Shown: positions 1-64,000 of the stretch, in pieces | Layout: every line of letters starts with the position of its first letter | Position numbering within the stretch: the first letter of the stretch is position 1 | From: Parafrankia discariae | GTDB lineage: Bacteria; Actinomycetota; Actinomycetes; Frankiales; Frankiaceae | Length of the DNA stretch: 64,000 nucleotides | Direction of reading: 5' to 3' | NCBI RefSeq assembly: GCF_000373365.1 | Contig: NZ_KB891102.1 | Coordinates: 17,632 to 81,631 of the forward strand | Notes under the pieces: model-generated | What the model saw: only the letters and a program-made list of their open reading frames with translations | Databases searched by the model: none | Told to the model about the DNA's origin: nothing | Translations under genes and position numbers: made by a program

Positions 1-3000
1 CCCGCCACCACATCCCACAGCCCCTCCACCGACACCACCCCACCCGGCAACCGACACGCCATCCCCACAATCGCCACCGGCTCGTCCGACCCGGCGCGCC
101 GGGGCCGCGGCTGTCCGGCGGCGGGCACCTCGCCGAGCAGCCCGCGCCGCAGCTCGCGGGCCAGGTCGAGCGGAGTGGGATGGTCGAAGGCCACGGTGAC
201 GGGCAGCCGCAGTCCGGTGCTCGCCATCAGCCGGTTGCGCAGCTCGACCGTGGTCACCGAGGTCAGTCCGAGGTCACGGAACGCGGTTCCCGCCGCTACG
301 GCGTCCGCGTCGGCCCCGCCGGTGACCCGGGCGACCTCGGTGCGGACCAGGGTCGTCAGCAGCCGCAGTCCGTCGGCCTCGGGCAGGCCGGCCAGCGTCG
401 TCCGCAGTTCCACCGCGACGGCGTCGTCCGGGGGCCGGGGAGTGGCCAGGGCGTCGATCAGCCCGCGCAGCGGCGCGGGCGGGGCTGCGTCGGCGAGCGC
501 TGCGGCGTCCGGGCGCAGGACGGCCAGCACACCCTGGTCGGCACCGAGCGCCGCGTCGAGCATGGCCAGGCCCACTCGGGCACGCAGCGCCCGGGTGCCG
601 GGCAGTTCGGACAGCCCGCTGCCCTCCCACGGCCCCCAGCTGACGCTGGTCGCCGGCAGGCCGCGCGCGGCGCGGTGCTGGACCAGCGCGGCGAGGAACA
701 CGCTCACCGCGGCCTGCTCGGCCAGCCCCCTCCCGCCGAGCAGGCCCGCGGCCGAGGAACACAGGACGAACACCCGGGTCTCCGGCCCACCGATCAGGTC
801 GTGCAGGTTGAGCGCGCCGGCCAGGGTCGCGGCCAGCCGCCGCTCGTCGTGCTGGAAGCCGCTGACCGGCCCGGCGACGCTCGGGGCGTGGAAGACCGCG
901 CAGACCGAGCGGGCATGACGGCTCAGCACCGCCGCGAGCGCCGCGCGGTCGGCGAGATCGCACGACACGTGGGTGACCGTCGCCCCCGTACCCGCCAGCT
1001 CGGCCCGCAGCGCCTCGGCCGGGTGGTGCGGGCCCGCGCCGCCCGCGTCACTCACGACACCGGGATCGCTGACGAGCAGCAGCCGGCGGACCCCGTAGCC
1101 GGCCACCAGGTGGCGGGCCAGCGCGGCCCCGACCGGGCCGTCCGCGCCGGTGACGACCACCGTCCGCAGCGGGTCACCGAACAGGTTCCCGCCCGTCGGT
1201 GAGTCCTGGTCGGCCAGGACGGCGGCGACCCGGGCGAGCCGGGGCAGCAGGACGACGCCCTGCCGCACGGCGACCTGCGGCTCGCCCGATTCCACCACGG
1301 CCGGCAGGGCCGCCGCCCCCGCCGGGTCGTCCACTGTGAGGTCGAACAGGACGAAACGGTCCGGGTGTTCGGTCTGCAGGGTGCGCAGCAGTCCCCACAA
1401 CGGAGCCCGGATCAGGTCCTCGACGTCGTCATCGGGGCCGACGGCCACCGCCCCCCGGGTGGCGATGACCAGCTTCACGCCCACCAGGCGCTCCTGCTCG
1501 AGCCAGCCGGCGATCTCCCCGGACAGCCAGGTGACCGCCCGCGCCGCGTCGTCGGAGAGAACACCCGCCTTGCCCAGTACGGACCCGCACGTCAGCACGG
1601 CGAGGTCGGGAATCTCGTCGCCGGCGGCGGCGGCGCGGCGCACGGCGTCCAGGTTGGGGTACTGGGAGACCACGATCCCGGCCTCGGTGAGCACCGGCGC
1701 GAAACCGAACGCGTCCGCGCCGATGATCGCCCACCGCCGCTCGGCGCCGGCCACCGGCGCGGACGACCCGACCGGCGGGACCGGGAGGGCGGGACCGCCG
1801 GGCACACCGGCCTGGACGGCGCCCGCGGCGTGGTCCGAACGGCCGCGGACCGAGGACGACGTCACCGACGGACGCGGCACCCAGTCGACCCGGAACAGCG
1901 CGTCATGGTGACCGCTGCTGGCGGCACGCAGCCGCGCCGGACGTTCCAGCAGGACGTGACGGGTGATCTTCCCCGAGGAGGTGCGCGGGATGCTGTCGAT
2001 CTCGTAGAGCTCCTCGGGCACCTTGAAGTACGACAGCCGCTCCCGGCAGACGGCCAGCAGGCGGTCGGGGTCGAGTCCTTCCGGGCCGGGCACCAGGAAG
2101 GCCACGGGAACCTCACCGAGCAGGTCGTGCGGGCGGGCGACGACCGCCACGTCGGCCACCCCCGGGACCTCGCGCAGCACCTCCTCCACCTCACCGGGAT
2201 GGATGTTCTCGCCGCCCCGGATGATGAGCTCCTTGATCCGGCCCGTGATGGTGAAGTAGCCCGCGTCGTCCCGGCGGGCCAGGTCACCCGTCCGGTACCA
2301 GCCGTCGCGCAGCGCGGCGGCGGTGGCCTCGGGCTGGTTGTGGTAGCCGACCATCACGTTCGGCCCGCGTACCCACACCTCGCCCTCGGCTCCGGCGGGC
2401 ACGTCCTGGCCGGTCTCCGGGTCGACGAGGCGCACCCCCAGGCCGGGGACGGGCAGACCGCAGGAACCCTCCACCCGCGCGCCGGTCGGCCAGTTGATGG
2501 TGATCGATCCGCAGGTCTCGGTGCTGCCGTAGGCGTCCAGCAGCGGGGCGCCGAACGTCTCCTCGAAGTCACGGCGCAGCTGCGCAGTGGTGATCGCCCC
2601 CCCGACGAGGCACATCCGCAGGCTGGGCGCGGTGAAGCCACTCTCGCGGGCCGCCCGCACGAGGTAGTGGTACATCGTCGGGACCCCGGCCAGGAAGGTC
2701 GAGCCGTCCTCCTGGATCGCGGCGAGCACCTCCTGGGCGGCGAAGCCGTCGAGGAGCCGGGCACTGGCCCCGACCGCCGTCACGCCGAGCACGCAGGCGA
2801 TGTGCGACAGGCTGTGGAACAGCGGAAGCGGCCACAGGACACGGTCCTGCCCGGTCAGGCCGGGGATCGGGGCGTAGCAGGCCGCCACCGACCACAGGCA
2901 GCTCCGCTGGGTCGACAGCACGCCCTTCGGGCGCCCCGTCGTCCCCGACGTGTACAGCATCCAGGCGATGTCGTCGAGGCCCAGGTCGTCGCGGGCCGCC

Positions 3001-3479
3001 GAGCGGGGCTGCGCGCCCGCCAGTCCGGCGAACGACAGCGCTCCGGCCGGGGCGGTCGGCGGCGGGGTGTGCCCACCGGTCACCACCACCCACAGGTCGG
3101 GCCGATCCCGGAGGACGCGGGCGACCAGGTCGATCCGCGCCGGGTCGGTGACGACCAGCCGGGCCCCGCAGTCGTCGAGCAGGTAGGCCAGCTCCGTCTC
3201 GGTGACCCGGGGGTTGATCGGCACGCCCACCACGGACGCCCGGGCGAAGCCGAGATAGCTCTCGACGGCCTCGACACAGTTGCCGAGCACGATCGCCGCC
3301 CGGTCACCCGGCTGCAGCCGCAGGTCGGCCAGGTGGCCCGCCAGCCGGCCCGTGCGCCGTTCCAGTTCCGCCCAGCCGACGCCACGGCTGGCATCGCGAA
3401 ATGCGATCCTGTCACCGAGACGCTCGGCGTTCCCGCGCAACAGCTGGGACAGCGGTGCGATCAGTTCGGTGCGCAGCAT
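1..3479 (-). CDS. Ansamycin-type PKS, loading module and start of first KS (partial)
   Basis: This is the 5' part of a modular type I PKS that continues past the left edge; 1159 codons are visible. Domains in order: acyl-CoA-ligase/adenylation domain (about residues 1-515, with LYTSGTTGRPKG near 175 and GKITRH near 506), a ketoreductase-like domain (Rossmann motif TGADGPVG near 776), an ACP with phosphopantetheine serine in DLGLTS (about 1070), and a KS beginning EPVAIVGMACRLPGG (about 1129). The KR has lost its catalytic Tyr: where active KRs read YAAAN this one reads QAAVS, so it should be inactive. A ligase-ACP loading module directly downstream of AHBA genes fits loading of 3-amino-5-hydroxybenzoate, as in rifamycin synthase. 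Start: two in-frame ATGs lie 6 bases apart (3485 and 3479). The GGAGGA Shine-Dalgarno abuts the first and is 6 bases from the second, so I chose the second. The substrate is inferred. Confidence 0.9.
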   Translation of the reverse strand, partial: MLRTELIAPLSQLLRGNAERLGDRIAFRDASRGVGWAELERRTGRLAGHLADLRLQPGDRAAIVLGNCVEAVESYLGFARASVVGVPINPRVTETELAYLLDDCGARLVVTDPARIDLVARVLRDRPDLWVVVTGGHTPPPTAPAGALSFAGLAGAQPRSAARDDLGLDDIAWMLYTSGTTGRPKGVLSTQRSCLWSVAACYAPIPGLTGQDRVLWPLPLFHSLSHIACVLGVTAVGASARLLDGFAAQEVLAAIQEDGSTFLAGVPTMYHYLVRAARESGFTAPSLRMCLVGGAITTAQLRRDFEETFGAPLLDAYGSTETCGSITINWPTGARVEGSCGLPVPGLGVRLVDPETGQDVPAGAEGEVWVRGPNVMVGYHNQPEATAAALRDGWYRTGDLARRDDAGYFTITGRIKELIIRGGENIHPGEVEEVLREVPGVADVAVVARPHDLLGEVPVAFLVPGPEGLDPDRLLAVCRERLSYFKVPEELYEIDSIPRTSSGKITRHVLLERPARLRAASSGHHDALFRVDWVPRPSVTSSSVRGRSDHAAGAVQAGVPGGPALPVPPVGSSAPVAGAERRWAIIGADAFGFAPVLTEAGIVVSQYPNLDAVRRAAAAGDEIPDLAVLTCGSVLGKAGVLSDDAARAVTWLSGEIAGWLEQERLVGVKLVIATRGAVAVGPDDDVEDLIRAPLWGLLRTLQTEHPDRFVLFDLTVDDPAGAAALPAVVESGEPQVAVRQGVVLLPRLARVAAVLADQDSPTGGNLFGDPLRTVVVTGADGPVGAALARHLVAGYGVRRLLLVSDPGVVSDAGGAGPHHPAEALRAELAGTGATVTHVSCDLADRAALAAVLSRHARSVCAVFHAPSVAGPVSGFQHDERRLAATLAGALNLHDLIGGPETRVFVLCSSAAGLLGGRGLAEQAAVSVFLAALVQHRAARGLPATSVSWGPWEGSGLSELPGTRALRARVGLAMLDAALGADQGVLAVLRPDAAALADAAPPAPLRGLIDALATPRPPDDAVAVELRTTLAGLPEADGLRLLTTLVRTEVARVTGGADADAVAAGTAFRDLGLTSVTTVELRNRLMASTGLRLPVTVAFDHPTPLDLARELRRGLLGEVPAAGQPRPRRAGSDEPVAIVGMACRLPGGVVSVEGLWDVVA

Positions 3480-3690
3480 TCGCATTCCTCCGTCGGGTTG
3501 GTCCGTCGGGTGCGACGCCCGGCCGGCGCGTCGGCGATGTTCCAGAAACGACACCGCGGCAGCCTGGCGGCCTTTACCAGTCTGACCGAGAAATGCGGAT
3601 AAGCCTCCCCTGGAGCACCCCTGTTCCAGCCCCCGGCTTCGGCCGGCGCCCCCCTGCCGCCCGGGGCGCCGGCCGACGTCACGCCGACGC

Positions 3691-4419
3691 TCAGCCGACC
3701 CCCGCCGGCTGGACCGGCAGGACAGCCAGCAGGTCGGCCGGCCGCCGCAGCACGAGGTCCGGGCCGGCGCCGAGGAGTTCGGTCTCGTCCGGCGTGCCCC
3801 ACAGCGCGGCCGCCGAGCGGACTCCCGCGTCGCGGGCACTGCGCAGGTCGGTCACCGCGTCCCCGACCATCAGGGCCCGTTCCGGGCGGGCGCCGAGCAG
3901 ATCCAGCGCCCGCAGCACGATGTCGGGCGCCGGCTTCGGGCGGGCGACCTCGTCGGAGCCGACCACGTGGTGGAAGCGGCGCAGCAGATCGAGATGCGCC
4001 AGCAGGTCGCGCGCCCGCGAGCCGGTCTTCCCCGTCGCGACGGCGAGGCCGTACCCACGGTGGCGCAGGGTGTCGAGGAGGTCGACCACACCGTCGTAGA
4101 CGAGGACCTCGGCCCGCAGCCGATGGCTCTCCCGGACGAACGGCCCCTCCATCGCCGCCGGAAGCCCCATGATCCGCATGATGTCGAGAAAGTATCTGCC
4201 CTGGTGCCGCTGGTATTCAGTGAAAGGCGCCGGGCCGGCGCCGACGACCTCGGCGTAGGCGATCCGGAATGCCTCCCGCATCACGGCGAAACTGTCGACG
4301 ACCACGCCGTCGAGATCGAAGACGACGGTATTCATGGAATCCAGGTCGGCGGAATCCAGGAGAGGGTTTCGCCCGGGTCCGGACCGGACGGGATCGACGG
4401 CCGCGATCTCGTTCCCCAT
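3691..4419 (-). CDS. rifM: HAD-superfamily phosphatase, AHBA pathway (RifM-like)
   Basis: HAD hydrolase of 242 residues. Motif I is DLDGVVVDS (nucleophile and acid Asp), motif II the Thr of VATGKTGS, motif III the Lys of RPKPAPD, and motif IV VGDAVTDLRSARDAG, so all catalytic motifs are intact. In AHBA clusters a phosphatase of this family works with the oxidoreductase in the aminoshikimate branch supplying kanosamine-derived precursors; the exact reaction here is inferred from context. The start at 4419 follows a strong AGGAGGG site, and its ATG shares one base with the TGA of the upstream oxidoreductase (TGATG), so translation should be coupled. A later ATG at 4335, just before motif I, is possible but lacks such a site. 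A gap of 211 bases separates it from the PKS start on the same strand. Confidence 0.85.
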   Translation of the reverse strand: MGNEIAAVDPVRSGPGRNPLLDSADLDSMNTVVFDLDGVVVDSFAVMREAFRIAYAEVVGAGPAPFTEYQRHQGRYFLDIMRIMGLPAAMEGPFVRESHRLRAEVLVYDGVVDLLDTLRHRGYGLAVATGKTGSRARDLLAHLDLLRRFHHVVGSDEVARPKPAPDIVLRALDLLGARPERALMVGDAVTDLRSARDAGVRSAAALWGTPDETELLGAGPDLVLRRPADLLAVLPVQPAGVG

Positions 4420-5687
4420 CAGATCCCTCCTGACCGCGGGCCGCCGCCCACCACCGCCGGCGAGCGGGCCGAACGGTAGAACCGTTCCACGGCGTCGACG
4501 GCGCGCCGCGCCTCCGCGACGGCGCGTCCCCGCGTACCCGGGTCGGCGAGCAGACCCGGCAGCTCGTCGAGCTGGCGGGCGTACTCAGCGCCCACCGGCT
4601 CGGTCGGCACCGGCACCCGGACGGTGTCGCCGTCCCGCTTGTAGGTCAGCACCGACCCGTCCCGCCGGTTCGGGCTGAAACCGAAGGTGCAGCTCAGCGT
4701 GGCGGTTCCCGCGCTGCCCTCCACTCTGATCACCGTGCTGTCGAGCGCCTCGTGGGAGGCCCAGCTGGCACGCAACGACACCGACACCCCGGTCTCGGTG
4801 ACCAGGAACCCGCGAGCGGTGTCCTCGACGTCGCCGCGCCGTCGCCGCGCCGCCTCGTGTCGGCCGGAGTCGGGGTCACCGGCATGACGCCAGCTGGCTC
4901 CCCCCACCCCGCTGCGGACGAAATCGGCCGAGACGGTGCCCACGACCTGGGTGAAGGCCGCGGTACCGACCAGCGGCGCGACCGTGTCGAGCAGGTGCCA
5001 GCCGAGGTCGAGCAGTGCGCCGCCCCCGGCGCGCGCGGTGTCGGTGAACCAGCCACCGGCGTCGGGTACGCCTCGGGCACGCACCCAGGCCAGCTCGACG
5101 TGCCGGATCGTCCCGCAGGCCCGCGCGAGGGTGTAGAGCGCCCGGACATCGGCCCGGCAGCGCGCCGCGCTGCCGGCGAGCAGCGCCGCCCCGCCCGCCC
5201 GCTCGGCCCGGGCCAGTTCGTCCGCCTGCGCGCCGCTGAGGCACACCGGCTTCTCCAGGAAGACAGGCAGGCCCGCGGCGAGCAGTTGCCCGCCGACCGC
5301 ACTGTGCAGGTGGTTCGGGACGGCGACGACCGCCAGGTCGATCTCGTCGGGGCGGAGCAGATCCGGGCTGGCGAGCAGGGGCGCGTCGACGCCGTCCGCG
5401 GCGACCGCCGCGCGGGCGTCCACGTCGAGGTCGACCGCCGCGGCGACCGTGAACCTCGGATGATCACGCAGTCGGGGCAGCCAGATCGACCTGCCGGCCC
5501 AGCCCAGCCCGACGACGGCGACCCGGACGGCGCCGGTCCCGGCCCCGCGTGCCCCCGACCCCGACCCCGACCTCGACGGCTGCGGCTGCGGCTGCGGCTG
5601 CGGAACGGTCCCGCGCGACTGGACGGGCACCCGTCGCGCACCGACCGCCCCCGCCGAACCCACCGCGCCCGCCGGCGGGGCGCTCAC
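4419..5687 (-). CDS. rifL: Gfo/Idh/MocA oxidoreductase, AHBA pathway (RifL-like)
   Basis: NAD(P)-dependent oxidoreductase: N-terminal Rossmann motif VGLGWAG (about residue 57 on) and the family motif LEKPVCLSG. It lies between AHBA synthase and the HAD phosphatase, as the RifL protein does in rifamycin-type clusters, where it is needed to make the amino-sugar precursor of AHBA. The GTG start at 5687 overlaps the stop of the synthase gene by four bases (GTGA); another GTG lies one codon upstream. Residues 1-56 are an unusual Gly/Ala/Ser/Pro-Gln-rich extension built from hexanucleotide repeats (5553-5603), so the annotated start could be too early, but no ATG exists before the Rossmann fold. 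A basic insertion of about 25 residues (around 4830-4890) is also unusual. Length is 422 residues, longer than I would expect for the family. Confidence 0.85.
   Translation of the reverse strand: MSAPPAGAVGSAGAVGARRVPVQSRGTVPQPQPQPQPSRSGSGSGARGAGTGAVRVAVVGLGWAGRSIWLPRLRDHPRFTVAAAVDLDVDARAAVAADGVDAPLLASPDLLRPDEIDLAVVAVPNHLHSAVGGQLLAAGLPVFLEKPVCLSGAQADELARAERAGGAALLAGSAARCRADVRALYTLARACGTIRHVELAWVRARGVPDAGGWFTDTARAGGGALLDLGWHLLDTVAPLVGTAAFTQVVGTVSADFVRSGVGGASWRHAGDPDSGRHEAARRRRGDVEDTARGFLVTETGVSVSLRASWASHEALDSTVIRVEGSAGTATLSCTFGFSPNRRDGSVLTYKRDGDTVRVPVPTEPVGAEYARQLDELPGLLADPGTRGRAVAEARRAVDAVERFYRSARSPAVVGGGPRSGGI
5553..5603. repeat. Hexanucleotide microsatellites inside the rifL-like gene
   Basis: Two adjoining arrays: ccccga units (about four, 5553-5576) and ggctgc units (four, 5578-5601). 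On the coding strand they specify Gln-Pro and Ser-Gly dipeptide runs in the N-terminal extension of the oxidoreductase. Length variation here would be in-frame and should not disturb the Rossmann domain. Confidence 0.85.
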
Positions 5688-6862
5688 CACCCGCTCCGGC
5701 TCTGGTCCGCCGCCCACGCGACTATCTCGGCGACGTCGCGGATCTGCTCCTCGGTGCCGAGCAACGTGCGGTGGTGCAGCCAGATGCCGTCGGCGGCGAC
5801 CGCCTCGGCGTTCGGGCATCGCCGTGTGAGGTCGTCGACGGACGCGTCCGGTGCCCCCGTCTCCCAGAAGCCGTCGGAACGGTAGATGACCCGGAACGCG
5901 GCGAAGGCGGGCAGGCCCGCCACGACCAGCCGGTCGACGAACTCGTTGCGCTGTTGTTCCACCAGCCCGGGAACCCGGAACATCGCCATGTAGTGCGGTT
6001 TGCGGTCGCAACGCGTGTCGCGGGCCTGCGGGACGACACCGTCGATTTCCGCGAGTAGTTTCGCCAGCAGCGGCCAGCGCTTCTCGCGGGTGTCTATCTG
6101 GCTGTCGAGCCGTGCCAGCTGAACCCGCAGCACGGCCGCGGAGAACTCGTTGAGCCGGAAGTTCGAACCCGACGTCTGGTGGAAGTAGAAACGGTCGGTC
6201 CTGGGACGTCCGCAGCTGTGCCGCAGGAAAGCCTCCTCCCGCAGCCCGGCCGCGGGGAAGAGAACCGCGCCGCCCTCACCGGCCGTCATGAGTTTCCCGT
6301 TCTGGAAACTGAAGGCGGCGACCGTGTCCAGCTCCCCGACGCGCCGTCCCTGCCACCGCGCGCCGTGCGCGTGCGCGGCGTCCTGCAGGAGGGGGACACC
6401 GGTGTCGGCGGAGAGCTTACCGAGCGCGTCCATGTCCGCGACCTCGCCGGCGATGTGCACCGGCATGATCGCCCTGGTGCGCGGGCCCACGGCCGCCGCC
6501 GCGGCGGCGGGGTCGATGTTGTAGGTGAACGGATCGACGTCGACCGGTACGGCGACGGCACCGAGACGCTGTGCCGCCTGCGACGACGAGATGAAGGTGA
6601 AGGCCGGGACGATGACCTCGCTGCCCGGCCCGACCCCGAGGACCTGCAGTGCGAGCTCGAGGGCATGCGTGCCGTTCGTGACGGCGAGACCGTGCTCAGC
6701 CCCGTGGTACCGGGCGAACTCGTCCTCGAAGGCGTCGACCTCGCCGCCCCCCATCCGCCACCACTGACCCTGCTCCAGCGCACGGACCAGACCTGCGCGC
6801 TCGCCGTCGTCGTACTGCGGCCACCCCGGGAGGGGTGACCGCAGAACCGGGGCAGCACTCAT
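5684..6862 (-). CDS. rifK: 3-amino-5-hydroxybenzoate (AHBA) synthase
   Basis: PLP enzyme of the DegT/DnrJ/EryC1 fold, 392 residues (RifK is close to this length). Long blocks match what I know of RifK: WPQYDDGERAGLVRALEQG, WWRMGG, LAVTNGTHALELALQV, VIVPAFTFISSSQAAQRL, LLQDAAHAHGARWQG, and FSFQNGKLMTAGEGGA with the PLP lysine in QNGKLM. It converts aminodehydroshikimate to AHBA, the mC7N starter unit of ansamycins and mitomycins. Start: of two in-frame ATGs, the second (6862) has GGAG at good spacing and gives an N-terminus of the RifK type; 6874 is the alternative. It is the first gene of a coupled set with the oxidoreductase and phosphatase, ending in the PKS. The AHBA assignment rests on recalled sequence similarity and the neighbours. 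Confidence 0.93.
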   Translation of the reverse strand: MSAAPVLRSPLPGWPQYDDGERAGLVRALEQGQWWRMGGGEVDAFEDEFARYHGAEHGLAVTNGTHALELALQVLGVGPGSEVIVPAFTFISSSQAAQRLGAVAVPVDVDPFTYNIDPAAAAAAVGPRTRAIMPVHIAGEVADMDALGKLSADTGVPLLQDAAHAHGARWQGRRVGELDTVAAFSFQNGKLMTAGEGGAVLFPAAGLREEAFLRHSCGRPRTDRFYFHQTSGSNFRLNEFSAAVLRVQLARLDSQIDTREKRWPLLAKLLAEIDGVVPQARDTRCDRKPHYMAMFRVPGLVEQQRNEFVDRLVVAGLPAFAAFRVIYRSDGFWETGAPDASVDDLTRRCPNAEAVAADGIWLHHRTLLGTEEQIRDVAEIVAWAADQSRSGW

Positions 6863-7293
6863 CGCTCTCCTCATTTCTCACCACTGTCAGGAGACGTTTC
6901 TCCCGCACACGTCGAACGTCGGCAGATACCGCACCCGTGCTTTTCGGAATCCGCCGAGACCCGCCCCGTCCAGCAGCGAAAGCGGCCGACCAGCATGATT
7001 CGAATTTTTTACAGATTAACCGAGGAATTGTTTCTCGTCAGCCCCAGATGCAACCCCTAGAACCCCCCTCCAACCGATCCGAAGAGATCACGGCATGGCG
7101 TGAACGTGAGCGGTGAACCGACCGTTACGAGGGCCGGGAACCCGGGAATTCGATGGTCACGATCCGCTCGGGATCGGCACTTCGGCGTCGTCCCACGGGA
7201 CGGATCAGCACACGCCGAAATCAGCGTCCGACGGGAAGCGTCCGACGGGATCAGCGCGCCGGGCCGGATGCCGGTGCCAGCCAGACGCCGGTA
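6863..7293. promoter_or_regulatory. Intergenic region upstream of the AHBA operon
   Basis: No gene seen. It separates the SARP regulator stop from the AHBA synthase start; both are on the minus strand. The stretch 6995-7035 is markedly AT-rich for this genome (it holds a T6 run and TTAAC), so it is the likeliest site for the AHBA-operon promoter. I could not define -10/-35 boxes or the spaced heptamer repeats that SARPs bind with any confidence. Confidence 0.4.
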
Positions 7294-10221
7294 TTAGCCG
7301 GACGCGGCGGTGAGGCTGTCTGCGCGGCGGTGGTGGTGCCGGCGGAGGTCGTCCTGCGCCGTCTTTCCGTGCTCGTCACTGAGCCAGCGGGCGAAGCACA
7401 GGTGCCACTCCCCCCGGACCGCCCGCGGGATCTGCGAGTAGGCGACATCCCGGACGAAGACATGCCGGAACTCGTAACGTGGGTCGGGGTCGGCGACGGT
7501 CGGTACCTGCCGCAGCACACCCCGCCGTTCGAGGTACTCCAGCTCCCACAGGACGTCCTCGCGGGTCAGCTCGCACTCGGCCGCGACCGGCGCGGCCCAG
7601 ATCGTCGCGCCGAACACCGCTGCGCCCTGCAGGACCAGGCGGCTGCGTGGCGGCAGGGTGTCCAGCCACGCGGCGATCACACCGTGAACCGTGCGCGGGA
7701 TCGACACCATCGCGGCGACCGGGCCGACCGGACCGGCGCTGTCAATCGTCAGCGCCGGGGACGCGCCGGCGCCGTCGGCGCCCTGGGCCGCTCTGAGCAT
7801 CTCGACGAGGGCGATCGCGAACAGCGGATTGCCGCCCACCTTCGCGACCGTCGCGCACTCGTGGGCCGCGGGCCCGGGGCCCTCCTCCGCGGCGGACGGC
7901 CGCCCCGTGGACGCCGGGCGCAACCCGTACCGCACCGCCAGGTCGACCATCAGCTGCTGGACGGCGTCCGGGGAAAGCTGGTCGAGGGACATCGTCGTCG
8001 CGTCACGCTTGCCGCCGGCCCAGAACGGCCGCCGTTCGAGCAGGTCCGGCCGGGCGCTGGCGACGACGAGCAGCGGAACGTGGCCCAACTGCTCGTCGAG
8101 CACCTCCAGGAAGTCCAGCAGCCGGTCGTCCCCGCGATGCAGGTCCTCGACGACGAGCACCGTCGGGGCCACCGCCGCGAACCGCCCGAGCGCGCGGCGC
8201 CAGGCCGCGAGTACGCCCGACCCGTCCGCGCCGCCCGGCCAGGAGGGGTCCAGCAGCGGGACCAGTTCGGCCGCCAGCCGCCGCGCGGCGCCGAGGGGGG
8301 CGCCGGTCATCCCGACCGCGGCCGCGAGCTTCGTCACCGCCAGGTCACGGGTGTCGTCCTCGGTGATCCCCGCCCAGGTGCGGGCGACGTCGGCCAGCAC
8401 CTCGAACGGACCGCTCGGGAACCTCCCGATCCGGCCGTGCAGGAACTGGACGGCGCTCGGGCCGGCCGCGTCGCCGGCCTCCCGGCAGAACTCCCACAGC
8501 AGCCGGCTCTTGCCGATGCCCGGCTCGCCGAAGATCGTCACCAACCGTGACCGGCGGCGGCGGCCGGTCTCGGCGAGCAGCCGGTGCAGCAGCTCCTTCT
8601 CATGTTCCCGCTCGAGGAAGGGCACGTGGAGCGTCCCCTCACCGCCTGTCGGACCGGCCCCGAACGCGGTCTCCAGCCCACCCGAGCGCACCGCCACCAC
8701 ACCGCCGACACCCCGGCCGTGCTCATCCGTCAGGGCATGGGTGAAGGCTCCGTCGGAGGCCGCCCTGGTCGCCTCGCAGACCCGTAGCTCCCCCCGGGGC
8801 ACAGCGGCCAGCAGGCGCATGCACCGGCCGGTGACGTCCCCCGACATCCCCGCGGAGGCCGGCGACGCCGCGGCCGCCGGCGTGGCCTGGCTGAGGGTCG
8901 CGAGGACCTCTCCGGTGGTGACGGCCATCCGCAGGTCGTACTGCCCGGCTCCGCACGCGGACGCCTCGGCCGACGCGGCGACGGCCCGCCGGATCGCCAG
9001 GCCCGCGCGTACGGCGCGTTCGGCGTCGTCCTCCCGGGTGCGGGGCAGACCGAAGACCGCGATCCACACCGAGCCGAGGGCGGTGTGGACCTCACCGCCG
9101 AAACGGGCGGTCTCAGCCCGGACCGTGGCGGTGACGGCCCGCAGGATCCGGTCGGCGTCCTCCGGGTCGGAGAGCTCCGAGCTCCCGGACCCGATCTCGA
9201 GGCGGCCGGCGAGGACGCTGACCCATTTCCGGGCGGAGCGCATGCCCGGGGCCAGGGCGGGGACGGCCTCCACCGCGGACGGCCTCACACCGCCGTCGCC
9301 GGCGGCCGCGACACCACGGCTCACGGCGAACGCTCCGCGGTCCCTGCCGGCACCGCGGTCCCTGCCGGCCCAGCTGTCCCTGCCGGCACCGCCACCCGTG
9401 ATGGCACCGCTACCCGTGATCAGACGACCCGGGGTGAGAAGCGCGCCGTGACGGGAGGTGAGCGCGGCCGTCGACCGCGGGGTCAACCAGGGTTCGTGGT
9501 CCAGGATCGCGCGTTCCAGCCGCTGCAGCTCATGCCCGGGATCGAGACCGAGCTGGTCGACAAGGGCACCCCGGGTTCGCCGGTAGCGTTCGAGCGCGTC
9601 GGCCTGCCGGCCGCAGCGGTAGAGCGCCAGCATCAGCAGCCCGGTCAGCCGTTCCCGGAGCGGGGTCGCCTCGACAGCCGCCTCCAGCTCGGGCACGAGC
9701 TCCTGGTGGTGGCCGAGGGCAAGCTGCGCCTGCGCCCAGTCCTCGAAGGTCACCATGCGCGCGCTGTCCAGGGCGGCGACCTCCGGCCAGGCCAGGCCCT
9801 CCTCCACCAGGTCGGCCAGCGCGGGCCCGCGCCAGTGACCGAGCGCGGCCGCCAGGGTCGCGGCCGCGGCGGCCCACGAACCGGCGGCGAGCTCCGTCCG
9901 GCCACGCGCGCTCAGATCCTGGAAGGCGGGCAGGTCCACCTGGTCGGTGCGGACGCTGAGCTGATAGCCGGGGGGCCGGGTCAGCACGTCCGCCCCGCCG
10001 CTCAGCGTCCGGCGCAGGCCGGCCACCGCGTTCTGCACCATTTTGCGCGCGGTCACCGGGGGGTCCTGGTCCCAGAGGGCCCGCAGCAACCTGCTGGTGG
10101 CCACCGCCGTGTTCGGATACAGGAGCAGGAAGCCGAGCGTGGCGCGCTGGTGGACACCGGGTACGACGATGGGCTGGCCGTCCCGGATCACTTCCAGCGG
10201 CCCCAGCACGTGGAATCGCAC
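7294..10221 (-). CDS. SARP-family regulator with cyclase-like and AAA ATPase domains
   Basis: Large transcriptional regulator, 975 residues. Order: OmpR-type winged-helix DNA-binding domain (1 to about 95), bacterial transcriptional activation domain (about 100-245), a Gly/Arg-rich repetitive linker (about 265-300), a class III nucleotidyl-cyclase homology domain (about 335-460), and an AAA/STAND ATPase with Walker A GEPGIGKSR (about 563) and Walker B VLVVEDLH. The cyclase-like domain looks catalytically dead: the metal-binding Asp positions are Arg (LAGRL for FADL) and Ser (LGSVW for IGDAV). SARPs activate polyketide clusters, so this is the probable pathway activator of the adjacent AHBA/PKS genes, on the same strand and just upstream. 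Start: GTG 10221 with a GAAGG site nine bases away. Confidence 0.88.
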   Translation of the reverse strand: MRFHVLGPLEVIRDGQPIVVPGVHQRATLGFLLLYPNTAVATSRLLRALWDQDPPVTARKMVQNAVAGLRRTLSGGADVLTRPPGYQLSVRTDQVDLPAFQDLSARGRTELAAGSWAAAAATLAAALGHWRGPALADLVEEGLAWPEVAALDSARMVTFEDWAQAQLALGHHQELVPELEAAVEATPLRERLTGLLMLALYRCGRQADALERYRRTRGALVDQLGLDPGHELQRLERAILDHEPWLTPRSTAALTSRHGALLTPGRLITGSGAITGGGAGRDSWAGRDRGAGRDRGAFAVSRGVAAAGDGGVRPSAVEAVPALAPGMRSARKWVSVLAGRLEIGSGSSELSDPEDADRILRAVTATVRAETARFGGEVHTALGSVWIAVFGLPRTREDDAERAVRAGLAIRRAVAASAEASACGAGQYDLRMAVTTGEVLATLSQATPAAAASPASAGMSGDVTGRCMRLLAAVPRGELRVCEATRAASDGAFTHALTDEHGRGVGGVVAVRSGGLETAFGAGPTGGEGTLHVPFLEREHEKELLHRLLAETGRRRRSRLVTIFGEPGIGKSRLLWEFCREAGDAAGPSAVQFLHGRIGRFPSGPFEVLADVARTWAGITEDDTRDLAVTKLAAAVGMTGAPLGAARRLAAELVPLLDPSWPGGADGSGVLAAWRRALGRFAAVAPTVLVVEDLHRGDDRLLDFLEVLDEQLGHVPLLVVASARPDLLERRPFWAGGKRDATTMSLDQLSPDAVQQLMVDLAVRYGLRPASTGRPSAAEEGPGPAAHECATVAKVGGNPLFAIALVEMLRAAQGADGAGASPALTIDSAGPVGPVAAMVSIPRTVHGVIAAWLDTLPPRSRLVLQGAAVFGATIWAAPVAAECELTREDVLWELEYLERRGVLRQVPTVADPDPRYEFRHVFVRDVAYSQIPRAVRGEWHLCFARWLSDEHGKTAQDDLRRHHHRRADSLTAASG
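9338..9418. repeat. Degenerate tandem repeats encoding the SARP linker
   Basis: Imperfect direct repeats of the type tccctgccggcaccgc and acccgtgatggcaccgct. They encode an Ala/Gly/Arg/Asp-rich flexible linker between the activation domain and the cyclase-like domain. Probably slippage-derived. Confidence 0.7.
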
Positions 10222-10785
10222 TCTGTACTGCCTTCTGCGCGCGGAACGGCCCGCGGGCCCGGCCGGACGGCCCGACCGTGGCTGTGGGGATGTTCCTTGA
10301 CCGGCTTGCGGGGAAGGGCGACGTCTCGATCCAACCGTTCGCTCCGTGCGCGCGGCCGCCCGAGGGGGAATGTCAACCGGCCGGGCATCGCCGGCCGGGC
10401 AGGCGGCGGCGCTAGCGACAGGTCGCGCCGTTGACCCGCTCGCAGTCCAGATAAATACGGCGAGTCAGGAACAGATCACCGCACACGTGGGGAAGTCTAG
10501 GCGGCACAGTGAGTGGCTGTCCACAGCGCCCGCGGGGGAGGACCGCGCCGCAGGCCGGCGGGGCCACGGCTCGGCGCGGCGCGCCGCCCGAGCCGTCCAG
10601 CGCCCCACCTCGCCGGATACCGGGACCGGAAAATTCCCTGTGCGGAAAGGGAAGAGAAGGCGGCCGAAGGACGTCCTAGGTGAGCGGAGTGACGCGGGCC
10701 CGCGGCGCAGGGGCCCGCGTGAGGCGTGCCCTCCGGCCGGAGGCGCGAGTGGTCGCGGGAGACTCCCGGCGAGAGGAGACCTTGG
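10222..10785. promoter_or_regulatory. Divergent intergenic region, SARP / flavin reductase
   Basis: About 560 bases without a convincing gene; open frames here have shadow-like Arg/Ala/Gly composition. It must hold promoters for the minus-strand SARP and the plus-strand reductase. A TTGACC at 10431 followed about 17 bases later by AATACG in a locally AT-richer stretch (10441-10470) is a possible plus-strand promoter, but the match is weak. Confidence 0.35.
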
Positions 10786-11298
10786 ATGGTCAACGCCCAG
10801 CTGACCGCCGTCGACGCCGCGGCGGTCGACCGGCGCCTGCTGCGCACGACGTTCGGCTGTTTCCCCAGCGGCGTCACCGCCGTGTGCGGGCTCGCCGGCC
10901 GGGAGCCGGTCGGGATGGCGGTGAGCTCGTTCACCTCGGTCTCGCTGGACCCGCCGCTGGTCTCGGTGTGCGTGGCGAACTCGTCCAGCACCTGGCCCCG
11001 GCTGCGGGTGCTCGACCGGCTGGGGGTCAGTGTCCTCGGTGAGGCCCACGACCTGGCGGCGCGCCAGCTGGCCGCCCGCGACGGCGACCGGTTCGCCGGC
11101 ATGGACCTGACCTCGACCGCCGGCGGCGCCCTGTTCGTCGCCGGGTCGGCGGCGACGCTCGAATGCGAACTGGTCAGCGAGCTGCCCGCCGGCGACCACC
11201 TGATCGCGCTGCTGCGGATCCACGCGCTGGACTCCGACGCGAACGTCACCCCGCTGGTCTTCCACGGCAGCCGGTTCCGGCAGCTGACCAGTATCTGA
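10786..11298 (+). CDS. Flavin reductase-like FMN-binding protein
   Basis: A 170-residue protein of the HpaC/flavin reductase-like split-barrel fold: FGCFPSGVTAVCG at the start, then the FMN-binding block GMAVSSFTSVSLDPPLVSVCV, and a C-terminal strand DHLIALLRIHAL. Such proteins use NAD(P)H to supply reduced FMN/FAD to a partner monooxygenase, or act as the reductase half of two-component halogenases and hydroxylases. No partner is in the window, but PKS clusters often carry one, so a tailoring role is possible. Start: ATG 10786, preceded by GAGAGGAGA at good spacing; an in-frame ATG 60 bases upstream has no ribosome site. It converges with the TetR gene, leaving 16 bases between stops. Confidence 0.85.
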   Translation: MVNAQLTAVDAAAVDRRLLRTTFGCFPSGVTAVCGLAGREPVGMAVSSFTSVSLDPPLVSVCVANSSSTWPRLRVLDRLGVSVLGEAHDLAARQLAARDGDRFAGMDLTSTAGGALFVAGSAATLECELVSELPAGDHLIALLRIHALDSDANVTPLVFHGSRFRQLTSI

Positions 11299-11314
11299 TC
11301 CGCCCGGCGGGCCG

Positions 11315-12013
11315 TCAGCGGCGGGCGGGCCGCCAGGTTCGCATGGCCTCGTCGAGGTCGGTGTGGGCGAGAGCGGGCCGCGGCAGCGGGGTGGGCCCGT
11401 CGCGCCGGGGGCGCAGGCCGTCGAGCAGGATGGTGAGGTAACGCCGCCACAGGCGCGGGTCGGTCTGGCGGCTGTACTCGGCGACCGCCCCGATCATCAT
11501 CTGGATCAGCGCGATGTCGGTCATCTCGATGTCCGCGCGCAGGTGGCCGTCGGCCTGGGCGCGCGCCACGAGCTGGCCGACGACCGGGCCCAGGCGCTCG
11601 CGTGAGGCGGCGATGCGGTCGCGGCCGTACGTGGAGCTGACCATGATCTCGTAGAGGCCGCGATCGGTGGCCAGGGCCTCGATCGTGAAGATCAGGAAGT
11701 CGACCAGGGCCGTCCAGGAGTCGGCCTGGGCCGCGGCGCCCTCGGCGCGGGTCACCATGTGGTCGATCTTTTCCTCGAACAGGGCCTCGACCAGGTGCTC
11801 CCGACTGGGGAACCGGCGGTAGACCGTGCCGATGCCGAGCTCGGCGTGCCGAGCGATGTCGTCGAGCGTCGTCTCGAGGCCTCGCTCGGCGAACAGCTCC
11901 CTGGCCGCGGCCAGGATGCGCCGGCGGTTGCGTTCCGCGTCGCGGCGCAGCGGCCGCTCAGCCGCCACCGGTCCGGCCGGGTCGGCCGGACCGGCTTCTG
12001 GTGTGAGGGTCAC
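11315..12013 (-). CDS. TetR-family repressor, likely of the adjacent MFS exporter
   Basis: A 232-residue TetR regulator. The N-terminal helix-turn-helix covers about residues 28-75, with TTLDDIARHAELGIGTVYRRFPSREHLVEALF as the recognisable core (interrupted here only for description). The C-terminal ligand-binding domain has no obvious specificity. GTG start at 12013. It diverges from the MFS exporter gene, and the 130-base space between them contains two perfect palindromes (12054-12070 and 12102-12116) of matching sequence. That is the classic layout of a TetR protein controlling itself and an efflux pump until the exported compound binds it. If the pump serves the AHBA-derived product, that product could be the inducer (inference). 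Confidence 0.9.
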   Translation of the reverse strand: MTLTPEAGPADPAGPVAAERPLRRDAERNRRRILAAARELFAERGLETTLDDIARHAELGIGTVYRRFPSREHLVEALFEEKIDHMVTRAEGAAAQADSWTALVDFLIFTIEALATDRGLYEIMVSSTYGRDRIAASRERLGPVVGQLVARAQADGHLRADIEMTDIALIQMMIGAVAEYSRQTDPRLWRRYLTILLDGLRPRRDGPTPLPRPALAHTDLDEAMRTWRPARR

Positions 12014-12053
12014 CTTACGAATCTACCACGAGATCGGAGTCACACTCTCCACT

Positions 12054-12116
12054 TGGAGGATGATCCTCCACTTTGCGTTAGCGTTCCCCTCGAGCAAAAG
12101 TGGAGGAAGTTCCTCC
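12054..12116. promoter_or_regulatory. Twin palindromic operators between tetR and MFS genes
   Basis: Two perfect inverted repeats with a one-base centre. Site 1 (12054-12070) is TGGAGGATGATCCTCCA; site 2 (12102-12116) is GGAGGAAGTTCCTCC. They share the consensus GGAGGA-W-G-W-TCCTCC and their centres are 50 bases apart, roughly five helical turns. They sit where the two divergent promoters must lie, so they are the best candidates for TetR binding sites. The sequence between them also carries an outer inverted pair, CCTCCACTTT and AAAGTGGAGG. Confidence 0.8.
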
Positions 12117-12145
12117 GATCCTTTCGCCTGAGGGGAACCACGCCC

Positions 12146-13693
12146 ATGACCACCACCAGCCACGACGCCACTGGCCTCGTGACCAGCGGAGCCCGACCCC
12201 CCGACCCGATCCCCACGCCCCGGGCGGGCGGGTCCGAGGCGGCCAACCCACACCACGCCCGCCGCTGGCTGGTTCTGGGCGTGCTCGCCGTCGCGCAGCT
12301 GATGGTGATCCTCGACGCGACGATCGTGAACATCGCGCTGCCCTCCGCCCAGCGGGACCTGGGCTTCTCCAACGACGCCAGGCAGTGGGTCGTCACCGCG
12401 TACGCCCTGGCCTTCGGCAGCCTGCTGCTGCTCGGCGGGCGCGTCGCCGACCTGTTCGGCCGCAAGCGGACCCTGCTGGTCGGGCTGGCCGGCTTCGCGG
12501 TCGCGTCCGCGGTCGGTGGCGCGGCGACCAGCTTCGGCATGCTGGTGGTCGCGCGCGCCACCCAGGGCGTGTTCGGCGCGCTGCTCGCCCCCGCCGTCCT
12601 CGCCCTGCTGACGACGACCTTCACCGACGCGCGGGAACGCGCCCGGGCGTTCGGCATCTACAGCGCCGTCGCCATCGTCGGCGGCGCCGTGGGGCTGCTG
12701 CTCGGCGGTGTCCTCACCCAGTACCTGGACTGGCGCTGGTGCCTGTACGTGAACCTCGGGTTCGCGGTCCTGGCCCTCGCCGGCGGCGCCGCGCTGCTGC
12801 ACCACACGCCCAGCGACGACCGTCCCCACCTCGACCTCCCCGGCACGCTCACCGTCTCGGCCAGCCTGTTCGCCATCGTCTACGGGTTCGCCAACGCCGA
12901 GACCCACTCCTGGTCCGCCCTCGGCACCTGGGGCTGCCTGGTCGCCGGCGCCGTGCTGCTGGCGGTCTTCGTCGTGCTGCAGACGCGGGTCGCCCACCCG
13001 CTGCTGCCGATGCGGGTCCTGCTCGACCGCAACCGCGCCGCCGCGTACCTCACGGTCTTCGCCGTCGGCATCGGCATGTTCGGGATCTTCCTGTTCCTCA
13101 CCTACTACCTGCAGCAGAACCTCGGCTTCTCGCCGATCCGCAGCGGTCTGGCCTTCCTGCCCATGGTCGCCGCGGTGATGATCACCGCGACCACCGCGAC
13201 CAGCCTCCTGCTCCCCCGCGTCGGCGCCCGCCTGATGATCAGCGGCGGCATGCTCGCCGCCGCCGGCGGCATGCTCTGGCTCACCGCGCTGGACGTCGAC
13301 AGCACCTACCTGGCCGACATCCTGCCGGCCCTCGTGGTCATCGGCCTGGGCCTCGGCCTCGCCACGTCACCGGCGATGAACGCCGCCACCAGCGGCGTCG
13401 AGCCCCGCGACGCCGGCGTCGCCTCGGCGACGGTCAACACCGCCCAGCAGGTCGGCGGCTCCATCGGCACCGCGCTGCTGAGCACCATCGCCGCCAGCGC
13501 CACCAGCGACTACCTGCACGGCCGCACGCCCACCGCGGACGTCCTCGCCGCGGCCTCGGTGCACAGCTACACCACCGCGTTCGCCTGGGGCGCGGCCATC
13601 CTCGCGGTCGGCGGGATCATCTGCGGCCTGCTGGCGCGCCCCGGCGTCCCGGAGGCCGGCGAGGCCACCGCGCAGGCGGCACCGCACCTCTGA
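12146..13693 (+). CDS. MFS drug exporter, DHA2 (14-TMS) family
   Basis: A 515-residue proton-driven efflux protein. The DHA2 signature LDATIVNIALP lies in the first membrane segment and GGRVADLFGRKR forms the conserved loop 2-3. About 14 hydrophobic segments follow, and the internal loop MNAATSGVEPRDAGVASATVNTA (quoted in parts) is typical of the family. Chosen start is ATG 12146, after a GAGGGG site; the frame is open far upstream but that part overlaps the divergent repressor. Because the repressor and twin palindromes adjoin it, substrate-induced export is likely. It may give self-resistance to the product of the neighbouring PKS cluster; substrate unknown. Confidence 0.9.
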   Translation: MTTTSHDATGLVTSGARPPDPIPTPRAGGSEAANPHHARRWLVLGVLAVAQLMVILDATIVNIALPSAQRDLGFSNDARQWVVTAYALAFGSLLLLGGRVADLFGRKRTLLVGLAGFAVASAVGGAATSFGMLVVARATQGVFGALLAPAVLALLTTTFTDARERARAFGIYSAVAIVGGAVGLLLGGVLTQYLDWRWCLYVNLGFAVLALAGGAALLHHTPSDDRPHLDLPGTLTVSASLFAIVYGFANAETHSWSALGTWGCLVAGAVLLAVFVVLQTRVAHPLLPMRVLLDRNRAAAYLTVFAVGIGMFGIFLFLTYYLQQNLGFSPIRSGLAFLPMVAAVMITATTATSLLLPRVGARLMISGGMLAAAGGMLWLTALDVDSTYLADILPALVVIGLGLGLATSPAMNAATSGVEPRDAGVASATVNTAQQVGGSIGTALLSTIAASATSDYLHGRTPTADVLAAASVHSYTTAFAWGAAILAVGGIICGLLARPGVPEAGEATAQAAPHL

Positions 13694-13805
13694 GACCAGC
13701 GGGGCGAACCGGTCACCGCGCGACGGATTGGTTGCTCGCGAGCGCTACCGCGACGGACGATCGGAAGGTTGGCGCCGCCCGCGCCCACGCGGGGGGAGAA
13801 CGCGA

Positions 13806-15389
13806 ATGCCGACCGTGCCCGGGGACGCCACGCACGAGGGACCCGCCGCGCGGCGGCAGGTCCTGCTCACCTGCCTGGCCGCGATGTTCGCGACCACCTT
13901 CACCGCGACGCTGCTCACCGTCTCGTTGCGGACGGTGGCCGACGACCTCGGTTCCAGCACCGGGGTGGTCTCCTGGGCGGTCACCGGTTCGCTGTTCGCC
14001 CTCGCGGTGGCCATGCCCATCCTCGGTCGGATCGGCGACATCCGGGGCCACCGGCGGACGTTCCTGATCGGTACGACCCTCGCCGTCGTGTTCTCGCTGG
14101 CGACCGGGCTCGCGTGGGACGCCGCGTCGCTGATCGGATTCCGCATCATCGCCCAGCTCGCGGGATCGGCGACGATCCCGGCGTCGTTCGCGATGCTGTT
14201 CGCGGTCTTCCCGCCGCAGGAACGGGTGCGTCCCTCGGCGTGGGCGTCGGGAGTGCTGTCCGGGGCGGCGGTGACCGGTCTCGCCGTCGGCGGGCTGATC
14301 ATCGACGCCGTCGGGTGGCGGGCGGTGTTCTTCATCCAGGCCGGGATCGCGGTCATCCCGCTGGTCGCGGCGGTCCGGGTGCTGCCACCGGACCGGGGCG
14401 GGCAGCGCCGCCCGCTGGACCGCACCGGCGCGGTGGTGCTGGCCGCCGCCGTCTTCGCGCTCACCTTCGGGGTGAACCGGGCGGCGGCGTGGGGGCCGCG
14501 GCCGGTCGTGATCGCGCTGCTCGTCGCGGTGATCCCACTGTTCTGGCTGCTCACCGTGGTCGAGCGGCGCAGCGCCGACCCGGTCGTCCCGATGGAGCTG
14601 CTGGCCAGCCGGGATGTCCGCACCGCCGGGCTGACCTCGTTCCTGGTCTCCGCGGCGCACCTGGGGAACTTCCTGGTGACCCCGCTGCTGCTGGAGGGGG
14701 TCTTCGGCCTGTCGGTGGCTCTGACCTCGGTGGTGACGATGTGCCGCACGCTGTCGATCGCGCTGGCCGCGCCGTCGGCGGGCTGGGTGGGCACCAGGAT
14801 CGGGCCGCGCGCGCTCGCCTCGACCGCCGGCGCGGGTTACATGATCGCACTGATCGTGATGGCCTTCGGTACCCGCTCCGATGCGCTGTGGCTGGTCATC
14901 ATCGGCCTGATCGGCAGCGGCCTGGCCTTCGGGCACGCGCAGCCGCCGCTGATCGTGCTCGCCAGCAACGCCGTGCCAGAGGGCAGTTTCGGGCTGGTCA
15001 CCTCCCTGCAGCAGACGGCGGGCCAGATCGGCGGCGTCGTCGGCACGAGCCTGCTGTCCGCGGTCGTCACCGACACTCTGCGCCCCGGGCCGTTCGCCGC
15101 CGCCTACCTGATCGCCGCGGGGTTCGCCCTGCTGGGCGGGGCGACGGTCCTGCTGGGCTCACGGCGCGCCGCCACGCCCCCGGATCCGGGTTCGGGCGAG
15201 GCCGCGGCGACCGGCATCGCGCAGGCCCGCCGCGGGCCCGCCGCCCGGTTGGCTCTCGCCGTCCGCCGCGACCCCGGGCAGGCGGCTCGGCGCGCCCAGC
15301 AGGTGGGCCAGCGCGACCCCGGCGATGCTCTCCGCCGCGAGCAGGCCGACCAGCACGACCAGCTGGAAACGCGCCGCCTGCCCGGGTGA
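13806..15389 (+). CDS. MFS transporter, second drug-exporter-like protein
   Basis: A 527-residue MFS protein related to QacA/EmrB-type exporters. About 14 hydrophobic segments are seen from FTATLLTVSLRTVADDL through the last near FALLGGATVLLG, and IGDIRGHRRTFLIG is the loop 2-3 motif. Start ATG 13806 follows a GGGGGGAG site. Beyond the last membrane segment the frame runs on for about 75 hydrophilic Arg/Gln/Asp-rich residues, and this tail lies antisense to the 3' end of the next gene (231-base overlap). Either the tail is real low-value sequence or an earlier stop has been lost. Same strand as the DHA2 exporter, 112 bases downstream; co-transcription is possible. Confidence 0.85.
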   Translation: MPTVPGDATHEGPAARRQVLLTCLAAMFATTFTATLLTVSLRTVADDLGSSTGVVSWAVTGSLFALAVAMPILGRIGDIRGHRRTFLIGTTLAVVFSLATGLAWDAASLIGFRIIAQLAGSATIPASFAMLFAVFPPQERVRPSAWASGVLSGAAVTGLAVGGLIIDAVGWRAVFFIQAGIAVIPLVAAVRVLPPDRGGQRRPLDRTGAVVLAAAVFALTFGVNRAAAWGPRPVVIALLVAVIPLFWLLTVVERRSADPVVPMELLASRDVRTAGLTSFLVSAAHLGNFLVTPLLLEGVFGLSVALTSVVTMCRTLSIALAAPSAGWVGTRIGPRALASTAGAGYMIALIVMAFGTRSDALWLVIIGLIGSGLAFGHAQPPLIVLASNAVPEGSFGLVTSLQQTAGQIGGVVGTSLLSAVVTDTLRPGPFAAAYLIAAGFALLGGATVLLGSRRAATPPDPGSGEAAATGIAQARRGPAARLALAVRRDPGQAARRAQQVGQRDPGDALRREQADQHDQLETRRLPG

Positions 15390-16007
15390 GGCCCCGCCGA
15401 ACAGCGCTCCGACGAACGCGCCGGGCAGGGTGACCAGCCCGACGGTGCGGGTCTGGTCGAGCGCGGGGACCAGCGCCTCGGAGACGCTGTCGCGCGCGAT
15501 GTCCAGGCATGCCCGCCGCGGCGTCGCGCCGAGCGCGAGCCAGCCCTCGACCTCCTCCCACCGCAGCCGGAGCCCCTGGGCCAGCCGCCGCCCGGTGAGC
15601 GTGCAGGACGTCATCGTCCCGCCGACGAGGCTGCCGGTGAGCGCGATCAGGTTCCGGGTGGACGGCTCGAGCGCGCCGACCGCGAAGACCACGCCCATCG
15701 GCAGGCCGGCCCCGACCACGCAGGAGACGAGGACCGCCCGGCCGGCGGGCGCGAGCTCGGTGAGCCGGCGGGCCGCCGTCCCCACCGCCGCGGTGAGCAT
15801 GAGCACGACGACGATCACCGTGGTCGGCGGGGCCGCGAAGACCCCGCGCAGGGCCAGGCCTATGAGCGTGAGCTGGATCGCGGCGCGCAGCGAGGCGGTG
15901 AGGACGTCGCGGCGCCGGCCGACCCGGGCCCAGGTGAGCGCGCCCACGGCGAGCGCCAGCAGGAGCAGGAGCCCCGCACCGAGACGCAGGTCCGCGTGAT
16001 TACCCAC
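15159..16007 (-). CDS. FetB-family (UPF0014) ABC permease
   Basis: About 282 residues, with seven or so hydrophobic segments. The conserved family core is present: LTSLRAA-type IQLTLIGLAL, the cytoplasmic block with NLIALTGSLVGGTMTS, GATPRRACLDIARDSVSEALVPALDQTRTVGLVTLPG (cited piecewise) and LFGGASPGQAARFQLVVLVGLL. E. coli FetB pairs with ATPase FetA for metal (iron) export; no fetA is next to it here. I chose GTG 16007, just before the first membrane segment, because the region further upstream lacks protein-like composition; no good ribosome site was found, so the start is uncertain. The C-terminal 45 residues are low-complexity and overlap the tail of the convergent MFS gene. Confidence 0.8.
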   Translation of the reverse strand: MGNHADLRLGAGLLLLLALAVGALTWARVGRRRDVLTASLRAAIQLTLIGLALRGVFAAPPTTVIVVVLMLTAAVGTAARRLTELAPAGRAVLVSCVVGAGLPMGVVFAVGALEPSTRNLIALTGSLVGGTMTSCTLTGRRLAQGLRLRWEEVEGWLALGATPRRACLDIARDSVSEALVPALDQTRTVGLVTLPGAFVGALFGGASPGQAARFQLVVLVGLLAAESIAGVALAHLLGAPSRLPGVAADGESQPGGGPAAGLRDAGRRGLARTRIRGRGGAP

Positions 16008-16266
16008 CGGTGGACAGCGGCGGTTCCGCGGCGGGCGGGTGCGGTCGGGCCATCCCGGCAGTGTCCCGCATCCCGGCCCGCGGCGGCGGCCTGAAATCCT
16101 GCGTACCGACCACCGACGGTCCGCGGATACGTCACCTGGCCGACCGGGCTTCGTTTCCAGGTCTTTGCGACACCGCTGAAGGTTCCGCCTATCCTTGACA
16201 GGTCGATGGTGGTTCCCGTTGTGCCCTGCCGCCCTGCCCGCCACCCGCTGGGGAGATCGCGACCAC

Positions 16267-17307
16267 ATGAGGACTGACACCATCCACGTCAACGCTGCCG
16301 CGACCTGGCTTCCCCCGCGCCGGCAGCCGCCCTCCGAGGTCGGCGCGACACCCGAGGACACGGGCTACACCGCGCTGGCGGTGTCGGACGGGCCGTCCGC
16401 GCCGGAGATGGCGGTGCTCGCCGCCAACGCGGCGCTGGCCCGGGCCGGCTGGCGCGGCGCCGAGCTGGATCTGCTCCTGCACGCCTGGAGCTACTACCAG
16501 GGGCACGACTTCTGGTCACCCGCGCACTACATCGCCGACCAGCTCGGCGCGCACGACGCGATGCCCGTCGGGATCCAGCAGATGTGCAACGGGGGTGCCG
16601 CGGCGCTGCAGTCCGCGGCCGCCCACCTGCTCGGCGACCCGACGATGACCCGGGTGCTGGTCACCACCGCGGACCGTTTCCACCCGCCGGGCTTCGACCG
16701 CTGGAACAGCGACCTCGGCGTCGCCTACGGGGACGGCGCGAGCGCGGTGCTGGTGAGCCGGACGAGCCCCGCGGCGTCCGCGGCCGACATTCCGGCGGGG
16801 CTGCGGCTGGTGTCGGTGACCTCGGTGTCGGCGCCGAACCTGGAGGCCATGCACCGTGGTGACGACCCGTTCGGCGCCGCCGCGCGTTCGGCGGCGGAGT
16901 CGGTCGACGTCCGCCGCACGAAACGCGCCTACCTGCGTCGCAACGGCAGTTCCGGCTACCGGGCGACCGAACGGGAACGTCTCGAGACCCTGCTGGGGCT
17001 GGCCATGAAGGAGGCCGGCGCCGACGTGGGCAGCCCGCGGCTGCGGTGCGTGGTGCTGCCGCGGGTGCACCGCGGTCCGTTGCGGTCGGTCTTCGGCCCG
17101 GTCGTCGAACGGCTGACCGGCGCCGAGGCGGTCGACTTCGGCCGCTCCACCGGGCACCTCGGCGCGGGCGACCTGACCGCCGGCATCGCCGACCTGCTCG
17201 ACCGCGAGCTGCTCGCGCCCGGTGAGACGGCCCTGGTCATAAGCACCGGCGCCGGTTTCACCTGGTCCTGCGCGGCGCTGACCGCACCCGGCCCCGAACC
17301 CGTCTGA
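16267..17307 (+). CDS. Stand-alone ketoacyl-ACP synthase III-like enzyme
   Basis: A 346-residue thiolase-fold protein of the KAS III family. The likely nucleophile is Cys107 in QQMCNGGAAALQSA; YGDGASAVLVS matches the central motif; His268 (PRVHRG) can be the catalytic His. The third FabH residue, Asn in GNxxxAS, appears as His297 in STGHLGAGD, so simple malonyl decarboxylation may be altered. Related KAS III-like enzymes in secondary metabolism load starter units or act as acyltransferases on finished scaffolds. Being near an AHBA/PKS cluster suggests a tailoring acyltransferase, but this is inference. Start: ATG 16267 with GGGAG 11 bases upstream; no better alternative. Confidence 0.82.
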   Translation: MRTDTIHVNAAATWLPPRRQPPSEVGATPEDTGYTALAVSDGPSAPEMAVLAANAALARAGWRGAELDLLLHAWSYYQGHDFWSPAHYIADQLGAHDAMPVGIQQMCNGGAAALQSAAAHLLGDPTMTRVLVTTADRFHPPGFDRWNSDLGVAYGDGASAVLVSRTSPAASAADIPAGLRLVSVTSVSAPNLEAMHRGDDPFGAAARSAAESVDVRRTKRAYLRRNGSSGYRATERERLETLLGLAMKEAGADVGSPRLRCVVLPRVHRGPLRSVFGPVVERLTGAEAVDFGRSTGHLGAGDLTAGIADLLDRELLAPGETALVISTGAGFTWSCAALTAPGPEPV

Positions 17308-17313
17308 TCCATA

Positions 17314-17335
17314 CCGGGCCGGGGCCGGCGCCCGG
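17314..17335. terminator. Possible bidirectional terminator hairpin
   Basis: A short inverted repeat CCGGGC / GCCCGG with a 10-base loop lies in the 30-base gap between the convergent stops of the KAS III-like gene and the solute-binding protein gene. There is no T-run, which is common in high-GC actinobacteria. Confidence 0.3.
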
Positions 17336-17337
17336 AC

Positions 17338-18915
17338 CTACTTCTGCATCCACAGCTCCTCGGGCAGCAACGAGCCGAGCCCGTACTGCGCGAGACCGCC
17401 CACGTTCTTGCCGGAGACGGCGCTGAGTGCGACCCGCTGGAGGAAGATCCCGGGGGTCAGTTCGGTCAGCCGCCGCTGGACGGTGTCGTAGGCGGCCTTG
17501 CGGTCCGGCTCCGCGGACGAGGTCCGCCCGGCGCTCAGCGCCTCGTTGAGCGCCGCGTCGTCGACCCCGGCCACGTTGGTGGGCCGGCCGCCGTAGAACG
17601 CGGTGTACAGCTTCGGTTCCGGGTCCCGGAAGAACGCGGAGGTGATGAACGTGTCGAAGTCGTGCGTCGCGTTCATCCTGCCGTAGTCGGCGAGCTGGAC
17701 GACCTTGACCTGCACCTTGACATTCTTGAAGCCGCTGAGCTGGGCCTGGACGTTCTCGGCGATCGCCCGGCTCTCGGAGCTGGGGAAGCTGGTGAACGTG
17801 AAGGTCACCGGCTTGCCCTCCGCGGCGAGCTCGTCGAACAGGCGCTGCGCCTTCGCCCGGTCCGCGCGTCGCAGGGGCGTCGGAGAGTAGAAGGGCGAGG
17901 TGTCGTCGAACAGCGTCTCGGCGGGCTGCCCGTCGCCCTCGTAGACCGCCAGGTTCAGTGCCTGCAGGTCGAGCGCCGCGGCCACCGCCTGGCGGGCCCG
18001 GATGTCGTCGAACGGTGCCCGGCGCAGGTTGAGCGCCATGAAGATGCCGCCGTTGACCGGCTTGCTGATGCTCGGGAGGTCGGCCTCCGCGGCCTTGTGG
18101 AGGTTGACCCAGTCCGACTCGACGGCGACGTCCGCGCCCCCGGTGAGCAGGGTGTTGTAACGCTGCCTGGACTCGACGGCCGCGCGGATCGTGAGGCTGT
18201 CAAGGTAGGGCCGGGGCGCGTCCCAGTAGCGCGGGTTCTTCACCAGTTCGATGTCGGCCTGCCGGGTCCAGTGCTCGAGCTTGAACGGGCCGGCGCCGAC
18301 GGGGTTCTGCTCGAACACCTGTGCGCCGCGCTGCAGGGCCGCGGGTGAGGCGATCCAGTTCATTCCCGTGCTGAGGACGACCTCGGCGAAGTTCGGCACC
18401 GGCTCGACCATCGAGATCTTCAGGGTGCGGGCGTCCACCGCCTCGGTGGAGGCGACCAGCGCGGCCTCACCGCGGTAGCTCGACGCGTTCGCGGGGTCCT
18501 TCAGGCGCTCCCAGTTGAACTTCACGGCGGCGGCGTCGAGCGGGCTGCCGTCGGAGAAGACCAGCCCCGGCCGCAGGCGGAGCTCGAAGGTGGCGCCGTC
18601 GTCACCGGTCGTGAACGACTCGGCCATCTTGTGGACGACCTGGCCCTTGTCGTCGTCGATCATCAGTGTCCCGTACAGGGCGTTGCCCACGACGGCCGTC
18701 GCCGCGTAGGCGTTGCCGAGCTTGGCCGGGTCCATGCTGCTCGTGTCGGCCAGCATGAGGATCCGCGCCCTGCCGCCCGCCACCGGCGTCCCGGTGGCGC
18801 CCGTCGCGGCGGTGCCCGTGGCGCTGTCACCGTCGCCACCACCACCGCACGCCCCCAGGATCAGCGCCACGGCGCCTACGGCGGCGGTGGCGAGTAATCG
18901 CCTCGTACGGATCAT
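17338..18915 (-). CDS. ABC transporter solute-binding lipoprotein, family 5
   Basis: A 525-residue extracytoplasmic binding protein of the oligopeptide/nickel family (SBP_bac_5). The signal peptide MIRTRRLLATAAVGAVALIL ends in the lipobox LGAC (Cys23), followed by a Gly/Ser/Thr linker. Family features include YGTLMIDDDKG, FELRLRPGLVFSDGSPLDAAAVKFNWERL (in parts) and GAGPFKLEHWT. Start ATG 18915 has a GGAGAGAGG site; an earlier in-frame start would spoil the signal peptide. No permease or ATPase genes adjoin it, so the rest of the transporter must be elsewhere or shared. Substrate unknown; peptides are the family default. Confidence 0.88.
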   Translation of the reverse strand: MIRTRRLLATAAVGAVALILGACGGGGDGDSATGTAATGATGTPVAGGRARILMLADTSSMDPAKLGNAYAATAVVGNALYGTLMIDDDKGQVVHKMAESFTTGDDGATFELRLRPGLVFSDGSPLDAAAVKFNWERLKDPANASSYRGEAALVASTEAVDARTLKISMVEPVPNFAEVVLSTGMNWIASPAALQRGAQVFEQNPVGAGPFKLEHWTRQADIELVKNPRYWDAPRPYLDSLTIRAAVESRQRYNTLLTGGADVAVESDWVNLHKAAEADLPSISKPVNGGIFMALNLRRAPFDDIRARQAVAAALDLQALNLAVYEGDGQPAETLFDDTSPFYSPTPLRRADRAKAQRLFDELAAEGKPVTFTFTSFPSSESRAIAENVQAQLSGFKNVKVQVKVVQLADYGRMNATHDFDTFITSAFFRDPEPKLYTAFYGGRPTNVAGVDDAALNEALSAGRTSSAEPDRKAAYDTVQRRLTELTPGIFLQRVALSAVSGKNVGGLAQYGLGSLLPEELWMQK

Positions 18916-19282
18916 CGTCGTCCTCTCTCCAGTGCCCGCTGACGTGGCCACGCACGGCATACCGGGCCGTCGGGGAGTGAACTGTGTCACGCTGTTTTAG
19001 CGGAGTCAACGTCTACATAAATGCTCGGCTGCGTACTTTTATTTACGAGAACTAGGTTCTACCTAGTGAGGTCATGGCGGTGCCTGACGGGCCGCCGCGC
19101 GGACCGCCGCGCGGACCGGCGCTTCGGAGCCGCGCTCCGGCGTCCCGAACGGCCGGGCGCGTTGGTGGCAGCGTCCGTCCACTGTCGATCGGGGTCCGGG
19201 CACCTGGCACATAACGTTTGCCTGCCGAAGGCGTCCACGCGCCGACCGACCCCGCGCGCGCCCACCTGACAAAGGGGTACCG
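18916..19282. promoter_or_regulatory. Divergent AT-rich intergenic region with a palindrome
   Basis: No gene. Between the solute-binding lipoprotein (minus) and the TPR-like gene (plus). The stretch 18985-19070 is unusually AT-rich for this genome (TTTTAG, ACATAAATG, TTTTATTTACG), which is the likely promoter zone for the lipoprotein. It also contains the perfect inverted repeat at 19051-19067. Confidence 0.45.
19051..19067. promoter_or_regulatory. Perfect 17-base palindrome, possible operator
   Basis: ACTAGGT-TCT-ACCTAGT: two 7-base arms around a three-base centre, within the AT-rich divergent promoter region. The form suits a dimeric repressor of either flanking gene. No regulator gene is adjacent. 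Confidence 0.5.
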
Positions 19283-20539
19283 ATGCCATCCGCGCCGCGA
19301 GGCACCGACACCTACGCCGGCTGCGCGCGTCCGCAGCCCGTCGGGGTGTTCCCGCTGCCCGCCGGATTCCTCCTGGTCCCCGGCGGCGAGACGACGTCCG
19401 GGCTGTGCCGCACGCTGGCGGACGGCCGGCTGCCCGCCGCCTGGCCACCGGAGCTGGCCGCCCTCGAGCTCGCCTACCGCGGAAACGTGATCGCGGCGGT
19501 CGATCTGCTGCGCGGCGACGACCCGGTCACCCGCTACAACCGGTTCGTGCTCCGCCCGGCCGGCCGGCCCCCGGAGGACCCGGCCGCGCTGCGCGAGGCG
19601 CTCGGCGCCGAGCTGGGCATCCTGGTCGACGTCGTCCGCTTCGCCCTCGGCGAGCTCGACGAACCGCCGGCGCTGACCGGGGAGACCGGGGAGATCGCGG
19701 CCCTGGTGTGGTCCGCGCACGCCGCGCACGCGATGGCCGCCGGCCGCCTCGACGACGCCGCGCGGATGCTCGGCGAGGGCGTCGCCGCCGCCGCCGACCC
19801 CTCCCCCGGGCTGGCCGCCCAGCTCATGGCGACGGCCGCCGGACTGCGCCGCGACGCCGAGGGACCGACCCCCGCCGTCGCCACCGACCTGACCGCCGCG
19901 CTGGCGGCGCTGGAACACACCGACCTGGCCACCGGACGCGCCGAGCTGCACCTGACACTCGGATCGGTCCACCACGAGCTGGCCGGGGACGACCTGGCCG
20001 GCCTGCGGACCGCCGCCGAGCACTACCTGGCCGCGCTGCGCCTGATCACCGTCGACACCGCCCCCGAACTGTTCGCGTCCGCGCAGGTCAACCTGGCCGG
20101 CGCCTACCTGGCCATGCCGATGAACTCCGCGTCCGACCAGCTGCGGATCGGGGTCGCCATGCAGGGCCTGCGCACCGCGCTGACCGTGTACACCCGCCAG
20201 TCCCATCCCGAGCAGTGGGCGAGCACCCAGCTGAGCCTCGCGAACGCGCTCGTCTACGCGCCGGCCGCGCACCGGCGGGACAACCTGGTCGAGGCGGTCG
20301 GCCGCTACCAGGAGGTCATCACCACCCGCGAGGGCCTGGCCGACCCGCTCGGCTACGCCCGCGCGCTGGCCAACCAGGGCAACGCGCTGGCGCACCTGGG
20401 GGCCTTCCCACAGGCGACGGCGGTGCTGCACGAGGCCCGCTCGGTCTTCGAGCGCAGCGGCGAGACCGCCGCCGCCGCCGCGGTCCGGGAGGTGCTCGAC
20501 GAGATCGCCCGGCACGTCGCGACGAACCGGGCGACGTGA
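19283..20539 (+). CDS. TPR-like protein coupled to hypF
   Basis: A 418-residue protein I cannot assign to a named family. The C-terminal two thirds look like helical tetratricopeptide-type repeats: segments such as [45 protein letters not shown] and [19 protein letters not shown] have the alternating small/large residue pattern of TPR helices. No signal peptide. ATG 19283 has AAGGGG at good spacing. Its stop overlaps the GTG of the HypF gene (GTGA), which implies coupled translation and perhaps a scaffold or co-factor role for HypF-dependent carbamoylation or maturation. That link rests only on position. Confidence 0.75.
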
Positions 20540-23067
20540 CAGGCCCGCCCGGGATGTCGCCACCGAGGCCGGTGGCGGGCCCCGGGCGGGTGCGGCGGCG
20601 GGTGGCGGTGGAGGGAGTCGTCCAGGGGGTCGGGTTCCGGCCCCATGTGCACCGCCTCGCCACCGCGCTGGGGCTGACCGGTGTCGTCGGCAACGAGGCC
20701 GGTCGCGTCGTCGCCGAGGTGGAGGGCGACGCGGCGGCGGTCGCGGAGTTCCTGCGCCGGCTGACCGCGCCGGCACCGCCGCTGGCCCGGATCGACCGGG
20801 TGAGCGTCACCGACCAGAGCTGCGTCCGGGCCGCCGACGGGCCGGGATCCACAACACACGCCGACACCGGTTTCCGGATCGTGGCCAGCACGGCCGCGGC
20901 CGGCCCGCGGACCATGGTGGCACCCGACGTCGCCGTCTGCGCCGACTGCCTGCGGGAGCTGTTCGACCCGGCGGACCGGCGGTACCGCCACCCCTTCGTC
21001 ACCTGTACGAACTGCGGACCGCGTTTCACGATCATCGACGCGCTGCCCTACGACCGGGCCACCACGACGATGGCCCGGTTCCCGATGTGCCCACGGTGCG
21101 CCGCCGAGTACACCGACCCGCGCGACCGGCGCTTCCACGCCGAACCGGTCTGCTGCCCGGACTGCGGGCCGCGGCTGTGGTTCCGCGCGGCCCGTCCCGC
21201 CGACGCCACCGGGACAACCGTCGACGGCCCCCGGGAGACGTTCGGGACCCCCGGCTTCGAGACCCACGGCACGGATGCCGCGCTGGCCGCCGCGCAACGC
21301 GCCCTCGCGGCGGGACGGATCGTGGCGGTCAAGGGGATCGGCGGCTTCCACCTGGCCTGCCGCGTGGACGACGACCGTGCCGTCGACCTCCTGCGCACCC
21401 GCAAGGGACGTCCCGACCGGCCGTTCGCGGTGATGGTGCGTGACCTGGCGACGGCGGCCGAGCTGGCCGATCTCTCGGCGGCCGAGGCGGAGCTGCTCAC
21501 CTGCGCGGCCGCTCCGATCGTGCTCGCCCGGCGCCGGCCCGACGCCCCCCTGTCGGACCGGGTCGCGCCCGCGAGCGCGCTGGTGGGCCTGCTGCTGCCG
21601 TACACGCCGGTGCACCATCTGCTGTTCGCGCCGGTGCCCGGCGACGGCCCGCCGCCGCCCCGGGCGCTGGTGATGACCAGCGGCAACCGCTCCGGTGACC
21701 CGATCTGTTTCGCCGACGCCGACGCCGACGCCCACGCCGCCGGCGGCGGCGGCGCGGACGAGGACGGCGCGGGTGGGCGGCTGGCCGGGCTGGCCGACGC
21801 GTTCCTCCTGCACGACCGGCCGATCCTGCAGCCGTGCGACGACTCGGTGCTGCGTTGGGACGGCGAGCAGGTGCTGCCGCTGCGCCGTTCCCGCGGCTAC
21901 GTGCCGCTGGCGGTGGACCTGGGCCGGCCGGTGGAGTCGGTGCTCGCCGTGGGCGGCGACGGCAAGTCCGCGTTCTGCCTGACCGCCGGGCACCGGGCGA
22001 TCGTCTCGCAGCACCTTGGCGACATGGGCGGGCTCGCCGCGCTGCGGGCGTTGGAGCACGCGAGCGCCCGGCTGGGCGACCTGTACGCCGCCGAGCCGAC
22101 GGCCGTCGCCGCGGACCTGCACCCCGGCTACCGCACCCGCGACTGGGCGGCCCGGCGGGCGGCCGGCCGGGGCGAGCGGATCCACCTGGTCCAGCACCAC
22201 CACGCCCATGTGGCCGCGCTGCTCGCCGAACACGGCCGGCTCGGCGACACCATCCTCGGGATGGCCTTCGACGGCACCGGCTACGGGCTCGACGCGACGG
22301 TCTGGGGTGGCGAGGCGCTGCTGGTCGGCCCGGAGGTCACCCACGCCGACCGGGTGGCGCACCTGCGTCCCGTCGCGTTGCCGGGCGGTGACGCCGCCGC
22401 GCGCGCTCCGTACCGCTGTGCCCTGGCCCACCTCGCCGCCGCCGGGCTCGGCTGGAGGACCGACCTGGCGCCGGTGCGCGCCTGCGCCCCCACGGAGCTG
22501 CGCGCGCTGCGGGCGATGGTGGACCGGGGCGTGTCCTGCGTGCCCAGCAGCAGCATGGGTCGTCTGTTCGACGCGGTCGCCGCCCTGCTCGACGTGCGGC
22601 AGCGGAGCACCTTCGAGGCGCAGGCCGCCGGTGAGCTGGAGGCCCTCGCCGCCGACGCGCCACCGCCGCTCGCGGCCGGGTCCGGGTCCGGGTCCGGGTT
22701 CGGGTTCGGGTTCGGGTTCGACGGTCGGGTGCTCGATCCGGCGCCGGTGATCGCGGGAATCGTCGGCGGGCTGCGCGCGGGCCTCGCCCCGGCCGCGCTC
22801 GCCTCCGCGTTCCACCTGGCGGTCGCCGACGCGGTGACCCGGGTCGCGCTGGCGGCCCGGCACCGCCACGGCGTCGGCCTGGTCGGGCTGACCGGAGGCG
22901 TGTTCGCCAACGTTCTCCTGGTGCGGGCCTGCCGGGCCCGGCTCACCGCCGCCGGATTCGAGGTTCTCACGCACCGGGTGGTCCCGCCGGGTGACGGTGG
23001 TCTGGCACTCGGGCAGGCCGCGATCGCCGTGGCCACCGCCCACGCTGGGCGCGGACCCGCCAGCTGA
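20536..23067 (+). CDS. hypF: Carbamoyltransferase HypF
   Basis: Full-length HypF, 843 residues, which makes the thiocarboxamide/cyanide ligand precursor for the NiFe-hydrogenase active site from carbamoyl phosphate. Order: acylphosphatase domain ([14 protein letters not shown], about 20-100), a double zinc finger with four CxxC pairs (CADC, CTNC, CPRC, CPDC), YrdC-like domain ([15 protein letters not shown] with the [12 protein letters not shown] block), and a Kae1-like carbamoyltransferase domain ([36 protein letters not shown]). Start: GTG 20536 overlaps the upstream stop by four bases; ATG 20554 in the same frame is the alternative. No other hyp or hydrogenase genes are in the window. A (Gly-Ser)/(Gly-Phe) repeat tract sits between residues about 714 and 728. 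Confidence 0.92.
22678..22719. repeat. Seven-unit hexanucleotide array inside hypF
   Basis: Three gggtcc units followed by four gggttc units, in frame, encoding (Gly-Ser)3 (Gly-Phe)4. A single C-to-T change distinguishes the two sub-arrays. It falls in a loop of the Kae1-like domain, so length change would probably be tolerated. Confidence 0.9.
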
Positions 23068-23218
23068 CCATGCCGGCGGGGCGCCTGACGGCCCCCGGGA
23101 CGGTGACGCGCGCCCCCACCTCGTGAGAATTTGGTACTTAACTGTGAGAGCGGGGTTTCTGCTGGTTGTGGCACCGAATCGCGATCAGCCTCGTCACCGC
23201 GGACAAGGAGAACACAGG

Positions 23219-24433
23219 GTGCTGACACTCAAGGCCGCCGGCCTGCTCGACGTGGACACCGGGGAGATCACCCGGCCCGGGATCCTGAAGATCGAAGGTG
23301 AGCGGATCGTCGGCCTCGGCGGCCAGCCCGAGGGCGAGGTCCTGGACCTCGGCGACCTGATCCTGCTGCCTGGCCTGATGGACATGGAACTCAACCTCCT
23401 GATGGGAGGCCCCGGCGAACACCCACTGACCGGGCAGATGCGCGACGACCCGCCGCTGCGGATGATGCGCGCGACCCAGAACGCCCGCCGCACCCTGCGC
23501 GCCGGCTTCACCACGGTGCGCAACCTCGGCCTGTTCTGCAAGACCGGCGGCTACCTGCTCGACGTCGCACTGATGAAGGCGATCGACGCCGGCTGGATCG
23601 ACGGCCCGCGCGTCGTCCCCGCCGGCCACGCCATCACCCCGACCGGCGGGCACCTCGACCCCACCATGTTCGGCGCGTTCGCCCCGCACGTCCTCCAGCT
23701 CACCGTCGAGGAGGGCCTGGCCAACGGGCCCGACGAGATCCGCCGGGCCGTCCGGCACAACATCAAGCACGGCGCCCAGGTCATCAAGATGTGCGGCTCC
23801 GGTGGAGCCATGTCCCACAGCAGCGGCCCCTCCGGCTCCCGGCACTACTCCAACGAGGAGGTGCTGGCACTCACCGACGAGGCGCACCGGCGCGGTCTGC
23901 GGGTGGCCGCGCACACCCACGGCTCGGAAGCCGTCCAGCAGATGGTCGAGTGCGGTGTCGACTGCATCGAGCACGCCTTCATGATCGACGACGACACGAT
24001 CAACCTGCTGATCAAGCGGGACGTGTGGGTGGTCGCCACCCAGGCGCTGATCGACAACATGCCGGTGCTGCGCGACGCCGAACCGGAGATCCAGGCGAAG
24101 GCCGCCCTCATCTTCCCGCGGGCCAAGGCCTCCATCCGCAACGCCATCGAGGCCGGCGTGAAGATCGCTGTCGGCAGCGACGCGCCGGCGATCCCGCACG
24201 GCAAGAACGCTCTCGAACTGGTCGCCCTGGTCGACCGGGGCATGACCCCGCTGCAGGCGATCCAGGCCGCGACCATCGTGGGCGCGGACCTCATCGACGT
24301 CACCGACCGCGGCCGGCTGGCCGAAGGCCTGCTCGCCGACGTCATCGGCGTGCGCGGCAACCCCCTCGAGGACATCCGCGTCCTGCAGCGGGTCCCGTTC
24401 GTCATGAAGGGCGGCAAGCAGTTTGTCTACTGA
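23219..24433 (+). CDS. Amidohydrolase-family protein lacking the HxH metal motif
   Basis: A 404-residue TIM-barrel metal-dependent hydrolase related to imidazolonepropionase/prolidase-type amidohydrolases. The usual PGLID-x-H-x-H strand reads LPGLMDMELNLLMGG, so both first metal-ligand histidines are replaced by Glu and Asn. The other expected ligands remain: Lys in AQVIKMCGSGG, His in AAHTHGSEAV, His in CIEHAF and Asp in VGSDAP. It may therefore bind one metal or use an altered site. Start: GTG 23219 with AAGGAG eight bases upstream is compelling; the frame is open further upstream but overlaps hypF. Its stop overlaps the start of the SnoaL-like gene, so the two probably act in one degradative pathway. 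Substrate unknown. Confidence 0.85.
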   Translation: MLTLKAAGLLDVDTGEITRPGILKIEGERIVGLGGQPEGEVLDLGDLILLPGLMDMELNLLMGGPGEHPLTGQMRDDPPLRMMRATQNARRTLRAGFTTVRNLGLFCKTGGYLLDVALMKAIDAGWIDGPRVVPAGHAITPTGGHLDPTMFGAFAPHVLQLTVEEGLANGPDEIRRAVRHNIKHGAQVIKMCGSGGAMSHSSGPSGSRHYSNEEVLALTDEAHRRGLRVAAHTHGSEAVQQMVECGVDCIEHAFMIDDDTINLLIKRDVWVVATQALIDNMPVLRDAEPEIQAKAALIFPRAKASIRNAIEAGVKIAVGSDAPAIPHGKNALELVALVDRGMTPLQAIQAATIVGADLIDVTDRGRLAEGLLADVIGVRGNPLEDIRVLQRVPFVMKGGKQFVY

Positions 24434-24896
24434 GCCCACCACCCAGCCCACCGCCGGATCCGCCCCCACCGGGCCGAGCCGGACCGATGACCTGGTCGAG
24501 ATCCAGCAGCTCCTCGCCCGCTACGCGGTGACGATCACACAGAGCGACGTCGAGGGGCTCCTCAAGGTCTTCACACCGGACGGCACCTACACCGCCTTCG
24601 GGGACACCTTCGCCCTCAAGGACTTCCCGACGCTGGTCGCCGCCGCTCCCAAGGGCCTGTTCCTCACCGGTACCCCGCTCATCGACCTCGCCGACGACGG
24701 AACCAACGCCACCGGCACCCAGCCGCTGTGCTTCATCGAGCACTCCCAGCACGACATGCGCATCGGCTACTACAGGGACACCTACCTGCGCACCGCCGAA
24801 GGATGGCGGCTGCGTACCAGGGCGATGACCTTCATCCGCCGCAGTGGCGCCCACGACTCGGGTATCCCCCACGTCATCGAGCGCCTCTCGTCCTGA
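24423..24896 (+). CDS. SnoaL/NTF2-like small protein
   Basis: A 157-residue protein with the cone-shaped SnoaL/NTF2 fold: helix VEIQQLLARYAVTITQSDVEGLLKVF (in parts), then FTPDGTYTAFG, and C-terminal strands IGYYRDTYLRTAEGWRLRTRAM. Such proteins are often isomerases, dehydratases or hydrolases of small hydrophobic substrates; the family gives no single reaction. The start is TTG 24423, which overlaps the amidohydrolase gene by 11 bases; no ATG or GTG in this frame would keep the first helix, so I accept TTG. Tight coupling suggests the two enzymes share a pathway. Confidence 0.78.
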   Translation: MSTEPTTQPTAGSAPTGPSRTDDLVEIQQLLARYAVTITQSDVEGLLKVFTPDGTYTAFGDTFALKDFPTLVAAAPKGLFLTGTPLIDLADDGTNATGTQPLCFIEHSQHDMRIGYYRDTYLRTAEGWRLRTRAMTFIRRSGAHDSGIPHVIERLSS

Positions 24897-24970
24897 CGGT
24901 GACCGGCCTGGCCCCAGCCGGTCCAGGGTCCAGCGGGGGATCGCCGGCGGCGGGCAGGTTGGGGCCACCG

Positions 24971-25015
24971 CCGCGGTGCGTCGGCTTGCCGCCTGCTCGC
25001 GGCCGACGCCCGCGG
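24971..25015. terminator. Hairpin between convergent genes, likely bidirectional terminator
   Basis: A 14-base-pair stem (24971-24985 with 25002-25015, a single bulged T) around a 16-base loop, placed between the convergent stops of the SnoaL-like and VOC genes. There is no poly-T tail. Confidence 0.5.
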
Positions 25016-25037
25016 CCCGCACGGCGCCCGGGCGTTC

Positions 25038-25829
25038 TCAGTCCTTCGCCGGCTCCTCGGTGTTGCGCCCCACCAGCTTGAAGGTCGCCCCCGTGGGGTC
25101 GGTCGCGACCGCGAGCCGACCGTACGGGGTGTCCGTGGCCGGCTGGACGACCGCGCCGCCCAGCTTGACGGTGAGGGCGAGCGCGGCGTCGGTGTCCTCG
25201 ACGCCGAAGTACACGCCCCAGTGCGCCGGGACGCCCTCGGGGAGGAAGCCCGACGCGTCCATGATCCCGGCGTGCTGCTCGCCGGCGTCGTCGACGAGCA
25301 CGGTGTAGCGGAACTCGTCCGTGTCAGCGACGACGTTCGTCTTCCAGCCGAACACCTCCTGGTAGAAGGCGACCGCGGCCGGGTAGTCGCGGGTGAGCAG
25401 CTCGAACCAGCCCGGCGCGCCCGGCTCGGCCAGGACGCCGAACCCGCGGTGCAGGCCCTGCTGCCACAGGCCGATCACGGCGCCGCCCGGGTCGGTGAGG
25501 ACAGCCATGACACCGAGGTCGGCGACCGGCATCGGCGCGATCATCACCGTGCCGCCGTGCGCGGGCACGGCCGCGGCGGTCTTCTCCGCGTCGGGGGTCA
25601 GCAGGTAGACCGACCAGACGTCGGGCAGCTCCGCCTGCTGCTTCGTCATCCCCCCGGCGACCAGCTGGCCGTCCTTGGCGAAGTTGAAGTAGCCGCCGAA
25701 CTGCTCGTTCGGCTCCTCGGAGGTCCAGCCGAACAGCTCCCCGTAGAACTCGCGGGCCTTCGCCGGATCCGAGGTCATGAGATCGACCCAGCAGGGCGCG
25801 CCGGGGAGGGTGGTGTCGTGAGCGGGCAT
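25038..25829 (-). CDS. Tandem VOC (glyoxalase-fold) protein
   Basis: A 263-residue protein with two vicinal-oxygen-chelate modules. The first starts near PCWVDLMTSDPAKAREFYGELFGW, the second near GWFELLTRDYPAAVAFYQEVFGW (both cited in part); each ends with a GAVIGLW- or GATFKLV-type strand. Proteins with this FY-x-x-LFGW signature are common in actinobacteria, and are often annotated as glyoxalase, hydroxylase or stress proteins without a proven reaction. ATG 25829 follows an AGGAG site. It stands alone, with convergent and tandem neighbours of unrelated function. Confidence 0.85.
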   Translation of the reverse strand: MPAHDTTLPGAPCWVDLMTSDPAKAREFYGELFGWTSEEPNEQFGGYFNFAKDGQLVAGGMTKQQAELPDVWSVYLLTPDAEKTAAAVPAHGGTVMIAPMPVADLGVMAVLTDPGGAVIGLWQQGLHRGFGVLAEPGAPGWFELLTRDYPAAVAFYQEVFGWKTNVVADTDEFRYTVLVDDAGEQHAGIMDASGFLPEGVPAHWGVYFGVEDTDAALALTVKLGGAVVQPATDTPYGRLAVATDPTGATFKLVGRNTEEPAKD

Positions 25830-25981
25830 CGTGGGCTCCTTCGCCGCCGGGCACGAGGTGCGGCGGGCGCGGGGTTCGCGGCCGCCACTCGCGTGCAGTC
25901 GACAGATTGGACCTACCCACCGACAGAAACTCATCGCCGCCGCACGGCCCGTCTCGAACTTCTCCCGCGGCACCCGCCAGG

Positions 25982-26647
25982 TCAGGCGGAGCAGGCCCAG
26001 GCGATCGAGCCGGCGAGCGTCCGGCCGCCGGACGTGCTCGCGCTGAACGACACGGAACCCCCGGCCGAGGTGATCTCGACGGTGGTGGGAACCGCGTCGA
26101 TCGCGTAGCGGCCGGAGTCGGGCGCGACGACCGAGACCGTGATGACGGCCGGGTAGCTGCCCGGCCCGTCGTAGCCGGCGACCCGAACACCCTGCGACAC
26201 CGTCCTGCCCTCGATCGTGGCCGTCGAGGACTCGACGTAGCGCCGCGCGGTGGACTGGCAGCTCACGGCCGTCGACACATGCCCCGCGACGTCGACCGGC
26301 GAGGTGATGTCGACGGTCAGCGAACCGGGACCGCCGGCACCCGCGCCGCCCGGTGGCACCGACGGCTCCGCCGGCTGCGCCGCGGTCGCCGTGCCAGCGG
26401 TCGCCGTGCCAGCGGCCTCAGCGCCGGCGGCGACACTGGTTGCGGGGGCGGGGGTGGAGTCCGCCGCCGAGACCGCACCCGCCCGACAGCCGGTGAGCCC
26501 GAGCAAAGCCACCACCGTCAGTCCGAGGAACAGCGGATATCCGGTCGGCTGCCCCGACCGCGGTCGCGGCCCGCCGCTGGCACGCCCCCGACGACCCGTT
26601 CTCGCGCCGGGGCAGCCGATCCGTGGTGTTCTCTCCCAGTCGGTCAT
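25982..26647 (-). CDS. Secreted lipoprotein of unknown function
   Basis: A 221-residue protein I do not recognise. A 34-residue basic N-terminus precedes a hydrophobic stretch and a lipobox-like LTGC (Cys54), so it is probably a membrane-anchored lipoprotein. An Ala/Thr/Pro-rich linker of about 50 residues follows. The C-terminal domain (about 110-221) is Ser/Thr/Val-rich and beta-like, with two cysteines (AVSCQSTAR and the C-terminal IAWACSA) that could pair. The long N-region before the hydrophobic core is unusual for a signal peptide. It diverges from the methyltransferase gene across a long inverted repeat. Confidence 0.65.
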   Translation of the reverse strand: MTDWERTPRIGCPGARTGRRGRASGGPRPRSGQPTGYPLFLGLTVVALLGLTGCRAGAVSAADSTPAPATSVAAGAEAAGTATAGTATAAQPAEPSVPPGGAGAGGPGSLTVDITSPVDVAGHVSTAVSCQSTARRYVESSTATIEGRTVSQGVRVAGYDGPGSYPAVITVSVVAPDSGRYAIDAVPTTVEITSAGGSVSFSASTSGGRTLAGSIAWACSA

Positions 26648-26676
26648 GTTCGTTCGGTCCGTCCTGTCGGTCCGGT

Positions 26677-26740
26677 GCTGATGTCGTCCGTCCTGCCGGA
26701 CCGGCAGAGGCGCCCGCCCGGCAGGACGGACGACATCAGC
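26677..26740. repeat. Long perfect inverted repeat in a divergent promoter region
   Basis: Two perfectly complementary 23-base arms (26677-26699 and 26718-26740) around an 18-base loop. It lies between the divergently transcribed lipoprotein gene (start 26647) and methyltransferase gene (start 26793), so it is not a simple terminator. No T-run. It could act as an operator, a processing signal or a REP-like element. Confidence 0.85.
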
Positions 26741-26792
26741 CGGCCGTGTGAGCCGCATGTGAGCGAAGCCGAGACAGAACCAGGAGTCGATC

Positions 26793-27632
26793 ATGGGTAT
26801 CGCCGAGGACGGCGGCCAGGCGGCGCGGTGGAACGGACCGGCCGGACACGCCTGGGTCGCGGCGCAGGCCCTGACGGACGGGATGTTCAAGTCGTTCGAG
26901 GGCCTGCTCGTCGACGCGATCGCCGCCCGCGGCGCGGGACAGGTCCTCGATGTCGGCTGCGGCACGGGCGCCACGACGACCGCTCTCGCCCGGCGGCTCG
27001 GGCCGAGCGGCCACTGCGTCGGCGTGGACATCTCCGAGCCGATGATCGCCGCGGCCAGAGCGCGGGCCGAGCGGGAGGGGGTGCGGGCGGTCTTCGTCCG
27101 CGCCGACGCGCAGGATCACGCGTTCGAGCCCGCCGCCTTCGACGCGATCGTCTCCCGATTCGGGGTCATGTTCTTCGGCGACCCCGTCACCGCCTTCGCG
27201 AACCTGCGGCGGGCCGCGAGGGACGGTGGCGAGCTCCGGTTCGTCGCCTGGCGCGGGACCGCTGAGAACCCCTTCATGACAACGGCCGAACGCGCCGCGG
27301 CACCGCTCCTGCCGAACCTTCCCGCCCGCCGGCCGGACGAGCCCGGGCAGTTCGCCCTCGCCGATCCGGACCGGGTCGAGCGCGTTCTGACGCGGAGCGG
27401 CTGGGCCGGGATCGACATCCGGCCCGTCGACGTGTCCTGTGCGTTTCCCGAACACGAGCTGGTCCCGTACTTCACCCGGTTCGGCCCGGTCGGCATGGCC
27501 CTGCGAGAGGTGGACGAGCGGACTCGGACACAGGTCGTCGAAACCGCCCGCGCCGCGTTCGATCCCTATGTGAACGACGCCGCGGTCCGCTTCACCGCGG
27601 CCTGCTGGATGGTCGGCGCCCAGGCCAGGTGA
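26793..27632 (+). CDS. Class I SAM-dependent methyltransferase
   Basis: A 279-residue methyltransferase of the Methyltransf_11/25 type. Motif I is VLDVGCGTGATT (about residues 51-62), motif II GVDISEPMI, and motif IV lies around DAIVSRFGVMFF. The C-terminal half has the MFFGDP and FRFVAWRG-like blocks seen in ubiquinone/menaquinone- and small-molecule-type methyltransferases. The substrate cannot be told. Start ATG 26793 has AGGAG five to six bases upstream. It stands alone on its strand. Confidence 0.85.
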   Translation: MGIAEDGGQAARWNGPAGHAWVAAQALTDGMFKSFEGLLVDAIAARGAGQVLDVGCGTGATTTALARRLGPSGHCVGVDISEPMIAAARARAEREGVRAVFVRADAQDHAFEPAAFDAIVSRFGVMFFGDPVTAFANLRRAARDGGELRFVAWRGTAENPFMTTAERAAAPLLPNLPARRPDEPGQFALADPDRVERVLTRSGWAGIDIRPVDVSCAFPEHELVPYFTRFGPVGMALREVDERTRTQVVETARAAFDPYVNDAAVRFTAACWMVGAQAR

Positions 27633-27937
27633 GCCGACGGCCACCGAGGACGGAAAGACACCCCGCGGCGGGAGCGGCCGGGCCCCCGTGGCGGTGTCGC
27701 ACGGTCCGGCGGCCGTCGATCCGCGCGGATCCTGCTGCCAGGAGCCGTGACCCGGCACCGGGCGAATGCCGGCAAACGCTGGATTTGACGGCCGTCAGCT
27801 GTGGCATCCTGGGCACCGGAAATCGGAGGGTGACTGGTGGGTGACGCACACAACTCTGTTCCGCGGCTCTGTTCGCAGCGCGGCGGGGCGGCTGGGAGGC
27901 CGTCGCCGGACGGGGCGTTGACGGCGGGTGTGCGGCC
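27633..27937. other. Intergenic region before the STAND-like gene
   Basis: About 300 bases of normal GC content with no convincing gene. It should carry the promoter of the STAND-like/unknown gene pair. A TTGACG at about 27784 has no good partner -10 box, so I cannot place the promoter. Confidence 0.3.
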
Positions 27938-30643
27938 ATGACACCGCCGGGGGCCGGCCGGGACGGATGGCCTCGACCGGCCGGTCCGCGCCAGGATCCA
28001 CCACCGCGGGCCGGCGCGGATCAGGACGGGACGCGGCCCGGGCACGCCGGCCCGCCCGGCCCCCGCCAGCCGCAGCCCCAGGGGCAGCCGCCGCACGGGC
28101 AGCCGGCCCGGGGCCGCCCGCAGGACGGTGACGGTGCCGACGGGCGGGGCGCCGGCGGGCCGGGCGGCGCCCCACCGGAGGGTGATACCGAGGCGGCGCA
28201 GGCCAGGGGGGACGACGCCCGCCGGCAGAGATGGGACAGCGCCAGCCAGGAGGCCGGCGACCTGGTCCGGGAACGCGAGTCCGCCGAAGACGCGGCGCTG
28301 TTCGGCCTCGGGCTGAACGCGGCTCGGCTGAACTTCACGGTCTCCGGCGGAAACGTGATCTTCGGTGGCCGCCAGGATGCCGTGACCGGGACCGTCGGCG
28401 CCGGATCCGGTACGGCGGGGCGGCGCGTCCCCGGGCTGATCAGCGATCGCGAGTTGGCGAGGGTCGTGCGCTCCTTCGTGGCGCCGGCGGTGTACCCGAC
28501 CCTGCGGACCGCGTTGCGGCAGCGGCATCTGGTCGTGCTGCGCGCCAGCCGAGGCTGGGGCCGGACGGCCGTCGCCGAGTACCTGCTTCATGACGTGCTG
28601 ACCGCCGACGCCCCCGGTGTCCCCGACGACTCCGCGAGTGCGGGCGTCGCGCCGCGCGGCGCCGCGTCACCCCGGGTCCGGATCAGCCGGCTGGGGGCGG
28701 AGACCGGGCTGCGTGAGCTCGGCACGGCGGAGCTCACCGACCCGCCGGGCTCCGGGGCCGGGCCGGCGGGCGGGCCCGGCGTGCCGGGCAGCCGCGGGTT
28801 CCTGTTCGATGTCGGCACGCCGCCGAACGCCGATGTGCTGCGCGGCAGCGACCTGGAGCGGCTCGCCCACGAGCTGGCGGCCGGCGGCGTGTACCTGGTC
28901 GTGACGGTGGACGCCGACACGGTCTTCGGCGACGAACTCGAGGACTTCCTGCACGACGGCGGACCACCGGTGGACGCCCTGCGCCTGCTCGCCGCCCACG
29001 CCGCCCGGCACCTCCGGATCGATCATGCGCAGGCCTGGGCCGCCGTGCGGGCCGACCCGGACCTGGAGCCCATGGTGGAGGCGCTGCTGCGGGAGGGGTT
29101 CTGCGCCGACGCGGTGGCCCAGCTGGGCGAGCGGTGGGCGCGTGGAGCCGGTTCCGCCTGGGCGCGGGGCGAGCCGGCGGACCCGCGCGCACGCGACGAT
29201 CTGCGGCAGTGGCTGAAGGAGTACCTGGACGACCGGTTCGTGGCGTGGATGACGGGGACCGACGACCCCACCCACCGGGCCTTCGTCATCGCCCTGGCTG
29301 TCTTCAACGGGATGCCGTACTCGAAGGTCACCCGACTCGGCCGTGATCTTGAGGCACGGCTGCTGTACGCCGCGCGGTTCCCGGACCCACCGGAGGGCCA
29401 CCCGGCGGATCGCACGACAGATCCCGGGTCGCCGAACAGCGACGGCGACGTCCGCGGCGCACGCCGTGACCGGTACCGGTACCGGGGCACGACCGCGGCC
29501 GGGGCGGGGCCCTCCCTGTTCAGCGGGCCCCGGGGGCCGCGGCTGGCGGCGGCCAGGGCCATGATCCAGGTCGGCACCGACGACACACCGTACGGCGACA
29601 TCACGGTCGAGCTGGTCCGGCTGCGTGACGACGGGTACGCCTGGAAGATCCTCAACTGGCTCTGGCATGAGCAGGACGGCGTCCACACCGTGCTTGTCGA
29701 GTGGCTCTCGGCTCTCGGCGGCGATCGGGACGTGCTGGTGCGGGTGCGCGCGGCGGCCGCGGTCGGGCTGTTGGCGAGCTGGGGCTTCGACGAGATGCGG
29801 CTACGGGTGCTGCTGCCCTGGGCGGACGAGGACCGACCCTGGCAGCGGGCCGCCGCGGGGGCGGCCCTGAGCATCGCCGTGCACCACGACCCGTCGCTGC
29901 GCCCGGTCACGACGAGGATGCTGCGCGACTGGCGGGTTCACACGTTCCATCCGCAGCGGCGGAAGGCCGCGGTCCGCGCCTGGGGCGCGAGTCTCGGCCC
30001 GGCGGATCTCCCCGACGCCCTCAGCCAGATTCTCTGGTTGATCGAGCCGATCGAAGGCGAGCGGGACGACACCGATGACGCCGACGACCTCGACCGCATC
30101 GACCTTCCGCTGCTGGGCCAGGCGGCGCAGAGCGTCCTGGAGCTGTTCGAGGGCTCCGCGCCGGGAGCGGCGGACGCCGTCGTGAACGCGCTCGGCGGGT
30201 GGACACGGGCGGAGAACCCGCTCAACACCCGGCTTGCCGGCTACCTGAGCTTTCTGCGCGTCGCCTTCCACGCGACCGTGCCCGAGGGGCCCGGCCCGGA
30301 CGGCCGGCCGGCGCTGCTGGCGGTCGCCATGCCCGAGCGGCCCGTCGGTCCCCGGATGCTGCGGCGGATCGCGGTGCTGTGGGGTCGAATCCTCAACGAG
30401 CCGCTGGTCAACGCCCTCGGGCTGGAATGCCTGCACGGCTGGACGGCGTCCGCCGAAGCCGACGAGGAGATCGCCCGCACGACTCTCGCGCACGTCGTCT
30501 GGGAGTCGCTGTCCACCCAGGTGGACTTCCGGCGGATGTGGAGCGAGTTCAGCCGCTGGGAAAGACAGAGCCCGCGCACGTCACGAGCCGTGCTGGCCAC
30601 GATCGAGCATTCGGTACAGGGGGATGACCATGGTCTACGGTAA
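27938..30643 (+). CDS. STAND-like protein with N-terminal amyloid-type motif
   Basis: A 901-residue protein of no family I can name. Residues 1-85 are Pro/Gly/Gln-rich and disordered. Residues 132-151 hold the motif NFTVSGGNVIFGGRQDAVTG, found again at the C-terminus of the EAD-like protein encoded at 31578-32039. A P-loop-like strand follows (LVVLRASRGWGRTAVAEYL, about 177-195), but Walker A Lys is Arg, and the Walker B-like strand is VYLVVTVDADTVF; so NTP hydrolysis may be weak or lost. A winged-helix-like segment (about 440-475) and a long C-terminal region of helical, HEAT-like repeats complete a STAND/NLR-style layout. It overlaps the next gene by 14 bases. The frame is certain; the function is inferred. 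Start ATG 27938 has only a poor ribosome site. Confidence 0.75.
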   Translation: MTPPGAGRDGWPRPAGPRQDPPPRAGADQDGTRPGHAGPPGPRQPQPQGQPPHGQPARGRPQDGDGADGRGAGGPGGAPPEGDTEAAQARGDDARRQRWDSASQEAGDLVRERESAEDAALFGLGLNAARLNFTVSGGNVIFGGRQDAVTGTVGAGSGTAGRRVPGLISDRELARVVRSFVAPAVYPTLRTALRQRHLVVLRASRGWGRTAVAEYLLHDVLTADAPGVPDDSASAGVAPRGAASPRVRISRLGAETGLRELGTAELTDPPGSGAGPAGGPGVPGSRGFLFDVGTPPNADVLRGSDLERLAHELAAGGVYLVVTVDADTVFGDELEDFLHDGGPPVDALRLLAAHAARHLRIDHAQAWAAVRADPDLEPMVEALLREGFCADAVAQLGERWARGAGSAWARGEPADPRARDDLRQWLKEYLDDRFVAWMTGTDDPTHRAFVIALAVFNGMPYSKVTRLGRDLEARLLYAARFPDPPEGHPADRTTDPGSPNSDGDVRGARRDRYRYRGTTAAGAGPSLFSGPRGPRLAAARAMIQVGTDDTPYGDITVELVRLRDDGYAWKILNWLWHEQDGVHTVLVEWLSALGGDRDVLVRVRAAAAVGLLASWGFDEMRLRVLLPWADEDRPWQRAAAGAALSIAVHHDPSLRPVTTRMLRDWRVHTFHPQRRKAAVRAWGASLGPADLPDALSQILWLIEPIEGERDDTDDADDLDRIDLPLLGQAAQSVLELFEGSAPGAADAVVNALGGWTRAENPLNTRLAGYLSFLRVAFHATVPEGPGPDGRPALLAVAMPERPVGPRMLRRIAVLWGRILNEPLVNALGLECLHGWTASAEADEEIARTTLAHVVWESLSTQVDFRRMWSEFSRWERQSPRTSRAVLATIEHSVQGDDHGLR
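28331..28390 (+). other. Coding segment for the shared GGNVIFGGRQ motif (copy 1)
   Basis: Encodes residues 132-151 of the STAND-like protein. It matches the segment at 31620-31679 in 16 of 20 residues. Seven of those 16 identical residues use different synonymous codons in the two copies, so the match is kept at protein level and is not a recent DNA duplication. Confidence 0.85.
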
Positions 30644-31535
30644 TTTTCCACCGAGCGGCCACCACGGCTGGCGCCCGCAGCAGTGGTCGCCGGCGACCTC
30701 GCGTCTTTCTGTTCCCTTCTTCGGCCAGCCGAAGGTGCCCCTGGGCTGGCGGACGGTGTACTGCGACGCCTACGGCTCCCTCTACGAGCTGCCGCCGGGG
30801 GCCCAGTTGGACAAGGCGGTGTGGCGCTACTACTACCTGGTCGACGGGCGGACCCACCAGCTGGCCCTCACGGTCGAGTCGGCGAGCGCCGCCAGCGCCT
30901 CCCGCTTCCAGGTGAACGTCTGGACGCGGTGGAGAATCGACGTCCCGGCCGATTTCCTGCGAAGCCCGCTGGAGCCGCAGGGGCACTGCAGAACCATGAT
31001 CATGGCTATTCTCTCGGACATCACGAGATCGGTGAACCCGGATTCCGCGAAAGTCGCCCAGCAGCTGGTCGACGCCAGGCGCGGCGTCGGCTTCACCATC
31101 GGCAGCGGGCTGGTCGTCTGGTTGGACAATGCCGTCGTGCACCCCCCGCGGGGGTTCGAGGAACTGCAGGTCGAGCTTGAGCAGGGCCACACCCAGATCG
31201 ACGTCGACCGGTTGCGGCGCCTCCGTAACAACGAGCAGCGGGTCGACGACTTCGACTTCGAGGCGGTGAACGGCGAGTCGGAGCGGGCGACCCGGCGGGA
31301 CCGCGCGGCGGCGTTCCTGGACCGCGCCGACGACGCGAGAACAGGCCGGTTCCCGGCCACGGGTGGCTTCCGGAGGCGGGCGGAGCTCGTCGCGTCCGAG
31401 GACGACCTGTTCATGACCCCGCCTGACCGGGACCCCGCGCAGGACCGGGGCTCCGCGGCGGAGGGGACCGGCGACGATCCGGCCCCCGGTGAGGCGGCCG
31501 GCGAGACGGTCCGCGGCGAGACGACCGGCGGGTAG
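30630..31535 (+). CDS. Protein of unknown function coupled to the STAND-like gene
   Basis: A 301-residue protein I do not recognise. The N-terminal 190 residues look like one alpha/beta domain (RTVYCDAYGSLYELPPG, WRYYYLVDGRTHQLALTVES, SRFQVNVWTRWRIDVPADF), with faint resemblance to an SPFH/band-7-like beta sandwich; I would not rely on that. Residues from about 190 on are charged and probably helical, ending in an Asp/Gly/Glu-rich tail. No signal peptide or membrane segment. Two in-frame ATGs lie six bases apart: AGGGGG abuts the first (30624) and is six bases from the second (30630), which I chose. The 14-base overlap with the STAND-like gene means the two are co-translated and probably work together. 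Confidence 0.7.
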   Translation: MVYGNFPPSGHHGWRPQQWSPATSRLSVPFFGQPKVPLGWRTVYCDAYGSLYELPPGAQLDKAVWRYYYLVDGRTHQLALTVESASAASASRFQVNVWTRWRIDVPADFLRSPLEPQGHCRTMIMAILSDITRSVNPDSAKVAQQLVDARRGVGFTIGSGLVVWLDNAVVHPPRGFEELQVELEQGHTQIDVDRLRRLRNNEQRVDDFDFEAVNGESERATRRDRAAAFLDRADDARTGRFPATGGFRRRAELVASEDDLFMTPPDRDPAQDRGSAAEGTGDDPAPGEAAGETVRGETTGG

Positions 31536-31577
31536 CGACGAGGCCGCGCCGAGCCGGCCCCCAGACCGCCCCGGTCG

Positions 31578-32039
31578 TCAGGGCCGCTGGGGATCCGGCC
31601 CGGTGGTCAGATTCTGGACGCCGATCACCTCACCCTGCCGACCACCGAAGATCACATTGCCGCCGTTGACGGTGAAATTCATACCGGCCGATTCGGTGGC
31701 CGGTGGTGCCGGCGTGGCGTCGGTCCACGCGCCGGTGGACGGTCCCGGCCCGGCGGCTGCCCCCTCGGCGGCGGGTGCCATCCCGAGAGCGCGGCGGAAC
31801 ACCTCGTTGGCGGGATACCGCGCGACTGCCGCGGTGAGGATCAGGCGCCGGCCGTCGACGAGCCGGCCGGCACCGATCTCGGCGCTCACCGCGTGCCAGT
31901 ACTCGAACGCGTTGCCCGCGTTCTGCGGGTGGAACTGCGTTCCCAGCCCCGCCGCGAGCAGCAGCCGACCCGCGGCGGCAGGTTGGGGGAAGACCACAGC
32001 CAGCGTGTGGATCTCCTCGCCGGTCAGCGGCTCGGCCAT
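31578..32039 (-). CDS. EAD-like adaptor with C-terminal amyloid-type motif
   Basis: A 153-residue protein. Residues 3-86 resemble effector-associated (death-like) helical domains described for actinobacterial conflict systems: PLTGEEIHTLAVVFP, then an LLLAAGL turn, EYWHAVSAEIGAGRL, and RRLILTAAVARYPANEVF. A disordered Ala/Pro linker leads to residues 121-140, NFTVNGGNVIFGGRQGEVIG, the same motif as in the STAND-like protein. No enzymatic effector is fused, so it may act as an adaptor. ATG 32039 follows GGTGGG; GTG 32048 is the alternative. It is convergent with the STAND-like gene pair (42 bases between stops) and lies 45 bases downstream of cobN on the same strand. The EAD assignment is by pattern, without a profile search. 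Confidence 0.7.
   Translation of the reverse strand: MAEPLTGEEIHTLAVVFPQPAAAGRLLLAAGLGTQFHPQNAGNAFEYWHAVSAEIGAGRLVDGRRLILTAAVARYPANEVFRRALGMAPAAEGAAAGPGPSTGAWTDATPAPPATESAGMNFTVNGGNVIFGGRQGEVIGVQNLTTGPDPQRP
31620..31679 (-). other. Coding segment for the shared GGNVIFGGRQ motif (copy 2)
   Basis: Encodes residues 121-140 of the EAD-like protein; partner of the segment at 28331-28390. Here the motif is C-terminal, followed by only 13 residues, the mirror of its near-N-terminal place in the STAND-like protein. Confidence 0.85.
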
Positions 32040-32084
32040 GTGTCCCACCTGTCCCCGTCCCGCGTGGTCACGCGCCGGTGGGCG

Positions 32085-35000
32085 TTATCCGGCGTTCTCG
32101 CCGTCGCCCGCGGCCTCCAGGTCACCTTCCAGTTCAAGATAGGTGGATCGCAGGCCGGCGAGGGTGGCTTCCTCAGGGGCGTCCCACAGGCCACGCTCCG
32201 CGGCCTCGAGGAGGCGCTCGGTCATGCCGCGCAACGCCCACGGGTTGGACGTCCGCAGGAACTCGCGGGTCTCGGCGTCGAAGACGTAGGAGGCGGCCAG
32301 CGACTCGTACATCCAGTCCTGCACGACACCGGCGGTCGCGTCGTAGCCGAACAGGTAGTCGACCGTCGCGGCCAGCTCGAACGCGCCCTTGTAACCGTGC
32401 CGGCGCATCGCCGCGATCCAGCGCGGGTTCACCACCCGGGCGCGGAACACCCGGTGGGTCTCCTCCTGCAGGGTGCGGGTGCGCACGGCGTCCGGCAGCG
32501 CGCTGTCACCGACGTAGGCGGCCGGCGAGGTGCCGGTGAGCGCGCGCACGGCGGCCACCATCCCACCGTGGTACTGGAAGTAGTCGTCGGAGTCGACGAG
32601 GTCGTGCTCGCGGGTGTCCTGGTTCTTCACCGCGATCTGGATGCGGCGGAACGCGGTCTCCATGTCGGCGCGGGCCTCGGCGCCGTCCAGGCCGCGCCCG
32701 TAGGCGTAGCCGCCCCAGACCGCGTACACCTCGGCCAGGTCGGCGTCCGAGCGCCACTGCCGGGAGTCGATCAGCGGCAGCAGCCCGGCGCCGTACGCGC
32801 CCGGTTTCGAACCGAAGATCCGGGTGGTCGCGCGGCGCAGCGCGGCCGGGTCGGGCGCGTCACCGGGACCGCCGGCGCCGGCCGTACCCGCGGCGCCGCC
32901 AACACCGGCCGTGCCGGTGGTGCCGGCGGTGCCACCAACACCGGCCGTGCCGGTGGTGCCGCCACTCCCGCCGACCGTCGGGACGGCCCCGAGCGCCGCC
33001 AGGTCGGCCCGGACGTGCGCGGCCAGCGCGTTGACGTCGTCGGGCTCGTCGAGCACCGCCACCGCCCGCACCGCGTCGTCGAGCAGGGCGACGACGTGCG
33101 GGAACGCGTCCCGGAAGAACCCGGAGATCCGCACCACCACGTCCACCCGGGGACGCCCGAGCTCCGCGGCCGGGACGACCTCGAAGCCGGTGACGCGGCG
33201 GGACGCGTCATCCCAGGTGGGACGGCAGCCCAGCAGCCAGAGCACCTCGGCGATGTCGTCGCCCTGGGTGCGCATCGCCGACGTCCCCCAGACTGTCAGC
33301 CCGACCGAGGCCGGGTAGCCGCCGGTGTCGGCGAGGTAGCGCTCGATCAGCGAGTCGGCGAGCGCCCGGCCGGTCTCCCAGGCGAGCCGGGACGGGATGG
33401 CCTTCGGGTCGACGGAGGCGAAGTTACGCCCGGTGGGCAGCACGTTGACGAGCCCACGGGTCGGCGAGCCGGACGGGCCGGGCGGGACGAACCGCCCGTC
33501 GAGGGCCCGCAGGGTGTTGACGATCTCGTCCGGGGTGCGGGCGAGGCGGGGGACGACCTCGGTGGCGGCGAAGGTGAGGACCCGCTCGACCTCGGCCCGG
33601 GCGGCGGCCGGCACCGCCTCGGCCGGCTGCCCGGCCACCACCGTGCTGACCGCGGCCGGCGACCAGCCGGCGTCCTCGAGGGCGGCCACCAGCGAACGGG
33701 CGGTCCGCTCGAACGCGTCGACCTGCGCCCGGGACGCCTCGGTGTCGCCTTCGGTGTGGCCCAGTGCCGCGCGCAGCCCGGGGACCGCCCCGGCCTGGCC
33801 CGCCCACATCTGGTTGGCGCGCAGGATCGCGGTTACCAGGTTCGTCCGCGCCTCCCCGGCCGGGGCCACGCCGAGGATGTGCAGGCCGTCGCGGATCTGG
33901 GTGTCCTTGACCTCGCAGAGGTAGCCGTCGACGTGCAGCAGGAAGTCGTCGAACTCGGCGTCGCTGGGCCGGTCGGCCTGCCCGAGGTCGTGGTGCAGCT
34001 GCGCGGACTGGATCAGCGTCCAGATCTGGGCGCGCACGGCGGGCAGCTTCGCCGGGTCGAGCGCGGCGAGCGTCGCGTACTCGTCGAGGAGCTGCTCCAG
34101 TTTGGCCATGTCACCGTAGGAGTCGGCGCGGGCCATCGGCGGCACGAGATGATCCACGATCACGGCGTGGGCGCGGCGTTTGGCCTGCGTCCCCTCCCCC
34201 GGGTCGTTGACCAGGAACGGGTAGACGAACGGCAGGTCACCGAGGACGGCGTCCGGCGCACACCGCGCGGACAGCCCGAGGCCCTTGCCGGGCAGCCACT
34301 CCAGCGTCCCGTGCTTGCCGAGGTGGATGACGGCGTCCGCGCCGAAGTCCTCGTCCAGCCAGCGGTAGGCCGCCAGGTAGTGGTGGGACGGCGGCAGGTC
34401 CGGGTCATGGTAGATCGCCACCGGGTTCTCCCCGAACCCCCGCGGCGGTTGGATCATCACGACGATGTTGCCGAACCGCAGCGCGGCCAGCACGATCGCC
34501 GGTTCCGCCCCGCCGTCGTCGTCGACATAGAGGGCGCCGGGCGGCGGGCCCCAGTGCTCGGCCATGGCACCGCCCAGCGACTCGGGCAGGCGGGCGAACC
34601 ATCCCTCGTAGGTGGACGCCGGCACCCGCGCCGGCGCCGCGGCGAGCTGCTCCTCGGTCAGCCACTCGACGTCGTGCCCACCGGCGGCGATCAGGGCGTG
34701 GATCAGGGCGTCCCCGGCCGCGGCGTCCGGCCTGATCTCGCCCGGCCCGCCGTCGGCGGAGCGGAGGTCCTCGCCCGGGTAGCCCTCACCGAGGTCGTAG
34801 CCGGCGGCGCGCAGCGCGTCGAGCAGCAGCACGGCCGACGCCGGGGTGTCGAGCCCGACGGCGTTACCGACCCGCGAGTGCTTCGTCGGGTACGACGAGA
34901 GCACGATCGCGATCTTCTTCTCGGCGGTCGGGGTGTGCCGCAGCCCGGCCAGCCGGGACGCGATCCCGGCGACCCGTGCGGTGCGCTCCGGATCGGCCAC

Positions 35001-35975
35001 GTACACCGGGACGCCGTCCGCCGCCTGCTCCTTGAACGAGAACGGGACGGTGATGATCCGGCCGTCGAACTCGGGGATGGCGACCTGCATCGCCGCGTCC
35101 ATCGGTGACAGACCTGCGTCGCTGTCCGCCCAGACGGCCCGTGACGAGGTCAGGCACAGCCCCTGCACCACCGGGACGTCGAGCGCGGCGAGCGCGCCGA
35201 CGTCCCAGGCGTCCTCGTCGCCGCCGGCGGACGCGTCCGACGCACGGGTGCCGCCGGCGGCGAGCACGGTCACCACGAGAGCGTCGACCCCGGCCAGATC
35301 GTCGATCACCCCACCGGCGGCGGCGCCGCGCAGCGTCGAGCAGAACACCGGACGGGCGTTCGCGCCGGCGCCCTCGATCGCGTCGCACAACGCGTCGACG
35401 AACCCCGTGTTCCCGGAGGTGGCGTGCGCCCGGTAGAACACGACACCGACAGTCGGGCGGTCCGCCTTGGCCACCCGGTCGCCGTGCGGGCCGTGCGCGG
35501 GCAGTTCCACCGGCGGGGCGAACCCCAGCCCGGTGAGCAGCAGCGTGTCGGACAGGAAACGGTACAGCTCGGCCAGGTTGCCGACACCGCCCTCGGCCAG
35601 GTAGGCCAGCGCCTCGGTGGCGACGCCGGCCGGAACGGTGCCGCGGGCCATCAGCGCCGCGTCCGGTGCCGCCTCACCGCCGAGGGCGACGACCGGCAGC
35701 CCGCTGGCCACGGTCGCGGCGAGCCCTTCGGGCCAGGCCCGGTCGCCGCCGAGCAGGCGCACCACCACCACGTCGACCCCGGCGAGGAACTCCGGCACCC
35801 GCGCCGCGTCGAGCCGGGCCGGGTTCGCGACCCGCCACGGCACGCCGCTGGCCCGCGCGGCGAGCAGCTCGGTGTCGGCGGTGGACACCAGCGCCAGCAC
35901 CGGTTCGGCGGCCGGCCCCGCGTCGGCGGCCGGCCCCGGCTCGGCCGGGACGCCGTCCGGCGGTGTGTTCGGCAT
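32085..35975 (-). CDS. cobN: Cobaltochelatase subunit CobN
   Basis: The 1296-residue large subunit of aerobic cobaltochelatase, which inserts Co2+ into hydrogenobyrinate diamide with CobS and CobT. Family-typical blocks include RPTVGVVFYRAHATSGN, KIAIVLSSYPTKHSRVGNAVG (in part), AAYRWLDEDFGADAVIHLGKHGTLEWLPGKG (in part) and NPWALRGMTERLLEA. Length is normal for CobN. A Gly/Thr/Ala repeat insertion near residue 1000-1035 is odd. ATG 35975 directly follows the cobQ stop (TGAATG), giving coupled translation as the last cobalamin gene of this riboswitch-led operon. Confidence 0.95.
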   Translation of the reverse strand: MPNTPPDGVPAEPGPAADAGPAAEPVLALVSTADTELLAARASGVPWRVANPARLDAARVPEFLAGVDVVVVRLLGGDRAWPEGLAATVASGLPVVALGGEAAPDAALMARGTVPAGVATEALAYLAEGGVGNLAELYRFLSDTLLLTGLGFAPPVELPAHGPHGDRVAKADRPTVGVVFYRAHATSGNTGFVDALCDAIEGAGANARPVFCSTLRGAAAGGVIDDLAGVDALVVTVLAAGGTRASDASAGGDEDAWDVGALAALDVPVVQGLCLTSSRAVWADSDAGLSPMDAAMQVAIPEFDGRIITVPFSFKEQAADGVPVYVADPERTARVAGIASRLAGLRHTPTAEKKIAIVLSSYPTKHSRVGNAVGLDTPASAVLLLDALRAAGYDLGEGYPGEDLRSADGGPGEIRPDAAAGDALIHALIAAGGHDVEWLTEEQLAAAPARVPASTYEGWFARLPESLGGAMAEHWGPPPGALYVDDDGGAEPAIVLAALRFGNIVVMIQPPRGFGENPVAIYHDPDLPPSHHYLAAYRWLDEDFGADAVIHLGKHGTLEWLPGKGLGLSARCAPDAVLGDLPFVYPFLVNDPGEGTQAKRRAHAVIVDHLVPPMARADSYGDMAKLEQLLDEYATLAALDPAKLPAVRAQIWTLIQSAQLHHDLGQADRPSDAEFDDFLLHVDGYLCEVKDTQIRDGLHILGVAPAGEARTNLVTAILRANQMWAGQAGAVPGLRAALGHTEGDTEASRAQVDAFERTARSLVAALEDAGWSPAAVSTVVAGQPAEAVPAAARAEVERVLTFAATEVVPRLARTPDEIVNTLRALDGRFVPPGPSGSPTRGLVNVLPTGRNFASVDPKAIPSRLAWETGRALADSLIERYLADTGGYPASVGLTVWGTSAMRTQGDDIAEVLWLLGCRPTWDDASRRVTGFEVVPAAELGRPRVDVVVRISGFFRDAFPHVVALLDDAVRAVAVLDEPDDVNALAAHVRADLAALGAVPTVGGSGGTTGTAGVGGTAGTTGTAGVGGAAGTAGAGGPGDAPDPAALRRATTRIFGSKPGAYGAGLLPLIDSRQWRSDADLAEVYAVWGGYAYGRGLDGAEARADMETAFRRIQIAVKNQDTREHDLVDSDDYFQYHGGMVAAVRALTGTSPAAYVGDSALPDAVRTRTLQEETHRVFRARVVNPRWIAAMRRHGYKGAFELAATVDYLFGYDATAGVVQDWMYESLAASYVFDAETREFLRTSNPWALRGMTERLLEAAERGLWDAPEEATLAGLRSTYLELEGDLEAAGDGENAG
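32899..32961. repeat. 36-base-period direct repeat in cobN
   Basis: A 27-base sequence occurs twice (32899-32925 and 32935-32961), offset by 36 bases (12 codons). It encodes a Gly/Thr/Ala-rich insertion in CobN that I do not expect in most family members. Confidence 0.8.
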
Positions 35976-37532
35976 TCAGGGTGCTCCCGGGGGGACGAAG
36001 GGCAGGCCGGCGGGCGCGCCGCGGTCGAGCAGCGCGCGCACCGTCGCGGTGTCGAGATGGTCGGCGACCAGGTCACCGAGGGCGTCCAGGCGGCGCGCCC
36101 GAACATCGGCGAAACAGGTGACTGCGGGGTGGAACGTCCGGCCGGCGGCCGCCGCCACGCCGGTGAGGAACGCCCGCCGGAACTCGTCGTTCTCCAGCAG
36201 ACCGTGCCAGCTCGTGCCGGACACGGCGCCGCGGCGCACGCCGTCGACCGCGAACGGTTCCGCGGCGCCACCCGGGCCGGGCAGGGCGTCGTCGACCGTG
36301 GGCCGGCCGTGGCGGATCTCGTAGCCGGTCACCGGATACCCGTCGGCGCTGACACCACCGCGGCGGCCGAGGACCTTGTCGGCGGCGAACCGGGTGACCA
36401 GCGGCAGCAGACCCAGCCCCGGCACCTCCCCGGCCCCCGACTCGATCTCGTCCTCGATGCGCACCCCGAGCATCTGGTAGCCACCGCAGATCCCCAGGGT
36501 CGGCAGGCCGGCGGCGGCCCGCGCGGCGAGCGCGTCGGCCAGCCCGCGGCGACGCAGCCACGCCAGGTCGGAGACGGTGGCGCGGGTCCCGGGCAGCACG
36601 ACCAGGTCGACGTCGGCGATCTCGTCGGGGGTGGTCGCCAGCCGCACGGAGACCCCCGGCTCGGCACGCAGCGCGTCCAGGTCGGTGATGTTGGACAGCC
36701 GGGGGAAACGGACGACGGCGACCCGCAGCCGGTCCGGGCCGGTGTCGGCCGCCCCCGGCCCGCCCGACCCGTCCACCTCGGGGTCGGGGTGGGAACGCAG
36801 GTCCAGGGAGTCCTCGACGTCCAGCCACAGACCGGGCAGCCACGGCAGTACCCCGAGGACCCGACGTCCGGTGAGGCCCTCAAGCTGACGCAGCCCGGGT
36901 TCGAGCAGCCGCGCGTCACCGCGGAACCGGTTGATCACCCAGCCGGCGATGTGCGCCTGGTCGGCCCGGTCGAGCAGGGCGAGCGTGCCGAACAGGGCGG
37001 CGAACACCCCACCCCGGTCGATGTCACCGACCACGAGGACCGGCAGGTTCGCCGCCCGCGCCAGGCCCATGTTCGCGATGTCGGTCGCCCGCAGGTTGAT
37101 CTCCGCCGGCGACCCGGCGCCCTCGCAGATCACCGCGTCGAACCGGCCACGCAGGTCGGCGAGACAGTCCAGGACGATGCCCAGCAGCCGCTCCTTGTAC
37201 GGCCGGTAACCGAGCGCGTCGACCTCGGCGACGGGACGACCGAGCACGACCAGCTGGCTGTGCCGGTCCGATCCCGGTTTGAGCAGCACCGGGTTCATCG
37301 CGGCCTCGGGCTCCACCCCGGCCGCGGCGGCCTGCATCGCCTGCGCCCGCCCGATCTCGGCGCCGTCGGCGGTGACCACCGAGTTCAACGCCATGTTCTG
37401 GGCCTTGAACGGCGCGACGCGCACCCCCTCGCGGGCCAGCCAGCGGCACAGGCCGGCGGTCAGGACGCTTTTCCCCGCGTCCGAGGCGGTTCCCGCCACC
37501 AGCAGCGCCCCGCCCGCCCCTGGCCGGGTCAT
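35976..37532 (-). CDS. cobQ: Cobyric acid synthase CobQ
   Basis: Glutamine-dependent amidase of 518 residues that adds four amide groups to adenosylcobyrinate a,c-diamide. N-terminal P-loop domain: [19 protein letters not shown] (about 11-29), KAQNMALNS and [14 protein letters not shown]-terminal class I-like amidotransferase domain: [11 protein letters not shown] with the nucleophilic Cys, and the [10 protein letters not shown] block with the catalytic His. ATG 37532 overlaps the cobD stop (ATGA), so translation is coupled; the frame is open upstream but lies inside cobD. Confidence 0.95.
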
Positions 37533-38506
37533 CGCGGTGCCCGGCGCGCCCGCGCCGCGCCGAGGGCGATGGCCGCGCCGGCGCACACCACGACCGAGGC
37601 CGCGCTGACCGCGCCGGACAGCCGGGCCGCCGCCGCCAGGTCACCGACCTCGGCCGGACGCCCGGACCCCAGCTCGGGACGCCGCTCGACCCCGTGCGGA
37701 TACCGCAGCTCACCCCCGAGACGCAGGCCGAGCGCACCGGCGAACGCCGCCTCGACCATCCCGGCGTTCGGGCTCGGATGCGACCGGCCGTCGCGGCGCA
37801 TCACCCGGAACGCCTCCGCCGGGGAACCACCGACCAGCGGCGCGCACCCGCAGGTGAGCAGCGCGCACAGCCGGGCCGGCAGCAGGTTCGCCACGTCGTC
37901 GGTGCGGGCCGCGGCCCACCCGAACCGGCCGTGCCGGGCGTCGCGGTAGCCGACCATCGCGTCGAGGGTGTTCGCCGCCCGGTAGGCCACCAGCCCGGGC
38001 AGCCCGGCGACAGCCCCCCACAACAGCGGGGCGACGACGGCGTCGGAGGTGTTCTCCGCCACCGACTCCACCCCGGCGCGCGCGAGCCCACCGGCGTCGA
38101 GGACCGACGGGTCCCGCCCGCACAGCGACGGCAGCCGCCGGCGGGCCGCGCGCAGATCACGGCGTCGCAGCTCACCGCCGAGCGCCCGGCCCTGCCGGCG
38201 CAGCGACGTGCCGCCGAGCACCGTCCAGGTGGTGACGGCGGTCAGGCCCACCCGGGCCAGCGCCGCGCGCCGTCCCGGGCGCCGCCCGGCCAGCGCCCGT
38301 TCGGCGCCGGCGGCCACGGCCGCCGGGCCGGCGACGAGGACCGTGGCGTACGCCGCGCCGACCAGCCGGCTGTCGCGGTGCACGGCCCGTTCGAGACCGC
38401 CGGCGACCCGCCCGAACCCGGCCACGGGATGGCCGCGGGCAGGGTCGGCGAGCACCATGTCGAGAACGGCGCCGAGGACGAGACCCACCGTGCGGGCGCG
38501 GCTCAC
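37529..38506 (-). CDS. cobD: Adenosylcobinamide-phosphate synthase CobD/CbiB
   Basis: A 325-residue integral membrane protein that attaches the aminopropanol arm to cobyric acid. Hallmarks: [23 protein letters not shown] (in part), [25 protein letters not shown] (in part), [27 protein letters not shown] (in part) and a C-terminal [18 protein letters not shown] 38506 overlaps the cbtA stop by four bases (GTGA). Sits between the cobalt importer genes and cobQ. Confidence 0.95.
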
Positions 38507-39303
38507 CCGGCCGACGGCGCAGGGGCCTGGCTGGCGGCGCGGGTCTCCTCCGCGCGGGCGGCAGTGCCGGCCTCACGGGCCGGTGCCGGCGCCGGGCTCA
38601 GTACCCGGTGGGCGAGCGGCCCGAACACCAGTCCGAGCGTCGCCCACAGCACCGCCTGGGTGCCCAGCGACGCCAGCCGGAACCGCCACAGCAGCTCCGC
38701 CGGGAACGACGCCGGCACCTCGTTGATCACCGGCATGACGACCGCGGCCACGCTCACCAGCACGACGAACACCGCCGCCGCCGCGAGCGCGGCGTTCCAG
38801 GTCCCGAGACGGGCCGAGACCAGCCGGCCGACCTGGGCCGCGATCAGCGCGGCGAGCACCGCCACCAGGACCATCACCACGTAGAGGCCGGTCCGCCGGT
38901 CGATCGTGTCCGGGTTGCCGACCGCCGGCGGGTTCGCCGGGTATTTCAGGAACGGCACCACGGCGACCGCGACGAAACCGGTCACCGCGACCACCGCGGC
39001 GGTGGGCCGCATCCCGCCGGTGCCGATGCGACCGTAGGCGAGGGCGCACGCGATCGCGAACAGCCCGCCGATCGCGACGCCGTACACCCCGGTCGCGACC
39101 GCGAGACCCAGACCCTTCTGGGTGCTCCGGGAGACGACCTCCTCCTCGGCGTGTTCACCGGGAGCGGGCGGGGGCGCCGACGCCTCCTCGATCGCGATCG
39201 AGGCGTCCACCTGGGGTTCGCCGGTGATCGACGCGAACCCGAAAGCCAGCAGACCGGCGAAGAAACCTGCGAGCATGCCAAAGACAAGCAGCCTGCGCAT
39301 CAT
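38503..39303 (-). CDS. cbtA: Cobalt transporter subunit CbtA
   Basis: A 266-residue membrane protein of the CbtA family, predicted to take up cobalt with CbtB. Five or so membrane segments: RRLLVFGMLAGFFAGLLAFG, LGLAVATGVYGVAIGGLFAI, AAVVAVTGFVAVAVVPFLKY, VVMVLVAVLAALIAAQV and further ones. The PxxKYPANPP block is characteristic. ATG 39303 lies nine bases from a GGAGG site. Regulation by the upstream B12 riboswitch fits cobalt import being repressed when cobalamin is plentiful. Confidence 0.9.
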   Translation of the reverse strand: MMRRLLVFGMLAGFFAGLLAFGFASITGEPQVDASIAIEEASAPPPAPGEHAEEEVVSRSTQKGLGLAVATGVYGVAIGGLFAIACALAYGRIGTGGMRPTAAVVAVTGFVAVAVVPFLKYPANPPAVGNPDTIDRRTGLYVVMVLVAVLAALIAAQVGRLVSARLGTWNAALAAAAVFVVLVSVAAVVMPVINEVPASFPAELLWRFRLASLGTQAVLWATLGLVFGPLAHRVLSPAPAPAREAGTAARAEETRAASQAPAPSAG

Positions 39304-39352
39304 GGGAAACGGCCTCCGCCGTAGGCCGGAGAGAGTTCTCCGGGACGACCGG

Positions 39353-39595
39353 TCAGTGGCAGGGGAAACCCAGCAGATGCCGGCCGTCGTGCACGAACTC
39401 GTGCACCCAGGTTCCGCCGACGAGGGAGAACGCCCCCTCCTCGGACCCGACGAAGTAGATGCCCAGCAGCATCAGCGCGCCGACAAGCACCGCCCACGGG
39501 ACGATGTCACGCAGCGGAAGAGGCAACGGCAGGGGACGGGCGGTGCCGCCGGCGAGCGGCGTGGCGGCGGGCGAAGAAGAAGCGGAGTCGGGCAT
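39353..39595 (-). CDS. cbtB: Cobalt transporter subunit CbtB
   Basis: An 80-residue protein with one membrane segment (DIVPWAVLVGALMLLGIYFVG) and the conserved His-rich C-terminus EFVHDGRHLLGFPCH, the metal-binding tail that defines CbtB. Start ATG 39595 is preceded by GGGAGG. It is the first gene of the riboswitch-controlled operon, 49 bases ahead of cbtA. Confidence 0.92.
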   Translation of the reverse strand: MPDSASSSPAATPLAGGTARPLPLPLPLRDIVPWAVLVGALMLLGIYFVGSEEGAFSLVGGTWVHEFVHDGRHLLGFPCH

Positions 39596-39639
39596 GCGAA
39601 GACCTCCCAGGGATCACGCGTCCGGCTGGTGGATTCGCG

Positions 39640-39775
39640 ACGAAACGGGTCTGACTCGCGGCTTGGAAACGACAATGTTCCAGCCGATCACAGTGGCGCG
39701 GCCGTGCCGGACTCTCACCGGCTTCCTGTCAACATCACGACTAGCTTCGACAGGCTACGAGGTTGTTGAAGTCAC
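39640..39775 (-). promoter_or_regulatory. Cobalamin riboswitch
   Basis: Read on the minus strand, the leader of cbtB contains the B12-riboswitch core: GGAAGCCGGTGAGAGTCCGG, then GGCCGCGCCACTGTGATCGG, and the 3' element AAGCCGCGAGTCAGACCC. These match the conserved GGGAA-CCGGTG-AA-TCCGG, CGCCACTGT and AGCC-GA-GACC elements of the class. It should lower expression of cbtB-cbtA-cobD-cobQ-cobN when adenosylcobalamin is bound. The outer boundaries are approximate. Confidence 0.9.
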
Positions 39776-39874
39776 CGTCAACAGCGAGTTTCACCGGTCA
39801 CATCCCCGCCCACCGCCCAGCGCGGCATGCCGGTCCCGCCCGGCACACCGGGCGGGACCCACCCGGGCCCGGTC

Positions 39875-42800
39875 TCACACGGACATCGAGTACGCGACCA
39901 CGCCGCGGCGGATCGCGTCCATCGCCGCCCGGGCGGCCCGCCCGACGCCGAGGATCCCGTCGGCGTCGGGGCGCTCCCGCGGTACCGGCCCGTCCGAAGC
40001 CGGCGCCGGGACCTCGGCCGGCCCGGCGGCCGCCTTCGCCGCGTAGGGCGGAGCGACCTGCGCGATCTGGTCCAGCAGGTCGATGAGCTGACGCATCCAG
40101 CGGACGAAGTCCCCGGCCGTCAGGTCCGCGCCGGCGTCCTCGAGGACCTGCTCCAGCCCACGCCCGCACGCCCAGCCGTGCGCGACCGCCACGAAACCGA
40201 GGTCGGGCGGGCGCAGGAACCCGAGCCGGTGATGGTCCTCCGCGGCGCTCAGCCGGGTGTACACACCCGCCATGTCCGCGAGGGCGTCGCGCAGCACGGC
40301 CCCACCGGGGATCGTCGGCGCGGCGACGTCGTCACCGCGCGGTTCGAAGACCAGCGTCGAGACCGCGGCGGCCAGCGCGGGCGGGGGCAGCCCCTCCCAC
40401 ACCCCGGTGCGCAGGCATTCGGCGACCTGCAGGTCCTGCTCGGTGTAGATCCGCGCCAGCATCGCGCCCGCGCCGGTGACGGAGTCACCACCGGCGGCGA
40501 GGTACCCGAGCTCGGCGAGGGTGTCCCGGACCCGGTCGAAGGTCCGGGCCACCGTGTTCGTGCGCCCCTCGACCTTGCGCTCAAGCCCGGCCGTCTCCCG
40601 GCGCAGCCGGTCGACGCGCTCCGCCGAACGCAGGTGCGCCTCCCGCTGCGGGCAGTCGTGCACGGGATGGGCCCGCATCGCGCGACGCAGCCTGGCCAGC
40701 TCGGCGTCGTCCGCGGCCAGCGAACGCGCCCGCTCCCGGCGGCCGGGCTCCTCCGGCAGCCGGATGTTACGCAACGACGAGGCCAGGTCCCGGCGTGCCT
40801 GCGGCGAACGCTGATTGAACGACTTCGGGATGCGGACCCGGGCCAACGGTTCGACAGCCACCGGAAAATCGATCATGGACAGGCGCCGGACCTGACGGTC
40901 CTCGGTGAGCACGACCGGGCGCGGCCCCTCCGCCGAGGCCCCCTCGACACCGGCGTCGAGCACCACGACAAGCCCACCGCGCCGGCCCGCCGGCACCCGG
41001 ACCACATCACCGCTGCGCAGCTTCGCCAGCGCCGCGGCGACCTCGGACTGGCGGCGCGCCGTCCCCGCCCGGGACAGGTCGGCCTCACGGTCCCGGATCC
41101 CGCGGCGCAGCTCGTCGTACTCGATGACCGAACCGCGGTCGCACTCCAGGGCCGCGGTCAGCTCCTCGATCGCCGCCTGGTTACGGCGCACCGCGCGGGC
41201 GATACCGACGACACCCTTGTCCGCCTGGAACTGGGCGAACGACGACTCCAGGACGGTACGCGCCCGCTCGGCACCGAGCCGCCCGACAAGGTTGACCGCC
41301 ATGTTGTACGACGGCCGGAACGACGACTTCAGCGGATAGGTCCGGGTGGAGGCGAGGCCGGCGAGGGCGAGCGGGTCCAGCCCGGGCTGCCACAGCACGA
41401 CGGCGTGGCCCTCGACGTCGATCCCGCGCCGCCCGGCCCGCCCGGTGAGCTGGGTGTACTCCCCGGGCGTGATGTCCGCCCGGGTCTGGCCGTTGAACTT
41501 GGTGAGCCGTTCCAGGACGACGGTGCGCGCGGGCATGTTGATCCCGAGCGCCAGGGTCTCGGTGGCGAACACCGCGCGGACGAGCCCGCGCACGAACAGC
41601 TCCTCCACCACCTCCTTGAAGGTGGGCAGCATGCCGGCGTGATGCGCGGCGATGCCCCGCTCCAGCCCCTCGAGCCACTGCCAGTAGCCCAGGACGGCGA
41701 GGTCGGCCTGGGGCACCCCGGCCGTGCGGGCCCGCACGTGCTCCCGGATCTCACGCTGCTGCTCGGGGGAGGTCAGCCGCAGCCCCGCCTGGATGCAGGA
41801 CGTCACCGCGGCGTCGCAACCGACCCGGCTGAACACGAACAGGATCGCGGGCAGCAGCCCGGCGCGGTCGAGCCGGACGATGACGTCGGGCCGGTTCGGC
41901 GGCCCGGAGCGCCGCCGCCCCTCCCCGTTCCCACCGCCGGACCGGCCCGGCCGCGACGAGCGGGGCCCGCGGCCGCGTTCGTACACCGCGCGGGACTCCT
42001 CCCGGGCGACCCGGAGCAGGTCCGGGTTGACCGCGCGCCCCCCGGCCACCGCACCGGCACCGGCGAGGTCACCGGCCCGAGCGTCACCGGCACGGATCTC
42101 ACCGGCACGGGCCTCAGCGCCGCGGGCACCGGGCCGGCCGCCGGAGGTGGCGCCTCCGACGGACCCCGGGGCGGTACCCCGCCCGTTCGGCCCCGGGCCA
42201 CGCCGCGAGAACGCCGGGACACCCGGATCCAGCCCGGACGGCTGATCGACGAACAGGTCGTGCAACGTCCGGTCGGCGAGGACATGCTGGAACAGCGGCA
42301 CCGGACGGTGCTCACTGACGATCACCCGGGTGTGCCCGCGGACGGTGACCAGCCACTCGGCGAACTCCTCCGCGTTGCTGACCGTCGCCGACAGCGAGAC
42401 GAGCCGCACATGCTGGGGCAGGTGAATGATCACCTCCTCCCAGACCGCGCCACGCTGACGATCGGCGAGGTAGTGGACCTCGTCCATCACGACGTAGCCC
42501 AGGGAGTCCAGCCGGGCGCTGCCCGCGGCCTCGGTGTAAAGCATGTTGCGCAGGACCTCGGTGGTCATCACGACCACCGGGGCGTCCCCGTTGCGCGAGG
42601 TGTCACCGGTCAGCAGGCCGATCGACGCCGCGCCGTACCGAGCGGCCAGGTCGGCGTACTTCTGGTTCGACAGGGCCTTGATCGGGGTGGTGTAGAAGCA
42701 GCGGGTGCCGGTCGCCAACGCCAGGTGGGCGGCGAACTCACCCACGACGGTCTTACCGGCGCCCGTCGGCGCGGCGACGAGAACACCCTCGCCCTGGGCG

Positions 42801-42898
42801 AGTGCCGCGACCGCCTCGGACTGGAACGGGTCGAGCCCGAACGGGTACCGGGCCGCGAACTCCTCGACGGCTCCGGGCGCGGAGGACACGAAGCTCAC
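39875..42898 (-). CDS. helY: Ski2-like DEAD-box RNA helicase (HelY-type)
   Basis: A 1007-residue superfamily 2 helicase. Motif I APTGAGKTVVGE, Ia TTPIKALSNQKY, II MDEVHYLADRQRG, III LSATVSN; in the second RecA domain [15 protein letters not shown]. The C-terminal region matches the Ski2/Mtr4-like DSHCT part. It is thought to unwind RNA, perhaps with ribosome- or degradosome-associated work, as HelY of mycobacteria. Residues about 245-285 are an Ala/Gly/Arg-rich insertion from repeats. GTG 42898 has a modest upstream site. In actinobacteria helY lies beside tatA/tatC and pafB/pafC, exactly as here. Confidence 0.92.
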   Translation of the reverse strand: MSFVSSAPGAVEEFAARYPFGLDPFQSEAVAALAQGEGVLVAAPTGAGKTVVGEFAAHLALATGTRCFYTTPIKALSNQKYADLAARYGAASIGLLTGDTSRNGDAPVVVMTTEVLRNMLYTEAAGSARLDSLGYVVMDEVHYLADRQRGAVWEEVIIHLPQHVRLVSLSATVSNAEEFAEWLVTVRGHTRVIVSEHRPVPLFQHVLADRTLHDLFVDQPSGLDPGVPAFSRRGPGPNGRGTAPGSVGGATSGGRPGARGAEARAGEIRAGDARAGDLAGAGAVAGGRAVNPDLLRVAREESRAVYERGRGPRSSRPGRSGGGNGEGRRRSGPPNRPDVIVRLDRAGLLPAILFVFSRVGCDAAVTSCIQAGLRLTSPEQQREIREHVRARTAGVPQADLAVLGYWQWLEGLERGIAAHHAGMLPTFKEVVEELFVRGLVRAVFATETLALGINMPARTVVLERLTKFNGQTRADITPGEYTQLTGRAGRRGIDVEGHAVVLWQPGLDPLALAGLASTRTYPLKSSFRPSYNMAVNLVGRLGAERARTVLESSFAQFQADKGVVGIARAVRRNQAAIEELTAALECDRGSVIEYDELRRGIRDREADLSRAGTARRQSEVAAALAKLRSGDVVRVPAGRRGGLVVVLDAGVEGASAEGPRPVVLTEDRQVRRLSMIDFPVAVEPLARVRIPKSFNQRSPQARRDLASSLRNIRLPEEPGRRERARSLAADDAELARLRRAMRAHPVHDCPQREAHLRSAERVDRLRRETAGLERKVEGRTNTVARTFDRVRDTLAELGYLAAGGDSVTGAGAMLARIYTEQDLQVAECLRTGVWEGLPPPALAAAVSTLVFEPRGDDVAAPTIPGGAVLRDALADMAGVYTRLSAAEDHHRLGFLRPPDLGFVAVAHGWACGRGLEQVLEDAGADLTAGDFVRWMRQLIDLLDQIAQVAPPYAAKAAAGPAEVPAPASDGPVPRERPDADGILGVGRAARAAMDAIRRGVVAYSMSV
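42050..42150. repeat. Degenerate 12-base repeats inside helY
   Basis: Repeats of the form tcaccggcacgg encode an (Ala-Arg-Ala-Gly-Asp/Glu)-type low-complexity insertion between the two RecA domains of the helicase. Confidence 0.7.
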
Positions 42899-42940
42899 CC
42901 TACGCTGCCCGGGAGCAGCGCAGGACCCGGGTTACGGCGC

Positions 42941-43951
42941 TCAGGTGATATCGCCGTGGGAGCCGTCGGCCGCCGCCGCGCCGGAGGCTCCGGCCACGAC
43001 CGCGTCGCCCTGCGCGGCAGCCCGCGGGTCGGCGGTACGCGGCACCGGGGGGACCCGCTCGCCCGCGGACTCGTCGAAGTCGAGGGAGGAGGTCTCGTCG
43101 TCACCCAGACCGGCGTAGGGGGACGTGTCCCCCCGCCGGACCTTGCGCCGGTCGTTGAGCCACCCGATGATCAACGCGACCTCGTAGAGGATGACCATCG
43201 GCAGGCCCAGCGCGAGCATCGTGAACGGATCCTGGCTCGGCGTCACCACCGCCGCGAAGACGAACACGAGGAAGATCTCGGCCCGCCGCCAGGAACGCAG
43301 TTTCGCCGTGGAGACGAGACCGGCGAGGTTGAGCATCGTGACCAGCAGCGGCACCTCGAACGACAGCCCGAACACGAGCAGCATCGCGATGACATAGCTG
43401 AGGTACTTGCTGCCGTCGAGGATGCTGACGAGGCCGTCCCCACCGAAACCCAGCAGGAAGTTCAGGCCGGTCTCGAGCGTGACATAGGCGAAGAAGCCAC
43501 CGGCGGCGAACAGCACCAGCGACGAACAGACGAACGTCAGCGACCACCGGCGCTCGTGACGATGCAGCCCCGGGGTGATGAAGGACCACAGCTGGTAGAG
43601 CCAGACCGGCGCCGAGAACACCGCCCCGGAGATCATCGAGATCTTCAGTCGGATCGTGAAGGCGTCGAGAATGCCGAAGAAGTACAGGCGGCACGAACCG
43701 TCACCGCTACTGAAGTCACCACGCTTGTCCGCGGGCAGCGCGCAGTACGGATCGATCAACCACTGGAAAATGTTCGGTTCGACGATGAAGCAGACGATCG
43801 TGGCGACGGCGAAGGCGATCAACGCCTTGGCCATCCGGTTCCGCAGCTCACGCAGGTGCTCGGTCAGGGGCATCCGGCTGTCCTCGACCGTGCGTGTGCG
43901 CCGCTGGTGCACAGACGTGGCGAGCCTGCGCGGGTTGGGCAACCGTGGCAC
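42941..43951 (-). CDS. tatC: Twin-arginine translocase subunit TatC
   Basis: A 336-residue receptor of the Tat export system, with six membrane segments. Family landmarks: MPLTEHLRELRNRM, FTIRLKISMISGAVFSAPVWLYQLWSFITPGL (in part), VFGLSFEVPLL and FVFAAVVTPSQDPFTMLALGLPMVILYE (in part). A hydrophilic C-terminal tail of about 75 residues, Asp/Ala-rich, is longer than in E. coli. GTG 43951 is used; the MPLTEHL Met (residue 27) could be the true start because conserved TatC sequence begins there. It follows tatA by 227 bases. Confidence 0.95.
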   Translation of the reverse strand: MPRLPNPRRLATSVHQRRTRTVEDSRMPLTEHLRELRNRMAKALIAFAVATIVCFIVEPNIFQWLIDPYCALPADKRGDFSSGDGSCRLYFFGILDAFTIRLKISMISGAVFSAPVWLYQLWSFITPGLHRHERRWSLTFVCSSLVLFAAGGFFAYVTLETGLNFLLGFGGDGLVSILDGSKYLSYVIAMLLVFGLSFEVPLLVTMLNLAGLVSTAKLRSWRRAEIFLVFVFAAVVTPSQDPFTMLALGLPMVILYEVALIIGWLNDRRKVRRGDTSPYAGLGDDETSSLDFDESAGERVPPVPRTADPRAAAQGDAVVAGASGAAAADGSHGDIT

Positions 43952-44143
43952 GGGCTGAGGCTCCTGCTCGATCGGGACGACGCACGACGGGAACGGTCGA
44001 CCTGACGGGATGGCCGACCTGACGGGACGACAAACACAGGCGATGAGCGAAACGGCCCACCATCACAGCCACGCCCCCCACCGGGCACCCACCGGGCACC
44101 CAGGGCGGAGAGCACCGCCCACCCGCGAAGCTCCTCCCCGCGA

Positions 44144-44185
44144 GGGACGGTCAGTGCGGGACGGTCAGTGCGGGACGGTCAGTGC
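44144..44185. repeat. Three perfect 14-base tandem repeats overlapping the tatA stop
   Basis: Unit gggacggtcagtgc, three identical copies (44144-44157, 44158-44171, 44172-44185). The tatA stop codon (TGA on the minus strand, 44181-44179) lies inside the copy nearest the gene, so each added copy would also carry a stop and leave the protein end unchanged. Confidence 0.9.
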
Positions 44186-44481
44186 CGCTCGGCCTCGACC
44201 GGAGCCACACCGTTGACCGACGGGCCAGCCGCGCTCGGACCGGCCGCGGCCGGAGCGGCAGCGGGACGGCTCTCGATCGGAAGCGGGGCGACGGGCTGCG
44301 CGGCCGGGGCGGCCGGCGCCGGGCTCGCGGTGTCGTCGTCGCGCAGACCCTTCGTCTCCGCCTTGAAGATACGCAGCGACCGGCCGAAGGAACGCGCCGC
44401 GTCCGGCAGCTTCTTCGACCCGAAGAGCACCAGAACAACCAGCGCGATGATGATGATCTCGGTCGTGCCCAGGTTTGGCAT
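44179..44481 (-). CDS. tatA: Twin-arginine translocase subunit TatA
   Basis: A 100-residue protein: N-terminal membrane helix [21 protein letters not shown], hinge FG, amphipathic helix [20 protein letters not shown], then an acidic/Ala-Pro-rich tail. It forms the Tat pore with TatC next to it. Start at 44481. Confidence 0.95.
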
Positions 44482-44676
44482 GGCAGGCGTCCTCCGATTG
44501 CCGGTCCGGTCGGGAGACCGGTCGCGATCGATGCTACGTCGGTCAGCCTAGGAGGGGATAGACCGTAACCGGGTATCCCACAGGTGACGTGTACGCAACG
44601 TGGAGATGATCAGTCATCTCACCACATCGGACAGCGACTGTCGCCCGGTTCACATCCGGCCCGAAGGCGCGCGGAC

Positions 44677-44901
44677 TCAGCCGGCCCGGCTCGCCAACCG
44701 GTCGGCGACCTGCGCCGACTCCAACCGCCCCGCCAGCTCCGCGGCCTTCGTCGCCAGCTCGGCCGCGTGGTCCTTGAGATCCGTCGCGGCGTTCCTCGTC
44801 GCGCGGACCTTGCCCCACAGCCGCAACGCGCACAGCACGAGCACGCCGAGCGAACCGACGGTGAGCACGAGGTGAGCGAACAGCAGCAGCACACCGATCA
44901 C
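44677..44901 (-). CDS. Small single-pass membrane protein
   Basis: A 74-residue protein: one N-terminal membrane segment (VLLLFAHLVLTVGSLGVLVLCAL) followed by a basic patch and a helical, probably coiled-coil tail (ATDLKDHAAELATKAAELAGRLESAQ, in parts). GTG 44901 overlaps the pafC stop by four bases (GTGA), so it is translated with pafC. Function unknown; its place between pafC and tatA suggests a conserved actinobacterial accessory gene. Confidence 0.7.
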   Translation of the reverse strand: MIGVLLLFAHLVLTVGSLGVLVLCALRLWGKVRATRNAATDLKDHAAELATKAAELAGRLESAQVADRLASRAG

Positions 44902-45863
44902 CCTACGGGCTGCTCGCCGTAGGCGGCGAGGGCCCGGCCCGCCAGCTCATGGACCCGCGCGGCCACCGACGCCGGCTCCACCCGCCGCACCTGCGCCCCC
45001 AGCCCCAGAACCAGCCGGTTCAGCCACGACAGCTCCGAGACCCGCAGCAGCACCGACACCCCCCCGTCGGGCAGCTCACACACATCGGAGACCGGGTAGT
45101 AGTCGACGACCCAGCGGGCCGCCGGCTCCAGATCGAGACGCACCGGGATGTCATCCGGCCCCGGCCGGTACACACCGTCCGCGGTGTCACGCGGCGTCGC
45201 CGCCGGCGGTGGCTGCGCGACGACGTCCAGCACGACGGCACCACCACGGCCGTCGATCCGGTCGAGCCGGAACAGCCGCACCGCCGCCGCCCGATGGCAC
45301 CAGCCCTCCAGATACCAGTGCCCGGCCCGGACCAGCACCCGCATCGGGTCGACGTCACGCACCGTCATCTCATCCCGCGACCACACCAGATACCGCAACC
45401 GGACACGCCGACGGTCCCGGATCGCCCCCTGCAGGACGGCGAGCACCTCGTCGTGGGCGTCGAGCGCGACCCGCACATGCCGGGCCGGCTCGTTACCGAC
45501 CGCGTCCTCCACCTTGCGCAGCGCCCGGTCCAGCGCCTCACGCCCAGCCAGCCCACGCACGTCGGTCAACGCCCGGGCGGCGACGAGCAGCGCCGTGGCC
45601 TCGTCCGCCGACAGCCGCAGCGGCCGGTCCAGCGTCTGCGGATCGACGACGGTCACCTGGTCACCGGAGTAGCTGACATCGATGAGGTCACCGGGCGCGC
45701 CACCGGGCAGCCCGCAGACGAACAGCAGGTCGAGATCGTCACGCAGCTGGCGCACCGTGACCTCGAACTCCGCGGCGGCGGCCTCGAGCGAGACCCCGGG
45801 ATGGGCCCGCAGCCAGGGCACGAGAGCCAGCAGCCGGCTGAACCGGTCGGTCGAACCGCTCAC
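44898..45863 (-). CDS. pafC: WYL-domain regulator PafC
   Basis: A 321-residue transcriptional regulator: N-terminal winged helix (about 1-65), then the WYL domain (about 150-240, with RYLVWSRDEMTVRDVDP and AGHWYLEGWC) and a C-terminal WCX extension. With PafB it forms a heteromeric activator of the DNA-damage response in actinobacteria. Its start overlaps the pafB stop by four bases, consistent with an obligate pair. Confidence 0.93.
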   Translation of the reverse strand: MSGSTDRFSRLLALVPWLRAHPGVSLEAAAAEFEVTVRQLRDDLDLLFVCGLPGGAPGDLIDVSYSGDQVTVVDPQTLDRPLRLSADEATALLVAARALTDVRGLAGREALDRALRKVEDAVGNEPARHVRVALDAHDEVLAVLQGAIRDRRRVRLRYLVWSRDEMTVRDVDPMRVLVRAGHWYLEGWCHRAAAVRLFRLDRIDGRGGAVVLDVVAQPPPAATPRDTADGVYRPGPDDIPVRLDLEPAARWVVDYYPVSDVCELPDGGVSVLLRVSELSWLNRLVLGLGAQVRRVEPASVAARVHELAGRALAAYGEQPVG

Positions 45864-46981
45864 CGCGGCCCGGTCCTCGCCAGCCTGCCGGCGGGCCCGA
45901 CGCCCCGCTCGGGCGCCGTCGCCTCCAACGTGGCCCGCAGCCGGCGGATGACCTCGGCCCGCAGGTCGGCGGGACCGAGCACGGTCACATCAGGCCCGTA
46001 GCCGACGATCCAGTGGGCGAACCGCTCCACGTCGGAGAAGTCGATGCTCAGCAGGTCGGTGTCCGGCACCGGGCCCACCGACGGATCCTCCTCCGGCACC
46101 CGCGCCGGACGGGCCCGGCGGCGCAACGCGTGCCCACACCCCCGCCGGACCCGCAGCAGCGCGGTACGGGTGTGATCGGGGGGCTCCGTCGAGGAGACCA
46201 TCGCCCGCAGATCGACATCGGCCGGCACGGTGAACGCACCGGGCGGACCGACCGCCCGCACCACACCGGTCACCCGGGAAAGCCGGAACACCCGCGGCGC
46301 GGCCCGCCGAAGATCATGCCCGACCAGATACCAGCGGCCCCGCCAGGACAACACCCCCCACGGCTGCACATGCCGCTCGGTGTCCCCGGTCTGCCCGGGA
46401 CGCCGGTACGGGAAGCGCACCGCCCGGCCGGCCTGCACGGCGGCGAGCGCCGCCTCGAAGGCCGGCTCGGCCGTGTCGACCCGCGGCTCGAAACCCTCGA
46501 ACCCGCCAGGCCCCAGCGCCGAGGGGGATCCCGCCAGCGGATCAGCCCCACCCAGCCCGGTGGGACGCACCGGGGCACCGGCGGCGGCCAGCTTGCGCAG
46601 CGCGCTCGCCGCCGGCGCCGCCAGGGTCGCGCTCGACCACAACGAGGCGGCCAACGCGAGCGCCGCGAACTCGTCCGGATCAAGGGAGATCTCCCCGAGC
46701 GCGTAGTCACCGCGGCGGATGCGGTAGCCGAGCTCGTCACTGAACGCCGAATCCTGCCCGGTCTCGACCGGGATACCCAGCTCGCGCAGATACTGCTTGT
46801 CGCGCTCGAACATGCGCCGGTAGGCCTCCTGGGAGTCCTCCGACTCCCCCGGGTCATACCCCTCCACCATCTCCCCGATCTGGGACACGGTGAGGAACCG
46901 CGATGTCGCCATGAGGCACATCGTCAGGTTGAGCAGACGCTCCAGCCGTCGCCGGGACACATCGGATGAGGCTAGCCGCAC
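45860..46981 (-). CDS. pafB: WYL-domain regulator PafB
   Basis: A 373-residue regulator, partner of PafC. The N-terminal helix-turn-helix starts at RLERLLNLTMCLMATSRFLTV (in part) and SEDSQEAYRRMFERDKQYLRELGIPV (in part) is typical. The WYL domain has RHVQPWGVLSWRGRWYLVGHD (in part). The GTG at 46981 gives a short extra N-terminus; GTG 46960 (VSRRRLERLL) is an equally good start by comparison with usual PafB length. An Ala/Gly/Pro-rich stretch of about 30 residues interrupts the middle. Confidence 0.92.
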   Translation of the reverse strand: MRLASSDVSRRRLERLLNLTMCLMATSRFLTVSQIGEMVEGYDPGESEDSQEAYRRMFERDKQYLRELGIPVETGQDSAFSDELGYRIRRGDYALGEISLDPDEFAALALAASLWSSATLAAPAASALRKLAAAGAPVRPTGLGGADPLAGSPSALGPGGFEGFEPRVDTAEPAFEAALAAVQAGRAVRFPYRRPGQTGDTERHVQPWGVLSWRGRWYLVGHDLRRAAPRVFRLSRVTGVVRAVGPPGAFTVPADVDLRAMVSSTEPPDHTRTALLRVRRGCGHALRRRARPARVPEEDPSVGPVPDTDLLSIDFSDVERFAHWIVGYGPDVTVLGPADLRAEVIRRLRATLEATAPERGVGPAGRLARTGPR

Positions 46982-47083
46982 ACGGCGTCAACGCGGTAAC
47001 CGCCCCGCCGCCCCCGACCGGGCCACGGCGACCGCGACCCGTCCCGGCCAGGGCCTACCCGGCCGGAACGGTGCCGCCACGCG

Positions 47084-47716
47084 TCACAAAGACCCGGACC
47101 CCGGATCCGCCGTGCCCTGTGACGTGCCCTCCTCGGCACCGTCCGGCACGACCTCGAGCAGGTCGACGACGAACACCAACGAGTCGTCGGCCGCGATGAC
47201 CGGCGCCTGGCCACCCATCGGCCCGTAGCCGAGCGCCGGCGGGATCACGATCAGCCGCCGGCCACCCGCCTTCATCCCGTCGATGCCCTGACCGAAACCG
47301 GGAACCGTCCGCAGCAGCGAGAACGTGTCCGCCGCACCCCGGCTCCAGCTCGAGTCGAACTCCTTGCCGGTCTTCCAGATGGTGCCGACATACTGGATCT
47401 TGACGGTGCTCGTCGCGCTGGCCGCCGCGCCCTCACCGGTCACCAGATCCCGGGTGACCAGATCGGCCGGGGCCACACCCTCACCCGCCGCGGCGACGGG
47501 CTTCTGGGTGAGGTCCACGGCGTTCTCGACCGCCGGCGGGCCACCCACCCGCGCACCGGCGTCCGCCGCGGCGGACGGGACCGGCGCCGCGGCCGTGCCG
47601 TCGGGCACGTCCGCCGAGTTGCACCCGGCGATCGGCACCAGCAGCACGGCGGGGAGAACAAGAGCGGCCAGCCGCAGACGACGGCGGGCGACGACACCAC
47701 GAAACGAAGAGATCAC
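47084..47716 (-). CDS. FKBP-type peptidyl-prolyl isomerase lipoprotein
   Basis: A 210-residue exported isomerase. Signal peptide with lipobox PIAGC (Cys32), then an Ala/Pro-rich spacer and a C-terminal FKBP domain: VKIQYVGTIWKTGKEFDSSW, VPGFGQGIDGMKAGGRRLIVIPPALGYG (in part) and SLVFVVDLLEVV. It probably folds proteins outside the membrane. GTG 47716 was chosen because it sets a proper signal peptide length; AGAGG lies about 11 bases upstream. FKBP genes are regular neighbours of pafA/pafB in actinobacteria. Confidence 0.9.
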   Translation of the reverse strand: MISSFRGVVARRRLRLAALVLPAVLLVPIAGCNSADVPDGTAAAPVPSAAADAGARVGGPPAVENAVDLTQKPVAAAGEGVAPADLVTRDLVTGEGAAASATSTVKIQYVGTIWKTGKEFDSSWSRGAADTFSLLRTVPGFGQGIDGMKAGGRRLIVIPPALGYGPMGGQAPVIAADDSLVFVVDLLEVVPDGAEEGTSQGTADPGSGSL

Positions 47717-47878
47717 GGAAGCAAAGATCCTCTGGATACAGCGCGGCACCGCCACCGCGGCACGCGGGGCCGCCGGCCGGCACCACGCGCTCGAGCTGCC
47801 TGAACCTGTGACGTCAGACTGTAGAGGACACACCCCCGCGCACCAGCACGACACCGGGCCGGTACGGCCCGGCGCGGC

Positions 47879-49237
47879 CTACATGCTCGCGATCAGCTTG
47901 TCGACGCGGTCGTCCACCGACCGGAACGGGTCCTTGCACAGCACCGTGCGCTGTGCCTGGTCGTTGAGCTTGAGATGCACCCAGTCGACGGTGAAGTCAC
48001 GCCGCTTCTCCTGCGCCCGCTTGATGAACTCCCCGCGCAGCCGCGCCCGGGTGGTCTGCGGCGGCACCGACTTCGCCTCGAAGATGTCCAGGTCACGGGT
48101 GACCCGCTCCACCAGCCCGGCCCGCTCCATCCGGTAGTAGAGCCCGCGGTCCCGGTGGATGTCGTGGTACTTCAGGTCGAGCTCGGCCACCCGCGGCGAC
48201 GCCAGCGACAGCCCGTGCTTGAGCCGGAAACGATCGATGAGCACGAACTTCGTCACCCAGTCGATCTCCCGGGCGACCAGCTCCAGATCCTCGGTCTCGA
48301 TCGCCAGCAGCGTGCGGCCCCACAGGTCGAGGACCCGCTTCGCCACCGCGTCCCCACCACGGCGCTCGACGAACTCGACCGCCTTCGAGTAGTACTCGCG
48401 CTGGATGTCCAGCGCGCTCACCTCACGGCCGTTCGCCAGCTTGATCCGACGCTGGCAGGTCATGTCGTGCGACACCTCGCGGATCGCCCGGATCGGGTTC
48501 TCCAGCGACATGTCCCGCAGGACCACCCCCGCCTCGATCATCCGCAGCACCAGGTCGGTGGACCCCAGCTTGAGCAGCATCGTCGTCTCGCTCATGTTCG
48601 AGTCACCGACGATGACGTGCAGCCGGCGGAAACGCTCGGCGTCCGCGTGCGGCTCGTCACGGGTGTTGATGATCGGACGCGAGCGGGTCGTCGCCGACGA
48701 CACCGACTCCCAGATGTGCTCGGCACGCTGGGAGATGCAGTACACCGCACCGCGCGGGGTCTGCAGCACCTTGCCCGCCCCGCACAGGATCTGCCGGCTG
48801 ACCAGGAACGGCACCAGCACGTCCGCGAGGCGGCTGAACTCGCCGTGCCGCCCCACCAGATAGTTCTCGTGGCAGCCGTAGCTGTTCCCCGCCGAGTCGG
48901 TGTTGTTCTTGAACAGGTGGATGTCACCGGCGATGCCCTCTTCGCGCAGCCGGCGCTCCGCCTCGACGAGCAGGCCCTCGAGGATCCGCTCGCCCGCCTT
49001 GTCGTGCGTCACCAGATCCGGCACCGAGTCGCACTCGGGGGTGGCGTACTCCGGATGGCTGCCGACGTCCAGATAGAGCCGGGCACCGTTCTTGAGGAAG
49101 ACGTTGCTGCTACGACCCCAGGACACGACGCGTCGGAACAGGTAACGGGCCACCTCGTCCGGAGACAGCCTTCGCTGCCCGCGGAACACGCAGGTGACGC
49201 CGTACTCGTTCTCCAGCCCGAAGATGCGGCGATCCAC
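47879..49237 (-). CDS. pafA: Pup-protein ligase PafA
   Basis: A 452-residue ligase of the glutamine-synthetase-like fold that joins the C-terminal Glu of deamidated Pup to substrate lysines. Conserved blocks: [55 protein letters not shown] (in part), [26 protein letters not shown] (in part). GTG 49237 gives the usual family length and N-terminus; the longer open frame upstream overlaps the next gene. Confidence 0.95.
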
Positions 49238-49247
49238 GAGACCGACC

Positions 49248-50426
49248 CTATGCTCGGAACCCGCCTTCGCGTGGGGAGACGCTCGGGCTGGTCTCAGCGG
49301 CAGCCTCCCGGGGACGCACGACCAGCCCCGCGGGCACCTCGGATTCCACCGCCACGGCAGGCGTCCCAGCCGGAATCGCCCCGGCTGGGATCGCCCCGGC
49401 GCCACCCGCCCGCTCCCGCACAAGCAGCACCACCGCGATCCCGGCCACCGCCCAGACCGCGAGCACGGCCGCCGCACGGCCGCCACCGGCACCGTCGAAG
49501 TACAGGGTGGACCGCAGCAGGGTCACCCCCGCTCCGGGCGGCAGCAGCTGGCCCAGGCCACCCCACGGCGTCGGCAGCATCTCCGGCGCCGACGACGCCC
49601 CGCACAGCGCCGCACCGACCACGGTCACACCGACGGCGGCGACCAGCCCACGCGTCCCGGCCACCACACCCAGCCCGAGGACCGGCGCCACCACCGCCCC
49701 GGCGACCATCGCCAGCACGACCACGCTGCTCCCGAACGTGTCGGGCAGCACGTCCAGACCCCCACCGAGGGCCAGGGTGCCGGCCACCCCGGCGGCCACC
49801 ATGAAGCCGACGAGGCCGCCAAGACGGGCCTGCCTCGTCCGCGCCACCCGCGCCAGCAGTACCCCCGTAGCCGCCGCGATCAGCACCAGCGGCAGGTAAC
49901 TGGCCGCCACCCCACCGCCCTGATGATCGGCGGGGGCGTTCGGCACGACGTCGACCACGGGGATCCGCAGATCGGGAAACGTCACCGCCATCCCACGGAC
50001 CAGCGCCTCGGCCACCGCGGGGCTCGCCGCCGACGCGAGACGCAACGCGAACCCGTCATCGGTGAAGACGAACGCGGCGTAGGCCTTCCGATCGCGCAGC
50101 GCCCGGTCCGCCGCGGCGGCGTCCGCGACCACACCGATCCGCAGGGCGCCCGGCGACATCCGGTCGACCGCGTCCGTGAGGGCCCGCACCGCCTGCGGCT
50201 GACCGGCGACCACCACCGGCAGACCACGAGGACGCACCGAGGTCACCGTCGAGCCATAAAGACAGACGACGAGACCAAGCAGGATGGACATCCCGACGAC
50301 CGTCACCGCCGTACGGCGCCCGGGCCCGGCGAGACGCGAAGGCCCGGTGGGACGCGAAGGCCCGGCGCGGCGCCCCACCGCTGTTCGTAGACGGTGCCAG
50401 TGCCCGCGTACCGCTGTCAGCTCCAT
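49248..50426 (-). CDS. YhgE/ABC-2-like membrane protein of unknown function
   Basis: A 392-residue protein. One N-terminal membrane segment ([19 protein letters not shown]), an extracytoplasmic domain of about 130 residues ([21 protein letters not shown] and on), then five hydrophobic segments (for example [58 protein letters not shown]). The layout resembles YhgE/Pip or ABC-2-type permease proteins; substrate unknown. It sits on the same strand just upstream of pafA (10-base gap) and separates pafA from the prc genes, which is not the usual order. Confidence 0.7.
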
Positions 50427-50723
50427 CGGCCCTCCACTACGATCACCGGAACCCGTCGCCGTTCAGACACCGAAGGTGAGCGACGTGCAGCGTCGCGCAG
50501 ACCACGGTGCGACGGCCCGGTGGCGAACCGCAGACGGCGTGTCCGGCCCAGAGCACCCACCGCGCCCGGCGCGCTCCACCGCGGGCACTACCCGGCGAAC
50601 CACGGCTCCCCGGCGTACCGGACCGTTCTCCCGAGAGGACCCCCGGCCCGCGGGTACCCGGAGGTGGCCCGGCCCGCGCGCGCCCGGCCCGGATGGTGAT
50701 GGGACCGGTAATCCGGGGGAAAG

Positions 50724-51488
50724 ATGGCGGTCATGACAGCCGAGACGAACGAGCAGCGCACCCGTCACCTGCGGACCGACGTGTCCGCCCGCGGCCGCAC
50801 GCCGGCAACCGTGATCGCGCCCGCCGCCGACGACCCGCCCCGCGGTGGCGTCATCGTGATCCAGGACGCCCGCGGGATCACCCCCTACCTCCTGTCCGTC
50901 TGCGACGAGCTCGCCGAGGCGGGCTACCTGGCGATCACGCCGCACCTCTACCACCGGGACGGCATCGCCGAGGTCGACCCCGCGGACTCGTGGGCCGGCG
51001 CGCTGCCGCAGATGGCGACGCTGACCGGCGCCGGGATCTCCGCCGACGTCGACAACTGCGTGGGACACCTGGCCGACGCGGGGTTCGGGCCCGGGCAGAC
51101 GGCGATCGTGGGCTTCTGCATGGGCGGCACCGTCGCGCTGTTCACCGCGACGAGGACGCCGCTGGCCGGGGCCGTGTCGTTCTACGGCGGGGCCGTCAGC
51201 TCCCCGGCGTGGCCGGGCGTACCGGCACTGCTCGAGGTCGCACCGTCGCTGCGCGGGCCCTGGCTGGGTCTCTACGGCGAGCAGGACACCATGATCCCCA
51301 TGGCGGACGTCACCGGCCTGCGGGCCGCCGCCGCCCGCTCGGGACAGCCGACGGAGCTGATCAGCTACCCGGGAGCCGGCCACGCCTTCCACAGCCACGA
51401 TCGAGCCACCGTCCACCGCCCCGGACCGGCGGCCGACGCCTGGCAGCGCACCCTCGCCTTCCTCGACGGGCGTGTGCGCCCGTCCTGA
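50724..51488 (+). CDS. Dienelactone hydrolase-family protein
   Basis: A 254-residue alpha/beta hydrolase. Catalytic Cys in IVGFCMGGTVALF, Asp in LGLYGEQDTMIP and His in GAGHAFHSHDR, the Cys-Asp-His triad of the DLH family. It could open dienelactones in aromatic breakdown or hydrolyse other esters; substrate not deducible. ATG 50724, with ATG 50733 also possible; GGGGGAAAG lies upstream. It is the only plus-strand gene within the proteasome region, so it probably arrived by insertion (inference). Confidence 0.87.
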   Translation: MAVMTAETNEQRTRHLRTDVSARGRTPATVIAPAADDPPRGGVIVIQDARGITPYLLSVCDELAEAGYLAITPHLYHRDGIAEVDPADSWAGALPQMATLTGAGISADVDNCVGHLADAGFGPGQTAIVGFCMGGTVALFTATRTPLAGAVSFYGGAVSSPAWPGVPALLEVAPSLRGPWLGLYGEQDTMIPMADVTGLRAAAARSGQPTELISYPGAGHAFHSHDRATVHRPGPAADAWQRTLAFLDGRVRPS

Positions 51489-51872
51489 CCACACCCACGG
51501 TCGCGGTCGCGGTACCGTACGGGGCCACTACCGGGAAGATCACTGGGATGTTCTGGGTGTCGCACGAGGGCCTGCCACGCCAGTCCGCCGGGTCGGACGG
51601 CGCCTTCGACCTCGGCCGGTCGGACGGCGCGGCGTACATCATGGGCTTCGCCGCCACGCCACGCCGTGGCGTGGCGTGGCGGCGACGTCCGAACAGCCCG
51701 GCAGCGGCTGGTGGGCGGAGTACTACGACCCCGCTGAGCGCCCGGCTCGACCAGGCGAAACGGGCGGTACCGCGCCACGGCGGCGTCAGGCGTCGCCAAG
51801 CGAGGCTTACCGGGCGTCGCGTGGCCCTTCCGCAGGCACCTGAGACCTACGGAAAGGCCACGGACCGGACTT
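51489..51872. other. Gene-free region with a strong hairpin
   Basis: Between the convergent stops of the dienelactone hydrolase and prcA. An open frame from ATG 51548 on the plus strand lacks a ribosome site and protein-like composition, so I did not call it. The only clear element is the hairpin at 51649-51684. Confidence 0.5.
51649..51684. terminator. Perfect 17-base-pair hairpin between convergent genes
   Basis: Two perfectly complementary 17-base arms around a GT dinucleotide, built from cgccacgccacgcc-type repeats. Very stable, no T-run. The position suits a bidirectional terminator for the hydrolase and prcA, though it is 160-190 bases from each stop. Confidence 0.5.
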
Positions 51873-52598
51873 TCAGGACGCGGACGCCGCCGTCTCCTCC
51901 AGCAGCCCGTCGAGCTGGCTGCCGACGATCCGCTTGAACAGCCGCCGGGACCGCTTGCGGTCGAGCATCGCGACCTCGAGGTTCCCTGCCGTCAGCGTGC
52001 GCTCCCCGTTCTGCGCCCCGGGGGGCGCACCGGCGGTGAGCGCGTCCACCGCCACCCGCAGCGCGGTGGCGAGCGGCTGGCCCTCCGTGTGGTGCTCCCG
52101 CAACGACGTCAGCACCTGCTCGGACTGACCGCCGATCGCGATGAAGCCACGCTCGTCGGCGATCGAACCGTCGTAGGTAAGCCGGAAGATCTGGTCATCC
52201 GCGGCGGTGAGCCCCACCTCGGCGACGACGATCTCCACCTCGTAGGGCTTGATGCTCTCCGTGAAGATCGCACCGAGGGTCTGCGCGTAGGCGTTCGCGA
52301 GCGCCCGGCTCGTGACATCCCGCCGGTCGTACATGTACCCACGGGTGTCCATGATCCGGATACCGGCCGTACGGAGGTTCTCGAACTCGTTGTACTTCCC
52401 CACCGCGGCGAAGCCGATGCGGTCGTACATCTCACTGATCTTGTGCAGGGTCGTCGACGGGTTCTCGGCGACGAACAGGATGCCGTCGACGTAGGTGAGG
52501 ACGACCACGCTCCGGCCGCGCGCGATGCCCTTGCGCGCGTACTCGGACTTGTCCCGGACCTGCTGTTCGGGACTCGCGTAGCCGAACGGCATGGTCAC
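51873..52598 (-). CDS. prcA: Proteasome subunit alpha PrcA
   Basis: The 241-residue non-catalytic outer-ring subunit. Conserved N-terminus [24 protein letters not shown] (in part), [22 protein letters not shown] (in part). GTG 52598 has AGGAGG five bases upstream and follows the prcB stop after a single base; ATG 52592, two codons later, is the alternative and would leave an 11-base spacing. Confidence 0.96.
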
Positions 52599-52599
52599 G

Positions 52600-53424
52600 T
52601 CAGCCTCCTGAGTTCTGCGTGCGGTCGGCGATGATCGAATCGACCACCGGGCCGACCTCGTCGTCGGTGAGGCGACGGTATCCGTCCGCGGTCACCGAGG
52701 CGACGATCGGGTACAGCTTGCGGATGAGGTCCGGCCCACCGGTCGCCGAGTCGTCGTCGGCGGCGTCGTAGAGCGCCTCGACACTGATCCGGACCGCGTC
52801 ATCCTGGGTGTGGTTGGCCCGGAAACGCTTCTTCAGCGAACCGCGGGCGAACACCGAGCCCGACCCGATCGACTCGTAGGTGCGCTCCTCGGACTTCGCC
52901 GCGGCGATGTCGTAGGAGAAGATCCGCCCCTCACCGGTCTCGGTGTCGAAGCCGGCGAACAGCGGGATGACCGCGAGGCCCTGCATGGCCATGCCCAGGT
53001 TCCCCTTGACCATGAACGCGAGCCGGTTGGCCTTCGCGTCCAGGCTCAGCGTGGAGCCCTCGATCTTCTCGTAGTGCTCGAGCTCGACCTGGAACAGCCG
53101 GATCAGCTCGGCACCCACACCGGCCGTGCCGGCATAACCGACACAGGAGAACTCGTCCGCGTGATGGACCTTCTCGACATCACGCTGAGCGATCATGTGC
53201 CCCTGCGTCGCGCGGCGGTCGCCGGCCATGATCACGCCACCGGGGAACGTCACGGCCACGATGGTGGTGCCGTGAGCCGCATCGGTCACCGGAGCGGGCA
53301 ACGGACCCCGGGCGCCCGGAAGCAGGTCCGGAGCCGCGACGGACAGGAAATCGGTGAACGACGACGTTCCCGGTGTCATGAACACAGACGGTAGACGCCC
53401 GGCGACACCCGTTGGATCAGGCAC
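52600..53424 (-). CDS. prcB: Proteasome subunit beta PrcB
   Basis: A 274-residue precursor of the catalytic subunit. The propeptide is about 52 residues and the nucleophile is Thr53 in [11 protein letters not shown], so the mature protein begins [21 protein letters not shown] (in part). Also present: the Lys in the GDRRAT region, GSGSVFARG and [14 protein letters not shown] 53424 with AAGGGGG at good spacing was chosen; the ATG at 53379 would drop 15 residues of propeptide and has no ribosome site. Confidence 0.95.
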
Positions 53425-53704
53425 GCATCCCCCTTCAGATAGTCGATCGTGAGCCGGCAGCCCAGGATGGTCCGAGGCGGCCCAGCCCAAGGCTCCGGGT
53501 GATGCACAACATGCCACGTGCCGGGCCGGCAGGGTGGCCGTGGGGGCGTGCGCACGCGCGTTGGGCGCCGCGATCCAGGTCACGGCCCGGGCACGCGTCG
53601 GCGGCGGGGCCTGCGCGGCAGATCGCCGCGCCGACTCCCCCGGCGACCGGCCGGACGGGCGCACACCGCTCGTCCGGCCGAACCGACCGCGGGGAGGTCA
53701 GACC

Positions 53705-53923
53705 CTACTGACCGCCCTTCTGGACGTACCCCTTCACGAACTCCTCGGCGTTCTCCTCGAGAACGTCGTCGATTTCGTCGAGAAGGGAGTCAACGTCCTC
53801 CGAGAGCTTCTCGTGCCTTTCCTTGAGATCCGAGGCGCCCGATTCCTCAACCTCGGCCTCGGCGGTCTCGTCATCGCGGCGGCCGGTGCGCTGCTGCCCG
53901 CCACCGGTGTCCCTCTGGGCCAT
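53705..53923 (-). CDS. pup: Prokaryotic ubiquitin-like protein Pup
   Basis: A 72-residue, highly acidic protein with the Pup C-terminus GYVQKGGQ. It ends in Gln, so Dop must deamidate it before PafA can use it. The central helix LKERHEKLSEDVDSLLDEID is the Mpa/ARC-binding region. ATG 53923 has AGGAGG at good spacing. Confidence 0.97.
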   Translation of the reverse strand: MAQRDTGGGQQRTGRRDDETAEAEVEESGASDLKERHEKLSEDVDSLLDEIDDVLEENAEEFVKGYVQKGGQ

Positions 53924-54143
53924 GGGAGCCTCCTTCGATCGCCTGGGGCGACACTATCCCGCTCCGCCGACTGCTTCCGGTGGATCGGTACGAGGTCCAC
54001 TCCATCACGAACACCCGACGCCGTCGCCTCGTCCGCCGAGGGCGCAAAATGTGCTGGTCGATGGTGGTGCCGCCCGCACGCCGACACTTCGCGCCGTACC
54101 GACGCGAAGGTCACCGAGGACCACTCGCAGGCCCCACCGGCTG

Positions 54144-55661
54144 TCACTTGCCCGACAGCGCGTCCACCAGGTCGGCGGCGGTGCGGCAGCGGGCGAGCAG
54201 CTCGCCCACGTGCGCCTTGGTGCCACGCAGCGGCTCAAGGGTCGGCACCCGCTGCAACGAGTCCCGCCCGATGTCGAAGATGACCGAGTCCCAGGACGCG
54301 GCCGCCACCTGCTGCGGGTAGAGCTCCAGGCAGCGCCCCCGGAAGTAGGCCCTGGTGTCCTCCGGAGGCTCCGTCATCGCCCTGGTGACCTCCTCCTCAC
54401 TCAGGAGGAGGTCGAAGCGGCCACGGGCCACCAGGCGGTTGTAGAGACCCTTCTCCGGCCGCACGTCGTGGTACTGGAGATCGACGAGCTGCAGCCGCGG
54501 CGAGTCCCACGCCAGGGCGTCGCGGGAGCGGTAGCCCTCCAGGATCGACAGCTTGGCCACCCAGTCGAGCTCCCGCGAACAGGTCATCGGGTCGACCTCG
54601 AGGCGCCCGAGCACCGACTCCCACCGGGAGAGCACGTCGGCCGTCTGCGGGTCGACGTTCGTGCCGAGCCGGTCCTCGACGAACTTGCGGGCCTGCTCGA
54701 AGTACTCCATCTGGAGCTGCACGGCGGTCATCTTCCGGCCGTCGCGCAAGGTCAGCAGATACCGCAGCGAGGGGTCGTGGGAGATCGCCCGCAGCGTCGC
54801 GACCGGCGCGTCCACCGACAGGTCGACCTGGAGCCAGCCCTCCTCGATCATCGCCAGGACGAGCGAGGTCGTCCCCACCTTGAGGTAGGTGGCGATCTCA
54901 CTCATGTTGGCGTCACCGATGATCACATGGAGGCGCCGGTACTTCTCCGGGTCGGCGTGGGGCTCGTCCCGGGTGTTGATGATGGGACGCTTGAGGGTGG
55001 TCTCCAGCCCGACCTCGACCTCGAAGAAGTCCGAGCGCTGGCTGATCTGGAACCCGGACTCCCGCCCGTCGACGCCGATACCGACCCGGCCGGCGCCGCA
55101 GACCACCTGGCGGGAGACGAAGAACGGCGTCAGGTGCCGCACGATCTCCCCGAACGGGGTCGACCGCGCCATGAGGTAGTTCTCATGGCAGCCGTAGGAG
55201 ACACCCTTGTTGTCGGTGTTGTTCTTGTACAGGTGCACGGGCATCGTGCCGGGGACCGTCAGCGCACGGCGGGCCGCCTCGGCCATCACCCGCTCGCCCG
55301 CCTTGTCCCACAGGACGATGTCGCGCGGGTTCGTCACCTCGGGGGTGGAGAACTCGGGGTGCGCATGATCGACGTAGAAGCGCGCGCCGTTGGTCAGGAT
55401 GACGTTGGCCAGCCCGAGGTCGTCCTCGTTCGCGGGCGCGCCTGGATCGACCACCGGCTCTCTGGGCAGCTCGAAGCCGCGGGCGTCTCGCAGGGGGGAC
55501 TCCTCCTCGAAGTCCCACCGGGCTCGACTGCCCCCGGTGGCGGCCCTGTTGGCGTAGGAGTTCACGACCAACGAGGAAGCCAGCATCTGGTTTGTGTTGG
55601 GTTGACCGGGCACGGACACGCCGTATTCGGTCTCGGTCCCCATGATCCGGCGCACGCTCAC
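54144..55661 (-). CDS. dop: Pup deamidase/depupylase Dop
   Basis: A 505-residue PafA homologue that deamidates Pup and removes it from substrates. Features: [34 protein letters not shown] (in part), [21 protein letters not shown] (in part), [28 protein letters not shown] (in part), and the [16 protein letters not shown] loop that distinguishes Dop from PafA. GTG 55661 is used; ATG 55643, immediately before GTETEYG, may be the true start. Confidence 0.96.
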
Positions 55662-56127
55662 TCTGCCAGCGTAGGTGCTGGCGGGCCGCCGGGTCGGCCG
55701 GACGCCGCCCTTGGTCGTTCTGAACCTCTTGCCGGGCAGCTCCGGGAAAGCCGGGAAACCGCCCCCGCCACGCCGGGAGCGCCGCGGGCGCCGGCCTTCG
55801 GCCGATCGGCGACGCGCCGGGCACCCTCCTGTCCGGCGGTCGCCGGACCTCGTGTCCGTCTTCTCACAGCGACCGCGGGAGACTTCACCAAAGATCCATC
55901 CTGAAGATCAGAATTGTCCAGGATCGACGTCAACGTCGTTGACTATCTTGGCTACTCAACACTCGAGAGGCCACCGCTCGAGGGACCACCCGACCGGGCG
56001 GATCCGATCGGCCGGGGACTTCCGGGCAGGTGAAACCACGACGCGGCGGCCGCCTCGTCGCCGAGACGGCCGCCGCGTGGCGACCACAGCGGGCGGTGGG
56101 CCGGCTGGCCCCCGCCCCGCGAACGAC
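55662..56127. promoter_or_regulatory. Intergenic region between arc and dop
   Basis: No convincing gene. A short minus-strand frame (55933-55658) opens with TTG inside a promoter-like region and is Arg/Ala/Pro/Gly-rich, so I did not call it. Read on the minus strand, TTGACG (about 55940) with TGATCT about 17 bases later is a possible promoter for dop and downstream genes. The palindrome at 55930-55944 overlaps that -35 box. Confidence 0.45.
55930..55944. promoter_or_regulatory. 15-base palindrome at the presumed dop promoter
   Basis: GTCAACG-T-CGTTGAC, two perfect 7-base arms around a single base. It overlaps the TTGACG that is the best -35 candidate for the dop-pup-prcBA direction, so a bound regulator would block transcription. 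Confidence 0.5.
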
Positions 56128-57933
56128 CTACAGGTACTGGCCGGTGTTCGCGATGGTGTCGATCGACCGACCGGCCTCAGTGCCCTTGGTTCCGGTGACG
56201 AGTGTGCGGATGTAGACGATCCGCTCACCCTTCTTGCCGGAGATCCGGGCCCAGTCGTCCGGGTTCGTGGTGTTCGGCAGGTCCTCGTTCTCCTTGAACT
56301 CGTCCAGGCACGCCGACAGCAGGTGCTGCATGCGTAGGCCGCGGACCTTGCTCTCGATGAGGTCCTTCACCGCCATCTTCTTCGCCCGGGCCACGATGTT
56401 CTCGATCATCGCGCCCGAGTTGAAGTCCTTGAAGTACAGGACCTCCTTGTCACCGTTGGCGTAGGTGACCTCGAGGAAGCGGTTCTCCTCGCTCTCGGCG
56501 TACATCCGCTCGACGACCCGCTGGATCATGCCCTGGCAGGTCGCCTCCCGGTTGCCTCCGTGCTCGGCGAGGTCGTCGGCGTGCAGCGGGAGCTCGGGAA
56601 TGACGTACTTGGCGAAGATGTCCTTGGCCGCTTCGGCGTCCGGACGCTCGACCTTGATCTTCACGTCGAGCCGACCCGGCCGCAGGATCGCCGGGTCGAT
56701 CATGTCCTCTCGGTTGGACGCGCCGATCACGATCACGTTCTCGAGCTGCTCGACGCCGTCGATCTCGCTGAGCAGCTGCGGGACGATCGTGTTCTCCACG
56801 TCCGAGGAGACACCCGAGCCACGGGTCCGGAAGATCGAGTCCATCTCATCGAAGAACACGATCACCGGCATGCCCTCGGACGCCTTCTCGCGCGCCCGCT
56901 GGAACACCAGCCGGATCTGCCGCTCGGTCTCACCGACGTACTTGTTGAGCAGCTCCGGGCCCTTGATGTTGAGGAAGAAGGCCCGGCCCGAGCCCTGGCC
57001 CGTCTGGGCCTCGACCTTCTTGGCCAGGGAGTTCGCCACGGCCTTGGCGATCAGTGTCTTGCCACAGCCGGGCGGGCCGTAGAGCAGCACGCCCTTCGGT
57101 GGCTTGAGCTTGTGCTCCAGGAACAGTTCCTTGTAGAGGAACGGCAGCTCGACCGCGTCGCGAATCGACTCGATCTGGCCCTTGAGCCCGCCGATCTGCT
57201 CGTAGCCGATGTCGGGAACCTCTTCGAGGACCAGCTCCTCGACCTCGGACTTGGGGATCCGCTCGAAGGCGTACCCCGACCGAGGCTCGATGAGGAGCGA
57301 GTCGCCGGCTCGGATCGGACCGTCGAGGAGTGGCTGGGCCAGCATGACGACCCGTTCCTCGTCGGTGTGCCCGATCACCAGCGCCCGGTCACCGCTCTCG
57401 AGGACCTCCTTGAGCAGGACGATCTCGCCCTGCCGCTCGAACGCGCGAATCTCCACGACGTTGAGCGCCTCGTTGAGCATGACCTCCTGACCGGGCTGCA
57501 GGTCGTCGGCCTCGACGTTCGGCGACAAGGTCACACGGAGCTTTCTGCCCTGCGTGAACACGTCGACCGTGCCGTCGTCGTAGCCGCGGATGAAGACGCC
57601 GTACCCGCTCGGCGGTTGCGCGAGCCGGTCGACCTCCTCCTTCAACGAGATGATCTGGTCACGTGCCTCCCGAAGGGTGGCGACGAGCTTGTCGTTCTGC
57701 CCAGTGGCGGTTTGTAGCTCCACCTGTGCCTGGGCTAGTCGCTCCTCCAGGACACGTACCTGTCGGGGCGATTCAGACAGTCTCCGCCGCAGCATGGCCA
57801 CTTCTTCCTCCAGGAAGGTGACCTGAGTCGTGAGTTCGTGTACTTCCTTCTCGTACGCCGACCGTTGAGAATCGGCGTCACCAGGACGACCCGTGCTCCC
57901 ACCGGAGCCAGAGCCCGAACGGGGACCGGACAC
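56128..57933 (-). CDS. arc: Proteasome-activating AAA ATPase ARC (Mpa)
   Basis: A 601-residue AAA ATPase that unfolds pupylated proteins for the 20S proteasome. N-terminal coiled coil (about 20-85, [20 protein letters not shown] and on) that binds Pup, two OB domains, then the AAA module: Walker [15 protein letters not shown], Walker [13 protein letters not shown], second-region-of-homology [20 protein letters not shown] (in part). The C-terminus is GQYL, the proteasome-docking tail. GTG 57933 follows GGAGG by four bases; the open frame continues upstream but is Arg-rich and overlaps the divergent ferredoxin gene. Confidence 0.96.
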
Positions 57934-58052
57934 CGCGCCTCCACCTCCCCCGTGCTGACCGGGACGCACCCACACTACCGTTGTGACCGCCGCTGGCAGG
58001 CCGGTCGCGCGAGGACGACCCAGGTTTGCCGTAAACAGCGGGTTACGGTGCC

Positions 58053-58376
58053 ATGGTGACAGAAGATCGGAGCCCTGTGGCAACACCAACGAAGCCGGGC
58101 GATTCGCCCGGACTCCGGGTCCGCATCGACCAGGACTCCTGCACCGGCGACGGTCTGTGCGTCCAGTATGCACCCTCGGTGTTCGAGTTCGACATCGACG
58201 GCCTCGCCTATGTGAAGAACCCCGACGGTGAGCTTCAGACCACACCCGGGACCCACGTGCCCGTCCCGCTGCCGCTGCTCACCGAGATCCGCGACGCCGC
58301 CGAGCAGTGCCCCGGCACCTGCATCTACGTCGAGCGCCCGGACGGGACCCTGGAGATCGGCGGCCCGCAGGACTGA
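58053..58376 (+). CDS. Ferredoxin, single-cluster type
   Basis: A 107-residue ferredoxin: [20 protein letters not shown] (C-x5-C) and [11 protein letters not shown] hold the cysteines I see. The pattern resembles actinobacterial [3Fe-4S] ferredoxins that feed P450s, but with a longer N-terminus. Divergent from arc with 119 bases between starts; this pairing is seen in other actinobacteria. ATG 58053, with no strong ribosome site. Confidence 0.85.
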
Positions 58377-58404
58377 GTTCCCCCACCCCGGCGCCCCCGC
58401 CGGG

Positions 58405-58420
58405 CCCCCACGGGTGGGGG
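58405..58420. terminator. GC hairpin between ferredoxin and trmI stops
   Basis: CCCCCA / TGGGGG with a CGGG loop in the 85-base gap between convergent genes; a second overlapping stem (58380-58388 with 58412-58420) competes with it. No T-run. Confidence 0.4.
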
Positions 58421-58461
58421 TGGGGGTCCGGCTCCTGGGCCGGCCACGCGCCGGCGCCGCG

Positions 58462-59787
<1,326 letters not shown>

Positions 59788-59804
59788 TCAGCGGTGGACG
59801 AACG

Positions 59805-61001
59805 TCACCGATGGGAGACCATACGGGCCGCGGCCGCCGGGTCGATCCTGGCCACGAGATCGACCATGGCCAGCACGCCGACCGGCCGGCCGCGCTGGAC
59901 CACGAGGTACTCCGCGGCGGGGGTCCGCTGGACGGCCGCCAGCAGGTCCTCGCCCTCGAGCTCGGCCTGCAGGGTCATCCCCGGGCCGATGCTCCGGCTG
60001 ACCTCGTCCACCGCCATCCAGGGCCGGCGGTGCTCCGGCAGGGCGTCGACGGAGACGCCATTCATGATCTTCAGGGGGGTGCCGTCCCGGTCGATCACCG
60101 CGACGGCCGTCGCGCCCACCTCCTGGGCCCGGCGCAGTGCCTCGCCGAGCGGGACCGTGGCCTCCACCGGCAGGGTGCGGCGGGCGAGCCGGCCCGCCGA
60201 CAGCCCGGGCAGCCGCTCGCGGACCTTCGCCGAGCGCAGCGACTGATACGCCCCGAACGCCACGAAACCGGCCAGGACGTACCAGTAGAGCGCGGCGAAG
60301 CCGCCGCCGGAGCCCGCCCGCGCGCCCGCGACCGCCAGCCCGCCGGCCACGGCGAAGCCGCCGTAGGCGCCGGCCCGCAGCCCGCGCAGCTTGTCGTGCC
60401 CCACGGCCCACACCACCGCGACGACGACCCGCCCGCCGTCGAGGGGCAGGCCCGGCGCCAGGTTGAGGACGAACAGCGCAACGTTGGCGGCTCCGAGGTA
60501 GAGGAGCACCGTCCCGAGGCTGCCGTGATCCGACACGGCCAGCAGACCGAGGAAGCACACCCCGCCGATCACCCCGTTGACGGCGGGCCCGGCGAAGGCG
60601 ATCAGGAACTCACGGCCGGCGGTGGGCGGTTCTGGTTCGAACTCGGTGAAACCGGCGAAACCGTGCAGGGTCACCGACCGGACGTGCAGCCCGAACCGCT
60701 GCGCGGTCAGCGCGTGGCCGATCTCGTGCGCGAGCAGTGACAGGACGAACCCCACCGAGATGAGCAGGGCCAGCGCGACCACCTGCCCGTCGGTCGCGTC
60801 GACCGCCAGGTGCCGTCGGATCCGGTCGATGAGCAGGGACGCGATCAGCGCCGCGAAGACCACGGCCAGCGGTGAGACGAAGATCGGGGCACCGCGGACG
60901 TGCCCGACCCGCACACCCGGCGGACGCGGCGCCGGCCGCCGCTCCGGCGGCTCCGCTCCGCCGGGGACGCCGTGCCGCGCCGCGCCGGGCTGGTCCTCCA
61001 T
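59805..61001 (-). CDS. M50 (site-2-like) metalloprotease with CBS pair
   Basis: A 398-residue integral membrane protease of the Rip3/SpoIVFB-type: zinc motif LLAHEIGHALTA (His92, Glu93, His96) in a membrane segment, the second metal site LAPGLPLDGGRV, and about six membrane segments. The C-terminal third carries a CBS-domain pair (ATVPLGEALRRAQEVGATAVAV and MTLQAELEGEDLLAAVQ, in part) that may sense adenine nucleotides. It cuts membrane proteins such as anti-sigma factors; the target is unknown. ATG 61001 was chosen; the frame is open upstream but overlaps the divergent RecB-like gene. Confidence 0.92.
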   Translation of the reverse strand: MEDQPGAARHGVPGGAEPPERRPAPRPPGVRVGHVRGAPIFVSPLAVVFAALIASLLIDRIRRHLAVDATDGQVVALALLISVGFVLSLLAHEIGHALTAQRFGLHVRSVTLHGFAGFTEFEPEPPTAGREFLIAFAGPAVNGVIGGVCFLGLLAVSDHGSLGTVLLYLGAANVALFVLNLAPGLPLDGGRVVVAVVWAVGHDKLRGLRAGAYGGFAVAGGLAVAGARAGSGGGFAALYWYVLAGFVAFGAYQSLRSAKVRERLPGLSAGRLARRTLPVEATVPLGEALRRAQEVGATAVAVIDRDGTPLKIMNGVSVDALPEHRRPWMAVDEVSRSIGPGMTLQAELEGEDLLAAVQRTPAAEYLVVQRGRPVGVLAMVDLVARIDPAAAARMVSHR

Positions 61002-61227
61002 AGGTGTAGATGCTACGGACCATCCTCCGTGATGTCCGCCGCGGATGGCGCTCCTGCGGCGGATCGCGCTGTTCTGGGCCAGCCCCACCTCCGGCTGCCG
61101 TCCCTCGCCGCCCCGCCCCGGGCTCCCGCCGGACCGCCGCCCCGCGGCGCGGGAGGCACATCGGGACACCGCGGATGCCCCGAGGCGGGCGCCGATCGTG
61201 TCGGTGGCGGGTTCTAGGGTCGACGCC

Positions 61228-62244
61228 ATGACCACGACGCCCACCCGGGCCCCAGGCCCGGCCGCCGAAGGTTGCCCGACCGGGCCGGTCCAGGTCGGGC
61301 CCGGCTGGCATGAGGGCCGCGGTCCCACGGCGGTCCAGGCCCCGCCGTCGACGTCGTCGCCGGCCCCGGCCCCGGCGGCACAGGCACCGCCGCCGGTGAC
61401 CGCGTCGTTGTCGCCCTCGCGGGCCGCCGACTTCGTCAACTGCCCGCTGCGTTACCGCTTCCGCGTGGTCGACCGGCTGCCGGAGGCACCGAGCGAGGCG
61501 GCGACGCGGGGCACGGTGGTACACGGCGTGCTCGAGCGCCTGTTCGACCTGCCCGCCCGGGGCCGGACCCAGCCGGCCGCGGCCGAGCTCGTCGAGCCGG
61601 TCTGGGCCGACCTGCTCGCCCGCGACCCGGCCCTCGGCGACCTGTTCGACGACGACGGCGCCCTGAACTCCTGGCTGGACAGCGCCCGTGACCTCCTCAC
61701 CGGCTACTTCACCCTCGAGGACCCGACCAGGCTGGCCCCGGCCGCCCGGGAGCTCTACGTCGAGCACGTCCTGCCCTCCGGGCTCCGGCTGCGCGGCTAC
61801 GTGGACCGTCTCGACGCCGCCGAGACCCCGCAGGGCACCGCGCTGCGCGTCATCGACTACAAGACGGGCCGTTCTCCCGGCCCGGCCTTCGAGGGCGCGG
61901 CCATGTTCCAGATGCGGTTCTACGCTCTCGTCCTGTGGCGCTCCCGTGGCGTCATCCCGCGCGAGCTCCGGCTGTACTACCTCGGCGACCGAACCTGGCT
62001 GCGGGCCGCGCCGGAGGAGTCGGAGCTGCGCGCCACCGAACGCCGGATCGAGGCGCTGTGGTCGGCCATCGCCCGGGCCCACCGGACAGGCGACTGGCGG
62101 GCCACCCCGAACCGGCTGTGTGACTGGTGCGACCACAAGTCGCGGTGCCCGGCCTTCGGTGGCACCCCTCCCCCGCTGCCGGAGAAGCACGCGGAGCTGC
62201 CCGTGGACGACGCCGCCCCCGCCGTCTGCGAGGCGGACGGCTGA
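61228..62244 (+). CDS. RecB-like PD-(D/E)XK nuclease with Fe-S cysteines
   Basis: A 338-residue protein homologous to the AddB/RecB C-terminal and Cas4-like nuclease fold. Order: CPLRYRF (first Cys), RGTVVHGVLERLF (motif I His), GYVDRLD and VIDYKTGR (Asp and Lys of the catalytic core), QMRFYALVLWR, and the C-terminal CDWCDHKSRCPAF cluster, which with the first Cys can hold a [4Fe-4S] cluster. The first 60 residues are Pro/Ala/Thr-rich. ATG 61228. The pairing with an M50 protease and trmI is typical for actinobacteria. Confidence 0.88.
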   Translation: MTTTPTRAPGPAAEGCPTGPVQVGPGWHEGRGPTAVQAPPSTSSPAPAPAAQAPPPVTASLSPSRAADFVNCPLRYRFRVVDRLPEAPSEAATRGTVVHGVLERLFDLPARGRTQPAAAELVEPVWADLLARDPALGDLFDDDGALNSWLDSARDLLTGYFTLEDPTRLAPAARELYVEHVLPSGLRLRGYVDRLDAAETPQGTALRVIDYKTGRSPGPAFEGAAMFQMRFYALVLWRSRGVIPRELRLYYLGDRTWLRAAPEESELRATERRIEALWSAIARAHRTGDWRATPNRLCDWCDHKSRCPAFGGTPPPLPEKHAELPVDDAAPAVCEADG

Positions 62245-62579
62245 ACCACCCGACCGTCCGCCGAATCGCGGCAGATGCCCCCTACCTGGCCATTCGGCAA
62301 TGTGGCGGACCAGACGTGGGGGCACCCGTTCGGGTACCCGAGGGCACCTTCGGACGGCGGCCCCCGGGTGGGCCGGACATTGGCGCACCCGGGCGGTCAC
62401 CGAACGGGAAGATCCGGCGTCCCGGGCGGTGTCGGGGGCGGTTACCGTCGGCGGCGGACGTGGGCGGCGGGAGGATGCGGATCACCTCTCCGGCGTTGTC
62501 CCTTCGGGGCCTGGATCCCGGCACTCCGCGGGGGCCGACCGCCGATCGGTGAGGTAGTTCGCGACAGTTGGAGGAACGC
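62245..62579. other. Intergenic region upstream of the ABC exporter
   Basis: About 335 bases without a gene; it must hold the ABC-operon promoter. I see no clear -10/-35 pair. The region contains gggtacccg-type short repeats near 62330-62345. Confidence 0.35.
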
Positions 62580-63845
62580 ATGGCCCGACGCACCGCATCG
62601 GACCGCGACGGTGCCCGCGGCGGTTCACAGCGCGGCCGGGGGTCCGCCGCGCGGGCCTCCAGACTCACCAAGGTCTACGGCTCGGGTGACACCGCCGTCA
62701 CCGCTTTGCGGGGCATCGACCTGACCTTCCCCTACGGCCGGTTCACCGCGATCATGGGCCCCTCCGGCTCGGGCAAGTCGACCCTGATGCACTGCCTCGC
62801 CGGGCTGGACCCGGCGACCACGGGGCGGGTCTTCATCGGCGACGTCGACCTGTCCCGGCTCAACGACCGGCAGCTCACCCAGCTCCGCCGGGACCGGATC
62901 GGCTTCATCTTCCAGCAGTTCAACCTGTTGCCGACGCTCACCGCGGCCGAGAACATCACGCTGCCGCTGGACATCGCCGGCCGCAAACCCGACCAGAAGT
63001 GGATGCGGATGGTCGTCGACGCCGTGGGCCTCGCGCCCCGGCTGGGGCACCGCCCGCCGGAGCTGTCCGGCGGCCAGCAGCAGCGGGTCGCGTGTGCCCG
63101 GGCCCTGGTCACCCGCCCGGAGATCGTCTTCGCCGACGAGCCGACCGGGAACCTCGACTCGCGGTCGGGCGCGGAGGTCCTGTCGTTCCTGCGCGACTCG
63201 GTCCGCGAGCTGGGCCAGACCATCGTGATGGTCACCCACGACCCCACGGCCGCCTCGTACTCCGACGAAGTGATCTTCCTCGCCGACGGCCGGCTGGTCG
63301 ACGCGATGGCCGAGCCCACGCCGGACGCCGTCCTGGACCGGATGAAGAACCTGGACGCCCTCGTACGCGGCGAAGCCGTGCCGGAACCCGAACCCGACTA
63401 CGACGACCTGCCGCCGGGGCCACCCGAGCCGCGCGGCCCCGAGTACGACGACCACGGCTACGCCACGGGTGGCTACCCGACGGGCGGCTATCCGGCCGAT
63501 CACTATCCACCGGCCGGATACGACGACGAGGGCTACGTCGGGCCGGTGGACGATCATCTGGCCGCGGGCTATGGCCAGGGGGGCTACCCCGGCGGGCCGC
63601 ACACCGGGGAGTACCCGAGCCCGGGGCAGCACCGGGGCGACCCCCGCACCGGCGGGTACGCCAGCCAGTTCGAGGCGGCCCAGGCCGACGCCGGCCGGTA
63701 CGACGCCGGCCAGATCGACGGGTACCGCGCTCCGGACGACCGCGACCGCGGGCCCCACGACGCGCGCGGGCACGGTAGCGCCCGGGGCTACGACCGGGGC
63801 ACCGGCCGGGGCCCGGGCCGGGCGAATCCGACCGGGTGGGCCTGA
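62580..63845 (+). CDS. MacB/LolD-type ABC ATPase with long Tyr/Gly-rich tail
   Basis: A 421-residue ATPase. Walker A GPSGSGKST (about residues 60-68), Q-loop FIFQQFNLLP, signature LSGGQQQRVACARAL, Walker B IVFADEPTGNLDS, H-loop MVTHDP. Residues from about 260 on form a disordered tail of about 160 residues with (G)GY-P/D repeats (HGYATGGYPTGGYPADHYPP), unusual for this family. ATG 62580 is five bases from GGAGG; TTG 62568 is an alternative. It is followed three bases later by its FtsX-type permease. Confidence 0.92.
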   Translation: MARRTASDRDGARGGSQRGRGSAARASRLTKVYGSGDTAVTALRGIDLTFPYGRFTAIMGPSGSGKSTLMHCLAGLDPATTGRVFIGDVDLSRLNDRQLTQLRRDRIGFIFQQFNLLPTLTAAENITLPLDIAGRKPDQKWMRMVVDAVGLAPRLGHRPPELSGGQQQRVACARALVTRPEIVFADEPTGNLDSRSGAEVLSFLRDSVRELGQTIVMVTHDPTAASYSDEVIFLADGRLVDAMAEPTPDAVLDRMKNLDALVRGEAVPEPEPDYDDLPPGPPEPRGPEYDDHGYATGGYPTGGYPADHYPPAGYDDEGYVGPVDDHLAAGYGQGGYPGGPHTGEYPSPGQHRGDPRTGGYASQFEAAQADAGRYDAGQIDGYRAPDDRDRGPHDARGHGSARGYDRGTGRGPGRANPTGWA

Positions 63846-63848
63846 CGG

Positions 63849-64000
63849 ATGCTGCGCGCCACGCTGCGGAGCCTGCTGGCCCGCAAGGTCCGGCTTGTCC
63901 TGTCGGCGCTCGCGGTCGTCGTGGGTGTCAGCTTCGTCACCGGCACCCTGGTCCTCACCGACACGCTGAACCGGACGTTCGACACCCTGTTCACCGACAT
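63849..64000 (+). CDS. FtsX/MacB-type permease (partial)
   Basis: Only the first 50 codons are visible, to the right edge. The N-terminus LRSLLARKVRLVLSALAVVVG is the first membrane segment of FtsX-domain permeases, then FVTGTLVLTDTLNRTFDTLF, the start of the periplasmic domain. With the ATPase just upstream it forms an export or lipoprotein-release ABC system. Confidence 0.85.
   Translation, partial: MLRATLRSLLARKVRLVLSALAVVVGVSFVTGTLVLTDTLNRTFDTLFTD

What the first reader, a model, noticed from the sequence alone, without database searches (positions are those of the whole stretch)
12054..12116. Two matching perfect palindromes between tetR and an exporter gene
GGAGGAwGwTCCTCC occurs twice, each perfect, with centres 50 bases apart, in the only place a repressor of both genes could bind. 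This gives a direct prediction of the operator, and a route to finding the effector molecule, which may be the neighbouring cluster's product.
Basis: seen in the sequence. Interest (0 to 1): 0.55.

Follow-up and report, generated by a model that had tools for sequence, protein, structure and literature searches.

The report
TetR operators at an exporter promoter
Between a repressor gene and a drug-exporter gene of an actinobacterium lie three (not two) probable binding sites for that repressor, an ordinary self-contained on/off switch that recurs in many relatives and whose DNA letters follow one amino acid of the repressor in a way that looks like a simple recognition rule.

Summary
The two palindromes are real (12055-12069, 12102-12116), centres 47 bp apart, not 50. 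They are the only exact copies in the 7.9 Mb genome. They are best read as operators of the adjacent TetR: 16 of 21 TetR homologues with a divergent DHA2 exporter carry two or more such sites, in 15 of 16 with a TAnnnT box between them. Comparison redefines the site as AARYGGAG-N7-CTCCRYTT; the palindromic centre is not conserved, and the window has a third site (12032-12054). In 39 homologues with a site, one alignment column of 207 (residue 51, equivalent to TetR Arg28) tells the innermost half-site base: Asp GGAG, Asn GGAT, Ala GGAA (one protein). This ties protein to palindromes and is the most novel point, though ancestry is not formally excluded. No wider regulon appears. The neighbouring cluster is AHBA/ansamycin-type, but its product is probably not the effector: 8 of 8 tested module-bearing relatives lack the AHBA marker, and a congener keeps the cluster without the switch. 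New member of a known kind.

The parts
12098..12120 (.).
12051..12073 (.).
12032..12054 (.).
   Evidence: conserved in L015
12079..12084 (+). Probable -10 box of the exporter promoter, TAGCGT; TA...T invariant in the nine aligned loci
   Evidence: function inferred
12020..12025 (-). Probable -10 box of tetR, TAGATT, 6 nt before the GTG start, which suggests a leaderless transcript
   Evidence: read from sequence; inferred
11315..12013 (-). tetR: TetR_N + SbtR-like C-terminal domain (PF00440, PF21597); Asp51 of TLDDIA is equivalent to TetR Arg28
12146..13693 (+). DHA2/EmrB-type MFS exporter (TIGR00711, 235.4 bits over cut-off 230.2)

Best explanation
A local TetR/exporter switch. The TetR at 11315-12013 (SbtR-like C-terminal domain, of the kind of M. 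abscessus MAB_4384) binds as a dimer to three operators of the form AARYGGAG-N7-CTCCRYTT between its gene and the divergent DHA2 exporter. Site 1 lies over the expected -35 region of the exporter promoter and site 2 just downstream of the inferred start, so that the -10 box TAGCGT is held between them; site 0 overlaps the inferred tetR promoter and gives autoregulation. A small toxic molecule, not identified and probably not the neighbouring ansamycin-type product, would bind the C-terminal domain, release the DNA and switch on export. Shown: the sites, their recurrence, the TAnnnT box between them, and their covariation with residue 51. Inferred: binding, repression, the promoters, induction, and direct contact of residue 51 with the innermost half-site base.
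For: Sites above chance. Of 78 TetR homologues, 21 have a divergent DHA2 MFS within 500 bp and 16 of these 21 have two or more sites; 14 of 16 pairs are 41-43 bp apart, and 15 of 16 hold TAnnnT 5-7 bp after site 1. Scan for paired GGAGGN5CCTCC in 393 genomes of the class: 10 places, 7 of them TetR|MFS intergenic regions, although the backwards control also gave 4. Residue 51 alone of 207 columns has complete mutual information with the half-site base in 39 proteins, and again in the 23 left without the MAB_4384-like group. Half-sites in 38 loci: Asp 67 G, 1 C; Asn 42 T, 3 C, 1 G; Ala 4 A. TetR Arg28, the equivalent residue, is one of two side chains that hydrogen-bond to operator bases (passages of PMC7102968; equivalence by the table). 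The nearest solved relative, MAB_4384, represses a divergent efflux pump through a 27-bp palindrome (passages of PMC5895659); the residues critical there, Asp14 and Phe57, are kept here.
Against: No binding or expression data. Five of the 21 pairs lack two sites (L025, L036, L105 none; L104, L122 one). The window's 47-bp spacing (and 37 in L119) departs from 41-43. The sigma-70 consensus scan found no promoter, and the exporter's -35 is poor. The residue-base link is clustered on the tree: 4 residue changes on the best tree, only 1 forced by starred branches, no significance from independent pairs. Every window site has 2 mismatches to the motif.
Confidence: 0.87

Rival explanations
1. The switch belongs to the adjacent AHBA/ansamycin-type cluster: the TetR senses the cluster's product and the exporter secretes it, as RifQ/RifP does for rifamycin B.
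For: The cluster is adjacent: AHBA_synth_RP over cut-off (326 vs 246.65), DegT aminotransferase, Gfo/Idh oxidoreductase, PKS, arylamine N-acetyltransferase-like protein. RifQ/RifP is a precedent. A remnant of the exporter in the congener shows that it once stood at this locus there too.
Against: None of 8 tested module-bearing relatives has AHBA_synth_RP over cut-off, and none of the 10 other AHBA genomes tested has a TetR match at E 1e-50. Congener G019 keeps the cluster at 84-93% identity and the second exporter at 86% but has no tetR match, none of the intergenic region and only the 3' end of the exporter. RifQ's protected sequence and gene order differ. Module-bearing genomes found later were not tested for AHBA.
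Confidence: 0.13
2. The palindromes work at RNA level, as weak terminators or as a hairpin that hides the exporter's ribosome binding site.
For: The scan calls both palindromes terminator-like. RNA 12083-12160 folds at -32.3 kcal/mol, z -4.1, with GAGGGG 12130-12135 paired; the segments on both sides of site 2 pair better than shuffles in the window (p 0.002).
Against: The outer pairing is not seen in the 15 other loci (combined p 0.52) and vanishes if the transcript starts near 12091 (z -0.3). Relatives conserve half-sites with an unpaired centre, and site 1 would lie upstream of the start.
Confidence: 0.05
3. The sites belong to another regulator, or are chance GC-rich palindromes.
For: TetR homologues with other recognition helices lack the motif upstream, so adjacency alone proves nothing; the backwards control of the paired scan also gave 4 hits.
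Against: Recurrence next to this TetR subfamily and covariation with its residue 51.
Confidence: 0.04

Closest known systems
MAB_4384 of Mycobacterium abscessus and its operator upstream of mmpS5/mmpL5 (PDB 5OVY; PMC5895659, passages read)
   Same: Closest solved TetR (E 1.7e-58; 47% identity); divergent efflux gene; operator with 13-nt arms and 1-nt spacer, which fits the frame of our motif; Asp14 and Phe57 conserved.
   Different: One palindrome instead of three sites; the homologues nearest to it (61-71% identity) read GGAT-N7-ATCC with Asn at position 51; MmpS/MmpL pump instead of a DHA2 exporter. The operator letters of MAB_4384 itself were not seen (figure only; no genome with it).
RifQ/RifP of Amycolatopsis mediterranei (PMC5787919, passages read)
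   Same: TetR repressor and exporter next to an AHBA-based cluster.
   Different: Protected sequence ACCGACCCTTATATGGTGTATAAGAA; rifP and rifQ co-transcribed, start upstream of the site; relieved by rifamycin B.
SbtR of Thermus thermophilus (PMC4948773, passages read)
   Same: Gives its name to the Pfam C-terminal domain PF21597 that this TetR matches.
   Different: Operator consensus TGACYRNNYRGTCA, other letters and half-site spacing.
TetR/tetO and AmtR (PMC7102968, PMC2723105, passages read)
   Same: Alpha-2 residue Arg28 (His43 in AmtR) reads or lies near an inner G of the half-site.
   Different: Arg or His instead of Asp/Asn/Ala; different operators.

Membership tests
TetR family repressor | TetR_N DNA-binding domain plus C-terminal ligand domain | tested here: met
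   PF00440 58.7 bits (cut-off 24), PF21597 57.9 bits (cut-off 27)
TetR family repressor | binds a palindromic operator next to its gene and represses a neighbour | not testable with these tools
   needs gel shift or expression data; only comparative support
DHA2 (EmrB-type) MFS exporter | over the TIGR00711 cut-off | tested here: met
   235.4 vs 230.2 bits
MAB_4384-type regulator | operator core GGAT-N7-ATCC in one copy, as in its nearest homologues | tested here: not met
   window has GGAG-N7-CTCC, three copies; same frame, other letter and number
RifQ/RifP | RifQ operator and co-transcribed gene order | tested here: not met
   other operator letters and divergent genes
SbtR | operator TGACYRNNYRGTCA | tested here: not met
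   the three sites read otherwise; compared by eye
AHBA/ansamycin cluster-linked exporter | module occurs with AHBA genes | tested here: not met
   0 of 8 module-bearing relatives over the AHBA_synth_RP cut-off; module lost in G019
QacR-like binding of two dimers per site | two dimers per operator | not testable with these tools
   reported for MAB_4384 (passages); not measurable here

The most novel reading that the evidence does not exclude
A one-residue recognition rule for this TetR subfamily: the alpha-2 residue equivalent to TetR Arg28 reads the innermost conserved base pair of the half-site, Asp to G:C (GGAG), Asn to T:A (GGAT), Ala to A:T (GGAA), so that operators can be predicted from the protein sequence. 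The pairing of Asp with cytosine and Asn with adenine is chemically sensible (recalled).
Probability: 0.55. Interest if true: 0.55.

Novelty: new member of a known kind. Interest (0 to 1): 0.38.

Why it matters
It turns a palindrome seen by eye into a testable operator map (three sites, two promoters), finds no sign of a wider regulon in this genome, warns that the neighbouring ansamycin-type product is probably not the inducer and that the other exporter (13806-15389) is the better candidate for that product, and offers a simple protein-to-DNA rule by which operators of this actinobacterial TetR group could be predicted.

Tried and rejected
Regulon in the own genome: the exact pattern has 2 copies, both here; the refined 23-mer with up to 2 mismatches gives 10 places, 3 of them here, against 31 per strand for the backwards control. 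RNA hairpin or terminator reading: not conserved. Identity with RifQ: operator and layout differ. A text search for the motif letters returned unrelated papers, judged from the listing only. Searches for a known TetR recognition code (listings) showed such work for the LacI, GntR, IclR and MerR families but none for this rule; no wider claim is made. No genome with MAB_4384 itself turned up among 248 of its presumed genus (best 71% identity).

Out-of-sample check of the rule with a second query: 32 homologues were fetched, chosen by eye from the list as not used before (several other listed places, mostly of family f1, were not fetched; one, L174, turned out to repeat L040). Only one, L162 (Asn), had a site of 12 or more, and it fits (GGAT/ATCC); the other 31 lack the motif, most having other recognition helices.

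Rows dropped before the residue-base counts: loci without a site of 12 or more of 14. The counts hold 38 of 78 loci and 39 of 110. Dropped loci with the same kind of recognition helix include L046 (cut off by the contig end), L065 and L113 (no site found: these do not fit) and L111 (two sites of score 11, GGAG with Asp: fits).

Full report
Observation. Two perfect 15-bp palindromes lie at 12055-12069 and 12102-12116, between tetR (11315-12013, minus) and a DHA2 exporter (12146-13693, plus). Their centres are 47 bp apart, not 50. Shuffled windows contain no exact match. The own genome has only these two exact copies, and one-mismatch copies (11) are rarer than the backwards control (33 per strand).

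What the site really is. TetR homologues were collected from the family (35 genomes), from a class sample (393 genomes), from the family of G068 (5), from one genus (248) and from named contigs (2 loci). Scoring 78 upstream regions with AARYGGA-N9-TCCRYTT, in which the fourth half-site base is left free, 38 have a site of at least 12 of 14. With this motif the window has three sites, 12032-12054, 12051-12073 and 12098-12120. Site 0 and site 1 are 19 bp apart and share ACTT; the closest relative L015 (TetR 69%, exporter 74%) has the same arrangement, and L064 also has a 19-bp pair.

Arrangement. Of 78 homologues, 21 have a divergent DHA2 MFS within 500 bp; 16 of 21 have two or more sites. Spacing is 41-43 bp in 14 of these 16, 47 in the window and 37 in L119; 15 of 16 have TAnnnT 5-7 bp after site 1. 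In a nine-sequence alignment both GGAG/CTCC cores and TA...T are invariant. A scan of 393 genomes for paired GGAGGN5CCTCC, made without reference to any gene, gave 10 places: 7 are this intergenic region in 7 genomes, 3 (L073-L075) have no TetR or MFS match within 1.5 kb; the backwards pattern gave 4. In MAB_4384-like homologues the single site, for instance CGGATTGACTCTATCCACTT in L051, contains TTGACT 17 bp before TAGATT, that is, the operator sits on a -35 box (read).

Residue and base. Residue 51, the first Asp of TLDDIA, lies 14 before Tyr65, as TetR Arg28 lies 14 before Tyr42; the AmtR table gives the same frame. In 38 loci, half-sites read G with Asp (67 of 68), T with Asn (42 of 46) and A with Ala (4 of 4; one protein). 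In 39 proteins this column alone of 207 has complete mutual information with the majority base; among the eight best columns shown the next value is 0.81. Without the MAB_4384-like group (23 proteins, 209 columns) it is again complete, next shown 0.62. The tree, built without the column, places Asn in three groups and Ala in one, with 4 changes on the best tree, but starred branches force only one, and the independent-pairs test is too small to be significant. A further query added one informative locus, which fits. Arg28 and Gln38 are the only TetR side chains that hydrogen-bond operator bases, at +2 and +3. I read this as support for direct recognition; shared ancestry is not excluded.

How it works (inferred). 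Site 1 covers the expected -35 region of the exporter, site 2 lies just after the inferred start near 12091, and site 0 overlaps the inferred tetR promoter, whose -10 TAGATT ends 6 nt before the GTG start. Occupation would block both promoters; a ligand would release the TetR. The 47-bp spacing, about half a helical turn off the usual 42-43, is unexplained.

Effector. The left edge of the window and the 17.6 kb before it carry an AHBA/ansamycin-type cluster. Against a link to the switch: AHBA_synth_RP exceeds its cut-off in 11 of 30 genomes tested, none of them among the 8 module-bearing relatives tested; the 10 other AHBA genomes have no TetR match at E 1e-50. Of the window genes compared, only tetR and the exporter families recur near the module in the relatives' neighbourhoods, apart from matches between exporters and of the protein at 62568-63845 in three of eight. 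In congener G019 the cluster and its right flank are syntenic and 84-93% identical, the second exporter (window 13806-15389) is kept at 86%, but window 11299-13579 is replaced by about 1 kb with an ORF without Pfam match, and only the exporter's last 114 bp remain. So the exporter once stood there and was lost without loss of the cluster. This rests on one congener.

Verdict. An ordinary TetR/exporter switch, better defined than reported, with a testable recognition rule as its one unusual feature.

Noticed in passing
window 1-10221 and L085 (G000:C1:1-17700): AHBA/ansamycin-type biosynthetic cluster: PKS, AHBA_synth_RP phosphatase (3691-4419), Gfo/Idh oxidoreductase, DegT aminotransferase (5684-6874), N-acetyltransferase-like protein (L085:2013-2948), SARP-type regulator (7294-10221). 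A second AHBA_synth_RP locus lies on contig C25 of the same genome.
   Followed up: partly
window 13806-15389: A second, different DHA2-like exporter, kept at 86% with the cluster in congener G019; better candidate for export of the cluster product.
   Followed up: partly
L099:11296-12460: In G019 the tetR-exporter stretch is replaced by a 303-aa ORF without Pfam match, followed by a 114-bp remnant of the exporter gene.
   Followed up: partly
window 12055-12116: Operator spacing 47 bp, about half a helical turn more than the 41-43 bp of 14 of 16 comparable loci.
   Followed up: no
window 12083-12138: Inverted repeat around site 2 whose RNA would pair the exporter's GAGGGG; strong in the window only, not in 15 relatives.
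   Followed up: yes
L120:3195, L122:3242: Homologues with Lys at position 51 carry AAACGGA half-sites, apparently with a shorter spacer; possible further variant of the rule.
   Followed up: no
window 32085-39303: Cobalamin genes (CobN, CobB/CobQ-type, CobD, CbtA).
   Followed up: no
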